From a virus, in the IMG/VR virus record IMGVR_UViG_3300012920_000076, positions 1 to 45,176 of that record: DNA of 45,176 nucleotides; one strand, given 5' to 3'. Shown here piece by piece: positions 1 to 45,176 of the stretch (its first letter is position 1; each line of letters opens with the position of its first letter). A model generated the notes under the pieces. That model was not told the DNA's origin, searched no databases, and was given only the letters and a program-made list of their open reading frames with translations. A program made the position numbers and the translations under genes.

Positions 1-2720
1 TCTGTTGTTTTGTCTTTGTACTTATAAAGTAAAACATGCCGCCCTGTGCCTTTACTTTTATCATCGGCCTTGGGGACTGAAAGCCTCTCTAGCTTTCTAC
101 CTAACTCTCTTCCTATGCCCTTTGCGTCTACTACGTCAAGCACCCTCTTCTGTTTATTGCTACCCTCTATGCCTTTCTTGATGCTGCTTGCTTTTCTTTT
201 TTTGTTGGGTTTCTTTACAAGATCATCCAGAGAACTGAAGCCATACCACTCGTCTAATCTTTTTTGCAACTCGTTGTCTCGCTCATCCTTAGGCCTTAGC
301 CTTTTCATGGGGACAGAGTTTGCGTAGCTTTTTTGAGTATAGGTTGCTGAGGGGCTATTGTCTGCCTGCAGGGCGTCATAAAGCCTTGATATCTCCTCAT
401 CTAACTCAGTATTGGAGTCATCAAGCTTTTTAAACTCTTGAAGGTCGTCTATGTCTTTTTGCTCTACTACCAAGTTCCCATTAATATCAAGCGAGAATAA
501 ATCAACCTGAAGATCATCATTCATTCTACCCACGAATGTAGGAACTAAAGTGTCTCCGCGTTGTGTTACATATCCACTAGGAGTCATCAAGACCCCACCT
601 TTATAGGGCTTTAATTTTTCCTTGGCATCAAGCTTTCGCTGTTTTGCATCCCGAATGTCCTGCTGCTCTTTTTCCTTTTTCTCCCTATTTAAAGTATCCT
701 GAGGGGTCTCGGAGTCGATTGAGTCCTTATGCTTTTTAATAATCGCCCTATAGACAAGATTCCTAATCGAGTCATTAAAATCATCTCCAGCAAGATGAAC
801 GTCGAATAAGCTACTTCTTGCCGCAAGCCTAGCACTTTCTGCGGTAGCTCCTTCAGCTTGCCTCTCTGCTGCTAGGTCGTTAAGGAATCTATCTTCGTAA
901 TCGCCATCCGTTATTATTTCCTCGGCTACCTTTTTATTGGCTTCATCAACAACATTGCGCTTTCTTCTGGTAACCCTCTTGTTCTTCTTTTGATACGTCC
1001 ATCGGGTGTCACCTTCGGAAAACTCTATTTTACCTAGTGCTTCTGCAGCATCCTTGGTTAGGTCCTTGCCGATAAATACATTACCCGTAAAGCCACTGTC
1101 TCTCAGTATGTTTTCGGTATCTTCTTTACTTAGTACACCTGCGCCCCGATTAGCCTTCTCAAGGGACTTCTGCATTCTTTGATCTTGCCTTGTCTTGAGT
1201 ACGGTTACATTCGATGCGCTCAATGCATACTTGCGCTTACCTATAAATACCTTGTCATCAGATACAGACCTTACGTATCCCTTGAACTTTACTGTTCCAT
1301 CATTGAACTCTACGTAGTCTCCTTTTCCTATCTTTATCTCAGCGTATCCTTCTGTCCTTGCAGCATTATAGCGTGGGATGGTAACCATCTTACCATTCAC
1401 ATCTAGCACAACAAACTTATCGTCTGCGGATGCCATCCTACCACGGACGCCAGATTCTACATCCTGTATTTCCTCTCCGTATTTAAATACTCTATCATCC
1501 TGCTTATTTAGGAACTCCCTTTGGGTTTTTAGTCGTGACTCAAGATTAGCACGATCCTGTTTTTGCTGTTGCCGTAACAGGTCCATTTCCTTATCTGATG
1601 CAACAGGTGGTGGCCCTTCGTGCATAGCCTCAACCAGAGTTCCACCTACACCCCCTACAGAACCAAGTATGCCCGCATCCAGAAGGTGCTTTCTTTCTTG
1701 TGGAGTAAAACTATCCCATGTGGTTTCCTCTCCCTTGGCATACCTCTCCGCCATCTTGAGTATAAACTCTTGTCCAGCTTCTGTACCGCCCTCAAATATA
1801 ACATTCGTAGGTAAGGAATTGATAAATCTGTGCCAGTAATTTACAGCAGGTTTACCGCCTTGCGCCATAAACTTCTGCAGTATCTTGACAGGCATCACCA
1901 TGTCTAGGCCGCCCGCCAATGCACCACCTGCCATAGACCAAGCCTTTGCGTCCTTGGTCGATATGTAATCTTCGTGATCTTCTGGTAATTGTGTATTAGG
2001 GTAAAGATTCTGATATATCTCGCCAGTATTCATGCCAAGCGAAGACATGCCCACACCAGTAATTGCACCGATACGCTCAAACTGAGACTCAATGTATTCT
2101 CTCTTACTCAAGTTCTGAGGGAGACCATTGATGTTCTTTGTGACCCTAGCATTATCTGGGATTCGCTTAGATGCGACTCGACCCAATGCCTTACCAGCGT
2201 CTTTACTTACCTTACCTGCGCCTAGCATATAAACGAGGGAGGGTACTGTTTGCCCAATAGCTGATCCTGCGCCTCTTGCAATGGACTCTGGATCGCTCCA
2301 ATTAATCTCTGACGGACTGACGATACTAGGGGTCTCCGCACTAGCAGCCCTACTCATTTCATTGGCTCTAGACATCAGCCAATCCTCAGCCTCAGGAGAT
2401 ACATATCCAGCCTTCAGCGCAAGGTCAGATGTAACAGAACCCATTAACCCTAGCCCAGCCATTCTGGCTGCACGAACAGGTTCTTTTAGGATTCCTGTCC
2501 AGCCCTGCATGTCTGGGTCTGGTGTGTGCTTTACGGCATAATACCTATCAGCAAAAGCCCGACCATAAACCTGCTCAGGTAACTGGCCCTCTTTTTCTAC
2601 ACGCTGGCCAAGCAAAAAGGTAATCCGATCATCCGTAAGCTCGGATGTATCAATTCCTTGCGATGCTAAGTTTACCCGATACTGCTGGGTATACGGATCT
2701 ACTGGGTTAGCTGTTGCCAT
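1..2720 (-). CDS. Large internal virion (ejection/polyvalent-type) protein, partial
   Basis: This frame is open on the minus strand from an ATG at 2720 to the window edge with no stop, so more than 900 residues are visible and the C-terminus is missing. The first third is helical with Gly/Ala-rich hydrophobic stretches (for example AWSMAGGALAGGLDMVMP) and a segment reading EGGTEAGQEF followed by another Gly-rich helix. I associate that pattern with large phage internal or ejected proteins. The rest is highly charged and Lys/Glu-rich. I see no transglycosylase or polymerase motif. It overlaps the preceding gene by 22 bp and lies last in the visible structural operon, where T7-like phages keep gp15/gp16-type proteins. 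The role in DNA ejection is inferred from position and composition; the reading frame itself is certain. Confidence 0.7.
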   Translation of the reverse strand, partial: MATANPVDPYTQQYRVNLASQGIDTSELTDDRITFLLGQRVEKEGQLPEQVYGRAFADRYYAVKHTPDPDMQGWTGILKEPVRAARMAGLGLMGSVTSDLALKAGYVSPEAEDWLMSRANEMSRAASAETPSIVSPSEINWSDPESIARGAGSAIGQTVPSLVYMLGAGKVSKDAGKALGRVASKRIPDNARVTKNINGLPQNLSKREYIESQFERIGAITGVGMSSLGMNTGEIYQNLYPNTQLPEDHEDYISTKDAKAWSMAGGALAGGLDMVMPVKILQKFMAQGGKPAVNYWHRFINSLPTNVIFEGGTEAGQEFILKMAERYAKGEETTWDSFTPQERKHLLDAGILGSVGGVGGTLVEAMHEGPPPVASDKEMDLLRQQQKQDRANLESRLKTQREFLNKQDDRVFKYGEEIQDVESGVRGRMASADDKFVVLDVNGKMVTIPRYNAARTEGYAEIKIGKGDYVEFNDGTVKFKGYVRSVSDDKVFIGKRKYALSASNVTVLKTRQDQRMQKSLEKANRGAGVLSKEDTENILRDSGFTGNVFIGKDLTKDAAEALGKIEFSEGDTRWTYQKKNKRVTRRKRNVVDEANKKVAEEIITDGDYEDRFLNDLAAERQAEGATAESARLAARSSLFDVHLAGDDFNDSIRNLVYRAIIKKHKDSIDSETPQDTLNREKKEKEQQDIRDAKQRKLDAKEKLKPYKGGVLMTPSGYVTQRGDTLVPTFVGRMNDDLQVDLFSLDINGNLVVEQKDIDDLQEFKKLDDSNTELDEEISRLYDALQADNSPSATYTQKSYANSVPMKRLRPKDERDNELQKRLDEWYGFSSLDDLVKKPNKKRKASSIKKGIEGSNKQKRVLDVVDAKGIGRELGRKLERLSVPKADDKSKGTGRHVLLYKYKDKTT

Positions 2721-4087
2721 GTTTCACCAATAGCTCCCTTGACATCATCCCTACTATCTTCTGCAACCATTCCATAAATATCCCAAAGCATCCAAAGCGT
2801 AGAAGCCCATCCGATTGGGCCCGAAACTGCTCCAGCAATACCCTTTCCTCCTACTTTCAAGATATTGCCCATTAGGCCAGAAGATATTGCTTTCTTAGAT
2901 GCAGCACTTATGCCTTTTGGCATCTTCTTTAATGCATCTGCATTTTCTTGTACGAGCACAGCTAACGCCTTGGGATCGGACCTTACATTACTTGGTACGT
3001 CAATATTATTTGCCTCAAGTAGCTTGACTTGCATTGCAGCAAGGTCAGCAAGCTCTTTTTTTAGATTACCAGCGCCACCCTTCTCGGCTATCTCCTTCAT
3101 TGCCGCAACCTTGTCTGAACCAAACTCGTCTATAACAGAACTGGCTCTCTTTAGGTTAATAGCACCAATTCCCTTTTGGGCTCCTTTGTATGCGAGCGCA
3201 GCGGGAACTCCGTATCCAATTGCTTTCCCTGCCATCCCTATAAAATTGTTGTTTGGTAATCCAAATACCTTTTCGTTATTACCACCAATACCAGTAGGCA
3301 TTTTTGCGGAATTATAATCTGGGCTTGCATCTGGCACACTCTCCACTGAGCCAGCCATAGGTGACATAGTGGAGGCTTGGCCTTGTGGATAATATCCAGC
3401 TTGTATCAGGTCTCGAATCAATGCCCTTCTGTCAACTTGCTTTGCACCTTGGTCTGCAGCGTAATTCTGAAGGTAGCTAGATAGACTGAAGTCAGGAATA
3501 GTTTGCTCTATGTACTTATTTTGTAAAAGTTTAAAATACGGAGAACTGGAAGCAGGTATATCTTGCCCTTGCCCAGCCGCCGCTTTGATTTGCTTCCACT
3601 CTTCGGTCTTTCTAAAATCTTTTGATGCTTCACCTTCGAGCCATAACTTAATCTGGTCTCTAGGTGCTCTCGTATCCAGTATTCTCTTCTCTTCATTTAG
3701 GACTGCAGCCTGACTTGAGTGCGCCTTAAAGGCATCCATTTCAGATCCGAGAATTTGGCTCATTGCCGCTTGTCGCCTTTGACGCTCATTTCCCTTCTGC
3801 TGACTTCCTGCCATGGTTGCCATCTCCATTTCAGTTAGCCCTTTAGGTACTGGAATGTTTGGCTGGCTTTCTAGTATCTTAGCTAACCCAGCAACAGCTT
3901 TTGCCCTTCTGTCCTCGGCAAGACGCTTGTCCTGCATGAAGCTGTTTGCATTGATTGCTCTTGATTGGTTTTCAATCGCAGCATCATTACGCAACATCTG
4001 CGCCCTGAGAGCAGCTGTTTGATCGTCAACCCTAGGAGGACGAATGGGCTGTACACCCATTGGGCTTAGGTTTTGGAGGTATGACAT
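2699..4087 (-). CDS. Putative internal virion protein, 462 aa
   Basis: The first half (residues about 20-220) is Gln/Arg/Lys-rich and predicted helical. The second half holds a Gly/Ala segment (MAGKAIGYGVPAALAYKGA), more helices, and a C-terminal hydrophobic stretch near residues 415-445 (AGAVSGPIGWASTLWMLWD) that could insert in a membrane. It starts in a 1-base stop/start overlap with the 246-aa gene and overlaps the giant ejection-type gene by 22 bp, so the three are translationally linked. The architecture resembles ejected internal core proteins of podoviruses, but I do not recognise a family. A membrane-anchored structural protein is the main alternative. Confidence 0.6.
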   Translation of the reverse strand: MSYLQNLSPMGVQPIRPPRVDDQTAALRAQMLRNDAAIENQSRAINANSFMQDKRLAEDRRAKAVAGLAKILESQPNIPVPKGLTEMEMATMAGSQQKGNERQRRQAAMSQILGSEMDAFKAHSSQAAVLNEEKRILDTRAPRDQIKLWLEGEASKDFRKTEEWKQIKAAAGQGQDIPASSSPYFKLLQNKYIEQTIPDFSLSSYLQNYAADQGAKQVDRRALIRDLIQAGYYPQGQASTMSPMAGSVESVPDASPDYNSAKMPTGIGGNNEKVFGLPNNNFIGMAGKAIGYGVPAALAYKGAQKGIGAINLKRASSVIDEFGSDKVAAMKEIAEKGGAGNLKKELADLAAMQVKLLEANNIDVPSNVRSDPKALAVLVQENADALKKMPKGISAASKKAISSGLMGNILKVGGKGIAGAVSGPIGWASTLWMLWDIYGMVAEDSRDDVKGAIGETWQQLTQ

Positions 4088-4827
4088 TATCCGTAGCGGA
4101 AAGGATTGTAGGAGTTCATTAGCTCAATGTATGGAGCCGTCATTGCTTTTACTGATTTACCGCCAGAAAGTCGTGTTAACATGTCGTCTTCGTACTGACC
4201 TATCATTGGCATTGCTGCAAGCTTCTGACGCATCAGGTTGGATTGCTCATTCATCCTGTCTTGGATGTTTTGCTGTTCCATTTGGGCTTGGTTTCCTGCT
4301 GACTGAGTAATGGCGTTGAGTACAGCTCCTTGGTTTGCGTTTCTGAAGTTACTGCCCCCTCCCATGTCTGCTTGCATGTTGTTATAAGCAGCATTGGCTA
4401 CATTTCCAGAAAGTGAGTTTTGTATTCCCTGTAGGACGTTGTTGTGCTGTTGTGTTCTAGCACGAGCCATTTCGGCCATATTCCTGTTTCTCTCTGCCTC
4501 ATACCCGCCTCCGAAAAGATTACCTACAGTCTGATTGTAGGCATTCTGCTGGTTCATGCCAGCTTGGTTAGATATGCCCTGTGCTTGATTAAATATACTA
4601 TCGTTGTCGAAGTTGTTCGTTAGGGTTCCGAACATGCTACCCATCTGATCCTCAAGCGCACGATTGGTTTGATTGCCAAGCATACCAAACGCCCCACGCT
4701 CGCGGGCAAGGTCTTCACCGAACTGCAGGTTTTCCCTCTGCTGTTTGCCTTGCTCTCGTATTTGAGATAAGGCTTGCTGGCCAGCCCTCTTCTGTGCCTT
4801 CTTCTTTGAGCCAAATAGATCAATCAT
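4087..4827 (-). CDS. Putative internal virion protein, 246 aa, Gln/Asn-rich
   Basis: Nearly the whole protein is low-complexity and rich in Gln, Asn, Met and Gly (for example GMNQQNAYNQTVGN), with a basic N-terminus (FGSKKKAQKRAGQQA). A helical, Q/N-rich protein of about 200-250 residues just upstream of larger ejection proteins fits the slot of T7 gp14-like internal proteins. That is an inference from position and size, not sequence recognition. The start has one of the clearest Shine-Dalgarno sequences in the structural block (GGAGGA, about 6 nt before the ATG). It overlaps its neighbours by 4 bp (ATGA) and 1 bp. Confidence 0.6.
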   Translation of the reverse strand: MIDLFGSKKKAQKRAGQQALSQIREQGKQQRENLQFGEDLARERGAFGMLGNQTNRALEDQMGSMFGTLTNNFDNDSIFNQAQGISNQAGMNQQNAYNQTVGNLFGGGYEAERNRNMAEMARARTQQHNNVLQGIQNSLSGNVANAAYNNMQADMGGGSNFRNANQGAVLNAITQSAGNQAQMEQQNIQDRMNEQSNLMRQKLAAMPMIGQYEDDMLTRLSGGKSVKAMTAPYIELMNSYNPFRYG

Positions 4828-5495
4828 GCTGTTCTCCTCCAGAAGTATACTGTTACATATGGTGGCATATTCTCATGTGCAAGGCCACCGCCAGTTGTGC
4901 CTGTGCTATCAATAGAATTGTCCCTCTGCCTAAAGCTATAACTTGCGTTATTCCTCTTTCCAGCCTCCTGCACTAAGGATGTGGAGGTCCACACTTTATT
5001 TGTTGAGTCCCCTAGGGAATGAGTGTGGGAAGGTATCTGTGACTCGGTTAAAGTTACTGACTTAGCTCCGCCAATGCCTGCGGTTCCATCTTGAGATACA
5101 GAGCCAAAGTCACTGTCTGTTGTGCTGTGCCCGACTAAAGTCCTGCCCTCTCCGTACTTAACCCAAGTGCCGACTGTTGGAGCAGAGTTTACAACTGTAA
5201 TATGTATTCCACCCACAGGGCACACTATATTAAGTATTTGCAGATCCGTCCTTTGTGCGGCATCTACAGATGTCTGCAGATCGGTCTTTGCGGTAGTTAA
5301 ATCTGAATCTAGATTTGAAAGCTGAGTAATGACCTCATTGATCTTACCTGCTATATTCTTCAGATTATCATCCATCTGAGTGAACGTCATTGGACTTCCA
5401 GACAGATCACGGGTAATAACTTGAGCGTTATTTGCTGGCGTAGTGTGTGCGCCACCCGTCAGCTTATCTAACTTATCTGGCTCGGTATAAGACAT
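4824..5495 (-). CDS. Tail fibre/collar-domain protein
   Basis: The C-terminal half carries the tail-collar/receptor-binding tip signature: PVGGIHI, then TVGTWVKYGEGRTLVG, then LTESQIPSHTHSL, ending ENMPPYVTVYFWRR. This PVG...W...GEGR...PSHTH...N.PPY..VYFW order is typical of short tail fibres and collar-domain adhesins. The N-terminus (residues 1-75) has a short coiled coil (NEVITQLSNLDSDLTTAKTD), probably a trimeric shaft. I chose the ATG at 5495 (MSYTEPDK); an in-frame TTG lies two codons upstream, and neither has a clear Shine-Dalgarno sequence. The stop overlaps the next start by 4 bp. Likely role: host binding at the virion surface. Confidence 0.8.
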   Translation of the reverse strand: MSYTEPDKLDKLTGGAHTTPANNAQVITRDLSGSPMTFTQMDDNLKNIAGKINEVITQLSNLDSDLTTAKTDLQTSVDAAQRTDLQILNIVCPVGGIHITVVNSAPTVGTWVKYGEGRTLVGHSTTDSDFGSVSQDGTAGIGGAKSVTLTESQIPSHTHSLGDSTNKVWTSTSLVQEAGKRNNASYSFRQRDNSIDSTGTTGGGLAHENMPPYVTVYFWRRTA

Positions 5496-5525
5496 GACCA
5501 AATGATACTGATATGGGTTTTACAG

Positions 5526-5720
5526 TCAAGTTCCGATCCTATTGGCTATAGCGTTTATTGTGTCAATTAGCCTAGACCAGTAATTAGAAAGCTCCTGCTG
5601 GTACTCATCCACACCCTCTGGGTCTAATTGCCTTATGCCCTCGGGTAGCCTTGGCAACTCCTGTATGTCAGAAGGCACGATAGGAGCTTGGGTGGTTGGA
5701 GTGGACTTAGCTAGAGGCAT
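5526..5720 (-). CDS. Small hypothetical protein, 64 aa
   Basis: A short protein with a Pro/Thr-rich N-terminus (STPTTQAPIVPSD) and a helical C-terminus (YWSRLIDTINAIANRIG). It starts inside the last 14 bases of the nozzle-like gene and precedes the collar-type fibre by about 30 bp, so it belongs to the tail operon. I do not recognise the family. A small fibre-attachment protein or chaperone is possible, but nothing in the sequence proves it. Confidence 0.5.
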   Translation of the reverse strand: MPLAKSTPTTQAPIVPSDIQELPRLPEGIRQLDPEGVDEYQQELSNYWSRLIDTINAIANRIGT

Positions 5721-8700
5721 TTATAAATCCCCCTTGCCCGATTACTTGGTGTGCGGATTTGTCAAATATTCCAGCAACCTCTAATGTCTTTCCGATATAT
5801 CTAAATTGCGCATTCCCTGTTACCTCAATCCTATCTTGGAACAACGGCGCTCTTAGGTACAAAGGTATGGCATTTTCGTCAGATAAGTCCGTAAGTTCTA
5901 TGGACTGTATATCTTCATCCTCTCCAAAGGCATACCTTTTGCTTGAGTCTGAGGCCGATGTGTAGGCTGTATAGACTATCAACTTCACCAATGGCAAGTT
6001 ATTATTTATGCTGGGTATGTCTGATGCGTGCAAGATGTAAGTCCTTAAGTCCTTGTCATTGAAAGTGTCACCAAATGAATACAGTCCACTTTCAAGTATG
6101 GAGGTGTAGTCGTAATAGTTTTCGCCTACTTGCCTAGTATATACTCTATGGGGCTGACCTGTTCCTACTGGCGTCATCCATCCGTATCTGGTTATCATAT
6201 GCCCGCTACTTTGAGCTGCATTAAAAGTAGACTGACCTTCATAGATGTTCCCTTGAATCCTATGGGCCATAAGGAATATTTGTTCGACTCTCTCGTTGGT
6301 TTCTGGAAGCGCAGATGTATTGGGTGCTGTTGTTGCTGTTGCCGCTGTAAGCACGGCATCCATCTCTGATACAGTCCCATTGATATAATCAAAGCAAATT
6401 GTGTTATTAAGAGTACACAGGAAGTATTCTTTTGTTAAAGGATTCTCTGCTGCAAATATCTTCTCGGACTCCTCATATGATACATCCTCCCAGAAGGTTG
6501 TTCCGTAGCTTAGCTCGGCAGATAATGCTGGTTCTGGCTGAGACATAGAGACCTTGTATATCCCATGCGTGCCAGAGTATATATGTACTCTATTTTGTAC
6601 ATTTATAATGCTATTCCTAAAACTAGGAACGGATTTACCGATGTATCTGGTTCTAAAGGTAAATGGTGTTGCCACCTTGCCTGTCTGAGAGATTGTAAAG
6701 TAACCTCCCTCACGATAGCAAGCCAAGCTATCTGACATGGTTTCCATCTTGATTATCGCACTTCCATCCTCTTGCCAATCTTGATATCCAGAGCCTAAGT
6801 CGAAATCGTATACATATGCGTCACCAAGCTGAACCGATCTTGATATGAAAGCATTCTCATTAGTGGTAGATGCGTGTGCATTCAACCTAAACTGCTTATT
6901 CATCCAATTCCTTGGCTTCCACTTAAAGAATCCGTTGCCTAAGTAAAAGCTATCTTGGTAATAACCAAACCATTCCCATTGAGGGTTAGCGATCGGACTG
7001 AACGATGCATCCAAATACCTATAAATCCAATCGCCAGACAAGTAAAATAAACCAAGATCCCACGATCCTGTTTCTCTCGTCTTCAAGATCCAGCCTCCGG
7101 ATATACTCTCAGTACCTTCAAGGATATTGTTGACTGGATCTTCGTAGGGCTCGAACTCAGCAGTAGTCTGGGGTTCGGCCTCAATAGTCAATGTAGTTGA
7201 AGTTGTGCTAAACTCAGTAACCTCAAAGCTAGAACCTCCTGCTGGAACTAAGTAAATAATTCCAGATTCCGTGTCACAGAATGCAGATATATATGGATTA
7301 AAATTGGTGTTTATAAAATCTGTAACAGCCTTAACTATGGGGTTTATTCCAGCCAAAAGCTCGCTTGCGGTCGCAGTCGCTGGTACAGGAAGTCCCGTGC
7401 TAGATGGAAGTGTCATGGTTGCTCCGTACCCAAGAGGCTGCGGACTAAAGCTTGCATTGGTAAATTCGGTCACAAACGTAAGGGTTCCGCCCTGAACAGA
7501 GCCACTAAGCCTGTACGCAATTGCATCGCCTTTATAAATCCTATTAAGCTCTATATTGTCTCCCTCACTCTTGGGCTCAAAGGTAATATAGTTCCTGAGA
7601 TAAGTATGCTCGTAAGCAAATGACTCTATGTACCTGCCTGTTGAGGATGAGGTTATGATGGATTCATGTAGTCCCTCGCAGAACACTGACCCTAATAACC
7701 TCCAATCTGGAGAGCTGCCAAATAAAGCAGACTTGTTATTATCGCTAAAATACTGACCAAAATCAAAGTAATGCGTAACTGTCTTCTCCGCAGTCGTGCC
7801 CTTGTTGATAATAAACTCAAGGTAATATGTATGAATAGTAAATGGCTTACCTGACACCGCTGCGGTTGGCATTCCTAAGAGGCTTGACGCTACATATAAA
7901 AGTTCGTAAGGCCCATTTACTGCCTCCACCTTTACTGGCTTGCTGAGAGTGAATGCCTCGTCTGGCACCTCTGTACTATCTTCGCCATGTAACTCTGCGT
8001 AAGCTTCTCTTATCTCCTGCTGTGTTGCGCCCCCTCTACTGTTCTCAACTATTGTGGAGACTTCTATATCGCCCTGTGCGTCATCGTCTGATACTGTTGT
8101 TTTAAATGCAACACCTGCTGTTTTAGCCGTAAGTGTTATTCCGTTATTTGATGCCTCTGCATTTACAACCTCTGAGCTTTCATTTATTAAGTTTGCAAGG
8201 CTGAAGGAAATCTCTCCTGCGGATGGATTTGCACTAAGTTCCTCTGTGGTGTCTAAGCTATATGACTCCCTATCTACTACTACACTATATGTAGCAAACT
8301 CGTATGCACTTAAGGCAGAAGTAGCTAATGACTGAGTTGTTGCTGTTCCGCCCGATTGGGTCTCTACTCTAATTTCAAATGTGTTGGCATCTATGTATCT
8401 AACTATGTGATTTCTGTTGATCTCTGCAGCAGGAATCCCGTCTAAATCGGATGCACCTTGAATAGTTACGATCTCTCCGCTCTCTAGGGTGTGCGCTACC
8501 ACTTGAGAGGAACCGTCCTTTAGTTCCACCTTAATATTCCTTGTCGCAGTGGCGTCCACGCTTATATCTACGCCAGTTACTGTTGAAGGAAGGGTTAATA
8601 CCGAAGAGTTTGATACACCATCATGTTTAGTGACGCGAATTGAATCCTTTTGTGCTGTAGCACCCTCAAGGACTTTTTCGTATTCCGATATTAAGTCTGG

Positions 8701-10380
8701 CTTGATTATGCTCATGCCAACTATATTACTGAGAATATCTACAGTTACTGATGTAGGTGGAGGAGCAATTGTGATTGATAAATTTTCTGCAGTTGAATAT
8801 GTAGGCTCTCCATCATACTCAATTCCGACTACCCTACCTCCTGCAGAAATTACAGATACAACATTGGTAATTCCACTAACCCCAGCTATTGTGACCGCAG
8901 GAGCAGATGCGTATCCAATTCCACCATCAGTTATAGTGATGCCGATATTTCCAGTATTCTTTTCGCCCGTAGCTTTAGCTTGCCTAACATTCGATGTCAC
9001 CAAAGTGAACCTATCCTCGGGACTTGTGTCTGGGAGAGCTACATAGTATTCCTCTCCAACATCTGGCCCTCGACCAGAATCTATAGCTGTCACACGGATT
9101 TTATCTCCATGACTCAGGCCATGGTTTTCCTTAGTGAAAACATCAGACCCAATGTCTCCAGTTATGCCATTTATGGCAACATTACCAGAAGTAGCAATAG
9201 CTAGCTTATCTCCACTAACCCCAGCACCAGAAACATAAACTGTAGAGCCCTTTTTGATTGTGGCTATATTGCCTGCAGTATCTTGATTTCCATCTAGAAC
9301 AAAAACATTACTGTCTTTCTCTATTGACCCAGAAAGCGATTGATTAAATAGCCAAGGCTCCCCATATGCAGACCAAAGTATCGAATATTGATTCCTGCTT
9401 GTCCTTATTTGCGTCCCATGAAGTGGCATATCATATACGCAACCATATTCGCCCTGAGGAGACGAAGAAAGCAAATCCCTGCCCTCGTCTATCTCCATGA
9501 TGTCCGCACAAACCAACCTTCCATCATAGGATTGTATTGTGCCTACAGAAGCTACTCCATTTTCTCTCAACCCTCTAAGTGACTCAGCCTTACTCCAGTC
9601 ACTTCTATATACCAAAGGAAGGTCGTATCCATTATTGAATATTACATAACCGCTTACCTCCACGCATTCCCATCTCCTAATGATATTATCACTGTCCTCG
9701 TCAATATGATGAAGTCCGCTTGCTATAACAGTCCATCCCTCGGATGAAGATGACTCCTCAAAATAGTTAGATTCAATATAATCTACATTGAATATTTGGA
9801 CCTCAGTATTTATTTCTATATCTTCGCCACCATTAAGAATCTCGTATCCAACTATTTCACCATTAGAAATTAATGCCTCCGCACTAAAGTCTGTGCCATA
9901 TATGCTTAATGTAGCATATTCGTAACCGCTCCCCCCATTGGTAATAGCTAACTCCCTAACAACATCGTCTTTATTGACAGTAGTTATGCCATTGGGTCCA
10001 ATAAAAGAATCATTTATCGTTATGGTGTCAGACACTACGATTGTAGCTCCCGTGGGGGATACCATATATGATGATCCAGTTACTGGTACATATGCAAATA
10101 GCTCGCCACCTCTTGCCCCAACAAGCCGAGCAGTGCCTTCGTGATCCGTGTACTCATGAAGCAGGCTAACTGCACCCACATTGAATGGGTCTCCACCCAT
10201 CTCATGTGCGTTAGGGAGAAGGTCCCAGCCCTCTCGTCTTATCTCAGAGTCTAGATCCCGCCTAAAGTTTAGCTTGTTGGCGTAATTAGATATGTCTACC
10301 GTGGCATCTGCGGCTCGCTTTGATAGCTTACCGCCATTCGATGGCCTTACGGTCTTGTGGACATATCTCTTTTTTGCCAT
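5707..10380 (-). CDS. Very large tail nozzle-like protein (tail tubular B-type), 1557 aa
   Basis: The N-terminus is basic (MAKKRYVHKTVRPSNGGKL), then a segment (NKLNFRRDLDSEIRREGWD) resembles the lead-in of podoviral tail nozzle and stabiliser proteins, which list template coordinates before a beta-propeller. Most of the rest is beta-rich. Two stretches, about residues 145-195 and 480-545, carry the GGSGY/GGIGY...V.I.G motif seen in many phage adhesin-like modules. The C-terminal 350 residues (YSGTHGIYKVSMSQPEPAL, then FICTLNN-type strands) look propeller-like. T7 gp12 is about 800 residues, so this is roughly twice the usual size, apparently through inserted beta domains. It starts 7 bp after the 62-aa gene and has no Shine-Dalgarno sequence. 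A tail-spike is the main alternative. Confidence 0.6.
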   Translation of the reverse strand: MAKKRYVHKTVRPSNGGKLSKRAADATVDISNYANKLNFRRDLDSEIRREGWDLLPNAHEMGGDPFNVGAVSLLHEYTDHEGTARLVGARGGELFAYVPVTGSSYMVSPTGATIVVSDTITINDSFIGPNGITTVNKDDVVRELAITNGGSGYEYATLSIYGTDFSAEALISNGEIVGYEILNGGEDIEINTEVQIFNVDYIESNYFEESSSSEGWTVIASGLHHIDEDSDNIIRRWECVEVSGYVIFNNGYDLPLVYRSDWSKAESLRGLRENGVASVGTIQSYDGRLVCADIMEIDEGRDLLSSSPQGEYGCVYDMPLHGTQIRTSRNQYSILWSAYGEPWLFNQSLSGSIEKDSNVFVLDGNQDTAGNIATIKKGSTVYVSGAGVSGDKLAIATSGNVAINGITGDIGSDVFTKENHGLSHGDKIRVTAIDSGRGPDVGEEYYVALPDTSPEDRFTLVTSNVRQAKATGEKNTGNIGITITDGGIGYASAPAVTIAGVSGITNVVSVISAGGRVVGIEYDGEPTYSTAENLSITIAPPPTSVTVDILSNIVGMSIIKPDLISEYEKVLEGATAQKDSIRVTKHDGVSNSSVLTLPSTVTGVDISVDATATRNIKVELKDGSSQVVAHTLESGEIVTIQGASDLDGIPAAEINRNHIVRYIDANTFEIRVETQSGGTATTQSLATSALSAYEFATYSVVVDRESYSLDTTEELSANPSAGEISFSLANLINESSEVVNAEASNNGITLTAKTAGVAFKTTVSDDDAQGDIEVSTIVENSRGGATQQEIREAYAELHGEDSTEVPDEAFTLSKPVKVEAVNGPYELLYVASSLLGMPTAAVSGKPFTIHTYYLEFIINKGTTAEKTVTHYFDFGQYFSDNNKSALFGSSPDWRLLGSVFCEGLHESIITSSSTGRYIESFAYEHTYLRNYITFEPKSEGDNIELNRIYKGDAIAYRLSGSVQGGTLTFVTEFTNASFSPQPLGYGATMTLPSSTGLPVPATATASELLAGINPIVKAVTDFINTNFNPYISAFCDTESGIIYLVPAGGSSFEVTEFSTTSTTLTIEAEPQTTAEFEPYEDPVNNILEGTESISGGWILKTRETGSWDLGLFYLSGDWIYRYLDASFSPIANPQWEWFGYYQDSFYLGNGFFKWKPRNWMNKQFRLNAHASTTNENAFISRSVQLGDAYVYDFDLGSGYQDWQEDGSAIIKMETMSDSLACYREGGYFTISQTGKVATPFTFRTRYIGKSVPSFRNSIINVQNRVHIYSGTHGIYKVSMSQPEPALSAELSYGTTFWEDVSYEESEKIFAAENPLTKEYFLCTLNNTICFDYINGTVSEMDAVLTAATATTAPNTSALPETNERVEQIFLMAHRIQGNIYEGQSTFNAAQSSGHMITRYGWMTPVGTGQPHRVYTRQVGENYYDYTSILESGLYSFGDTFNDKDLRTYILHASDIPSINNNLPLVKLIVYTAYTSASDSSKRYAFGEDEDIQSIELTDLSDENAIPLYLRAPLFQDRIEVTGNAQFRYIGKTLEVAGIFDKSAHQVIGQGGFINASS

Positions 10381-10387
10381 TGAAGCA

Positions 10388-10576
10388 TTACTTCTTAGCT
10401 CTCTTCGCTGGTGGTTTTTCCTCTGCCTCAGACTTGGATTGCTCCATGTCTTGCAGGAGTGCCAAAGCGCCGATTACTCTCTGTTCTTGAGTGCTTAGTG
10501 CTTTGAGCTGATCCTGTGTTTGGCGGAGTAGTCCCTCCAGTTCTTGTTTTTTTTCCGTAACTTCGTCCTTAGTCAT
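10388..10576 (-). CDS. Small coiled-coil protein, 62 aa
   Basis: Nearly all of it is a charged amphipathic helix (KKQELEGLLRQTQDQLKAL, then GALALLQDMEQ) followed by a Lys/Ala/Pro tail ending KRAKK. It sits between the 722-aa fibre (1-bp overlap) and the nozzle-like gene (7-bp gap). A coiled-coil trimerisation or fibre-adaptor role would fit. I do not recognise the family. Confidence 0.55.
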   Translation of the reverse strand: MTKDEVTEKKQELEGLLRQTQDQLKALSTQEQRVIGALALLQDMEQSKSEAEEKPPAKRAKK

Positions 10577-12744
10577 TAGGTCTTTATCTTTAGTGTTCCT
10601 GAGTCCTCATAGATCGCACCAACTGGCAAGCTTGATAGCACACTAGCAGGTGGGATATCTGGGTGTCTAAAAATGATGTATTGTGTGGAGCTTATCGTCT
10701 GCCTGTGAGTCTCAAAACAAGTATATCCAGTCGAGCCGTTATCATCAATCGTGCCTACACTAAAGCTGTCGCTGTTTGCGCTTATATTGTAGATGCCCCT
10801 ATTGGTGGACGCTCCAGTATCTATTAACTGTAGGGTGGATGAGTTTGCTGCCTTTAGTATTACAGTAGCGTTTTCTGGTGAATTTGTAGATGTCTGCTCA
10901 AAAAGAGCCAGAACATATCCATCATCATCCTTAACGTATAAATCTCCGTTTACGGTCAACTTGTATGCCGCACCAGCAGAGGTGGTTGTGTGCGGAGCGC
11001 CCCCAATACCTACATGCCCTGTGGCGTGGTCAATCTCCATGAAGTTATGCTCCAAGCTATCAGAGGAGTCATATATCTGAAAGTGAGTATTGCCACCTGT
11101 GGTGCTGATAGTAAATCTGGGGTGCGTGGATGATCCCGATTCAGTTAGGTCTAGACGAGCGCCATCGGGGCCTTCTGCCGTAAACTGACCTCTGCCGTCC
11201 GAAGCAAAGGCTTCTGCCCAAACAGTTGAATTGCCGGTATCGGCTTTAAGATATAACTCCGCGCCGCCGCCCGGATTTGTAATATATTGATTCCCGTAAA
11301 CTGTTAGCTCCCAACCTGCTTGTGCCGCACCGCCAATACCTACAGCGTCTTTGCCAGCATCGACGTAAAGCATGTTTGCGTTACCGCCAGACTCTACTCG
11401 AAAATCAATGCCTGATTCGCTAGTTTCGTTTATGACGACACTTCCAGTTGCGAGATCAATATCTATGACATCGTGAACCTTAGATTCCGTATTGTCATAT
11501 ATGTCGAAAGCAACTGTGTCACCTGCGTTCATGATGGTGAACCTGTCGTTGTTTCCTGACGCATTATCGTCTTGCATGTCTATCTTGGCTCCGCCGCCAC
11601 CCTGCATATATATCTGACCATAGCCTGTGGTGTGGCCAGATTTTACATGAACGATAGAGGTATCGGTGCCACTATAAATGTAGGCCTCCGTGCTGCCATC
11701 ACTATTGTCTACTCTGAATTGGCCATTTACCTTAAGGTCGTAGGCACCTGTGTCTGCATCGCCATTAATGCCTACGTTACCTGTGGAGTTGTTGATAGTG
11801 ATTGCCTGATTCCAGCCCCCTGAGCTTGTGCCATCGTAGTCGTATGTTCTGAAGAGAATATTATCGCCATTGTTCTTCAGGGAGAAAGCGTTATTTGTTG
11901 TCTGGCCTGTGTCCCTAATGAGAAAGAAACCTTCCGTGGTCCCAGTGCCAGTGCTGTCGAAATCCATTACCAAAGAGGTAGTATCTCCGACCACATCAAT
12001 CCTAGCTGAAGAGCCAGAACCAGTATCCTCCACAATTAGCTCAGTTCCCCCACTAGCTGAGGTAAGCTTTGTGTTGCCTGTTACTGTAAGCTCGTATGCT
12101 GAGATGGATGTGCTAGTATCTGCAGCTCCACCGATGCCTACGTTGCCTGTGGCGTTGTGGATGGTTAAGGCAGTACCAGAACCCGCAGTGTGGCCGTTGG
12201 TGGTATCGTAATTGTAGACTATAAAATCCGATGTTGTGCCAGTATTCCTTATATTAAGGCTGTTATTGGTGGACCCCACTGTTGCCGCTGTCGTGGTAAG
12301 GAACATCTCTGCTTGACCGCTAGTTCGTGTGTAAGCGTGAAGCAGCGTGCCCGTAGTTCCATCAAGTGTTACCTTTGAAGCTGCGGACGGGTCTTGTACA
12401 TAGAGCTCCGTATCGGTTCCTGAGTTATCTCCGAGAAGCCATTGACTGCCGTACAGCTTTAGCTCCCAGTTGCCTGTAGATGCAGCTCCACCGATTCCTA
12501 CTCCATCACTGCTTGCATCTACGTGCAGGGCATGTGTATTCCCATCTGACTCTACTCGGAAGTCATGGGCTGCATCGCCTGACTCATTAACTACAACATT
12601 GCGGTCAAGGAAGTTAGTCGTAGGAACAAGCTCCGTGAGCATGGACTCAAATTGAGTCTTAGGTATGGAGTTTGGTACGGCTGTGGCACTACCGCTGTTA
12701 GTAGTCCAGTCCGTAACTGTCGTATTGAAGTTAAGAGTGGCCAT
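10576..12744 (-). CDS. Tail fibre protein with five long repeats, 722 aa
   Basis: The protein is built from about five related modules. Each opens with a [GN]VGI[GN]G-A core, then a hydrophobic ...L.V.G strand, then an acidic strand such as ELIVEDTGSG or ELYLKAD. The module starts read GVGIGGAAS, GNVGIGGAAD, GNVGINGDAD, AVGIGGAAQ and GHVGIGGAPH. Between them are Ser/Thr/Asp/Gly-rich beta stretches. This resembles phage fibre shafts that trimerise through beta repeats. The N-terminus (NFNTTVTDWTTNSGSA) may attach to the virion. A separate C-terminal segment (ISSTQYIIFRHPDIPPASV) could be the tip. There is no Shine-Dalgarno sequence before the ATG. Role: receptor binding or baseplate fibre. Confidence 0.7.
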   Translation of the reverse strand: MATLNFNTTVTDWTTNSGSATAVPNSIPKTQFESMLTELVPTTNFLDRNVVVNESGDAAHDFRVESDGNTHALHVDASSDGVGIGGAASTGNWELKLYGSQWLLGDNSGTDTELYVQDPSAASKVTLDGTTGTLLHAYTRTSGQAEMFLTTTAATVGSTNNSLNIRNTGTTSDFIVYNYDTTNGHTAGSGTALTIHNATGNVGIGGAADTSTSISAYELTVTGNTKLTSASGGTELIVEDTGSGSSARIDVVGDTTSLVMDFDSTGTGTTEGFFLIRDTGQTTNNAFSLKNNGDNILFRTYDYDGTSSGGWNQAITINNSTGNVGINGDADTGAYDLKVNGQFRVDNSDGSTEAYIYSGTDTSIVHVKSGHTTGYGQIYMQGGGGAKIDMQDDNASGNNDRFTIMNAGDTVAFDIYDNTESKVHDVIDIDLATGSVVINETSESGIDFRVESGGNANMLYVDAGKDAVGIGGAAQAGWELTVYGNQYITNPGGGAELYLKADTGNSTVWAEAFASDGRGQFTAEGPDGARLDLTESGSSTHPRFTISTTGGNTHFQIYDSSDSLEHNFMEIDHATGHVGIGGAPHTTTSAGAAYKLTVNGDLYVKDDDGYVLALFEQTSTNSPENATVILKAANSSTLQLIDTGASTNRGIYNISANSDSFSVGTIDDNGSTGYTCFETHRQTISSTQYIIFRHPDIPPASVLSSLPVGAIYEDSGTLKIKT

Positions 12745-12763
12745 GGGGCAGAGTGGTTATGTA

Positions 12764-13249
12764 TTAAGCTACTGTGTACTTGAGGTCGCCAGCACTGAAG
12801 GTTAGCGTGGTGTTATTACCTACGGCCGTACTCGATGCTAACGGGCAAGCGATAAGAGGGAACGTATCGGTTCCATCGTCATAGTAAATAATGGCATATG
12901 TTATAGTTCCCCAGCTGCCAGTAGCTTGAGGAAAGCTTATGTCATACTCATTCTCCCATGAGCCATCGGTGCCAGATGTCGGCGTGATCTCAATACTGCT
13001 GGAGCCGCCATTGGTGCTGCTATTGACTCTGGAATAGTTATTCCCACTGGGCTCAGTAAAGGTGGTGAAGCGAGCGCCTAGTGAGCTGTCTGTTGCCAAA
13101 GCAATGTAGACATATCCAGATGACCAGTTGCTGTAAACATCAGCCAAGCTGGAAACATTGCTGAAAGAGTGATTCGTGCTAGCCTCACTGGTTTGTCCAT
13201 TGATGTAGTCGCCGATAAGGTCTTCAAGTTGTGCGGATGCGTGTGCCAT
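12764..13249 (-). CDS. Tail fibre-associated structural protein, 161 aa
   Basis: The sequence has the layout of a widespread small phage fibre domain: YIALATDSSLGARFTTFTEP, a Tyr-Ser-Arg strand, a central S-rich strand, then ISFPQATGSWGTITYAIIYY, then a PLASSTAVGNNTTLTFSAGD end. I know this pattern (ALATD...F.EP.G..Y.R...FP.A..SWG...) from phage tail-tip or fibre proteins, where it forms a beta sandwich. It is preceded by a good promoter-like element and has no Shine-Dalgarno sequence. The exact location in the tail is inferred. Confidence 0.65.
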   Translation of the reverse strand: MAHASAQLEDLIGDYINGQTSEASTNHSFSNVSSLADVYSNWSSGYVYIALATDSSLGARFTTFTEPSGNNYSRVNSSTNGGSSSIEITPTSGTDGSWENEYDISFPQATGSWGTITYAIIYYDDGTDTFPLIACPLASSTAVGNNTTLTFSAGDLKYTVA

Positions 13250-13285
13250 GATAAAATAAGATTAGGTTGTGGTTAGTATGTGGAA

Positions 13286-13314
13286 AAAATATGCCTTCTG
13301 TTTAATAGTGTCAA
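13286..13314 (-). promoter_or_regulatory. Putative sigma70-like promoter before the 161-aa fibre gene
   Basis: On the minus strand TTGACA (13309-13314) is followed by 17 nt and TATTTT. The -35 is perfect and the -10 matches 4 of 6 bases. The -35 overlaps the TGA of the upstream 79-aa gene, so the element is squeezed into a 61-bp gap. The expected start site lies about 35 nt before the fibre ATG. The start of the spacer (CTTGACACTATTA) resembles other intergenic motifs at 29,491 and 41,727. Confidence 0.5.
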
Positions 13315-13550
13315 GGGGTATCTTCCTCGGTGTACCAACCTCCGCTGGGGTCATTGAGTATCGATAGTATCTCGGAGTGGCTGTATCCAGTCTTACCAGA
13401 AAGGAACGATGGAGTGGCGCCCTCGTATTTTACGAAGGTCTGGGTCTTGTCGTTATTCCACCGCAAGGTGCTTTGGCTGGACTCAAGTACCTGCTCGAAA
13501 TTAATATTAGTCGCCTCGTCGGCGGTTAAGATTACATATGTTCTACTCAT
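13311..13550 (-). CDS. Small hypothetical protein, 79 aa
   Basis: The short soluble sequence opens with a beta strand (MSRTYVILTADEA) and ends acidic (TEEDTP). It is coupled to the LamG adhesin gene by an ATGA overlap and lies between two fibre genes. A fibre-assembly chaperone or a small virion protein would fit the position. I do not recognise the family. Coding status is supported by the tight packing and the absence of alternative genes here. Confidence 0.5.
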   Translation of the reverse strand: MSRTYVILTADEATNINFEQVLESSQSTLRWNNDKTQTFVKYEGATPSFLSGKTGYSHSEILSILNDPSGGWYTEEDTP

Positions 13551-14941
13551 GGTGTATCCGTGCTAAATGTGACTCCATTCTTAAGGTCAGCCGTGTTGTT
13601 ATTTATTGAGTTATCCAATACACTTCCAGTGCTGCCGTTCACTGAGTTGTTCTCGAAACGCCAGTATCCAACCAAGTTGTCCTTCGATGCGTAGTTGCCT
13701 GAGTTAACAGATAAATCAATAGGTGTGCCACTGTTGTATACGGCCTCAACCTCTGATGAGGTTAGCGCCTCACTCCAGATGGCGTATTCATCTACATAAC
13801 CATCAAGGTGATGGCTTGTTATGTACTTACCTACATTATGGTAATTCCCGCCACCAAATCCAGTTCCTAAGCTACTATGGGTCTTGGAGTCAGAGTTGGT
13901 GCCATTTACATATAGCGTAACAGTCGTGCCAGAGCGAACCACGCATACATTGTACCAAATTCCAGTAGAGGTCGTTATATTTACATGTGGATACTGGTTG
14001 GTCCATGTACCACCTTCACTGGCCCACAATTTAAAGCCTGCCGAGCTTGCTAGGTAGTTCAAGCGCATCATGCCGTTACTGGTATTAGAGTCGCCCATGT
14101 ACCAGAAGATTTGATTGGCCGATGAATTAGCCTTAACCCACATAGACATGGTAAAATCATTAGTGCCAATCTCGCTACTTGGGTCAAATGCGACTGCGTC
14201 TATGTAAGTGTTAGCCCCATCTAGAGAAACGCTGTAGTTATTTGACCAAACTGGACTAGATGTGGAAAATAGTATCCCGTTTCTAGTGGTTCCAGTTCTT
14301 CCGTTTCCAGAGGAATCTACTATTGTTCCACCATCTCCAGATACGCTATTATCCTCAAATCGCCAATACCCCTGCAGTATTCCAGAAGAACTATAATCTC
14401 CCGTGTCCGATGTAAGGTCGAATGCTTTTCCGCTGTTGTAAATCTCGGCTATTTCGGCGGCGGTCAGTACGCCTCCAGTTCCTCCCGATCCAGTTCCACT
14501 CCATATGGCAACCTCGTCAATCAGGCCGTGATATGATGGGAATGCACTCGTACTCACAAAAGCCCCAATCGCAGTTGCACTAGCCGTGCTTGTGCCAAAG
14601 TCCACCCCCCAGTGCAAGCTGGTTTGCGTGCCTTGCAAGATACCATCGACATACAATTTAGCGGTTGTGCCTGTTCTGGTATATGCGACATGATACCACC
14701 TCCCCGTTACTGCTGCTGGGCCAGTAATTGAAGTCAAGGACCCGCTCGATCCTAATCTTCCGTAAACTTGTATTTTTTTGGTCCCCGAAACATCCTTAAG
14801 TCGCAGTCCGATGTACTCAGAGCTGCTTGCTGAAGAGCCCATATGAAGTGCATACTGGTTACTGCTTACACTACTAAAGTTAAGCCACATGCTAACTGTA
14901 AAGTCATTGGTGCCGATTATTGTGTGGGCGTTGAAGCTCAT
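13547..14941 (-). CDS. LamG (concanavalin-like) adhesin, 464 aa; its first domain starts in the previous gene
   Basis: Two LamG-type lectin domains are visible. Hallmarks are NDFTVSMWLNF and NDFTMSMWVKA, LYVDGILQGTQ and LYVNGTNSDS, the IDEVAIW and VDEYAIWSEAL strands, IAEIYNSGKAFDL and VEAVYNSGTPIDL, and GYWRFEDNS or GYWRFENNS. The first domain lacks its opening strand (SNNY...LDG), which is encoded at the 3' end of the upstream ORF. The second domain, from about residue 230, has its own SNNYSVSLDG. The start is an ATGA overlap with the upstream stop. LamG domains often bind glycans, so a role in host attachment is likely. Either this is a reinitiated separate chain, or it and the upstream ORF form one adhesin of about 1,150 residues through a frameshift. 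Confidence 0.75.
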   Translation of the reverse strand: MSFNAHTIIGTNDFTVSMWLNFSSVSSNQYALHMGSSASSSEYIGLRLKDVSGTKKIQVYGRLGSSGSLTSITGPAAVTGRWYHVAYTRTGTTAKLYVDGILQGTQTSLHWGVDFGTSTASATAIGAFVSTSAFPSYHGLIDEVAIWSGTGSGGTGGVLTAAEIAEIYNSGKAFDLTSDTGDYSSSGILQGYWRFEDNSVSGDGGTIVDSSGNGRTGTTRNGILFSTSSPVWSNNYSVSLDGANTYIDAVAFDPSSEIGTNDFTMSMWVKANSSANQIFWYMGDSNTSNGMMRLNYLASSAGFKLWASEGGTWTNQYPHVNITTSTGIWYNVCVVRSGTTVTLYVNGTNSDSKTHSSLGTGFGGGNYHNVGKYITSHHLDGYVDEYAIWSEALTSSEVEAVYNSGTPIDLSVNSGNYASKDNLVGYWRFENNSVNGSTGSVLDNSINNNTADLKNGVTFSTDTP

Positions 14942-17001
14942 AGCTCTATGTAGTCATCTGATCCATCTAGCTGGATACTATAGTTATTACTAAACGAGGA
15001 TGATGTTGCCGTACCAGTAGCAGAGCCTCCTATGACTATGTTTCCAGTTGCCGTTCCAGATACTCCTGTGCCTAGGGTTGCTGTGGCACTACCGCCAACT
15101 ATTATGTTGCCTGTCGCTGCGACAACGGCAGTTGAACTACCTACTGGAACGCTACTACTAAACTGAATTCCGTTCTTCAAGCTGGCAGAATTGCCCTGCC
15201 CTGAGTGATCTATGACTGTGCCCGTGCTACCATTTACAGTGTTATCCTCGAACCTCCAGTAACCCTGTAGGTCTGTTGACCTGTCAGTATTATAAGAACT
15301 GGAGTCAGTCAAGTCATTGGGCTCACCACTATTGTATATTGAACTAACGTCACTAGAGGATAGCGTTACATCCCATACGGCCACCTCGTCCAATAGACCC
15401 CCAACTGACCCCTGCACGGCTGAGCTAATGACTCGACCTCCAATTGCTAGGTCTTGTTGGGGTGCAGTGGAGCTTACGGAGCCTAGTGAGGTTGTGCCTA
15501 TCGGTGTAGTGTTTCCGTCTAGGTATATAGACAATGTTCCATTGGCTCCCGATGATGTAACCACAATGTGATGCCAGTCGTTATCCGATATTGCGTTTTG
15601 TACATTAATATTTACTGCGCTACCTGACCAAGAGTGTACCTTTATTGATTTAGTGGCACCTTGGGACGAGCGATTGTCGTACCAAATTTGGATTCCTTTA
15701 TAAGTTCCTGTGTAGTTGTTTGCCAGCAGTACCTGAGCTGCATTTGCCAAGTAATTATCGAGCTTAAACCAAATGCTGGCGCTATATGTTAGGGTAGATG
15801 TAAGGAAATCATAAGTGCCAGCAGATAGTGATCCAACAACAGGTGCGTAGTCATTGGCCCCATCTAGCTGAATCGCATAGTTATTGCTGTATGGTGTAGA
15901 TGCTGTTGCTGTAGCACTACCGCCAACTATTATGTTGCCCGTGGCTGTAGCATTAGTTGTGGATGAACCCATGGAGGTTACGCCAGACGCTGAGCCACCT
16001 ATGACAATATTACCTGTAGCAACCCCATTGGCTGTAGATGATGTTGCCGTTGTTGCGGTTGCGCTACCGCCAATTAATATGTTACCTGTGGCCGAAGGAT
16101 TAACTACTGTGCTAGTTGCTGTAGACGCTGTAGCCGAGCCACCAATTACTATATTGCCTGTTGCGCTATATGAAGTAGGAGCACCACATGGCATCGGGAA
16201 TGAGACAGGGAAATTGAGAGGCCAGCAGGTTGAGGATGGAGTTGCGGAACTTCCACCAATTACAATATTACCAGCTGCGGATGCTGTCTGGGTTATGCCT
16301 ACACTTGATGTAGCTGATCCACCTATAGATATATTTCCAGTTGCAGACACTGTCTGAGCTATGCTTGTGCTTGCTGTAGCTGATCCACCCACAGCAACAT
16401 TACCAGTTGCGGATGCGCTTACCGATACTGATGTGGATGAGGTTGCAGATCCAGTAATGGATATGTCGCCAGTTGCGGATGCCGTCTGCGTTATACTGGT
16501 TGATGATGTAGCTGATCCACCGATAGCTATATTGCCAGTTGCACTTGCAGGCGCAGATATGGATACACTAGTTGCCGCAGAACCAGATATAGCGATATTG
16601 CCAGTTGCGGAACCTGTTGCACTAATATTAATGGATGGAGCTGACGATGAGCCTCCGATAACTATGTTTCCAGTTGCGCTTGCTGGCGCAGAAACAGAAG
16701 TCAATGCGGTTGAGCTTCCGCCTATAACCACACTACCAGTTGCGCTTGCTGGAGCAGAAATAGAAGTAGATGCGGTTGCTGCACCAGTTATAACTACTGT
16801 TGCTGTTGCTTGCTCTTCTTCCTCTAATAATAAAGTCGCTGTTGCTGATCCACCTACGCCAATATTACCTTGGGCTACTCCATTTTGTATATTAGATATA
16901 CTAGCGTCAGCGGAACCACCTATGGCAATTCCCCCAGATGCTACAGCTAAAGCTATCCCTACTGGCGTAAAGCGATAGCTATTTATTATATGGATAGCCA
17001 C
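14938..17001 (-). CDS. Repeat-rich adhesin/tail fibre, 687 aa, with one complete LamG domain
   Basis: Residues about 22-365 hold some fifteen copies of an approximately 20-residue Ala/Ser/Thr/Gly motif (core ATGNIVIGGSATAS). A full LamG domain follows (SNNYAIQLDGANDYAP through VDGN-like strands, LLDEVAVWDVTLSSSD, IYNSGEPNDLT, GYWRFEDN). Two more repeats come after it, and then the first 16 or so residues of another LamG domain before the stop (SNNYSIQLDGSDDYIEL). An insertion between repeats 11 and 12 contains CWPLNFPVSFPMPC, two Cys flanking a Pro-rich loop. The repeats probably form a beta-solenoid or trimeric shaft that displays lectin heads. The N-terminus (HIINSYRFTPVGIALA) may attach to the virion. 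The gene is coupled to the downstream LamG ORF. Confidence 0.75.
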   Translation of the reverse strand: MAIHIINSYRFTPVGIALAVASGGIAIGGSADASISNIQNGVAQGNIGVGGSATATLLLEEEEQATATVVITGAATASTSISAPASATGSVVIGGSSTALTSVSAPASATGNIVIGGSSSAPSINISATGSATGNIAISGSAATSVSISAPASATGNIAIGGSATSSTSITQTASATGDISITGSATSSTSVSVSASATGNVAVGGSATASTSIAQTVSATGNISIGGSATSSVGITQTASAAGNIVIGGSSATPSSTCWPLNFPVSFPMPCGAPTSYSATGNIVIGGSATASTATSTVVNPSATGNILIGGSATATTATSSTANGVATGNIVIGGSASGVTSMGSSTTNATATGNIIVGGSATATASTPYSNNYAIQLDGANDYAPVVGSLSAGTYDFLTSTLTYSASIWFKLDNYLANAAQVLLANNYTGTYKGIQIWYDNRSSQGATKSIKVHSWSGSAVNINVQNAISDNDWHHIVVTSSGANGTLSIYLDGNTTPIGTTSLGSVSSTAPQQDLAIGGRVISSAVQGSVGGLLDEVAVWDVTLSSSDVSSIYNSGEPNDLTDSSSYNTDRSTDLQGYWRFEDNTVNGSTGTVIDHSGQGNSASLKNGIQFSSSVPVGSSTAVVAATGNIIVGGSATATLGTGVSGTATGNIVIGGSATGTATSSSFSNNYSIQLDGSDDYIEL
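15890..16940 (-). repeat. Tandem approximately 60-bp coding repeats of the adhesin shaft
   Basis: On the minus strand about fifteen imperfect units encode (A)TGN-[IV]-x-[IV]-GGSAT-A/S. Each unit is about 20 codons, with the cores conserved and the linkers varying from APASATG to short Thr/Ser runs. Two more copies lie at about 15,020-15,110 after the LamG domain. Copy-to-copy differences are substitutions rather than identical copies, so the array is not a recent pure expansion, but it could still change length by recombination. Confidence 0.75.
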
Positions 17002-17006
17002 AGGAA

Positions 17007-17276
17007 CTACTTCCTCATGGACTTCTTGCCCCTACATTTCCACTTCTTTCTGGAAAGGTCATTAGGGCAAGGTGGGTTCTTGCACTTCTTAATCTTGGCA
17101 GAGCGTGCACAGTATGCATCGCCCTTCTTGGTGCCCGGACGGATTCTATCTCCTCCGCCCTTGGCTTTGCCTGCTTGGCCATAAGAAACCTTACGAGTTC
17201 TTCCCGTCTTAGGGTTCCTTACAACCTTGGTAAATCTTTTGCCCTTTGCGGGCTTCTTTGTCTTCCTCTTGGCCAT
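17007..17276 (-). CDS. Small basic cysteine-containing protein, 89 aa
   Basis: More than a third of the residues are Lys or Arg. The core reads RIRPGTKKGDAYCARSAKI, then KKCKNPPCPNDLSRKKWKC, giving four cysteines that could bind one zinc. The PGTKKGDAYCARS stretch resembles small uncharacterised proteins I associate with marine phages and algal viruses (DUF6321-like; tentative). A nucleic-acid-binding or head-associated role would fit the charge. It overlaps the upstream fibre start by 1 base. The function is unknown. Confidence 0.55.
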   Translation of the reverse strand: MAKRKTKKPAKGKRFTKVVRNPKTGRTRKVSYGQAGKAKGGGDRIRPGTKKGDAYCARSAKIKKCKNPPCPNDLSRKKWKCRGKKSMRK

Positions 17277-18277
17277 TATCCTGTGCAGGTTATAAGAGTA
17301 TTTGTGGTTCCTAGAGGGAAGGTTATCGGGAAGGCTATGGTTCCACCTTGGAGATTAATTGAGCAGGTTCCGACATATCCGACGAGTGTCACCTTTAGAC
17401 CAGATGCTCCAGTTGGTGCTGATAAAACATTCACCTTAACCTCGGAGTCCATGGTTATAGGTACTGGTGAGCTGTTTTGCCCAATAAGGAATGTGGATGG
17501 AACTCCTGCTTGATATGTAGTAGTGGAACCTGCTGCGATTTCTACTTGATCGGTTATTGCTGTTCCGTCTACTAAAACCTTAAGCTCGACAGGACTTGAT
17601 GCCGTATTTGTTACAAGTGATGCCCTTACCTCTGTGCAAGTAAATCCATAAGGCATTCTAAATGTGGACTTTACGCCAGTACCTATGTCTCCTGTTTCTG
17701 ATGAACAGGCAAAAATAAAGCTATCTAGTATAGTAGTTGCCTCAAGAGTTGATATCCTCGTTTCGTGCGCGGCAATCTCTGTGTTAGTTGTCGCAATCTC
17801 TGAGTTTAAATTGTTGGTCAGATTTGTTATATCTGTCCTTAAATCTGCAATGTCAGTATCATTAGACTGCAGTTGCGATCTAGTTGACTCAGCATATGTC
17901 TCTATCGCCTGAAGAGCCGCCTTTACTGTAGATGTATCACTAAAGATTGATCCAGTAAACTCGCCGAGGTTAGTGGCATTCGCAGAAGTCCCCAGCAAGT
18001 TATGTATATTTGCAAGCTGTGTCGTGTGGGAGCTGCTTGTAGTCTCTAAGGTGGTTATTCTTGATCCATGCGAATCTACGGTATTCTCAAGTATAGTGAT
18101 CCTTGATGAATTGGAGCTTATCGCCGCAGTGTTGGCATTAATGAGTATAAGAAGCTCTGCCTTAACAGCCTCAAGCTCGCTCAGTAATGCGAATGAATCT
18201 ACAAGGGTAGCCCACTGACTTTCTGTGGGTCTATCTCCATACTGCAGGTATGATTTTAGAGTCTCTCTATTTGCCAT
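17276..18277 (-). CDS. Coiled-coil tail fibre, 333 aa
   Basis: Residues about 25-200 are long heptad-like helices with repeated ...SRITTLE..., ANTAAISSNSSRITILE and NSEIATTNTEIAAHETRIS segments, typical of a trimeric coiled-coil shaft. Residues about 205-333 are beta-rich and hydrophobic (FRMPYGFTCTEVRASLVTN, then ITMDSEVKVNVLSAP), probably a globular tip. The N-terminus (LKSYLQYGDRPTESQWATLV) is a motif common at the start of phage fibre proteins. It overlaps the connector-like gene by 1 base. Role: tail fibre or fibre-like decoration. Confidence 0.7.
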   Translation of the reverse strand: MANRETLKSYLQYGDRPTESQWATLVDSFALLSELEAVKAELLILINANTAAISSNSSRITILENTVDSHGSRITTLETTSSSHTTQLANIHNLLGTSANATNLGEFTGSIFSDTSTVKAALQAIETYAESTRSQLQSNDTDIADLRTDITNLTNNLNSEIATTNTEIAAHETRISTLEATTILDSFIFACSSETGDIGTGVKSTFRMPYGFTCTEVRASLVTNTASSPVELKVLVDGTAITDQVEIAAGSTTTYQAGVPSTFLIGQNSSPVPITMDSEVKVNVLSAPTGASGLKVTLVGYVGTCSINLQGGTIAFPITFPLGTTNTLITCTG

Positions 18278-19275
18278 CAGGATATCCTCATTGCTCCGAC
18301 TGATGTACCAGAACTGCTGCTTTGCGGGCGCGGATCTGCTATGTCGGCAAGTTTATAGTCCCTTCGCTCACGATAGATTTGCTGGCGCTCTTTCTGGTAC
18401 TGCGTTAAGTGGGACTTGTACATATTTAAATCCTTATCGACCTCCCTAGCGAGGTGAGCCTTTACGTATTCCGCAACTGCTTTCGCCTCTGGGTGGTCAA
18501 ATAAAACATATTCAGCATCCTTTTCCGTAGTACCAAAATACTTTTCTGTCGCCCCAGATAGCTCATTAAACTGAGACTCTCCTTCGGTATGTATAAGAAG
18601 CTTCTCGTCTTCCGCAAGCTTTGGGGCTAAAACAAATCCATCATTGCCGAATGCAACTCCCTGCACTCTTGTTGTCCCATCCAATAGTGGATACCTAGCC
18701 TCCCAGTCGTAAATATGTATCGCCCGATAAAGGCTATTCTTAAGGCTGTTTGCCGCAGTAGGATACCTCCTTATTCTTGCAGATGTTATTTTGCTGTTCG
18801 TCTGATTGTAGCTACCCTCCTGCGCCCCATCGTTTGTATCGCTCAAGACATTGACCAATACCCACCTTGATGTGTCCGTCAATGGGTCAGAGCCAACTGC
18901 TGGGGGGTCGGTAAGGTAGGCAGTAGTGCCTGTCTCGGCTTCAGATGCAGTAGGCTGTCTGCTAACAGCTTGGTAGACTGGTGCTCCAAACTTAGTGTTT
19001 CCGTATGCAATCTGGTAATCTAAATCTTCTTCTCTTTTTCGTCTAACTACCATATCCCCAACTGCAAATTGCACGGTATTTAACCACTCCTTTACACCAG
19101 TAGCTGTAGAGTAGGCTATTATGTCGGTGGTCTTAAGCTCAGGAACATGTCTCTGTAAATCTATAAGGGATGCCCTAGCCAACTGATTGATGTAGTTTTG
19201 TATACCCCGACCCTTCCGCTGGGAGTCAACCAGTAGATATGTCCTAAATGTCGTCTTGAATTCTCCCCAGTTCAT
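18277..19275 (-). CDS. Putative head-tail adaptor/tail tubular A-like protein, 332 aa
   Basis: The N-terminus (MNWGEFKTTFRTYLLVDSQ...INQLARASLIDLQRHVPEL) and C-terminal helices (HPEAKAVAEYVKAHLAREVD...YKSHLTQYQKERQQIY) resemble the helical adaptor fold of podoviral tail tubular A proteins, which sit beneath the portal. The centre is beta-rich and includes VYQAVSRQPTASE and a TDTSRWVLVNV strand, more than T7 gp11 carries. The order after capsid and before fibres also fits. Assignment is by shape and position, not by a diagnostic motif. It overlaps the downstream fibre by 1 base and the upstream membrane gene by 4. Confidence 0.5.
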   Translation of the reverse strand: MNWGEFKTTFRTYLLVDSQRKGRGIQNYINQLARASLIDLQRHVPELKTTDIIAYSTATGVKEWLNTVQFAVGDMVVRRKREEDLDYQIAYGNTKFGAPVYQAVSRQPTASEAETGTTAYLTDPPAVGSDPLTDTSRWVLVNVLSDTNDGAQEGSYNQTNSKITSARIRRYPTAANSLKNSLYRAIHIYDWEARYPLLDGTTRVQGVAFGNDGFVLAPKLAEDEKLLIHTEGESQFNELSGATEKYFGTTEKDAEYVLFDHPEAKAVAEYVKAHLAREVDKDLNMYKSHLTQYQKERQQIYRERRDYKLADIADPRPQSSSSGTSVGAMRIS

Positions 19276-19712
19276 CTTTTCTTAGAAGGTATTGCGTAAA
19301 AGCCTACTACCATAAACATCAAATCAATAAATGACATCAATAGCAAGCCTCCAGTTAGCTTTACAACATGGAATTCCTTGGCTGGCCCAAAGATAAATGC
19401 AAGTATGCCTCCGTCTGTTCCTGACTTGGGCATGATTACATCGTACTCAATACTAGGATTCATTGCATAGTACATGAGTAAGAAACAGTATGTGAAGGTT
19501 AGGCTCATAAATAATATGCGCCTTGTGACTTTTACGAAAGGATCTTTAGAGTTGTCCTTCTGTTGTTGCACCGCCGCATCGAACATCTGCTTGTCCCGTG
19601 CGGCGATTATACGCTGTTGCTCTTCCTTTTGAGCCAACCATCCATTTACAACATTAGCGCCCAACTTAATGCCAGCGCCAATCATTGTGTTCATTATCGG
19701 TCCAGATAACAT
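19272..19712 (-). CDS. Putative holin-like membrane protein, 146 aa
   Basis: The N-terminal 55 residues are helical and charged (NGWLAQKEEQQRIIAARDK). Two clear transmembrane helices follow: about 64-83 (RRILFMSLTFTYCFLLMYYA) and about 117-138 (KLTGGLLLMSFIDLMFMVVG). A polar loop of about 30 residues separates them. A small membrane protein next to a TM/coiled-coil protein within the late operon is a common holin arrangement. The DPFVK motif before the first TM resembles three-TM holin families, but this is weak evidence. An alternative start at the second Met would shorten it by 6 residues. Confidence 0.5.
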   Translation of the reverse strand: MLSGPIMNTMIGAGIKLGANVVNGWLAQKEEQQRIIAARDKQMFDAAVQQQKDNSKDPFVKVTRRILFMSLTFTYCFLLMYYAMNPSIEYDVIMPKSGTDGGILAFIFGPAKEFHVVKLTGGLLLMSFIDLMFMVVGFYAIPSKKR

Positions 19713-19937
19713 TTAACCCTCCCTATCTAATAGTTTATCCAACTTTTGCTCTATACTGTCGAGCCGCTGGAAAATACTCTTACTCCTTTCCCTTAGGCCC
19801 GACACGTCCTTTTCCAATTCATTAATCCTGTCTTCGTTTTTTTGAATGGCCTCAAATCCCATCTTGATGGTAAATCCGAGAACACCTACCAATACTCCAG
19901 TAAGTATCTGTACCCCAAGCATTGTAGTTTCGTTCAT
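19713..19937 (-). CDS. TM plus coiled-coil protein, XhlA/holin-accessory-like, 74 aa
   Basis: One N-terminal transmembrane helix (MLGVQILTGVLVGVLGFTI) is followed by an amphipathic coiled coil (NEDRINELEKDVSGLRERSK...LDSIEQKLDKLL). This reverses the usual XhlA order (coiled coil then TM), so the resemblance is only general. It could be a holin partner, an antiholin or a spanin-like protein. It overlaps the upstream gene by 4 bp and is immediately followed by the 146-aa membrane gene. Confidence 0.5.
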   Translation of the reverse strand: MNETTMLGVQILTGVLVGVLGFTIKMGFEAIQKNEDRINELEKDVSGLRERSKSIFQRLDSIEQKLDKLLDREG

Positions 19938-20245
19938 TCCCCAACTATAAGTAAGTCACTTGCGGCTTCGCCTACTTCAGCCACCACATGGTTTGCATGT
20001 ATTGGCCTTGTTGCGTCCATTTGTGAGGTTACGAAGACTCCAGTTTCCGACTTGGCGTTTTTTTTTAAAGTCTGGTACTCTTCTTCTGTGATTTCCGTAA
20101 TCTGCGGGTAGGCCAATGCCGCTTTTGCGATATCGTCTCCCACTCGGGCGAACCCTTTCCAAGTGCGCCCATCTAAAAAGGTTTCGAACTTTAGTCCCTT
20201 TATGCCAAACTGAGCATTGGCCTTCTCTGTAAATATGTATGCCAT
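19934..20245 (-). CDS. Hypothetical protein downstream of capsid, 103 aa
   Basis: This soluble mixed alpha/beta protein (FGIKGLKFETFLDGRTWKGF, then ITEITEEEYQTLKKNAKS) has no motif I recognise. It is the first gene after the major capsid gene and lies beyond a strong hairpin, so it may be expressed at lower level than capsid. A head-decoration or completion function would fit the slot but is unproven. The hairpin ends 7 bp upstream of its ATG. Confidence 0.55.
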   Translation of the reverse strand: MAYIFTEKANAQFGIKGLKFETFLDGRTWKGFARVGDDIAKAALAYPQITEITEEEYQTLKKNAKSETGVFVTSQMDATRPIHANHVVAEVGEAASDLLIVGE

Positions 20246-20252
20246 TACGATT

Positions 20253-20308
20253 TAGTCCCCAGAAGGGGAGAGCCACTATGCTAGCAGCTCTCCCCCATTT
20301 TGGGACTA
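20253..20308 (-). terminator. Two-stage hairpin between capsid gene and next gene
   Basis: An outer 7-bp stem (TAGTCCC/GGGACTA) encloses an internal loop and an inner 9-bp stem (GGGGAGAGC/GCTCTCCCC) around a 13-nt loop. It lies just after the capsid stop and just before the next ATG. There is no T-run on either strand, so it may be a partial terminator, an RNA processing site, or an mRNA stabiliser rather than an efficient rho-independent terminator. Confidence 0.6.
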
Positions 20309-20325
20309 GGTTACGGGATGGAAGA

Positions 20326-22302
20326 TTATGAGGATGAATCAGTATCCTGAGATCCAGTACCTTGACCAGTACCGCCTGCGTCAGCATCAGTCGAGTCGGC
20401 CTCAAAGCCTTCAAGAACTGGAGCGGTGTAGGTTAAGCTACCAGAGGAACTGTAGATACCATCAGTAGTGCTAGCTGAAGTTCCAGTCATGGCATCATAC
20501 TGATTAGGACCTTTAGCGGTCACACGGACATCCTCAGCGAAGTTCTCAATAATGAGGTGGCGGTGAGGGCGATCAACCATGGTTGTCCATTTGGTTGAAC
20601 GCAAGCTGTATTCGCGCTCTACTGAATCCATGCGGCAACGATACAAACGATCAACTTCAACATTGGGGCTCTTGCGGGTAACCGAGTTGGTTCCAGCAAT
20701 ACCAATTTTGATGTCAGACCAATCCAAGAGCCATAGCGCACGATTGCGGCTGGTAGCTCCTACATTATCGTATACACCACCTGTTATTCCGCTTGTAACA
20801 TTCAAGATGTCATCGAAGAATGGGTCGTGGAATACTGCCAACTGAACATTTACTTCAGGAATGTCGTAGATGTTGTAGTTGAATAGGATAATTCCGTCAT
20901 GGGTGATTTTTTGTCCAATCTGAGCCTGACGAGTAACATCCCAACTATACTTAGTTTTGTAGTAGTTGTTCATCGCCTCAAAGATGAGGTTGGATGTGAT
21001 GCGGTCAGTCATGCAGTCGATAACGCTTACGCGGTCACCGTCTTGCTCACGATTGCGCTTCAAGTAGTACAGGTCACCGAATAGTGAGTCTAGGTTGAGC
21101 GGGTTGCCCAAGTTGTCCTTAACTCGGTTGCCTTCATACAGTAGGGTCTTGATTCCAAGTGCATTCGACTTGTACTCCAAGTGACAACTACTGTCTTCTG
21201 GGTCGGTAACTGCAGGCAGATTCATGTACTTCTCAGGCTGTTGCTCTGCATTGATAGCTTGATTGTACCATGTTGCACGGGTCCATTGGTCTTGTGAGAC
21301 TTGGGCCGCAATGCGGTTTTGTTCTGCCAGCGGGTTGTACACCATGCTGTTTAAGAATGGATTGACCTTGCCATCCATGATCTTGGCGAGTGTTTCCTTG
21401 TACTCTTGATTGACAATGCGAGATTCGCGTGTCGTTTGGAGCCAGTTGACAATCAGACGCATCGACAGATCAGTAGGCTGATTGTAACACCATGCCTCAT
21501 AGTCGTTTACGTTGTTTGCAACTGTTTGGAGAACACCACCAGTTGGACGATAGTGATCATATACAGCCGATCCAATTCCAGCAGCAGGAACGTCACGTCC
21601 TTGAGGGCGAAGAACTACATATGCCTCAGTGTTACTAGAGCCTTGCTTGGCACCAACAACTTCAAACTGTGAGTCATAAGCATCTCCACCTGTGCGCCAG
21701 CCAGATACAACTACGTATGAGCCCGGAAGGAAATAACGCTCGATGTTGGTTAGATCGGTTTTCCAATCGGAATTGCCCATTGTTACCGTTACTCTCCAGT
21801 CTCCTGTTGCAAGTGCGCCGTTGCTATTGCCGTGCTCGCCTTGACCAGTTGTACTTGGAGCCGACAAGGCTTTATAGGTGCTAAGGTCGGTTGTATTGGT
21901 TCCTGAGCCTGTAGCTTCGCCTGCCGTTACTACAAAGTAGTTAGCATTGATAACACTCTTCTGCCTACGCTGAATGTAGGGAAGAATGATGGACTGTTCT
22001 GCCACGTTGACCTTATTAATCAGTGGCTTGATGTTGGTGATAGATGAAGTAAGGAGTGTGGTGAGTCCTCGCTCCTCAACGCCTAAAGCTTTTGCTTCGG
22101 CAGCGTTTGCTATCACGCGAGCAAGGTCCGTTTCCTTATTGGCTAAAGCCGCAAATTCATTCGGGGTCAGACCCTTGACCTGTGCTCGGGTTAGGGTGCA
22201 TCCGGTACTGGAGTCAACCTTCACGATGCGAGGTAGACTACCGCCTTTTACCAGACCACCATCGGTTGTATTCTCTGATACGGGTGTTGATGATAGTGCC
22301 AT
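20326..22302 (-). CDS. Probable major capsid protein, 658 aa
   Basis: The gene follows the scaffold-like and portal genes, the standard order. It has its own terminator-plus-promoter-like region upstream, expected for the most abundant virion protein. The N-terminal 130 residues contain helices (LTPNEFAALANKETDLARVIANAAEAK). The centre has strands (NIERYFLPGSYVVVSGW) and a long helix-containing domain. The C-terminus is low-complexity, Gly/Thr/Ser/Asp-rich. At 658 residues it is larger than typical HK97-fold capsids (about 300-450), suggesting an inserted domain. I did not recognise a specific family. The ATG lacks a Shine-Dalgarno sequence and is preceded by an A-rich leader. Confidence 0.7.
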   Translation of the reverse strand: MALSSTPVSENTTDGGLVKGGSLPRIVKVDSSTGCTLTRAQVKGLTPNEFAALANKETDLARVIANAAEAKALGVEERGLTTLLTSSITNIKPLINKVNVAEQSIILPYIQRRQKSVINANYFVVTAGEATGSGTNTTDLSTYKALSAPSTTGQGEHGNSNGALATGDWRVTVTMGNSDWKTDLTNIERYFLPGSYVVVSGWRTGGDAYDSQFEVVGAKQGSSNTEAYVVLRPQGRDVPAAGIGSAVYDHYRPTGGVLQTVANNVNDYEAWCYNQPTDLSMRLIVNWLQTTRESRIVNQEYKETLAKIMDGKVNPFLNSMVYNPLAEQNRIAAQVSQDQWTRATWYNQAINAEQQPEKYMNLPAVTDPEDSSCHLEYKSNALGIKTLLYEGNRVKDNLGNPLNLDSLFGDLYYLKRNREQDGDRVSVIDCMTDRITSNLIFEAMNNYYKTKYSWDVTRQAQIGQKITHDGIILFNYNIYDIPEVNVQLAVFHDPFFDDILNVTSGITGGVYDNVGATSRNRALWLLDWSDIKIGIAGTNSVTRKSPNVEVDRLYRCRMDSVEREYSLRSTKWTTMVDRPHRHLIIENFAEDVRVTAKGPNQYDAMTGTSASTTDGIYSSSGSLTYTAPVLEGFEADSTDADAGGTGQGTGSQDTDSSS

Positions 22303-22330
22303 AATATTTTTTGGTTATGGTTTTGGGTTC

Positions 22331-22357
22331 GGCCTCTAATAGATAATATGTATCAAG
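22331..22357 (-). promoter_or_regulatory. Promoter-like motif upstream of capsid
   Basis: On the minus strand the AT-rich stretch reads CTTGATACATATTATC then TATTAGAGG, flanked by 5-bp arms (CCTCT/AGAGG). It sits immediately downstream of a strong leftward terminator and about 30-50 nt before the capsid ATG, so a promoter is needed here for capsid transcription. Spacing between TTGATA and TATTAG is only 9 nt, too short for a standard -35/-10 pair. Either a non-standard polymerase or a -10-only promoter would be required. Confidence 0.4.
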
Positions 22358-22386
22358 AGGGAACAAACGATTTTCTCGTTTTTTGC

Positions 22387-22425
22387 AAAAAAAAGACCAT
22401 AAACCCCAAAAAAGGCTTATGGTCT
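22387..22425 (-). terminator. Rho-independent terminator after the scaffold gene
   Basis: On the minus strand a 9-bp stem (AGACCATAA/TTATGGTCT) encloses a 14-nt loop, followed directly by a run of eight T residues. This is a textbook intrinsic terminator. It lies 25 bp past the scaffold stop and just before the capsid promoter-like motif, so it separates portal/scaffold transcripts from capsid transcripts. Confidence 0.85.
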
Positions 22426-22449
22426 AATACCTAAAAGCTAGTTTTAGGA

Positions 22450-23709
22450 TCACATACCTAATAGAGATAATGGGGAAACTGTAGTGTCATTTGCCTGTGG
22501 AGCAGGGGTACCTCCTGTCCTTGGAGCAACACGAGTTGGGGGCGGTGCTGGGGGCTGCACCTGTGTCTGTTGCTGGGTTTGAGGAGCTTGCCCGTAGGCA
22601 GACATTTTATCTCGGTGCTGCTGTAAAGCTTGGTCCATAGACTCTTTCGCCCTAGCATACATAATCTGTATCAACTGGTCTTCACCCCATGTCCAATACT
22701 TATCGCGCTGTTGCTGGGGAAGAGATAGCCACCTTTCCCTTCTCATAAAGGGTCGCCCAGACTGATCCTTTGTTTGGCCAGTTTGAATAAATACTTCCTC
22801 CTCTTGCCTAATCCAATCAGAAAGCTCTGCATGTACCTGATTTTGAGGATTATATCTTTCTACGCCAGAGGTTACATCAATCAACTTCTGGGCATAAGTC
22901 GCTGCATTGGTAACTGCTGTATCTATAATCTCATACTCAAAAGGCATGGATTTCTGCACATTTTCAGCACCATTCTCTTGAATGGATTTGGCAATGTCCT
23001 CTGGGATGATAGAGGAAACTGCGGCTGTAGCCTGTTCCTTCTTGGCATTGACCTGTGGTAAAACCTTAGCTATAGCGGCCTCTCGCTCTTGGGCGGCTAT
23101 TCTTGGAGCAAGCTTCTGATAAGCTGCCTTTTCTGCCCTTTCAGCAACCATATCCATTTCTGCTTCACGTAAATCCTGAGTGGATATATCTGGCCTATTT
23201 CTAGCAACAAATGATTGATAATCTGGATCATCCGATAAATCAATATCGGGCTCATCCTGAAGGCGCTTCTCTATGTAGTCTTTATTCTTCTTAAAGAAAT
23301 CAACGAGCCTAGCGTCCTCGCCATTGCCAGTCTTATTGGCCACCCTGCGAACGACTTCAAGGTGCTGCTTCTCCTCAGGCAATAACTCATCAATAAATGG
23401 GTCCTCTACTGGAGTTTCATACTGTTGGCTGGCTGGCTGTTCCAACTCAGGCACTTCAGGGTCAATAATCTCCTTCTTATGTATGCGCTTAACCTTCTTC
23501 TTAGGCTCTTCCTCTTCAGTAGGCTGCTGCTGAGTTTGTTGAGGTTGCGACTGCTCAGGGTCTAAATCAACGCCATCCTCCTCGGCGGCGGCATACAGAG
23601 AATCAAAAAGATTTGCCCCAGCTGTACCTAAGCTTTCCTCCTCCTGCACATCTTCTTGTGCCTCGGAGACTTCTTGTGTTTCGAGTTCCTCTCCCGTATC
23701 CGTTTCCAT
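22450..23709 (-). CDS. Probable scaffold protein, 419 aa
   Basis: The N-terminal 60 residues are strongly acidic (EELETQEVSEAQEDVQEEE) and followed by Gln/Glu/Lys-rich low complexity. The centre is helical (LREAEMDMVAERAEKAAYQKL). The C-terminal 80 residues are Gln/Pro-rich (QTQQQTQVQPPAPPPTRVAP). An acidic, helical, Q-rich protein between portal and major capsid is characteristic of scaffold proteins, which are removed or expelled during maturation. It starts 3 bp after the portal stop and is followed by an intrinsic terminator. Confidence 0.75.
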   Translation of the reverse strand: METDTGEELETQEVSEAQEDVQEEESLGTAGANLFDSLYAAAEEDGVDLDPEQSQPQQTQQQPTEEEEPKKKVKRIHKKEIIDPEVPELEQPASQQYETPVEDPFIDELLPEEKQHLEVVRRVANKTGNGEDARLVDFFKKNKDYIEKRLQDEPDIDLSDDPDYQSFVARNRPDISTQDLREAEMDMVAERAEKAAYQKLAPRIAAQEREAAIAKVLPQVNAKKEQATAAVSSIIPEDIAKSIQENGAENVQKSMPFEYEIIDTAVTNAATYAQKLIDVTSGVERYNPQNQVHAELSDWIRQEEEVFIQTGQTKDQSGRPFMRRERWLSLPQQQRDKYWTWGEDQLIQIMYARAKESMDQALQQHRDKMSAYGQAPQTQQQTQVQPPAPPPTRVAPRTGGTPAPQANDTTVSPLSLLGM

Positions 23710-23712
23710 TTT

Positions 23713-25977
23713 CTACTGTGGTGGTTGTGGTTGTTCTTGTGGTGGCTGACCCTCTTGAGGAGGAGGTGGCGCTGTCCCCGTTGCCCCCTCCACGTTACCT
23801 ACTCTGGTATTGAGGTCTCCAATTAACTGTAGAACCTGTGGCATTTGTTGCTGTAAGGCATCTACAAATTGCTCACGCTGTAGCCCCATGGGTACAGCTT
23901 GCTCTCCTTGATCCGTATCGAGCAGTAAATCAAATCCTGCTCCGCTCATACGGAATATCTCATTGAGCATTTCAAATATTTTATCTTGTCCTATGGCCTG
24001 TACAAGCTCTGGTGTTTGCATTAGGTTTTGCAGTAGCTGGCCTAAGACTTGTGCAGACTGCACATCTCTTGATCTCTCAGCACCATCTCTTGACGTGAAT
24101 ACGTGCTCATGCACTAGAGATGTAGGCATGCCGATTACATTGCGTCTGCGCGGTGCCTCGGCAATATCTCCTGTATCCTCTACGTCAAATCCTGCATCCT
24201 GTACCGCTCGGACTGTATATCTACCCTTAACTGGCACATTAAACTCTTCCGTGGAGCAACCAATTAAGTGCTCGTAGCACATCTTCTTTACGGCAGCTCT
24301 CATATCGTCGATGCCATCAGATATAAATGAGTAGAGAGCATTTGTGGTGTTAGAGATTTCTGTTACCTCGGTTGCGGAAATCTCTCTGGGTGATGGCTGG
24401 CCTAGCTCTTGAGGGGATAAGATCAATAATCTCTCCACAAGATTCAAAAGCTGTAACACTGCACTAATAGATTGCTGGATGCCACCTGCTAGTTCGGATT
24501 GTATGTCTACTACGTTTACGAAGTCTGTGGCATTAATACCAAGGTCGGCGGCTTTAGTTCCGCTATACATAAAGGCTCTTGGTTTTCCGTAGAAAGTGTC
24601 TTCGCGCAACTGGTCTTCTATGTAGTCACGCATCTCTGGGTCTAAGGCATCTTGGTCGATGGCTATGATTTTCATCATCCCTACCTTCATGTGATGCAAC
24701 ATCGTTGTCATGATGTTGTTCAACTGGTCTTGGAAGGGCATTATTTCGTGGGCGATAGAGATGTTTGCAAGGCGGTCATCATTCTCGTTAATGCCTCCGT
24801 AGACGGCTGGAATGGAAGGCAGAAACTCTCCGTACAGAACAGTAGAGTCACTTGCAACAACCAGACGCATCCAGACAGGAAACGGGTAGTCGCCAATTCC
24901 TTCGGCCTTGGGATTTACCTTCATAAACATATTGGTGACAAACATACCCTTGTCTGCCTCATCGGCTGAGTATACACCAATATTCGATGTGCGATCATTA
25001 TGAAATGAAAAGTTATCTTTTAGCTTAGGGAATAACAGGCTCCCACTATCATAGTAGTAATTAAAGAAGCCCTTGTGTTGGTCATACACAGCAATCAAGC
25101 TATTTGTGTACTCAATTTTGTCGGTATTCCAGTATGCTGGGTTTTTATGCATGTCGGAATACTTAATTATATCCCAATATCCAATCCAGTCTGGCCCCAT
25201 ATTGTCATTAATCTGCGGTAGTGGCGCAGAGTTGTCCCAGAATATTCTAGTCGGGTGAGGCTTTGTAAATGAAACTCCCTCCCTCTCCACGTATGACTCC
25301 ATGTTACTTTCTCCAGTAACCTCGTCATCCCTATACCTCCAAGATATGTCTCTAGTCCAGCTTTCAGATGGGAAGCTTATGCTCTTACCATAAAGGAACA
25401 TATCACGAATAGCCTGTGAAAAATGGTGGCGATATCCGAACTGATCGCACATCTGCTCCACACGCTGCGACAATACATCGCTTCGTATTTTATCCTTAAT
25501 AGATGTCCCTCTAGGTTCGTACTTGAAGTAGGGAAATAAATTATTAAACCTAGACACCTGAGCAGCCACACGCCTTGTGATATATGACCTTATGAGGTTC
25601 ATGGACACCTCATACAGTCTCATTACGTTAATGGACTTTAGGTTATCCTCCTCGTCATACTCACAAAATTGCTCAGCGCAATCCAACTTCTCTAGCTCGT
25701 CGTGACACCCCTTGATGTCAACCTTTCCTTGTGCATATTGAAGTAAGGGTATCGTTGCCTTGTTGATAGGAAGACTATCCCAAGCAAGGTCAACCGACAT
25801 ATGTAAGTTTGCATGCCTAGCACAAAAGGTGATGCCGTCATGGATTCTAGACTCTATTAACTCGGTAAGACGCTCCTTGATCTTATAATTCTCGCCAGTG
25901 CCCTCCTCGGCGGTGAAAATCTCCCTAAGCCTCGCTGGGGTGCAATTCTTTTCCTTTAGGATCTTTAGGTCTACCAT
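23713..25977 (-). CDS. Portal protein, 754 aa
   Basis: The gene sits directly after the terminase block and before the scaffold. The N-terminal third is helical with aromatic residues (SYITRRVAAQVSRFNNLFPY, then FRHHFSQAIRDMFLYGKS), a common portal pattern. The middle has beta-strand and helix segments (PFPVWMRLVVASDSTVLYG; MPFQDQLNNIMTTMLHHMK). The C-terminal region has long helices (VRQAMQ-like and FVDALQQQMPQVLQLIGDLN) and a Pro/Gln tail. At 754 residues it is larger than T7 gp8 (about 535) and close to N4-type portals. It overlaps the upstream HTH gene by 53 bp. Confidence 0.8.
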   Translation of the reverse strand: MVDLKILKEKNCTPARLREIFTAEEGTGENYKIKERLTELIESRIHDGITFCARHANLHMSVDLAWDSLPINKATIPLLQYAQGKVDIKGCHDELEKLDCAEQFCEYDEEDNLKSINVMRLYEVSMNLIRSYITRRVAAQVSRFNNLFPYFKYEPRGTSIKDKIRSDVLSQRVEQMCDQFGYRHHFSQAIRDMFLYGKSISFPSESWTRDISWRYRDDEVTGESNMESYVEREGVSFTKPHPTRIFWDNSAPLPQINDNMGPDWIGYWDIIKYSDMHKNPAYWNTDKIEYTNSLIAVYDQHKGFFNYYYDSGSLLFPKLKDNFSFHNDRTSNIGVYSADEADKGMFVTNMFMKVNPKAEGIGDYPFPVWMRLVVASDSTVLYGEFLPSIPAVYGGINENDDRLANISIAHEIMPFQDQLNNIMTTMLHHMKVGMMKIIAIDQDALDPEMRDYIEDQLREDTFYGKPRAFMYSGTKAADLGINATDFVNVVDIQSELAGGIQQSISAVLQLLNLVERLLILSPQELGQPSPREISATEVTEISNTTNALYSFISDGIDDMRAAVKKMCYEHLIGCSTEEFNVPVKGRYTVRAVQDAGFDVEDTGDIAEAPRRRNVIGMPTSLVHEHVFTSRDGAERSRDVQSAQVLGQLLQNLMQTPELVQAIGQDKIFEMLNEIFRMSGAGFDLLLDTDQGEQAVPMGLQREQFVDALQQQMPQVLQLIGDLNTRVGNVEGATGTAPPPPQEGQPPQEQPQPPQ

Positions 25978-26317
25978 GGGTCTCGAAATTAAATAAGTCT
26001 ATTGTGTCGTTGTATACTCCAGAAAGCATTGTGTGCTCTATAAGTGTAAGTAGAACACATGTCGGGCCACCTAGTTGCCTTTTTTCAGCAAACGTCTTAA
26101 ATGCCGTATGGGGCATACCAAGTAGGCTAGCAACTTCGTAAAAAGTGAGATTAAGTGCTCGGGCCAGCCTATTGATTCTCTCAAGAGTCCAGACCTTTCG
26201 GACTCCTGCTGCTTCGTAGTGGGCGTCGATGATACGCGACGCTGCTGTGGAGGTATTGAGTCCATTTACCCGTCTCTTGCCCTTATTAGTAGGTTTCTTC
26301 TTCCCCTTCTGCGTCAT
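25925..26317 (-). CDS. Basic helix-turn-helix protein, 130 aa
   Basis: The first 20 residues are a Lys-rich tail (TQKGKKKPTNKGKRR). Residues about 50-95 form an XRE-like helix-turn-helix (RINRLARALNLTFYEVASLLGM...AFKTFAEKRQ), which suggests DNA binding and perhaps transcriptional regulation. I chose the ATG at 26317, preceded by a purine-rich GAGGAAGAGG, instead of the longer start at 26371, whose extra residues merely mirror the acidic neighbour in another frame. It still overlaps that neighbour by 32 bp and the portal start by 53 bp. Confidence 0.6.
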   Translation of the reverse strand: MTQKGKKKPTNKGKRRVNGLNTSTAASRIIDAHYEAAGVRKVWTLERINRLARALNLTFYEVASLLGMPHTAFKTFAEKRQLGGPTCVLLTLIEHTMLSGVYNDTIDLFNFETHGRPKDPKGKELHPSEA

Positions 26318-26519
26318 CCTCTTCCTCGTCCTCGTAGCCCTCTTCCTTGATGACATTCTCAATGCCGTCAATACTAGCCGCTACTCGGTCTTCGGTGCGC
26401 TCCGTAATTGTAGCTTCCATAGTAATGGTCACTACGTGTCCAGCCTTGCATCCCTCAAATAGTTCTGCGACCTCTTCGTTATCTTCAATGTCAATTGCAA
26501 CAGTGTCTAAATTCTTCAT
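26286..26519 (-). CDS. Small acidic protein, 77 aa
   Basis: The first 60 residues are a mixed alpha/beta sequence (AGHVVTITMEATITERTEDRV). The last 25 are almost entirely Asp/Glu/Gly (KEEGYEDEEEDDAEGEEETY). Such acidic tails are seen in DNA-mimic, chaperone and small virion proteins, but none is specifically indicated. It is the first gene after terminase large and has its own promoter-like element. There is no Shine-Dalgarno sequence. Confidence 0.6.
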   Translation of the reverse strand: MKNLDTVAIDIEDNEEVAELFEGCKAGHVVTITMEATITERTEDRVAASIDGIENVIKEEGYEDEEEDDAEGEEETY

Positions 26520-26528
26520 GGTTTTAGG

Positions 26529-26557
26529 ATTGTGAAACTAATATTGGATATGGTCAA
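26529..26557 (-). promoter_or_regulatory. Putative promoter at the terminase large 3' end
   Basis: On the minus strand TTGACC (26552-26557) is followed by 17 nt and CACAAT. The -35 matches 5 of 6 and the -10 matches 4 of 6 consensus bases. The -35 includes the TGA stop of terminase large. The predicted start would be close to the ATG of the acidic protein, so any leader would be very short. The evidence is modest and an element of this quality can occur by chance. Confidence 0.35.
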
Positions 26558-28089
26558 GCCCCGACTTCAATTATTTGAGATGGAGCACGACCTGTTGTGC
26601 TAGAACCTAAGTCATGATACATCATAGGATAAGTCAAGGCATCAAAGGAGTGTATGTATATGCTTCTTCTTGGCTTAAACGGAAGCGATGGGTCATACTT
26701 ACCATGCCTCCCCTTTTCAGCTACGAGATTAAAAAACATTTTCTTGACCTCACGGCAACTCTCAGAAAGCAAAAACTCCTCCTTCTGTAGCTTTGTCATC
26801 ATCAGCCTGACTCTTCCCTCTACAGACCCACTAAACTTAGGTGCAGCACGCATTCTTATTGATTCTAAACCAAAGCTATCAGCTTTTGCCGCCGAAATCT
26901 GCTGTATGTCTCTGACATCATAACTGCCAGTTTTCGCACGAAACTGATTGAATGCAGAGTTATCACTTATGTGCTCAAAGTTAAACTTGGTGTCCATCTT
27001 GTTGTTCCAGTACCTCATCCTCCTCATGACCAAAGGAACCATTGTTGTGTATGGCAATTTCTCGTTAATCCAAATCATCTCATCAAAGCACACCCATACC
27101 GCCTTGTCTGCCCCTACGAGGTGCTGAAGGAATATTACTGCATTGTTGACTGATCCGGGGTCCCATCCACATATAATGGGGTGCTTGGGGTTTGGGAGTA
27201 TTCGCTTTTTACTGTCTCCGACACAATGAATGTTCTCTATGAAGTATGGCCTAAATATTGCCTCGCCTAGTGGTCTATCAATCCACTCTCCACGAACCAT
27301 GCGAGCCTCCTCAATGGGGTCACTAGCAACAGCCTCCATGACGTTATCGTAGTACCCGTCAGGAAGGTTATCTTTATTCTCCTCTATCTTTAGGTGATAA
27401 ACGGAATAATCGTCGTTCCAGTTTCCCTCATCATCGTAGGGTTGCTCGAAAAACCTTTTGTATACCCAATGCGAAGGCCCATCTGGATTGCAAGCGGCTG
27501 TATATTGCTGTGGCCCTCGGATGCCCGGACGCCTACCTATCTGCTGAACTACAGCATTGAAATAGTCATCGGTATCCAAATTCGTAAGCTCGTCTATAAA
27601 TACATAAGATGGCTCAAAACCCTTAATGCGATCCTTGATGAACGCACCATAGGGCACGGAGATAACCACCACCCTTGAGTAGCCGCCGTATCTATTCTCT
27701 ATGTCAATATAAAGATTCTTCTGCTCATCCCTCTTCTCGTCCGTAACATCTATGCCCAAACCCTGTTGCCATAAGGGTAGTATTTCTGTTTGAAGCTTGT
27801 GCCACACACCTCCCATGGTTGCCTGCGACTTAACACCGACCACACATAAGGCTAGTGCATTAAAATTCTCGTAGCAGTGACGTACGAGCTTGTGGCCACC
27901 TAATACATATGTCTTTCCTGTGCCACGTTCTCCGTAGGCCAACATATACTTACTGGCATCGTCGAATATCTCCCTCTGTGTCCTTGAAAGGGATGGATGC
28001 CACGGCTCGGTGTCTTGCTTCTTTAAATCCTCTTGCTCGCCTAGACGCTCAAGGATTGCAGCGGTATCAATCTTCTTCTGCCTTGGCAT
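26554..28089 (-). CDS. terL: Terminase large subunit (ATPase/nuclease), 511 aa
   Basis: A Walker A motif is at residues 53-60 (GERGTGKT) and a Walker B at about 162-167 (YVFIDE). The ATPase domain runs to about residue 270. A nuclease domain follows, with GWDPGS around residue 310 as the first acidic ligand of the RNase H-like active site, and later DNS and HSFDAL segments that could supply others. Length (511) is typical. It threads the genome into the prohead and cuts concatemers. It is next to a probable small terminase and the portal, and overlaps the 61-aa gene by 23 bp. Confidence 0.95.
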   Translation of the reverse strand: MPRQKKIDTAAILERLGEQEDLKKQDTEPWHPSLSRTQREIFDDASKYMLAYGERGTGKTYVLGGHKLVRHCYENFNALALCVVGVKSQATMGGVWHKLQTEILPLWQQGLGIDVTDEKRDEQKNLYIDIENRYGGYSRVVVISVPYGAFIKDRIKGFEPSYVFIDELTNLDTDDYFNAVVQQIGRRPGIRGPQQYTAACNPDGPSHWVYKRFFEQPYDDEGNWNDDYSVYHLKIEENKDNLPDGYYDNVMEAVASDPIEEARMVRGEWIDRPLGEAIFRPYFIENIHCVGDSKKRILPNPKHPIICGWDPGSVNNAVIFLQHLVGADKAVWVCFDEMIWINEKLPYTTMVPLVMRRMRYWNNKMDTKFNFEHISDNSAFNQFRAKTGSYDVRDIQQISAAKADSFGLESIRMRAAPKFSGSVEGRVRLMMTKLQKEEFLLSESCREVKKMFFNLVAEKGRHGKYDPSLPFKPRRSIYIHSFDALTYPMMYHDLGSSTTGRAPSQIIEVGA

Positions 28090-28252
28090 GCTTTAAACCT
28101 GCACTTACTCCTTCTGCAAATGCTAGCGCGACAAAGTATTTAAGCTTCCAAGGATGCTCTTCCTTTTGCGTCTCATGCTTTGCTTCAAACTCTTCCCAGA
28201 ACCCATTTACTAGGTCTGATTGGGTCAGGAACTCTACTATTTCTTTACTCAT
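28067..28252 (-). CDS. Small hypothetical protein between terminase genes, 61 aa
   Basis: A short helical, Glu/Lys-rich protein (IVEFLTQSDLVNGFWEEF, then AEGVSAGLKHAKAEED). It overlaps small terminase by 8 bp and large terminase by 23 bp, so expression is coupled to packaging proteins. It is not recognised. An accessory packaging role is possible by location only. Confidence 0.5.
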   Translation of the reverse strand: MSKEIVEFLTQSDLVNGFWEEFEAKHETQKEEHPWKLKYFVALAFAEGVSAGLKHAKAEED

Positions 28253-28910
28253 CCTTCTCTGCTTTTTCTAATTCGTGCAACGGCCTAAAACCAACCTTCT
28301 TCTTGTTCTGCGCTGTTTCGCGCTCTGACATCTTAAGCATACCCTCAAGTCCTCGTAGTAGCCTGTCATAAAATTTGCCCTGCTGATCACAGCATGAAAT
28401 AAAGAGTCTAGTCTTTAATATGTATGACTCTTCATCAAGGTCTCCAGATAATAGTTGCTGTTTAAGCTCTTCAGCCACCTCAAAGAGCGCAACATTCTGC
28501 CTTATGTTGACATTCTGGGTCATCTCCAAGGCTCTTGCCATATGAAGCCCTACGTTGCCATCGAACTGCTTAAATACGTCTAGCTTCTTTATGTTGCTCT
28601 TATCGTGCAACATATCAGCAACCTCAGTCATAAATACATCACGCCCGTTTTTCTGCCATGTATCTATGCTCCTTTTATCCTCCAAGGGGTCATGCTGTCG
28701 AGGTGGCTGCCTCTCCTCTGCCTTTGAGCTATTAGGGCCTATAGGGTCTGCATTGCTCCACATAGCCCTAAGAACAGGGGTATCTGTTATCCTCTTACTA
28801 AGGTAAGCCTTCGTCATTCCAGCCTCCTCAGCAACCTTATCCCTATCGCCATCATGCTTTTGCAATAACGCAGATAGCTCGGCTACTGTTACATTCTGTT
28901 TTCTAGGCAT
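28245..28910 (-). CDS. Probable small terminase subunit, 221 aa
   Basis: The N-terminus has a helix-turn-helix-like segment (VAELSALLQKHDGDRDKVAEEAGMT...YLSKRI, residues about 8-42), and the remainder is long helices (ALFEVAEELKQQLLSGDLDEES). It is located immediately before terminase large, as expected. Small terminases recognise pac or cos DNA and stimulate the large subunit. The family match is by layout rather than a unique motif. A transcriptional regulator would be the main alternative. Confidence 0.7.
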   Translation of the reverse strand: MPRKQNVTVAELSALLQKHDGDRDKVAEEAGMTKAYLSKRITDTPVLRAMWSNADPIGPNSSKAEERQPPRQHDPLEDKRSIDTWQKNGRDVFMTEVADMLHDKSNIKKLDVFKQFDGNVGLHMARALEMTQNVNIRQNVALFEVAEELKQQLLSGDLDEESYILKTRLFISCCDQQGKFYDRLLRGLEGMLKMSERETAQNKKKVGFRPLHELEKAEKDE

Positions 28911-29265
28911 TTACTCCAGCCTCCCTCATGAGCTTAATTAAAGGCAGGAAGGTATCGCCCCAGTATGGAGATGATCTAAGGTAAAGAAACTTAGCTCCCT
29001 TTCTTAGATACGCACCCGCCCTATTGCGATCTAGTGAATTAAATATATCGAAATTACACGCCTTGCAGAAGTTCTTGGCATCTTTTACAGATAGCCCATC
29101 CCATGTAATACTTTGTGATATTTCCTTAACCTTATCTAGTGAAAGGTCAGCGGTCATAGCTATCTCTTCATCCGATAGTGCAACTATATGACTACCAGCT
29201 ACCTTACGCCTAGCAAGACAACGCACCAAAGGTGGTGGAAACTTTTGGAACATATCCCAACTCAT
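28903..29265 (-). CDS. Hypothetical protein upstream of small terminase, 120 aa
   Basis: The start chosen is the ATG at 29265, in an ATGA overlap with the preceding gene, rather than the upstream alternative at 29283. The sequence has helix-rich segments (LVRCLARRKVAGSHIVALS, then DEEIAMTADLSLDKVKEIS) that could include a helix-turn-helix, and a later helical CKACNFDIFNSLDRN region. It may be a DNA-binding packaging accessory or regulator. I do not recognise the family. Confidence 0.55.
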   Translation of the reverse strand: MSWDMFQKFPPPLVRCLARRKVAGSHIVALSDEEIAMTADLSLDKVKEISQSITWDGLSVKDAKNFCKACNFDIFNSLDRNRAGAYLRKGAKFLYLRSSPYWGDTFLPLIKLMREAGVNA

Positions 29266-29471
29266 AACTCTACTCCTCCCCAATGTTCAGCCGCGCCAAG
29301 TATAGGTAGCAACTCATAATGCGTATCTGTACTTCCGAGCTTAACTAATATTATTTTCTTAGCCCCCTCTGCTGTCATGCCTGTAAGGACGTATCCATCA
29401 AGGAACTCATCAAGTACAGGCCTAATAGCATCGTGAAGGGTGTGTGCCGTTTCGTTTGGTTCTTTTGGCAT
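29262..29471 (-). CDS. First gene of the structural block, 69 aa
   Basis: I chose the ATG at 29471 (MPKEPNETAHTLHD) because the upstream extension would read through a hairpin terminator and a promoter-like motif. The protein is small and soluble (DEFLDGYVLTGMTAEGAKKI, then YELLPILGAAEHW). The function is unknown. It is the first gene of the entire leftward structural/packaging block and sits about 30 nt after a TTGAC-containing motif. No Shine-Dalgarno sequence is visible. Confidence 0.55.
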   Translation of the reverse strand: MPKEPNETAHTLHDAIRPVLDEFLDGYVLTGMTAEGAKKIILVKLGSTDTHYELLPILGAAEHWGGVEL

Positions 29472-29490
29472 TGTTAAAACCAAAAACCAG

Positions 29491-29508
29491 AATCCTATTA
29501 TAGTCAAG
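29491..29508 (-). promoter_or_regulatory. Promoter-like motif at the head of the structural block
   Basis: The minus strand reads CTTGACTATAATAGGATT. It contains a perfect TATAAT hexamer directly after TTGAC, without room for a normal -35. It lies just downstream of a strong terminator and upstream of the first structural gene, so initiation nearby is expected. It could be a -10-only promoter or a compact phage-polymerase promoter. The TTGAC-TATTA-like pattern recurs at 13,298 and 41,727. Confidence 0.45.
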
Positions 29509-29513
29509 TCTCC

Positions 29514-29561
29514 AAAAAAAATCCCCCGCCTTGGGAGAAAGGATAAGACCAAGACGAGGGA
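29514..29561 (-). terminator. Strong leftward rho-independent terminator in the divergent region
   Basis: On the minus strand a 13-bp stem (TCCCTCGTCTTGG with CCAAGGCGGGGGA, two G-U pairs) closes a 14-nt loop and is followed at once by eight T residues. On the plus strand the two wobble pairs would be A-C mismatches and there is no T-run, so the functional direction is leftward. It would stop antisense transcription arriving from the right before the structural promoter. Confidence 0.85.
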
Positions 29562-29591
29562 CACTTTGAATGTAGTGAGATCGGGGTTAAG

Positions 29592-29699
29592 ATGAATGCC
29601 ATGTATGGGCTGTCAAAAAAAAAAATTAAAAAAGTTCTTGTGCTGGAGCAAAAATTCCACACAAAGTTTTGTTATCGGGCCGATGTAGCCCTCAAATAA
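29592..29699 (+). CDS. Possible short leader ORF, 35 aa, with an A11 tract
   Basis: The ORF starts at an ATG preceded by GGGGTTAAG and runs to TAA 20 bp before the ERF gene. It is Lys/Val/Leu-rich (LSKKKIKKVLVLEQ) and includes eleven consecutive A residues, a possible slippage site. It could be a translated leader for the recombination operon or just noise. There is no homology cue. A weak -35/-10 pair (TTGAAT at 29,566 and TAAGAT at 29,588) would start transcription inside it, so it may not be translated. Confidence 0.25.
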   Translation: MNAMYGLSKKKIKKVLVLEQKFHTKFCYRADVALK

Positions 29700-29718
29700 C
29701 TCAAAAAGAAAGACGAAA

Positions 29719-30408
29719 ATGAATGAAGCACTAGAGACGCTTGGCCTTATACAGAGCCAGCTAAACGCACCCAAGGGACAGACAAATAAGTTCGGCGGGT
29801 ACAACTACAGGAGCTGTGAGGATATACTTGAAGCACTCAAGCCCCTACTGGAAACGCATCAAGCTGCAGTCACACTAAGTGATGAGGTAGTTGATGTAAA
29901 CGGAGCCACATACATTAAAGCGACAGCTACTTTGTACGCAAACAACAGTTCCGTTGTTGTAGATGGTTGGGCGCAAGAAGGCAGTCTCAAGGGAATGTCT
30001 CCAAGTCAGTGTTCTGGAAGCGCCTCCAGCTATGCGAGGAAATATGCCCTAAATGGCCTATTCGCAATAGATGATAGCAAGGATGCTGATGCCTTAAATA
30101 CCCACGGAAAGGAACCAAAGAAACAAGGAACCAAAGAAACTCCTTCTTCAGTCTCCAAGAAGCCTCGCTTTGCTAAAGATAGCGGATGGAGAGATTATGC
30201 CGTTCCTTTTGGTAAAAACAAAGATGTCAAGCTAGGTACATTGGAGGATCGCTCACTCAAATGGTATATCGACAATATTGATGAGGATAAGGTCGAATTC
30301 AGAAAGTACCTTGATATGGCGAAGGCAGAGAAGTTTGCGGAAGAAGAAGCTGAAAACAATAAAGCAATGACCCCAAACGTAGTAAGCGAAGATGAGCTAC
30401 CCTTCTGA
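29719..30408 (+). CDS. erf: ERF-family single-strand annealing protein, 229 aa
   Basis: The ERF signature is clear: NKFGGYNYRSCEDILEALKP near the N-terminus and SGSASSYARKYALNGLF followed by IDDSKDAD. ERF proteins bind single-stranded DNA and anneal homologous strands, serving phage recombination. The C-terminal 75 residues (GWRDYAVPFGKNKDVKLGTL...SLKWYIDNID) match the small FGK...L..L..W domain found at the end of several exonuclease-like proteins. It is the first main gene of the plus-strand DNA-metabolism operon and overlaps the nuclease gene by 17 bp. Confidence 0.9.
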   Translation: MNEALETLGLIQSQLNAPKGQTNKFGGYNYRSCEDILEALKPLLETHQAAVTLSDEVVDVNGATYIKATATLYANNSSVVVDGWAQEGSLKGMSPSQCSGSASSYARKYALNGLFAIDDSKDADALNTHGKEPKKQGTKETPSSVSKKPRFAKDSGWRDYAVPFGKNKDVKLGTLEDRSLKWYIDNIDEDKVEFRKYLDMAKAEKFAEEEAENNKAMTPNVVSEDELPF

Positions 30409-31507
30409 AGCAGAACTAGCTGACGAGCGTGGCGGTCTTCCATCTGCGTCTGGAGTAGAATCCCTATTTCTCTGCAAGGGCAAGTTCCTTGCGGAGAAGG
30501 GGATGCCCGACATCCAGTACAAGGAATCACAAGAAGGTACAATCCGTCACTCGCTCGCTGAGATGGATATGCCTGTGGATCAAATCGAAGACCCAGAAAG
30601 AGCCAGAGCGGTTCACAATGCAAAGCTGGCCGTTTTCGATGTGAAGTCTAAAACCATAAAGGGAGACGGATACACACTCAAAGAACAGAGAATGTGGCTC
30701 CGTGACTCTGAAGGAGTTCCATTCTTGAGTGGGAAACCTGACTACGTTGAAATTGTTCCTCAGTACAAACGTGCGCTAATCGTGGATTACAAGATGCTGT
30801 ATGGAGATCACTCTCCAGCGCACGCAAATCCTCAGTTATTCACACTAGCTGCACTCGTAATGCAGGAACATAAAAACATCCAAGAGTGCTTCGTTGCTCT
30901 TGTTACTCCACTACTGGAGCCTCCCTATTCCGTATCTATGCTGGATAGGGCAACTGTAAAGGAATGGGCTAATCGGCTACACAAGCTGTCTAAATCCATT
31001 CGAGACCCAAATGCGCCAAGGGTTGCAGGAACAAAGCAATGCAAATACTGCAGAGCTTTACCTTACTGCCCAGAAGCGAGACAACTACTAGATGAACACA
31101 TGGCCAAGGATATAAAAGAAATATCGGAAGACCCTGCTGAGATCAGCAAGGCATTTGAACTTGCAGCACTTTATGAGAAGTTTGCCGCTGCTGTTAAGTC
31201 TACTGTACGTGCCAAATTGAAGTCTGACCCAGATTCCGTTGATGGATATAAACTGGGAAAAGGCATGAAGATAACCAAGTACGATGACGGTAAAGCAATC
31301 GAAATCCTGAGAGACAGGGGATTCACGATTGAAGAACTGGATAAGGTTATCCGAATCCAAGAAAAAGAGATTGTTGCCCAATGGGCTAAAAAAAATGGAC
31401 TGTCTACCGCTAAAGCTCGCGCCGAAGTTCGTGAGATCATGGAAAAAGCTAAAGCTCTCAAAGTAAGCGAGGGATTAGCACGAATCATCAAGAGAAAGAA
31501 AGACTAA
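30392..31507 (+). CDS. Cas4-like PD-(D/E)XK nuclease with probable 4Fe-4S cluster, 371 aa
   Basis: The nuclease motif is GKPDYVEI (Asp117) followed 15 residues later by DYK (Asp132, Lys134). An N-terminal Cys (C28, LFLCKGK) and a C-terminal C-x2-C-x5-C cluster (C217, C220, C226: CKYCRALPYC) form the four-cysteine pattern of Cas4, AddB and Dna2-type iron-sulphur nucleases. DUF2800-like phage exonucleases share this layout. Next to an ERF annealing protein it most likely resects DNA ends for recombination. It overlaps the ERF gene at its start and the DUF932-like gene at its stop (1 base). Confidence 0.85.
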   Translation: MSYPSEAELADERGGLPSASGVESLFLCKGKFLAEKGMPDIQYKESQEGTIRHSLAEMDMPVDQIEDPERARAVHNAKLAVFDVKSKTIKGDGYTLKEQRMWLRDSEGVPFLSGKPDYVEIVPQYKRALIVDYKMLYGDHSPAHANPQLFTLAALVMQEHKNIQECFVALVTPLLEPPYSVSMLDRATVKEWANRLHKLSKSIRDPNAPRVAGTKQCKYCRALPYCPEARQLLDEHMAKDIKEISEDPAEISKAFELAALYEKFAAAVKSTVRAKLKSDPDSVDGYKLGKGMKITKYDDGKAIEILRDRGFTIEELDKVIRIQEKEIVAQWAKKNGLSTAKARAEVREIMEKAKALKVSEGLARIIKRKKD

Positions 31508-32307
31508 TGGAAGGACTAATGAATCATTGTGGAGCTAAGATCGTAACCCGTGGAGACCTGTCTTCACTCAACGATCCTCAGCCGATGTCACGAACTCATA
31601 ACCCAATTCGACATGATTACTTTGTCGATATACTGAAGGAGCACCTTGCTGATGCAGGTTATGAAGTAGAGGGAGAAACCTACTCGCTACTGCGTAGGTA
31701 CTCAAAGAAGAAGAAGCAGGCTGCTCTACTTACGACCGATAACCTATTCGGGATGTTTGAAGTGAAGCCTTCTGATGGTGACTACAAGAGTGGAGAACTT
31801 GCTCAGCTTGTAGGGTTTAGAAACTCATCTACGATGCACTTCAGAGCAGGAATAGGATGTGGCAATAGAGCCTTCGTGTGCGACAACCTTTGCTTTAGTG
31901 CAGATATCGTTGTTGGAAGAAAGCACACTGAGCATATCAAGCGTGACCTGCCTGAGTTGATGAAGAATGCAATCCTAGAAATGAAGATGGAGTTTCTCAG
32001 GTCAGAGCACCGAGTGGACATCTACAAGGAGACTGATCTGACAACTGTAGATATGCACCACATTGTAATGACCACATTGAGTGCGGGACATATTCCGTCC
32101 TCCTGCATCAGCAAGTGGGTCAAGCTCTATAGGAACCCGACACACGAAGAGTTTAGGCGAAAGGACTGCTGGGGGCTACAGAATGCCTTCACGGAGGTCG
32201 CTAAGATGTGGAACTTCCCTGTTATGCAAAAACGGACCAGCGGATTGTCCAAAGTCATGGACAACCTAATCAAACTCGACGAACGCATAAAGGAGAGAAT
32301 TGCATGA
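31507..32307 (+). CDS. DUF932-like protein, 266 aa
   Basis: The segment VGFRNSSTMHFRAGIGCGNR followed by AFVCDNLCFSAD resembles the core of DUF932, a family of phage and plasmid proteins of unknown biochemical function often found beside recombination and replication genes. The N-terminus (SRTHNPIRHDYFVDILKEHL) is helical. The first ATG overlaps the nuclease stop; a second ATG at 31519 has a better upstream sequence (GGAAGGACTA). Either would give nearly the same protein. The role in DNA processing is inferred from the operon. Confidence 0.75.
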   Translation: MEGLMNHCGAKIVTRGDLSSLNDPQPMSRTHNPIRHDYFVDILKEHLADAGYEVEGETYSLLRRYSKKKKQAALLTTDNLFGMFEVKPSDGDYKSGELAQLVGFRNSSTMHFRAGIGCGNRAFVCDNLCFSADIVVGRKHTEHIKRDLPELMKNAILEMKMEFLRSEHRVDIYKETDLTTVDMHHIVMTTLSAGHIPSSCISKWVKLYRNPTHEEFRRKDCWGLQNAFTEVAKMWNFPVMQKRTSGLSKVMDNLIKLDERIKERIA

Positions 32308-32795
32308 AGATAAATGTGTTTATCCCCTGTGTGCCGCCCAAGACTACGGCTCAATCGTCCTTGAGGTTCACCAAGGATGGCAGGATGTTTAAGGATAAGC
32401 GTGGAGTAGCTTGCAGGGATACTTGGGTATCCCTGCTTGCCGCCCACTCTCCTGAGATGCCCATAGAAAAGCCCTGCTCAATGAAGGTCGCGTTTACTTG
32501 GCCTTGGCGCAAGGCAGAGCCAAAAAAGAACAAAGCTCTTGGGTGGCTCCCGATGTACACCAAACCCGATTTGGATAATTTAAGTAAGATTTTTGTTGAC
32601 TCGCTTGTGACTTGCGGATGGTTAGTGTCTGACCAGATCGTATGGAAACTTACCCTAATGAAAGGATGGGGCGATGTTACAGGCGTGAGAGTTGACATAG
32701 ATGACGATTGGGAATCAATCGCCAGCACAGTAAGAGAAAGATTAGAAAGGAAAAAAAGTGAGTATCAGACTAATGACCGAGGCTTGGAAGAATGA
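32304..32795 (+). CDS. rusA: RusA-like Holliday junction resolvase, 163 aa
   Basis: Characteristic RusA elements are present: an N-terminal PCVPPKTTAQ with a following basic strand, KPDLDNLSKIFVDSL, and a later VSDQIVWKLTLMK strand. The Asp residues in the KPDLDNL...D motif are the catalytic carboxylates of the family. RusA dimers cut four-way junctions. I chose the ATG at 32304, which has an AGGAG Shine-Dalgarno 8 nt upstream and a 4-bp overlap with DUF932. The longer frame begins inside the DUF932 gene and is not credible. Confidence 0.85.
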   Translation: MKINVFIPCVPPKTTAQSSLRFTKDGRMFKDKRGVACRDTWVSLLAAHSPEMPIEKPCSMKVAFTWPWRKAEPKKNKALGWLPMYTKPDLDNLSKIFVDSLVTCGWLVSDQIVWKLTLMKGWGDVTGVRVDIDDDWESIASTVRERLERKKSEYQTNDRGLEE

Positions 32796-33453
32796 GGATG
32801 TTTCTGGAAACAGACTGCTCCTGCTTCTAGCCCTCTGCGACTACGCAAACGATGATGGCCTCTGCTATCCGACTGTACAGACTCTAGCGAAGAAAGTTAG
32901 AGTGCAGGTCAGGTCGGTGCAGAAGATGTTATCAGAACTTCGCTCGATGGGCCTTGTTGATAGGTATAAAGATGGAGGCGGTAAATACCCAAATATTTAC
33001 AAAGTCACCCCCACCCCTGTCCCCACGGACACCCCTGTCCCCACGGACACCCCTCCCCCGTCCGTAGAGACACCCCCTTCTATACTTATAGAGAACCATC
33101 AAGATAACCAAAAGAAAGTAAAAAAGAAAAAGTCAGTATCAATTGATTTGGATTGGATGCCTAAGAACCTTGACTACGCCAGAGAACACGGACTTGCGCC
33201 AGAGACTGCTCGGGAGTATTTCGTAACTTGGGCCGTCTCCAACGAGAAGAAGTACAAGGATTGGGATTTGACTTGGGCCAACGCTTGCAGAAGCTGGCTG
33301 AAGAATAAAGGACTTCCAACAGCAACGCCTAGGAAGAAGAAGCAGAAAGAGGACGAGGGATTCGTCAAGTGGATGAAAGAGTGTGGATACTGGGGAAAGG
33401 TTGAAGACCTTGATCCGTTCCGACTGCAATATAGAGAGCAAATAGACCGATGA
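32758..33453 (+). CDS. Helix-turn-helix replication protein (helicase loader/primosome-like), 231 aa
   Basis: Residues about 15-75 are a HTH_36-type winged helix (LALCDYANDDGLCYPTVQTLA...RSVQKMLSELRSMGLV). A Pro/Thr linker (TPVPTDTPVPTDTPPPS) follows. The C-terminal domain (NLDYAREHGLAPETAREYF...DWDLTWANACRSWL) resembles the DNA-binding/loader domain of phage O- and DnaT-like proteins. The DnaB helicase is the next gene (4-bp overlap). The start is a GTG at 32758 after AAAGGAAA; an in-frame ATG lies five codons later. The linker DNA contains a candidate origin. Confidence 0.75.
   Translation: MSIRLMTEAWKNEDVSGNRLLLLLALCDYANDDGLCYPTVQTLAKKVRVQVRSVQKMLSELRSMGLVDRYKDGGGKYPNIYKVTPTPVPTDTPVPTDTPPPSVETPPSILIENHQDNQKKVKKKKSVSIDLDWMPKNLDYAREHGLAPETAREYFVTWAVSNEKKYKDWDLTWANACRSWLKNKGLPTATPRKKKQKEDEGFVKWMKECGYWGKVEDLDPFRLQYREQIDR
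33013..33048. repeat. Two tandem 18-bp repeats with internal dyads (candidate origin iterons)
   Basis: ACCCCTGTCCCCACGGAC occurs twice in direct succession, and each copy contains the inverted repeat TGTCC-ccac-GGACA. A degenerate third unit (ACCCCTCCCCCGTCCG) follows. Immediately downstream (about 33,080-33,150) the DNA is A/T-rich. The arrangement, size and position inside a loader gene match the lambda origin in gene O, but only two clear copies exist and they also encode a Pro/Thr linker. Confidence 0.45.
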
Positions 33454-34814
33454 CAATAGAGACTGAGACACCCAATGACTACAACGCAGAGAGAGGCGTA
33501 CTTGCCTCCTGCATAGTTGACCCCGACTGTATCGGAAGAGCAGTTGATCGAAACATAAAAGCGGAAACATTCTTCCACCCCAGCCATCGCGTGATATACA
33601 GCGCAATGGAGGGGATGTGGGAAGATGGGATTGATATTGATGAGCTTTCCCTTATGGAAAAACTCAAGTCGAGAGGATTCCTTGATGAGGTTGGAGGATT
33701 TGCTGGAGTAAACGCATTGAGTTCAACAGTTGAGACTTCTCTGCACTTCGATATGTGGGCTGAGATAATTGAGGGCCACTACTCCAGAAGAAGACTGCAA
33801 ACTCTGTGCATGCAGACTATTGACGGAATAAGGGAGCAGAAGATTGAAGTCGGGAAGCTGGTTGAGACGCTGGATAATGAAATACTGAGTCTTACCAAGG
33901 AAAGGTTTAAGGCAGAATACTTCTTTGATTCAATGTCTGCGGTAGGAATTGGAAAGAAGTCCATTGATGAGAGAATTGCATCCAAGGGGAAGATTGGCGT
34001 TCCGCTGGGCATGCCATCTCTTGACTTCAAGCTGAAGGGATTCAAGAAGGCTGAGATGACTTTATTGGCTGCAAGGCCGAGCGTTGGTAAAACAGCATTC
34101 TCACTTCATTGCTTAAGGGAAGCTGCAGTAACGAACAGGATTCCGACTCTGTATATGAGCATTGAGATGTCCACGGCATCTTTAATGACGAGGCTGATAC
34201 AAGCCATGTCGAATGTGCCTCTCAACATTATGGAGCAGGGCTTGATAAATGAGAATCAACAGAAAGCGATAGATACCGCACAAGCTCAGTTGAAGAATGC
34301 GCCATTCTGGGTTGATGAGACTCCATCTCCAAGTGTGGCTCAGATACGAGCTAGGGCTAGGCGAATGAAGGCAAGCCAGAATTTGGGCTTACTGATAATT
34401 GACTATCTGCAGTTGATTTCTGCCCGTGATCCGAGGGTCCAGCGAGAGCAACAAGTTGCTGAAATGTCTACTTCGTTAAAGAATTTAGCAAAGGAGCTTG
34501 ACATCCCCATCCTCTTGCTTTGTCAGTTGAATCGACAAAGTGAGATTAACTCTAGAGCACCGAAATTAAGTGATTTACGTGAGAGCGGACAACTGGAACA
34601 GGATTGCGATGTTTGCCTTATGCTCTGGAGGCCCGATGTAGAAGAAGAGAGAAAAGTTCAATGCGATGTAACGAAAAACAGGAATGGGCAAGTAGGATCA
34701 GCTCTGATGAATTTCGAGAAGTGCGTACAAAGATTTACCCCTTACGAAGAGATCTGTGACGATGAGGGGAATTACTACACAGAAGATAACAAACAACCAA
34801 GGTTCGGAAAATGA
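33450..34814 (+). CDS. dnaB: DnaB-like replicative helicase, 454 aa
   Basis: Domain order matches DnaB: an N-terminal helical domain (ERGVLASCIVDPDCIGRAVD), a linker, then a RecA-type ATPase with Walker A at 208-215 (ARPSVGKT), Walker B around 314-320 (GLLIIDYLQLI) and the downstream LCQLNRQSE region. Its length is standard. It unwinds DNA 5'->3' at the phage fork. It overlaps the probable loader gene by 4 bp and SSB by 4 bp, forming a replisome cassette. Confidence 0.95.
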   Translation: MTIETETPNDYNAERGVLASCIVDPDCIGRAVDRNIKAETFFHPSHRVIYSAMEGMWEDGIDIDELSLMEKLKSRGFLDEVGGFAGVNALSSTVETSLHFDMWAEIIEGHYSRRRLQTLCMQTIDGIREQKIEVGKLVETLDNEILSLTKERFKAEYFFDSMSAVGIGKKSIDERIASKGKIGVPLGMPSLDFKLKGFKKAEMTLLAARPSVGKTAFSLHCLREAAVTNRIPTLYMSIEMSTASLMTRLIQAMSNVPLNIMEQGLINENQQKAIDTAQAQLKNAPFWVDETPSPSVAQIRARARRMKASQNLGLLIIDYLQLISARDPRVQREQQVAEMSTSLKNLAKELDIPILLLCQLNRQSEINSRAPKLSDLRESGQLEQDCDVCLMLWRPDVEEERKVQCDVTKNRNGQVGSALMNFEKCVQRFTPYEEICDDEGNYYTEDNKQPRFGK

Positions 34815-35161
34815 GAGGACTAGCTAAGTCTACTATCACTGGAAACCTTACTGGAGACCCCGAGATTCGGGAAGTCTCCGCTAAGGGTGAAACAATAAAG
34901 AAAGCGGAGTTTAGTATCGCAGTTAATACCAAGAAAGAGGGTGATGCCTTTTTCTTTCGTTGCGAAGCATGGCGAGGGCTTGCTGATGTGGCGGCGATGG
35001 CAAAAAAGGGCGAGCCAGTCCTTGTAACTTGCGACATCGTTCAAAGCACATGGCAAGACAAGGAAGGGAATAATCGCCGTGATGACCGACATAGAGTTGA
35101 CGAGTTCCGTTTTTTAGGTCAAAAAAATAATGCGGGAGGCGAAGGCGATCCTCCGTTTTAG
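34811..35161 (+). CDS. ssb: Single-stranded DNA-binding protein, 116 aa
   Basis: The sequence has the OB-fold SSB layout: STITGNLTGDPEIREVSAKG, AEFSIAVNTKK, FFFRCEAWRGLADVAAMAKKG, VLVTCDIVQSTW. It ends acidic-hydrophobic (GEGDPPF), like the DDIPF tip that recruits replication partners. It protects exposed single strands during replication and recombination. It overlaps the DnaB stop by 4 bp. Confidence 0.9.
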   Translation: MRGLAKSTITGNLTGDPEIREVSAKGETIKKAEFSIAVNTKKEGDAFFFRCEAWRGLADVAAMAKKGEPVLVTCDIVQSTWQDKEGNNRRDDRHRVDEFRFLGQKNNAGGEGDPPF

Positions 35162-35186
35162 GACTAGGGTAATCGCCGCCCTTCTT

Positions 35187-35393
35187 ATGAATCGTCCTAA
35201 AAGTCAGAGCTGGTGGCAAGAGACCAAACAAATGGTTGACGAAGGCTGGTTGCACTTTTGGGCTAAGAGGGGCGGCGTTCCTCAATCTGATTCATCATTT
35301 AATTATGGGAAAGGAAATAAAATTGACAGAAGTAGGGATAGTACCAAACGGAAACGACCCAAAAAAGTGGGACGTAAGAACAATAATCGGTAA
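35187..35393 (+). CDS. Possible small basic protein, 68 aa, overlapping the next gene
   Basis: From the ATG at 35187 the frame encodes a Trp-rich start (KSQSWWQETKQMVDEGWLHF) and a Lys/Arg-rich end (KRKRPKKVGRKNNNR). The last 29 codons overlap the 85-aa gene in another frame and may be a passive shadow there. The Trp-rich part looks protein-like. I cannot exclude that the two are alternative or frameshift-linked products. Confidence 0.4.
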   Translation: MNRPKSQSWWQETKQMVDEGWLHFWAKRGGVPQSDSSFNYGKGNKIDRSRDSTKRKRPKKVGRKNNNR

Positions 35394-35562
35394 CTGGGGA
35401 ATCATAGGAGATCGACACCTTAAAGGTGAGAAAGAGTTCCCAGCGGAGAGTAAAAGCCTTACTCTAGAAGAAGCATTGGAAGCCAGAGATAAATGGCAGG
35501 TGTTTTTTAACAAGCAAGATGAACGACTTATAAGGAGCGCAAGAAAGAAATGGAAACATTAG
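35305..35562 (+). CDS. Small hypothetical protein, 85 aa
   Basis: I chose the ATG at 35305 (MGKEIKLTEVGIVPNGNDPK) because the longer frame runs through the neighbour. It looks like a compact alpha/beta domain with a C-terminal helix (LEARDKWQVFFNKQDERLIRS) and basic end. It is followed by a 13-bp overlap with the MazZ-like gene. Not recognised. Confidence 0.5.
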   Translation: MGKEIKLTEVGIVPNGNDPKKWDVRTIIGNWGIIGDRHLKGEKEFPAESKSLTLEEALEARDKWQVFFNKQDERLIRSARKKWKH

Positions 35563-35960
35563 GTGAAAAACAATGGCTGATGGAAACCGCCATGAAGAAG
35601 GCTATAGCAAAACGTGGTCGTGGTAGGCCCAAGGGAAGTAAGAACAAGGTTAAGGTTGATCCCAAAGTGGCAGAAGGTAAGAAGAAGACTCCATTGGAGT
35701 TACTGCCTCCTGAGTTTAACAAGCAGGTAGCTAAAGCTCTTGCTATAGGCGCCAATAAATATGGGCCTTGGAATTGGAGAAAGAACGGAGTTTCTGCATC
35801 AACATATATCGGTGCAATAAGGCGCCACCTAGATAGCTGGATGGATGGTAACGACCTTGATAAGGAGTCTAAGGTTAGTCACCTTGCTCATATCGCTGCA
35901 ACTTGCGCTGTACTAATAGATGCAGAACAAGCTGGTAAATTAAAAGACGACCGCCCATGA
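35550..35960 (+). CDS. MazZ/DUF5664-like dATP/dGTP diphosphohydrolase, 136 aa
   Basis: Residues about 45-125 carry the family pattern: KTPLELLPPEFNKQVAKAL, GANKYGPWNWRKNG, AIRRHLDSWMDGNDLDKES and HLAHIAATCAVLI. MazZ proteins hydrolyse dATP/dGTP to monophosphates and, in 2-aminoadenine phages, work with PurZ. No PurZ or modified-base polymerase is visible here. The N-terminus (KRGRGRPKGSKNKVK) is an AT-hook-like DNA-binding motif, unusual for such an enzyme. The gene follows the replisome genes. Confidence 0.75.
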   Translation: METLGEKQWLMETAMKKAIAKRGRGRPKGSKNKVKVDPKVAEGKKKTPLELLPPEFNKQVAKALAIGANKYGPWNWRKNGVSASTYIGAIRRHLDSWMDGNDLDKESKVSHLAHIAATCAVLIDAEQAGKLKDDRP

Positions 35961-36361
35961 CGGACATCAAGGATGTGCTGTATAGGAGGGATGGGGATGA
36001 CTTTTATCCAGTAGGTATTGATGCGAGTAAGCTTAACCTTGGAGATGGGCAGTATCAGATTACTGTGACTACCAAGGGCAACTCTATAAATGTACTGCAA
36101 GAGGATTTAGATATTGAGTCAGCAGCTATTGAGGTTCGTGATGCACTCAAAGACTTTAGGGAAACAGTTACCAAAGCGATGCATGAGGCTAGTAAGTTGC
36201 GTCCCTATAAAAGAATGCCAGCGAGATTTATGAAGGCATACGCTAAGATGTGTAGCGAACTAGGCGATGATGTACCAGCGATGTTTGAGTATGCCACTAT
36301 AGAGGAGATAGTGTGTAGGGGCATAGCTGCAATGATCCCCGATGAAGATAACACCTTTTGA
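35957..36361 (+). CDS. Hypothetical protein, 134 aa
   Basis: The N-terminal 45 residues are beta-like (YRRDGDDFYPVGIDASKLNL), the rest helical (SAAIEVRDALKDFRETVTKAM; RFMKAYAKMCSELGDDV). It is acidic and soluble with no recognised motif. It overlaps the MazZ-like gene by 4 bp and the SWIM gene by 20 bp. Confidence 0.55.
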   Translation: MTDIKDVLYRRDGDDFYPVGIDASKLNLGDGQYQITVTTKGNSINVLQEDLDIESAAIEVRDALKDFRETVTKAMHEASKLRPYKRMPARFMKAYAKMCSELGDDVPAMFEYATIEEIVCRGIAAMIPDEDNTF

Positions 36362-36566
36362 CTCACCCTATCGTTTTTTAGTTGCAAGTATGACTAATCC
36401 CAGCAATGTGCATCTGGTTGACTTGGAAGAATACGATGGATATGGAGAATGCTCTTGCGAATATTTCAACTTTAATATTCGCCCGAAACTAGAACAAAAT
36501 ATACAACCCAAAAAACAATGTCGTCACCTACGGACAGTAAAACAGAAGCTGAAATACCACAAATGA
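36342..36566 (+). CDS. SWIM-type zinc-finger protein, 74 aa
   Basis: Residues C37-x-C39 (ECSCEYF) and C60-x-H62 (QCRHL) match the CxC...CxH pattern of SWIM domains, with an expected strand before it (YRFLVASMTNPSNVHLVDL). SWIM domains bind zinc and often contact DNA or proteins. As a stand-alone small protein it might regulate recombination or transcription. It overlaps both neighbours by 20-50 bp. Confidence 0.65.
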   Translation: MKITPFDSPYRFLVASMTNPSNVHLVDLEEYDGYGECSCEYFNFNIRPKLEQNIQPKKQCRHLRTVKQKLKYHK

Positions 36567-36745
36567 GCCTAGAGGAGAAGAAGAAGCAAATTCTTCAAGG
36601 TTTTCGTGGTGTATCAGATCACTACAAGAACGCAGCAGCTGCACTAGACGCATATGCAACATGGTTTGAAAGCCAGAATGCAACTGAAGCTGCTGTTCAA
36701 ATGCAAGTAGAGATACTGCAGTCATTACATGCAAAACTTAGTTAA
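36518..36745 (+). CDS. Small helical protein, 75 aa
   Basis: Residues about 15-75 form amphipathic helices (EEKKKQILQGFRGVSDHYKN, then AALDAYATWFESQNATEAAV). It is soluble and acidic. It overlaps the SWIM gene by 49 bp and the next gene by 1 base. Not recognised. Confidence 0.5.
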   Translation: MSSPTDSKTEAEIPQMSLEEKKKQILQGFRGVSDHYKNAAAALDAYATWFESQNATEAAVQMQVEILQSLHAKLS

Positions 36746-36951
36746 TGCTTAAGTCTTTCGTAAACTTGCGTGGTCAGTGGATTAATCTAGACGACTGCGT
36801 TGTACAAAACATATCCGAAGACATGTTTGGTGAGGATGTGGTAGAGTACAAGTACGAAGGAGAGACGCATACGGCTAAGGTTGTGTTACGAGAAGGGAGT
36901 AGCGGTGAGAAAGCTATACGAGACGAAGGAGACCTTGAGCGAAGAGCTTGA
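36745..36951 (+). CDS. Small hypothetical protein, 68 aa
   Basis: The N-terminal part is beta-like (NLRGQWINLDDCVVQNI, VEYKYEGETHTAKVVL) with a charged end. Its last 47 bp overlap the nuclease-like gene in another frame. It is coupled to the preceding gene by a one-base overlap. Not recognised. Confidence 0.45.
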   Translation: MLKSFVNLRGQWINLDDCVVQNISEDMFGEDVVEYKYEGETHTAKVVLREGSSGEKAIRDEGDLERRA

Positions 36952-37321
36952 GGTGATGGAAGTCTTTGCTGATAAGTTTAAGCTAGAGTTCAGAAAGATG
37001 CCTATCCAGTATAGGCTGGACTTTGCTCTTATGCGTAAGGGCCAGAGCAACATATTCGGTATGGCCGAAATTAGATGCAGGTCTGGAACTTGGTATCCGA
37101 CTCTACTTGTTAGCCTTCAGAAGTTGATGCACATGGACGAATACAGTAAATTCGGTATCCGATGTGTGCTTGTCTTAAAAATAGAAGGCAATGTGTATTA
37201 CTGGCCTTACAGCAACTTTAGCGAGTACGATATAGGCTGGGGTGGAAGGAATATCCCAAGGGATGACCAAGACTCAGAGCCTGTTGTGCATATACCAAGA
37301 TCAGCCTTCAAGGCTATATGA
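36905..37321 (+). CDS. Putative restriction-endonuclease-fold (PD-(D/E)XK-like) protein, 138 aa
   Basis: A compact alpha/beta sequence has the pattern YRLDFALM, then about 12 residues, then GMAEIRCR, then helix. That resembles the D...(D/E)xK core with Arg in place of the usual Lys. The C-terminus contains YYWPYSNFSEYDIG. It may be a Holliday-junction, repair or restriction-like enzyme, or a degenerate non-catalytic member. I chose the GTG at 36905 with AGGGAG about 6 nt upstream instead of the TTG at 36881. It converges with the HNH gene (8-bp overlap). Confidence 0.55.
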   Translation: MRKLYETKETLSEELEVMEVFADKFKLEFRKMPIQYRLDFALMRKGQSNIFGMAEIRCRSGTWYPTLLVSLQKLMHMDEYSKFGIRCVLVLKIEGNVYYWPYSNFSEYDIGWGGRNIPRDDQDSEPVVHIPRSAFKAI

Positions 37322-37592
37322 GGTATCCGTTTTCTCTGGCCCAACGAGGATGCCTATGTATCTCCTCGTGACACACCCTGCATGTGGGCAACCAAGTCTT
37401 ATCATTTAGATAATTCTTGCCCCGACCTGCCATATGATGAACGTCTGTGGCTGACTTCTGGTTGCACACTTGGCAACGGGGGTAGCTCTTGAGGAAGCTC
37501 AATCGGAGTGTACTGTACTGCTTCGCTTCCTCCTCCCGCTTCTTCGACATCCGACGAAGCGGTGTTTTCCTCCTCAATGGAGTTCGTTTCAT
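37314..37592 (-). CDS. HNH endonuclease, 92 aa
   Basis: It begins with basic RTPLRRKTPLRR, then CQVC, then DVHHMAGRGKNY and later CRVCHEEIHRHP. This CxxC...DVHH...N...CxxC-H layout is a compact HNH/zinc nuclease. Such enzymes cut DNA in packaging, recombination or exclusion. It ends the second leftward block and meets the plus-strand genes end to end. A second minus-strand frame covering it (37402-37608) is treated as a shadow. Confidence 0.85.
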   Translation of the reverse strand: MKRTPLRRKTPLRRMSKKREEEAKQYSTLRLSFLKSYPRCQVCNQKSATDVHHMAGRGKNYLNDKTWLPTCRVCHEEIHRHPRWARENGYLI

Positions 37593-37667
37593 CTTGATCG
37601 CTTGCCATTTTTAAGCTTGAAAGGTTTGGGTGTACCAAAGCTCTGCTCAATAAGCCCTCGCTTTATT

Positions 37668-38093
37668 TCAGCTTGGCGCTTTTTTCGAGCGACTTCTTGT
37701 TCGTTTATTTTCTTTAGTGTCTTCAGGTCCCACATCGTTCTCTTCCTTCTTTAAGTGGTGTTCGATATTGTGCATATCAACGACCTTTTCAAGTGTAAGT
37801 TCTACAATTTTATCATTGGGAACAAACCTCCATCTAACCTCGCCGTTCTGCCGTATTTGAAATACTGTTGTTCTCAATCCGATGCTACTTATGATTGCGC
37901 GTTTGCCCTCAAGTAGGCATTCATCGCCTACACTCCATGTAGGACTAGCATAGAATGAAATACCTGCTGCAAGTTTAGCTAGGAAGTCTTTTATTAGCAT
38001 CCAGCAAACCAGTGAAAGCCCCACCCATATTAGGTGTTGTAAGTAGTCCTTTAGGTAGGCATCTATTGGGTTAGTCTCCATATTTCCAGCCAA
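37668..38093 (-). CDS. One-TM MscS-like membrane protein, 141 aa
   Basis: A transmembrane helix at about residues 20-36 (LIWVGLSLVCWMLIK) is followed by a beta domain reading TWSVGDECLLEGKRAIISSI, GLRTTVFQI and WRFVPNDKIVELTLEKV. That is the MscS beta-domain pattern (vGD...G.v..IglR.T.....G....vPN..i). A Lys/Arg-rich cytoplasmic tail (KENKRTRSRSKKAPS) ends the protein. Full MscS has three TMs and about 280 residues; this resembles a minimal single-TM version. It could gate or perturb the host membrane, or merely reuse the fold. Confidence 0.7.
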   Translation of the reverse strand: MAGNMETNPIDAYLKDYLQHLIWVGLSLVCWMLIKDFLAKLAAGISFYASPTWSVGDECLLEGKRAIISSIGLRTTVFQIRQNGEVRWRFVPNDKIVELTLEKVVDMHNIEHHLKKEENDVGPEDTKENKRTRSRSKKAPS

Positions 38094-38382
38094 ACCTTTC
38101 TCCTAAATTAGTTCTGCCCCAGCATTGATTGCCTTGCATGTTACTGTATGGAGTGTAACAACCGCATCCCATGTCTGTACCCCAAGGGCGACATCTCTTG
38201 AGTTGCGGATCAAATACTGGACATTCATAACAAGTACGCATTCTACGCTTCCACTCTGCTGACTCAATAGGATTCTTTATAACTTTAAATGCTTGGCAAA
38301 GCATTCGGAAGAGCCTTTTAGGTGAAGGCTTCGTCACCTTGATAACCTCTACCCACTCCCTAATGCGCTTGGTGTTAAACAT
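38071..38382 (-). CDS. Small cysteine-cluster protein, 103 aa
   Basis: The core has six cysteines: RTCYECPVFDPQLKRC, then MGCGCYTPYSN, then QCWGRTNL. This pattern (CxxCp.....C...gCGCy......C) is a small zinc-binding type frequent in phage genomes. The N-terminus is basic (VIKVTKPSPKRLFRMLCQAF). It overlaps the MscS-like start by 23 bp and shares TAATG with the next gene. The function is unknown. Confidence 0.6.
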   Translation of the reverse strand: MFNTKRIREWVEVIKVTKPSPKRLFRMLCQAFKVIKNPIESAEWKRRMRTCYECPVFDPQLKRCRPWGTDMGCGCYTPYSNMQGNQCWGRTNLGERFGWKYGD

Positions 38383-40841
38383 TAAATTCCACCCATAGCC
38401 CTAAATCGTTGCAGATCTTCGGCACTCATATCCTCCATGGGAGGAGCTTTGTAGGGTTCGGTAAAGGCACCAGACTCTTCCAGTATGTCATAGAGTAGCA
38501 TTACTCCGCCAGTAGGGCCGCCTAACTTAAGAACCTTCTGTACTTGCTTAAAAAGCTTAGGGTTAGACGCAAGTTTTGTTCTTAGCTTATAAAGCTTATC
38601 GCCAGTCCACTGTCTAGTCTTAGACATATCACCTACCTTAGCTAGTCTTTCGGTAGCAATCTTTCTGGTCTTATTAATTTGTCCTTGTCGCCTCTTGTTA
38701 AATTTCCTCTCCTGAGGCGATAATTTTTTGCCAGAAGATTTTTGCGTTTGTTCTGGTTTGGTTTTATCTAACTCATCAACTAGCTCTTGAATGGTTTCTT
38801 TACTTGAAGCCATACTTATTCTCTGTCTAAGCCTTTTAGCTTCAGAGGGAGGAAATTCGTTCAGCTTTTTATTTAGATAGGCTGACCCGCCAGCAATTGC
38901 TCCAGCAGTTAAATTCCTAAGTATGCTACCGTCCCCGCCGTCATCCTCAGGAATCGCTATATCCTCTGAAGGTGCTAGTGGGCTTCTTGTGTCTACATTA
39001 AGAGCTTGGTCTGTTGTGTCTGCATCAAGACCCAAGGGCGACATTCCTTCTCCAGTAGGGGGAACTAGAGGGTTAGGGATGTCATAGATTGGATTTCCAT
39101 TTTCATCAATTGGCATGTCTGGCTCAATTGGAACGAAGACAGGATTTCCATCTTGGTCTGTTTCCATGGACATACCTTCGGGAACTATTGGAAATGTATT
39201 AGCCTTTATACCTTCTTTAGAATCCCCATATCCAAATCGAGTATCAGCCTCTATGCCTCTTTTGGACATACCAGATCCAACTTGATTTTGTAATGCGTTC
39301 CTTCGGTCTATTAAATCGTTATACTGCTCGCTAAATTCAGTAACAGAAATCTCCCCGCTTTGCAGTTGATTACTAATGGCCTCTAGTCTTTCTTCTACCG
39401 CTATTAATTCATCAATGTTTTGTGTCGCTTGCGCTTCGGGTGACCTAGTATCTGCCACTACAGTACCAGAGGTACCACTTCCTACAAGTGGGTTTGCCTC
39501 AAGAGCATCAAAGTCTGCATTAGGTATGCGTGGTCCCTCAAGAGCATCAAAGTCTGCATTAGGGCTTAAGGTGTTTGCCCCTACGATTCCGCTAACTCCC
39601 GAGCCCGTAGGCATTGTGTTTGCCGTTATGGTGCCACTAACTGCACTTCCTCTTAATACAGGGTTTGACTCTGCGGCTTCTTGCCTTACTGCCTGCTCTG
39701 CTGCTGGGCCACCCATTTGTCTTGCCGCTTGTGCAGCTGCCTCTACTTGCTCTGGGGTTCCGTTTGCAGCTGCATCTATTAAGTCATTTGCGTCTTGCTC
39801 TGGATTGACTGAGTAGGCTGGGGTTCCGTCAGGATTATTATAAAGAGGCCCTCCATTGGGTGCGTACTTACGGGTTCCATCTGGATTGAGGGCGGGTGTG
39901 TATCCTTGGGGTAGTAATATATCATCAGCGGGCTCAGGAGGTATCTTGAGGTTTCTGGGATCTTTGGCCATTTCCCTAGCCATATCCAATGCCCTTTGCG
40001 ATTCACTAACCCCCCTGCTCAGCTCGCTCAACTCGTCAATATCTTCTAGCTCTCTCTTTTGATCCTCTAGGCGTTCTCTTGCGGTAGCAGCATCACCTTC
40101 TGGCGTTTGAATGCTTTTAAGAGCTGCGTCTATTTCGGTAGTGTCAAGCGTAGGAACACCAGTTACAGACGCTCCACTAGGTGTTTCCGCACCTGTCAAG
40201 GGGTTGGTCCCTTGATCTGACCTCTTATCTTGCCACTTGTTAGGATCGGGTGGCTGAGGTTCAGCAAAAGGATCAACCGCTGGCGTTGCTGGCATTGCTG
40301 GCGTTGCTGGCGTTGCTACTGGCTGTGCCGATTGTGGTCTTACTTGATTTGTCCTGCGACTAAAGATGTCACCAACTCCATGTATCAATCCACCAAAGTC
40401 ATCCATTAGTGGAGAGGCAAGCTGGGCCAATGTGAATACGCCTCTATCTCCTCTCCCGTATGGGTCTAGCGAATCTGCAATATTTCCTGCTTTAGCTAGA
40501 AAATCAATTGCTGGCCTGACCTGCTGACCAAGTAACCCAAGTGACCTACTCCCGAAGATGCGCGGATCGTCGCTTGGTACAAACGGAGGAGTACCGCCAG
40601 CAGATGTGTATGCTGGTCCCGCAGGCTGTGGGGGCATACCCGCGTCCATGACCATACTATCAATAGCATCTAGCGTCTCTGGCCTCATGTACGAGGTATT
40701 GCCGTACCTTGGGGCATTTAATACTCCCCCAGCAACATTACCTAGCGTATCAAGTACAGGTATTCCATCCGTAAGGTTGTCTATAGTATTGCCAACAAAC
40801 CCTAGTGTGTTGGTAACAGGGGAGAGTAGTTGCTGTAGCAT
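38382..40841 (-). CDS. Low-complexity ejection-like/virion protein, 819 aa
   Basis: The N-terminus has hydrophobic Gly-rich segments (MLQQLLSPVTNTLGFVGNTI). The middle is Pro/Asp/Glu/Ala-rich disordered sequence with repeats of GSG(V/M/T)S-G...A(N/D)T and PNADFDALE. The last 180 residues are basic and helical (EAKRLRQRISMASSKETIQE; LSPQERKFNKRRQGQINKTR) with a short hydrophobic GGPTGGVMLLYDIL segment. Such mixed disordered and amphipathic proteins are typical of ejected or internal virion proteins. No catalytic motif is visible. The class is inferred. Confidence 0.5.
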   Translation of the reverse strand: MLQQLLSPVTNTLGFVGNTIDNLTDGIPVLDTLGNVAGGVLNAPRYGNTSYMRPETLDAIDSMVMDAGMPPQPAGPAYTSAGGTPPFVPSDDPRIFGSRSLGLLGQQVRPAIDFLAKAGNIADSLDPYGRGDRGVFTLAQLASPLMDDFGGLIHGVGDIFSRRTNQVRPQSAQPVATPATPAMPATPAVDPFAEPQPPDPNKWQDKRSDQGTNPLTGAETPSGASVTGVPTLDTTEIDAALKSIQTPEGDAATARERLEDQKRELEDIDELSELSRGVSESQRALDMAREMAKDPRNLKIPPEPADDILLPQGYTPALNPDGTRKYAPNGGPLYNNPDGTPAYSVNPEQDANDLIDAAANGTPEQVEAAAQAARQMGGPAAEQAVRQEAAESNPVLRGSAVSGTITANTMPTGSGVSGIVGANTLSPNADFDALEGPRIPNADFDALEANPLVGSGTSGTVVADTRSPEAQATQNIDELIAVEERLEAISNQLQSGEISVTEFSEQYNDLIDRRNALQNQVGSGMSKRGIEADTRFGYGDSKEGIKANTFPIVPEGMSMETDQDGNPVFVPIEPDMPIDENGNPIYDIPNPLVPPTGEGMSPLGLDADTTDQALNVDTRSPLAPSEDIAIPEDDGGDGSILRNLTAGAIAGGSAYLNKKLNEFPPSEAKRLRQRISMASSKETIQELVDELDKTKPEQTQKSSGKKLSPQERKFNKRRQGQINKTRKIATERLAKVGDMSKTRQWTGDKLYKLRTKLASNPKLFKQVQKVLKLGGPTGGVMLLYDILEESGAFTEPYKAPPMEDMSAEDLQRFRAMGGI
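39497..39563 (-). repeat. 28-bp direct repeat, 39-bp period, coding a 13-aa repeat
   Basis: CCTCAAGAGCATCAAAGTCT(...)AGG occurs at 39497-39524 and again at 39536-39563 with no differences in 28 bp. It encodes PNADFDALEGPRI followed by PNADFDALEANPL. The identity suggests recent duplication. Confidence 0.8.
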
Positions 40842-40845
40842 CGGA

Positions 40846-41538
40846 CTATGATAAGCGCGGGGCTTGTATAGGTGCTATTGATCCATTGAACTGACCTACT
40901 GGGAGTGGTTGATCGGGGCCGTTTAGGGCGGACACGACTTGAGATACCTTCTGTACTTGATCTAAGACTGATGGATCGGCGGTGGCTGGCATGGGTTGCT
41001 GGAAGCCAGATTGAGTGGCTGGAGGATTGACTTTAAATGCTTCCGCAGCAATTGATGCGGGTGGTTGATATGCTCTTGCTCCTGCCATTGGGTCAGAAGG
41101 TTGAGAGTTATATAAATTACCTTGCTCGTCTACTCTGGTTGTGTCCGCAAATGGATCAACAGCACTTGGGTTGTTTGTGGCTGGAGCTTCTCCTCCTTTT
41201 GGAAATAATTGACCTAGTAGGCCCATTCGGTCTCCGATTCTATCAAGCGCTGATCCGCCTCTATTGAATAGGCCGCCAACGCCACCAGTTATATCTGTGA
41301 CAGCTTTTCCAAGCCCAAGACCGCCCTTGCCTAATACAGGAAGCTTACTTAGCAAGCCACCAGCCATGCCTCCAAGGCCACTAAGTCCAGTACCTAATGC
41401 AGAGCCAATTGTCCCAGCACCACCTAACACGCTACCTAGTATGGGTGCTAGAAAATTGAGAAATGGCATCATGGAAATTTCCATGAGTGCTTGCTGTGAG
41501 TTCCAAGGATTTTTAAAGAGATGCAATAAGGATTTCAT
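40846..41538 (-). CDS. Gly-rich hydrophobic virion-like protein, 230 aa
   Basis: The N-terminal third is strikingly hydrophobic and Gly-rich (FLNFLAPILGSVLGGAGTIG, then ALGTGLSGLGGMAGGLL), which can insert into membranes. The C-terminal half is Pro/Gln-rich (PATQSGFQQPMPATADPSVL). Ejection proteins that open a channel can look like this. The ATG at 41538 is predicted to be the first transcribed nucleotide (see the promoter at 41545). An internal start around residue 19-24 would keep the hydrophobic core. Confidence 0.5.
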   Translation of the reverse strand: MKSLLHLFKNPWNSQQALMEISMMPFLNFLAPILGSVLGGAGTIGSALGTGLSGLGGMAGGLLSKLPVLGKGGLGLGKAVTDITGGVGGLFNRGGSALDRIGDRMGLLGQLFPKGGEAPATNNPSAVDPFADTTRVDEQGNLYNSQPSDPMAGARAYQPPASIAAEAFKVNPPATQSGFQQPMPATADPSVLDQVQKVSQVVSALNGPDQPLPVGQFNGSIAPIQAPRLS

Positions 41539-41544
41539 TTCGAC

Positions 41545-41572
41545 ATACTACCCTATGGGTCTCGTATGTCAA
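41545..41572 (-). promoter_or_regulatory. Putative leaderless promoter with spacer inverted repeat (P2)
   Basis: On the minus strand TTGACA is followed by 16 nt and TAGTAT, then 6 nt and the ATG of the 230-aa gene. The spacer contains ACCC-tat-GGGT. With the start site 6-7 nt after the -10, transcription would begin at or next to the start codon. Confidence 0.55.
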
Positions 41573-41580
41573 CTCCCTAC

Positions 41581-41658
41581 TCATGGCTTAAAACCAGAAG
41601 CGACCTCAAATACTAGATACCCAAAGAGGACGGTAAGTATTAGGGTAGCAAAAAACAT
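41581..41658 (-). CDS. Single-pass membrane micropeptide, 25 aa
   Basis: The ORF encodes a hydrophobic helix (MFFATLILTVLFGYLVFEV) followed by a short polar end (ASGFKP). It would span the membrane once. A promoter-like element ends 6 nt before its ATG (TTGACG-N16-TATAGT), and the next promoter begins 9 nt after its stop. Small phage membrane peptides can be toxins, lysis regulators or superinfection-exclusion factors. No family is known to me. Standard gene finders usually skip ORFs of this size. Confidence 0.5.
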   Translation of the reverse strand: MFFATLILTVLFGYLVFEVASGFKP

Positions 41659-41664
41659 AGTAAA

Positions 41665-41692
41665 ACTATAATAGGCGTAGCCTATTCGTCAA
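41665..41692 (-). promoter_or_regulatory. Putative leaderless promoter with spacer inverted repeat (P1)
   Basis: On the minus strand TTGACG is followed by 16 nt and TATAGT, then 6 nt and the micropeptide ATG. The spacer contains the perfect inverted repeat AATAGGC-tac-GCCTATT, a plausible operator. Geometry matches P2 almost exactly. Confidence 0.55.
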
Positions 41693-41726
41693 TATTTTTT
41701 GGATTAAAAATAAAAACCAAAAAAGA

Positions 41727-41925
41727 TATTGACAGTATTAGAGAGTCCTGAAAAGTTGATCCCGTGTTTTAATTGACATGTTTATGAATTGGTTTGATTG
41801 ATTCATTGAGCGCAAAGTTAAAGGTCAACTGGGTATTTTATTTACTTTGACCCAAAAGGGATACAGCGTTTGCCAAACCTGCTTTTAACTAGAAGGGCTG
41901 CATCGGGGGATGTGGCCCTTCTTAT
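41727..41925 (+). ncRNA. Candidate plus-strand structured RNA
   Basis: The plus strand has TTGACAGTATTAGAGAG near its 5' end, resembling the intergenic promoter-like motif, then a 6-bp stem GGTCAA/TTGACC, and ends in the hairpin at 41891-41922 followed by TATTTGA. No plausible ORF of useful size exists on this strand. The region lies inside an otherwise leftward operon. Initiation is unproven. Confidence 0.35.
41891..41922 (+). terminator. 14-bp GGGG-tetraloop hairpin, plus-strand oriented
   Basis: AGAAGGGCTGCATC pairs with GATGTGGCCCTTCT around GGGG. Two positions are G-U pairs on the plus strand but would be A-C mismatches on the minus strand, so the plus-strand RNA is likely the selected form. 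The following TATTTGA is a weak T-rich tail. It may also act as a less perfect terminator for the leftward 497-aa gene, whose stop overlaps it. Confidence 0.6.
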
Positions 41926-43415
41926 TTGATAGGCTTAGTTATCTTGTAATGTTTTTGCACCGAAAGCGGGCGAACATTGCTCAATTTAAGCAATTTTCGC
42001 TTACCACTAGGGGTAGTCCTATATCCGTCAAAAGCCGCATTTAATTTACTTGGCATATCAGTTTGCTCTAGGCTAATAAGTCCCTTTTCTTCCATGCTTT
42101 TCAGCATTTTAAGGAAAGGTATGCTCATGCCTTCGAGTGGGTTTGATCCTGTGTAAACTGTCCCGTAGTCATCCAGTAGGCGCGTGATAAGCTGACTGCC
42201 TTCACCCTTCTTCTGGGACTCTATTATGTTAATAGCTACACCATCCTTAAAATCGTTAAACTCAACCATGCTCTTATTATCTGTACGGATAATACGATTG
42301 CCGCCAGAATTATCTCGTACTTTTTCTTCGCCACCTATCCGATTCGGCTTCATTGCACTTATTGGTTGTCTATTGAGAATGGGATCGGTGAAACTAAGTC
42401 CCCTGCCATGATCGGGCATTATGGGACGTGTAAACTGGATTGGTAGCGTAGGTTGATCAGGACTGAGCATTCTTTGGTTATCCCTTATTGGTTTTTCATA
42501 GAAGGTCTCTGCTCTAGCCCTGTTTCTTTTGTTTTTTAATTCTTCACTCCTAAACCAATTTTGTGCCCTCATGAATAGAGGGTGAACTTCTTTAGCTAAC
42601 TCTTTATCGTTAAATAAACCAGACTTACCTGCATTCGATGTATCGTGACGAAGGTTATTATATAGTTCTCTAAGCTCGCCTTGGGTGTCCCATGCCTCTT
42701 GCATAATTTCACCAAGCTCGGTTCCCTTCGCTTTAGCTGCAGCCTTATTTAATTGCTCCTTATAGCTGAGTTCCTTTTGTAAATCCTTGAGAGACTCTTG
42801 AATTTTACTACGCCAGTCACCCTTCGTAAGGCCCTTGTACATCGGTAGGCTATCAATACTTGACCACCCCTTTGGTGTCACTTTTTTTTTGGCAAGATTT
42901 GCGGCAACAAGTTTAGGGCCAATAGCGGATGCTGCAGACCTTCTGTTAAATTCCCTTCGGGTCGTAACTGGCCCATCATTGATTTTATCGGGCTTCATCC
43001 ACGCAATAACTTTATCCCCAGTATCTACAGCCTTTACAGCTGCCTCTTTTGCGCCCTTGGCTACCTTAGGTGCTACCTTGGGGCCATATATGGCACTAGC
43101 CAGATTGACAAAGCCTCCTTCAGAGTAAGGCATCATACTGTCTACTGTAGCCCTTGCTGTACCAACTGGGTCTTTAGCCGCATCTATGGTACTTCCTATA
43201 AAAGAGGGCTGTGGTTGTGTAGACGCAGATTGGAAAGATGTATCCCCTATGTTACCCATGTCCTGCAGTGCGCCCATAAGCATATCTCCTACACCTCTTA
43301 CCATTGGCATAGGGTTAAATGGATTTGGAGCAGGAGGTGCTTCCCTTAGAGGTGGACGCATAGCCTCATAAGGGTCACGACCAAGCGAAAGTAAGTGATA
43401 TTGCTCTGGTGTCAT
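41922..43415 (-). CDS. Virion/ejection-like protein with C-terminal GNAT-like motif, 497 aa
   Basis: The N-terminal 100 residues are Pro/Met/Gly-rich (PPAPNPFNPMPMVRGVGDML) with hydrophobic segments, like the 819-aa protein. Helical basic regions follow (WRSKIQESLKDLQKELSYKE). Near residue 400, VAINIIESQKKGEGSQLITR matches the strand plus Q/R-x-x-G-x-G/A acetyl-CoA loop of GNAT acetyltransferases, and the later SIPFLKMLKSMEEKGL could be the C-terminal helix. The domain could acetylate host proteins after ejection, or be a degenerate fold. It overlaps the metallopeptidase gene by 4 bp. Confidence 0.5.
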   Translation of the reverse strand: MTPEQYHLLSLGRDPYEAMRPPLREAPPAPNPFNPMPMVRGVGDMLMGALQDMGNIGDTSFQSASTQPQPSFIGSTIDAAKDPVGTARATVDSMMPYSEGGFVNLASAIYGPKVAPKVAKGAKEAAVKAVDTGDKVIAWMKPDKINDGPVTTRREFNRRSAASAIGPKLVAANLAKKKVTPKGWSSIDSLPMYKGLTKGDWRSKIQESLKDLQKELSYKEQLNKAAAKAKGTELGEIMQEAWDTQGELRELYNNLRHDTSNAGKSGLFNDKELAKEVHPLFMRAQNWFRSEELKNKRNRARAETFYEKPIRDNQRMLSPDQPTLPIQFTRPIMPDHGRGLSFTDPILNRQPISAMKPNRIGGEEKVRDNSGGNRIIRTDNKSMVEFNDFKDGVAINIIESQKKGEGSQLITRLLDDYGTVYTGSNPLEGMSIPFLKMLKSMEEKGLISLEQTDMPSKLNAAFDGYRTTPSGKRKLLKLSNVRPLSVQKHYKITKPIK

Positions 43416-44569
43416 GCGTTCATCTCTTTGATAGCTCTATTGGTCTGAACGAAAGCTGGCATCCTCTTAATCATTTCTTTCTTATATTGCTTCCACTCCT
43501 TATCAAATCCTATAGGGTCCCCCTTATACATATGCTGACGACCTTGGTAGTATGGGTTGCTCGAGTCATTCTCAAATTTGTCTATCGCCCTTGCTGCATC
43601 TTCTTGATTGAATGGCCCCTTGAATCCAGAGGGGAATAAGTTCTTGTCTTGTATGTATCTACTCTTGATCTCTTTCATGAGCTCAATGTTTTCAACTGGC
43701 TTAAAGTAATAGTAGCCAGACTTGGACTTATTGGGTGCTGCGTACTCATCAATGTACCTTTTCTTTTCAGCCCTGAAGTTATTGAGGCGTTTGGCTGCTA
43801 ATTTTTTCTGCTCTGGGGTTTTTGCATTTTCATATGCTCTATATAAGCCCAATTCATTCAACTTACGACCTGCGTCCTCAACCCCATGTCCAAGTTCGTG
43901 TGCTACTACAGTATTCTTGCCAAACTCACTATCGAACGGACGAAGGGTTGATCTTAAGCCTGCCTCTCCTTTAAATATATTACGAGCCCATTCTACAGGA
44001 TCGGGATTATGTGGGTTAAGTCCTGTAATTGTGGGACCTGCAATAGTGATGTAATTATATGCACTGGAGTATGACCCTAGGGGATGACCATCGCCACCAT
44101 TCGCCCTTTTCGTTCTGACATAGGATGCTGGCCTGTTGTGATCAAACACTTCTTGGCTCTGCATCGTTCTCAATGGACTTTTGTTTACTCTGCCAGAACT
44201 AAGCTTAGGCAAAGTCCCTAATGCAGAGCCCTGAGGACTAAAACTCATTATCCGATCTTGTATTTTTTTAAATGCAGAAGGGCTATCATACTGGAATATA
44301 GGAATCTTAGTGTCATAATCCTTATCCCAGCCCATATTGTTTGCCAGACTGTAAGCTTTTGCGTCTTGAATCGCCTTATTTATGCCCCCCTCATAGTTAC
44401 TGAACCTAGGTGCCAAATACTCTCTTGGCCTTACTGTCCCAACATGCTTTAGTTGATAATCGCTAGGTACCTCGCGTACCTCACCTAGTCTGGAGTAGAT
44501 GTTTGCCTTTACGGGATGAGCATAAGGTAACTTAGGTTGTCTACTTATATTATCGTATGCGTTAGACAT
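43412..44569 (-). CDS. HELGH metallopeptidase-like protein, 385 aa
   Basis: A zincin motif lies at residues 224-228 (VVAHELGHGVEDAG), where the two His ligate zinc and the Glu is catalytic. A downstream Glu in YIDEYAAPNKS could be the third ligand. The N-terminal 200 residues are a Tyr/Pro/Arg-rich region (YDNISRQPKLPYAHPVKANI) without motif. Phage-encoded HExxH proteins are often virion-carried or ejected. This is the first gene of the second leftward block, and its ATG is close to a predicted transcription start (P3). The substrate is unknown. Confidence 0.75.
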   Translation of the reverse strand: MSNAYDNISRQPKLPYAHPVKANIYSRLGEVREVPSDYQLKHVGTVRPREYLAPRFSNYEGGINKAIQDAKAYSLANNMGWDKDYDTKIPIFQYDSPSAFKKIQDRIMSFSPQGSALGTLPKLSSGRVNKSPLRTMQSQEVFDHNRPASYVRTKRANGGDGHPLGSYSSAYNYITIAGPTITGLNPHNPDPVEWARNIFKGEAGLRSTLRPFDSEFGKNTVVAHELGHGVEDAGRKLNELGLYRAYENAKTPEQKKLAAKRLNNFRAEKKRYIDEYAAPNKSKSGYYYFKPVENIELMKEIKSRYIQDKNLFPSGFKGPFNQEDAARAIDKFENDSSNPYYQGRQHMYKGDPIGFDKEWKQYKKEMIKRMPAFVQTNRAIKEMNA

Positions 44570-44574
44570 GACAC

Positions 44575-44604
44575 ATATTCTCCCTATGGGAGCTGATTTG
44601 TCAA
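44575..44604 (-). promoter_or_regulatory. Putative leaderless promoter with spacer inverted repeat (P3)
   Basis: On the minus strand TTGACA is followed by 18 nt and GAATAT, then 5 nt and the ATG of the metallopeptidase gene. The spacer contains CTCCC-tat-GGGAG, and its GGGAG half could also serve as a Shine-Dalgarno sequence. The TATAGGGAG-like part recalls T7-type promoters, an alternative reading. Confidence 0.5.
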
Positions 44605-44943
44605 TTATATCCCGAAGCTCATATCGCTACGAGAAACCCCTTGGCCTTCTTTAGGTATATCCTAACCCATACCTGTGGTATACGTGCCTTTATCGGGGCT
44701 TATATGGCCCCTACGCGCGCGCACACGTAAAGGTTTCAGTTTTTGGAAACTTCCGAAAGCGGGTATAATATATATATGCCGCCGAGTCGCGTTCCCCCCT
44801 CCCCACCCCCCTATACATAATGTATGTTTTGTAACAAACCTAACAAATGAACTTGTTCTAGGGGTGTCACCAGCACGTCCGCTGGTGGCCGCCTATATAG
44901 ACAGGCGTATACACACGTAATAACAAAGTAAAAGGAATAAACC
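44605..44943 (+). promoter_or_regulatory. Gene-poor control region with inverted repeats, C-tract and sigma70-like promoter
   Basis: No credible gene is present. Small inverted repeats are TTAGG-tatat-CCTAA (44651-44665), ATACC-tgt-GGTAT (44669-44681) and CACCAGC/GCTGGTG (44868-44887). There is a 17-nt alternating purine-pyrimidine run (44713-44729), a C-rich tract (44794-44811) next to TATAATATATATA, and a promoter candidate with -10 TATAAT at 44764-44769. The region divides the leftward block from a rightward gene. It may hold an early promoter with a long leader, operators, or an origin. Confidence 0.5.
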
Positions 44944-45176
44944 ATGAGTGGTCAAATCATCACTACTAAGACCGATAACGCCGTGTCCCTTAGGACACAA
45001 CTCGACGCGAACGTAACCGCGTACTACGCCAACCGACCCAAAGGCGGTAGCACCCTAGCGAAGCTACAAGCCAAGGCGTCGGATGCAAAGACCGAAGCTC
45101 TCCTTAAGGAGGAAGCTCGAATCACAACCGATATAGCTAACGCTAAGACCGATGCCGAAAAGCAGAAAGCACAAGA
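44944..45176 (+). CDS. Partial rightward gene at the window edge
   Basis: The ATG is preceded by AAAGGAATAAACC, a good Shine-Dalgarno. The visible 77 codons read MSGQIITTKTDNAVSLRTQL and continue as a charged, helical Lys/Ala/Asp/Thr sequence (KASDAKTEALLKEEARITTD). Codon use is richer in GCG, CGA, TCG and ACC than most genes in the window. It could be an early DNA-associated protein, but with the C-terminus missing no family can be given. Confidence 0.75.
   Translation, partial: MSGQIITTKTDNAVSLRTQLDANVTAYYANRPKGGSTLAKLQAKASDAKTEALLKEEARITTDIANAKTDAEKQKAQ

Follow-up and report, generated by a model that had tools for sequence, protein, structure and literature searches.

The question raised by this locus is whether a phage can encode a protein reduced to one membrane helix and the beta domain of the channel protein MscS, and what such a protein could be used for. 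The locus was analysed within a virus record from IMG/VR that is 45,176 bases long, and this whole record is referred to as the window. An open reading frame of 141 codons at positions 37668-38093 had been proposed to specify a single transmembrane helix followed by an MscS-like beta domain. The ORF listing and its translation confirmed a reading frame in this interval on the minus strand, designated mini-MscS, and the three motifs named in the original prediction, VGDECLLEG, IGLRTTV and FVPNDKI, are all contained in it. The size of the product should probably be corrected. The ATG at 38081, giving a protein of 137 aa (gene at 37668-38081, minus strand), is likely to be the start codon, because the residues METNP(ID) beginning there are kept in the relatives described below, and because the additional residues MAGN obtained from the alternative TTG at 38093 fall inside the preceding ORF. 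Genes for a large terminase, an ERF recombinase and a PDDEXK nuclease, together with a portal match, identify the window as tailed phage DNA, and the assignment of the gene to a phage was correct. The phages in INPHARED are distantly related to the window at most.

Hydropathy analysis (Kyte-Doolittle mean 1.84) defined a single transmembrane helix at residues 17-35 (37977-38033, minus strand), which is part of a helix extending from residue 5 to 42 in both structure models described below. Only 16 residues are located N-terminal to it. The net charge of the N-terminal flank is -2 and that of the C-terminal flank +1, from which an N-out/C-in topology is predicted, the same as for TM3 of MscS. 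According to the alignments, residues 31-46 (KDFLAKLAAGISFYAS; 37944-37991, minus strand) constitute a TM3b-like segment. In this segment, G40 corresponds to G121 of MscS, and the kink has a KD pair, a feature shared with many MscS proteins of bacteria. The MscS beta domain follows at residues 47-95 (VGDE...IGLRTT...VPNDKI; 37797-37943, minus strand), as delineated by hhalign and by a match to the Pfam family PF00924 covering residues 34-95. The C-terminal tail, residues 103-137 (37671-37775, minus strand), is variable, each of the four phage members having its own length and sequence here. The TM1/TM2 paddle, which is the tension sensor, is absent. The C-terminal alpha/beta domain of MscS is also absent, since PF21082 was not matched by the window copy or the other members in the Pfam search; the same model did match a full-length MscS used as control.

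Short similarities of this kind could be obtained by chance, or the protein could be a small beta protein that has a transmembrane helix but no kinship to MscS. The window copy taken by itself would allow such a reading, as it matched PF00924 with an E-value of 0.0068 and 16.9 bits, below the cut-off of 20.2. However, matches to PF00924 were detected in all four phage members, the best with an E-value of 3.1e-4, and the cut-off was passed by two of them when scored as loci, L002 with 21.9 bits and L004 with 20.1 bits (20.6 with neighbours). Comparison with 17 bacterial MscS proteins by hhalign yielded a probability of 97.2% and a score of 74.8, and the maximum reached when the columns of the phage alignment were shuffled 60 times was 2.4% with a score of 21.0. 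In the reverse direction, a profile of the four phage rows found matches in 15 out of 398 Pseudomonadota genomes, all in long frames of 294 to 603 aa. Six of these frames were inspected; MscS motifs are present in them, and the alignments cover TM3 and the beta domain. In a further draw of 369 genomes, similar matches were seen, mostly in frames of 240 to 699 aa, plus one weak match in a frame broken by stop codons. The best tblastn matches on plasmids were two genes, both annotated as mechanosensitive channels. When sequences from the PDB were searched with the window protein by phmmer, the beta domains of plant MSL10 and Flycatcher1 were at the top with weak scores. With the four-row profile, a repetitive beta-propeller design lacking any significant single stretch came first, followed by MSL10 and Flycatcher1.

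At the level of residues, positions 31-75 align without gaps to Q112-R156 of E. coli MscS, including LAAG and the pair VGDE/AGEY; the identity to E. coli MscS is about 23%. The TM3b helix joins the beta domain directly, with LAKLAAGI...VGDE aligned to LSNLAAGV...AGEY without a gap, and P88-N89 corresponds to P166-N167 of E. coli MscS. Structure prediction, which had been suggested as a check of the original prediction, gave a divided answer. A single-sequence AlphaFold2 model (pLDDT 58) showed the long helix and a poor beta part, and no MscS was among its Foldseek matches; the lack of a match for this unseeded model is the second point in favour of a chance likeness. Another model, calculated from the phage sequences together with 12 enterobacterial MscS fragments (low confidence, pLDDT 56), contained the same helix and four strands. 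Nearly all of its top 42 Foldseek matches in the PDB were MscS-family channels, none of them with an E-value of 0.001 or below. As MscS rows had been supplied as input, this result is partly circular and is consistent with the MscS fold, but is no independent proof of it. Weighed against the relatives passing the cut-off, the hhalign probability far above the shuffled alignments and the reciprocal profile matches to MscS, a chance likeness appears highly improbable. On these sequence comparisons the homology is beyond chance and is regarded as established, and there is very little doubt that mini-MscS belongs to the MscS superfamily. Its description as a minimal MscS type with one transmembrane helix holds.

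Homology does not imply that the canonical channel is present. E. coli-type MscS possesses both TM1/TM2 and the alpha/beta cage, whereas the phage protein has neither, and relative to bacterial MscS it also contains a 3-residue insertion in a beta hairpin and a different packing face of TM3a. The gate positions L105 and L109 of MscS correspond to L24 and M28, and the packing residues A102/G104/A106/G108 are represented by G21/S23/V25/W27 in an ungapped alignment which assumes that the helix is equivalent to TM3a. This origin of the helix is given by the contiguous HMMER alignment; in the alignment preferred by hhalign, TM2 is fused to TM3b. Because the Gly and Ala positions of TM3a are largely replaced, a pore formed by mini-MscS, as deduced from the alignment, cannot pack like that of E. 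coli MscS. By its domain content the protein is not the canonical channel and has the architecture of microsporidian MscS2, a TM3-like helix plus beta domain. With no sensor paddle present, gating by tension is doubtful, and tension sensing is not implied by the homology. The protein may function as a channel, but mechanosensitivity should not be assumed, as the sensor part is gone.

Three other viral contigs carry the gene, designated G1 (IMGVR_UViG_3300030106_005394; G001, loci L002 and L121-L124), G2 (IMGVR_UViG_3300030451_004712; G002, loci L003 and L125) and G3 (IMGVR_UViG_3300030333_002958; G003, loci L004 and L126-L127). The core of mini-MscS is conserved to 90% between the window and G1, for which the best large virion-type proteins reach 83-84% and the neighbours of the gene 49-65%; in G3, 91% of the core is kept. 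The comparison with G2 (L003) revealed a 99-residue core that is identical in spite of 46 synonymous codon differences, matching at 20 of 39 fourfold sites. On either side of the gene, DNA similarity to G2 is only about 35%, homology ending at the gene borders. Among the other ORFs compared between the two contigs there were few matches, mostly weak, including a helicase-like ORF (30%), a 388-aa ORF (24%) and one 128-aa ORF (57%). An identical core despite synonymous changes, in phages that are dissimilar in the flanks and elsewhere, indicates that purifying selection on mini-MscS is very strong and that the gene has been exchanged between such phages. Conservation in four contigs with changes that are almost solely synonymous also argues that it is a real gene.

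The family is present in at least one further virus, since the uncharacterised protein A0A516MLU7 (129 aa) of the BFVD collection is 82% identical over 123 columns in a Foldseek alignment of the seeded model with viral predictions. No PHROGs family matches mini-MscS and no relatives were detected in 50,697 phage records, which agrees with the earlier statement that this is no standard gene of phages. Searches for distant phage relatives with a core-only alignment, and of viral contigs with a bacterial MscS query, did not reveal further copies. A fixed-spacing pattern, AAG..VGD..RTT, returned three known contigs and L117 only, and thus no new copy; L117 was rejected as a relative, its match to the pattern being due to chance. 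A related contig of 16.7 kb (L129) lacks mini-MscS, an absence that carries no information since the contig breaks off near the expected site of the gene. A scan of bacterial genomes with query A2 found nothing, and no close bacterial MscS relative was present in the Pseudomonadota draws of 398 and 369 genomes. Mini-MscS is rare, but not unique. Two phage records, MT840054 (L012) and Microcystis phage MaAM05 (L011), were rejected as precedents because they contain full-length or near-full-length MscS. Other MscS matches in phage records, covering 30-100% of MscS and in many cases bacterial-looking, were left out as precedents as well. The MaAM05 record (MW495066.1) specifies purB, glgX and the full-length MscS at 193636-199845, a cellular-looking sequence under a phage name. 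In CACSKA010000005.1 (L072), titled Chryseobacterium, an MscS 86% identical to that of E. coli was seen, and this entry is probably mislabelled or mixed.

In the window, mini-MscS is part of a run of ORFs on the minus strand. The first of these is a Gly-rich hydrophobic ORF of 230 aa (40846-41538), for which G1 has a 266-aa counterpart by a composition-biased match. Promoter-like sites are located upstream of it (41692-41665 and 41572-41545), in a number not above chance. Further upstream, at 41891-41922, a strong terminator-like hairpin of 14 pairs follows a 497-aa ORF and separates it from the run. The next ORF (819 aa, 38382-40841) contains repeated GSxxSxxxxADTxP-like motifs, and a 600-aa ORF with the same motif is found at the same place in G1. 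A Cys-rich ORF of 103 aa (38071-38382), weakly similar to phrog_13558, overlaps the start of mini-MscS by 11 nt, also in G1. The 3' end of mini-MscS is overlapped by a small basic ORF of 48 aa (37589-37735; 53 aa in G1), and the run is closed by an HNH endonuclease gene (37314-37592; phrog_740, E 7e-9), the product of which is 65% identical in G1. In G3 (28 kb), ORFs of terminase, portal, head and tail type lead to three further ORFs (343, 481 and 1251 aa), then mini-MscS and a calcineurin-like phosphoesterase, and the run of G2 ends in the same way. In both, the first base of mini-MscS is also the final base of the preceding ORF's stop codon (1-nt overlap). Common to all four phages is a run of large virion-type genes with mini-MscS at its 3' end or close to it; the labels virion and ejection are deduced from order and size, these large ORFs being named by no family model.

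Several other features of these genomes were recorded. G1 contains a single ORF of 5,699 aa (41382-58481) in its 72.7-kb contig. At the left end of the window a 906-aa ORF (1-2720, minus strand) runs off the sequence, and as 585 residues of it are 36% identical to the large G1 ORF, it is probably the first part of a comparably large gene. A 385-aa ORF (43412-44569, minus strand) has a HELGH motif of the zinc-protease type and no Pfam match, and a 687-aa ORF (14938-17001, minus strand) contains many copies of an ATGNIxIGGSAT-like repeat. Three small ORFs on the minus strand (19272-19712, 19713-19937 and 17007-17276) are 92-93% identical in G1 and exceed in conservation both the terminase (84%) and the ORF at 20326-22302 (83%); the one at 19272-19712 contains hydrophobic stretches.

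With regard to lysis, G1 harbors a 104-aa ORF (59227-59541) that starts with a lipobox-like sequence (LLILLCGC) and has a hydrophobic stretch at its C-terminal end, resembling a one-piece spanin, which suggests a Gram-negative host. This ORF and small ORFs with one transmembrane helix are located away from mini-MscS, and mini-MscS is therefore not required as the sole membrane protein of lysis. A holin was rejected as the leading identity in view of these separate ORFs in G1 and of the MscS beta domain, which is no holin feature.

As the best explanation overall, mini-MscS would be a minimal subunit of the MscS superfamily, a pore-type helix with a beta domain, which would be produced late together with the virion genes. 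We infer that it would be inserted N-out/C-in into the cytoplasmic membrane of the host, where copies of it would join via their beta domains to form a homo-oligomeric ring, probably of seven subunits like that of microsporidian MscS2. This ring could be a simple, poorly selective pore through which ions and osmolytes would exit under late envelope stress, and turgor would thereby be conditioned before lysis. Formation of an oligomeric ring by the protein is considered quite probable, and the explanation as a whole, a late MscS-type ring in the inner membrane conditioning turgor as a simple pore, has about an even chance of being correct. Taken separately, the late pore or pressure-release role is proposed more tentatively, as plausible but somewhat short of even. 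It is nevertheless the most probable role, a part in ejection being placed second, and modification of host channels and a non-conducting scaffold being ranked equally after it.

None of the roles first suggested, at lysis, in DNA entry or in blocking superinfection, is singled out by the sequence itself. A late position at the end of an operon is more in keeping with conditioning of the envelope or with DNA ejection than with a superinfection block, which would act early. Mini-MscS might belong to the virion and either be delivered together with the internal ejection proteins or dock them, forming a collar or ring in the inner membrane for DNA entry. The direct coupling to the final large virion-type ORF in G2 and G3, as well as the location behind the Gly-rich hydrophobic ORF and the large motif-repeat ORF in the window and G1, point in this direction, and the cage domain, which would block the pore, has been lost. 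Operon position is no proof of a location in the virion, however, and a fusion to an ejection protein was not seen. A ring of about 26 Å would admit duplex DNA, but MscS pores narrow far below 20 Å in the transmembrane region. For the beta ring of microsporidian MscS2, a value of about 26 Å has been measured (PMC11262690). Overall, participation in ejection is conceivable, but rather unlikely.

The region of homology covers exactly the oligomerising part of MscS, and a fragment without the paddle would be expected to act as dominant-negative. The phage protein might enter host MscS rings via its beta domain and lock or open them, altering osmotic behaviour or the DNA entry of rivals. Mixed rings need a matching interface, whereas identity to E. 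coli MscS is low and the searched genomes contained no close bacterial MscS; late expression fits a superinfection block poorly too. We regard such a modifier as improbable, and the same applies to a non-conducting membrane anchor, in which the beta domain would do no more than form an oligomeric scaffold, for assembly or in the envelope, with a pore that is closed or filled with lipid. Bulky residues replacing the small packing residues of TM3a and the missing mechanosensing parts would be in line with an anchor, but the hydrophobic gate positions and TM3b are kept and nearly invariant, and a short core can conduct, as exemplified by TcMscS (PMC12334622). Against the membrane ring of the best explanation, a cut-down MscS need not insert into membranes, since E. 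coli MscS without two of its cytoplasmic domains is cited in PMC11262690 as no longer inserted in E. coli membranes.

Should mini-MscS conduct, an MscS core with one transmembrane helix, without paddle and cage, would allow a direct test of which parts MscS requires for its assembly, gating and tension sensing. Should the proposed roles be true, it would provide a definite example of a phage that uses a mechanosensitive-type protein to control the turgor of its host or the entry of its own DNA; the literature searched offered no mechanism for this. Virus-encoded proteins of this type have been noted before. A 2018 survey listed viral mechanosensitive channels from large DNA viruses only, and the MscS-type protein of a virus of Aureococcus anophagefferens differs from mini-MscS in its 261 aa, three predicted transmembrane helices and eukaryotic host (PMC6163359). 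In a 2026 virome paper, mechanosensitive channels, especially MscL, were among the viral genes (PMC13288924). The one phage protein with a clear MscS match that was found in the literature, where it had no follow-up, is gp51 of Paraglaciecola phage PANV1 (HHpred 99.7%, E 7.2e-17; at most one weak transmembrane helix; PMC9239159). It is encoded by a myovirus of 151 kb and is likened to mini-MscS from the published description.

Among cellular proteins, TcMscS of Trypanosoma cruzi (165 aa) is a working mechanosensitive channel without TM1 and C-terminal domain (PMC12334622). It is small like the phage protein, but retains TM2 and a short N-terminal helix, whereas the phage protein has a single transmembrane helix. 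MscS2 of the microsporidian Nematocida displodere consists of TM3 and the beta domain only and forms a heptamer; its truncation was, to the knowledge of the authors, unique to microsporidia, and classical tension sensing was doubted (PMC11262690). The new result is that this extreme truncation of MscS also occurs in viruses of bacteria. A more far-reaching proposal, to which we give limited credence, is that the one-helix ring would be a collar or port for the phage genome in the inner membrane, or a late pressure valve, representing the smallest viral MscS core and a design reached separately in microsporidia. Compared by described architecture, MscS2 and the phage protein are of similar size and both have one TM3-type helix and a beta domain, without TM1/TM2 and the alpha/beta domain; MscS2 belongs to eukaryotic parasites that acquired it from bacteria, while the phage copies are located at the end of late operons.
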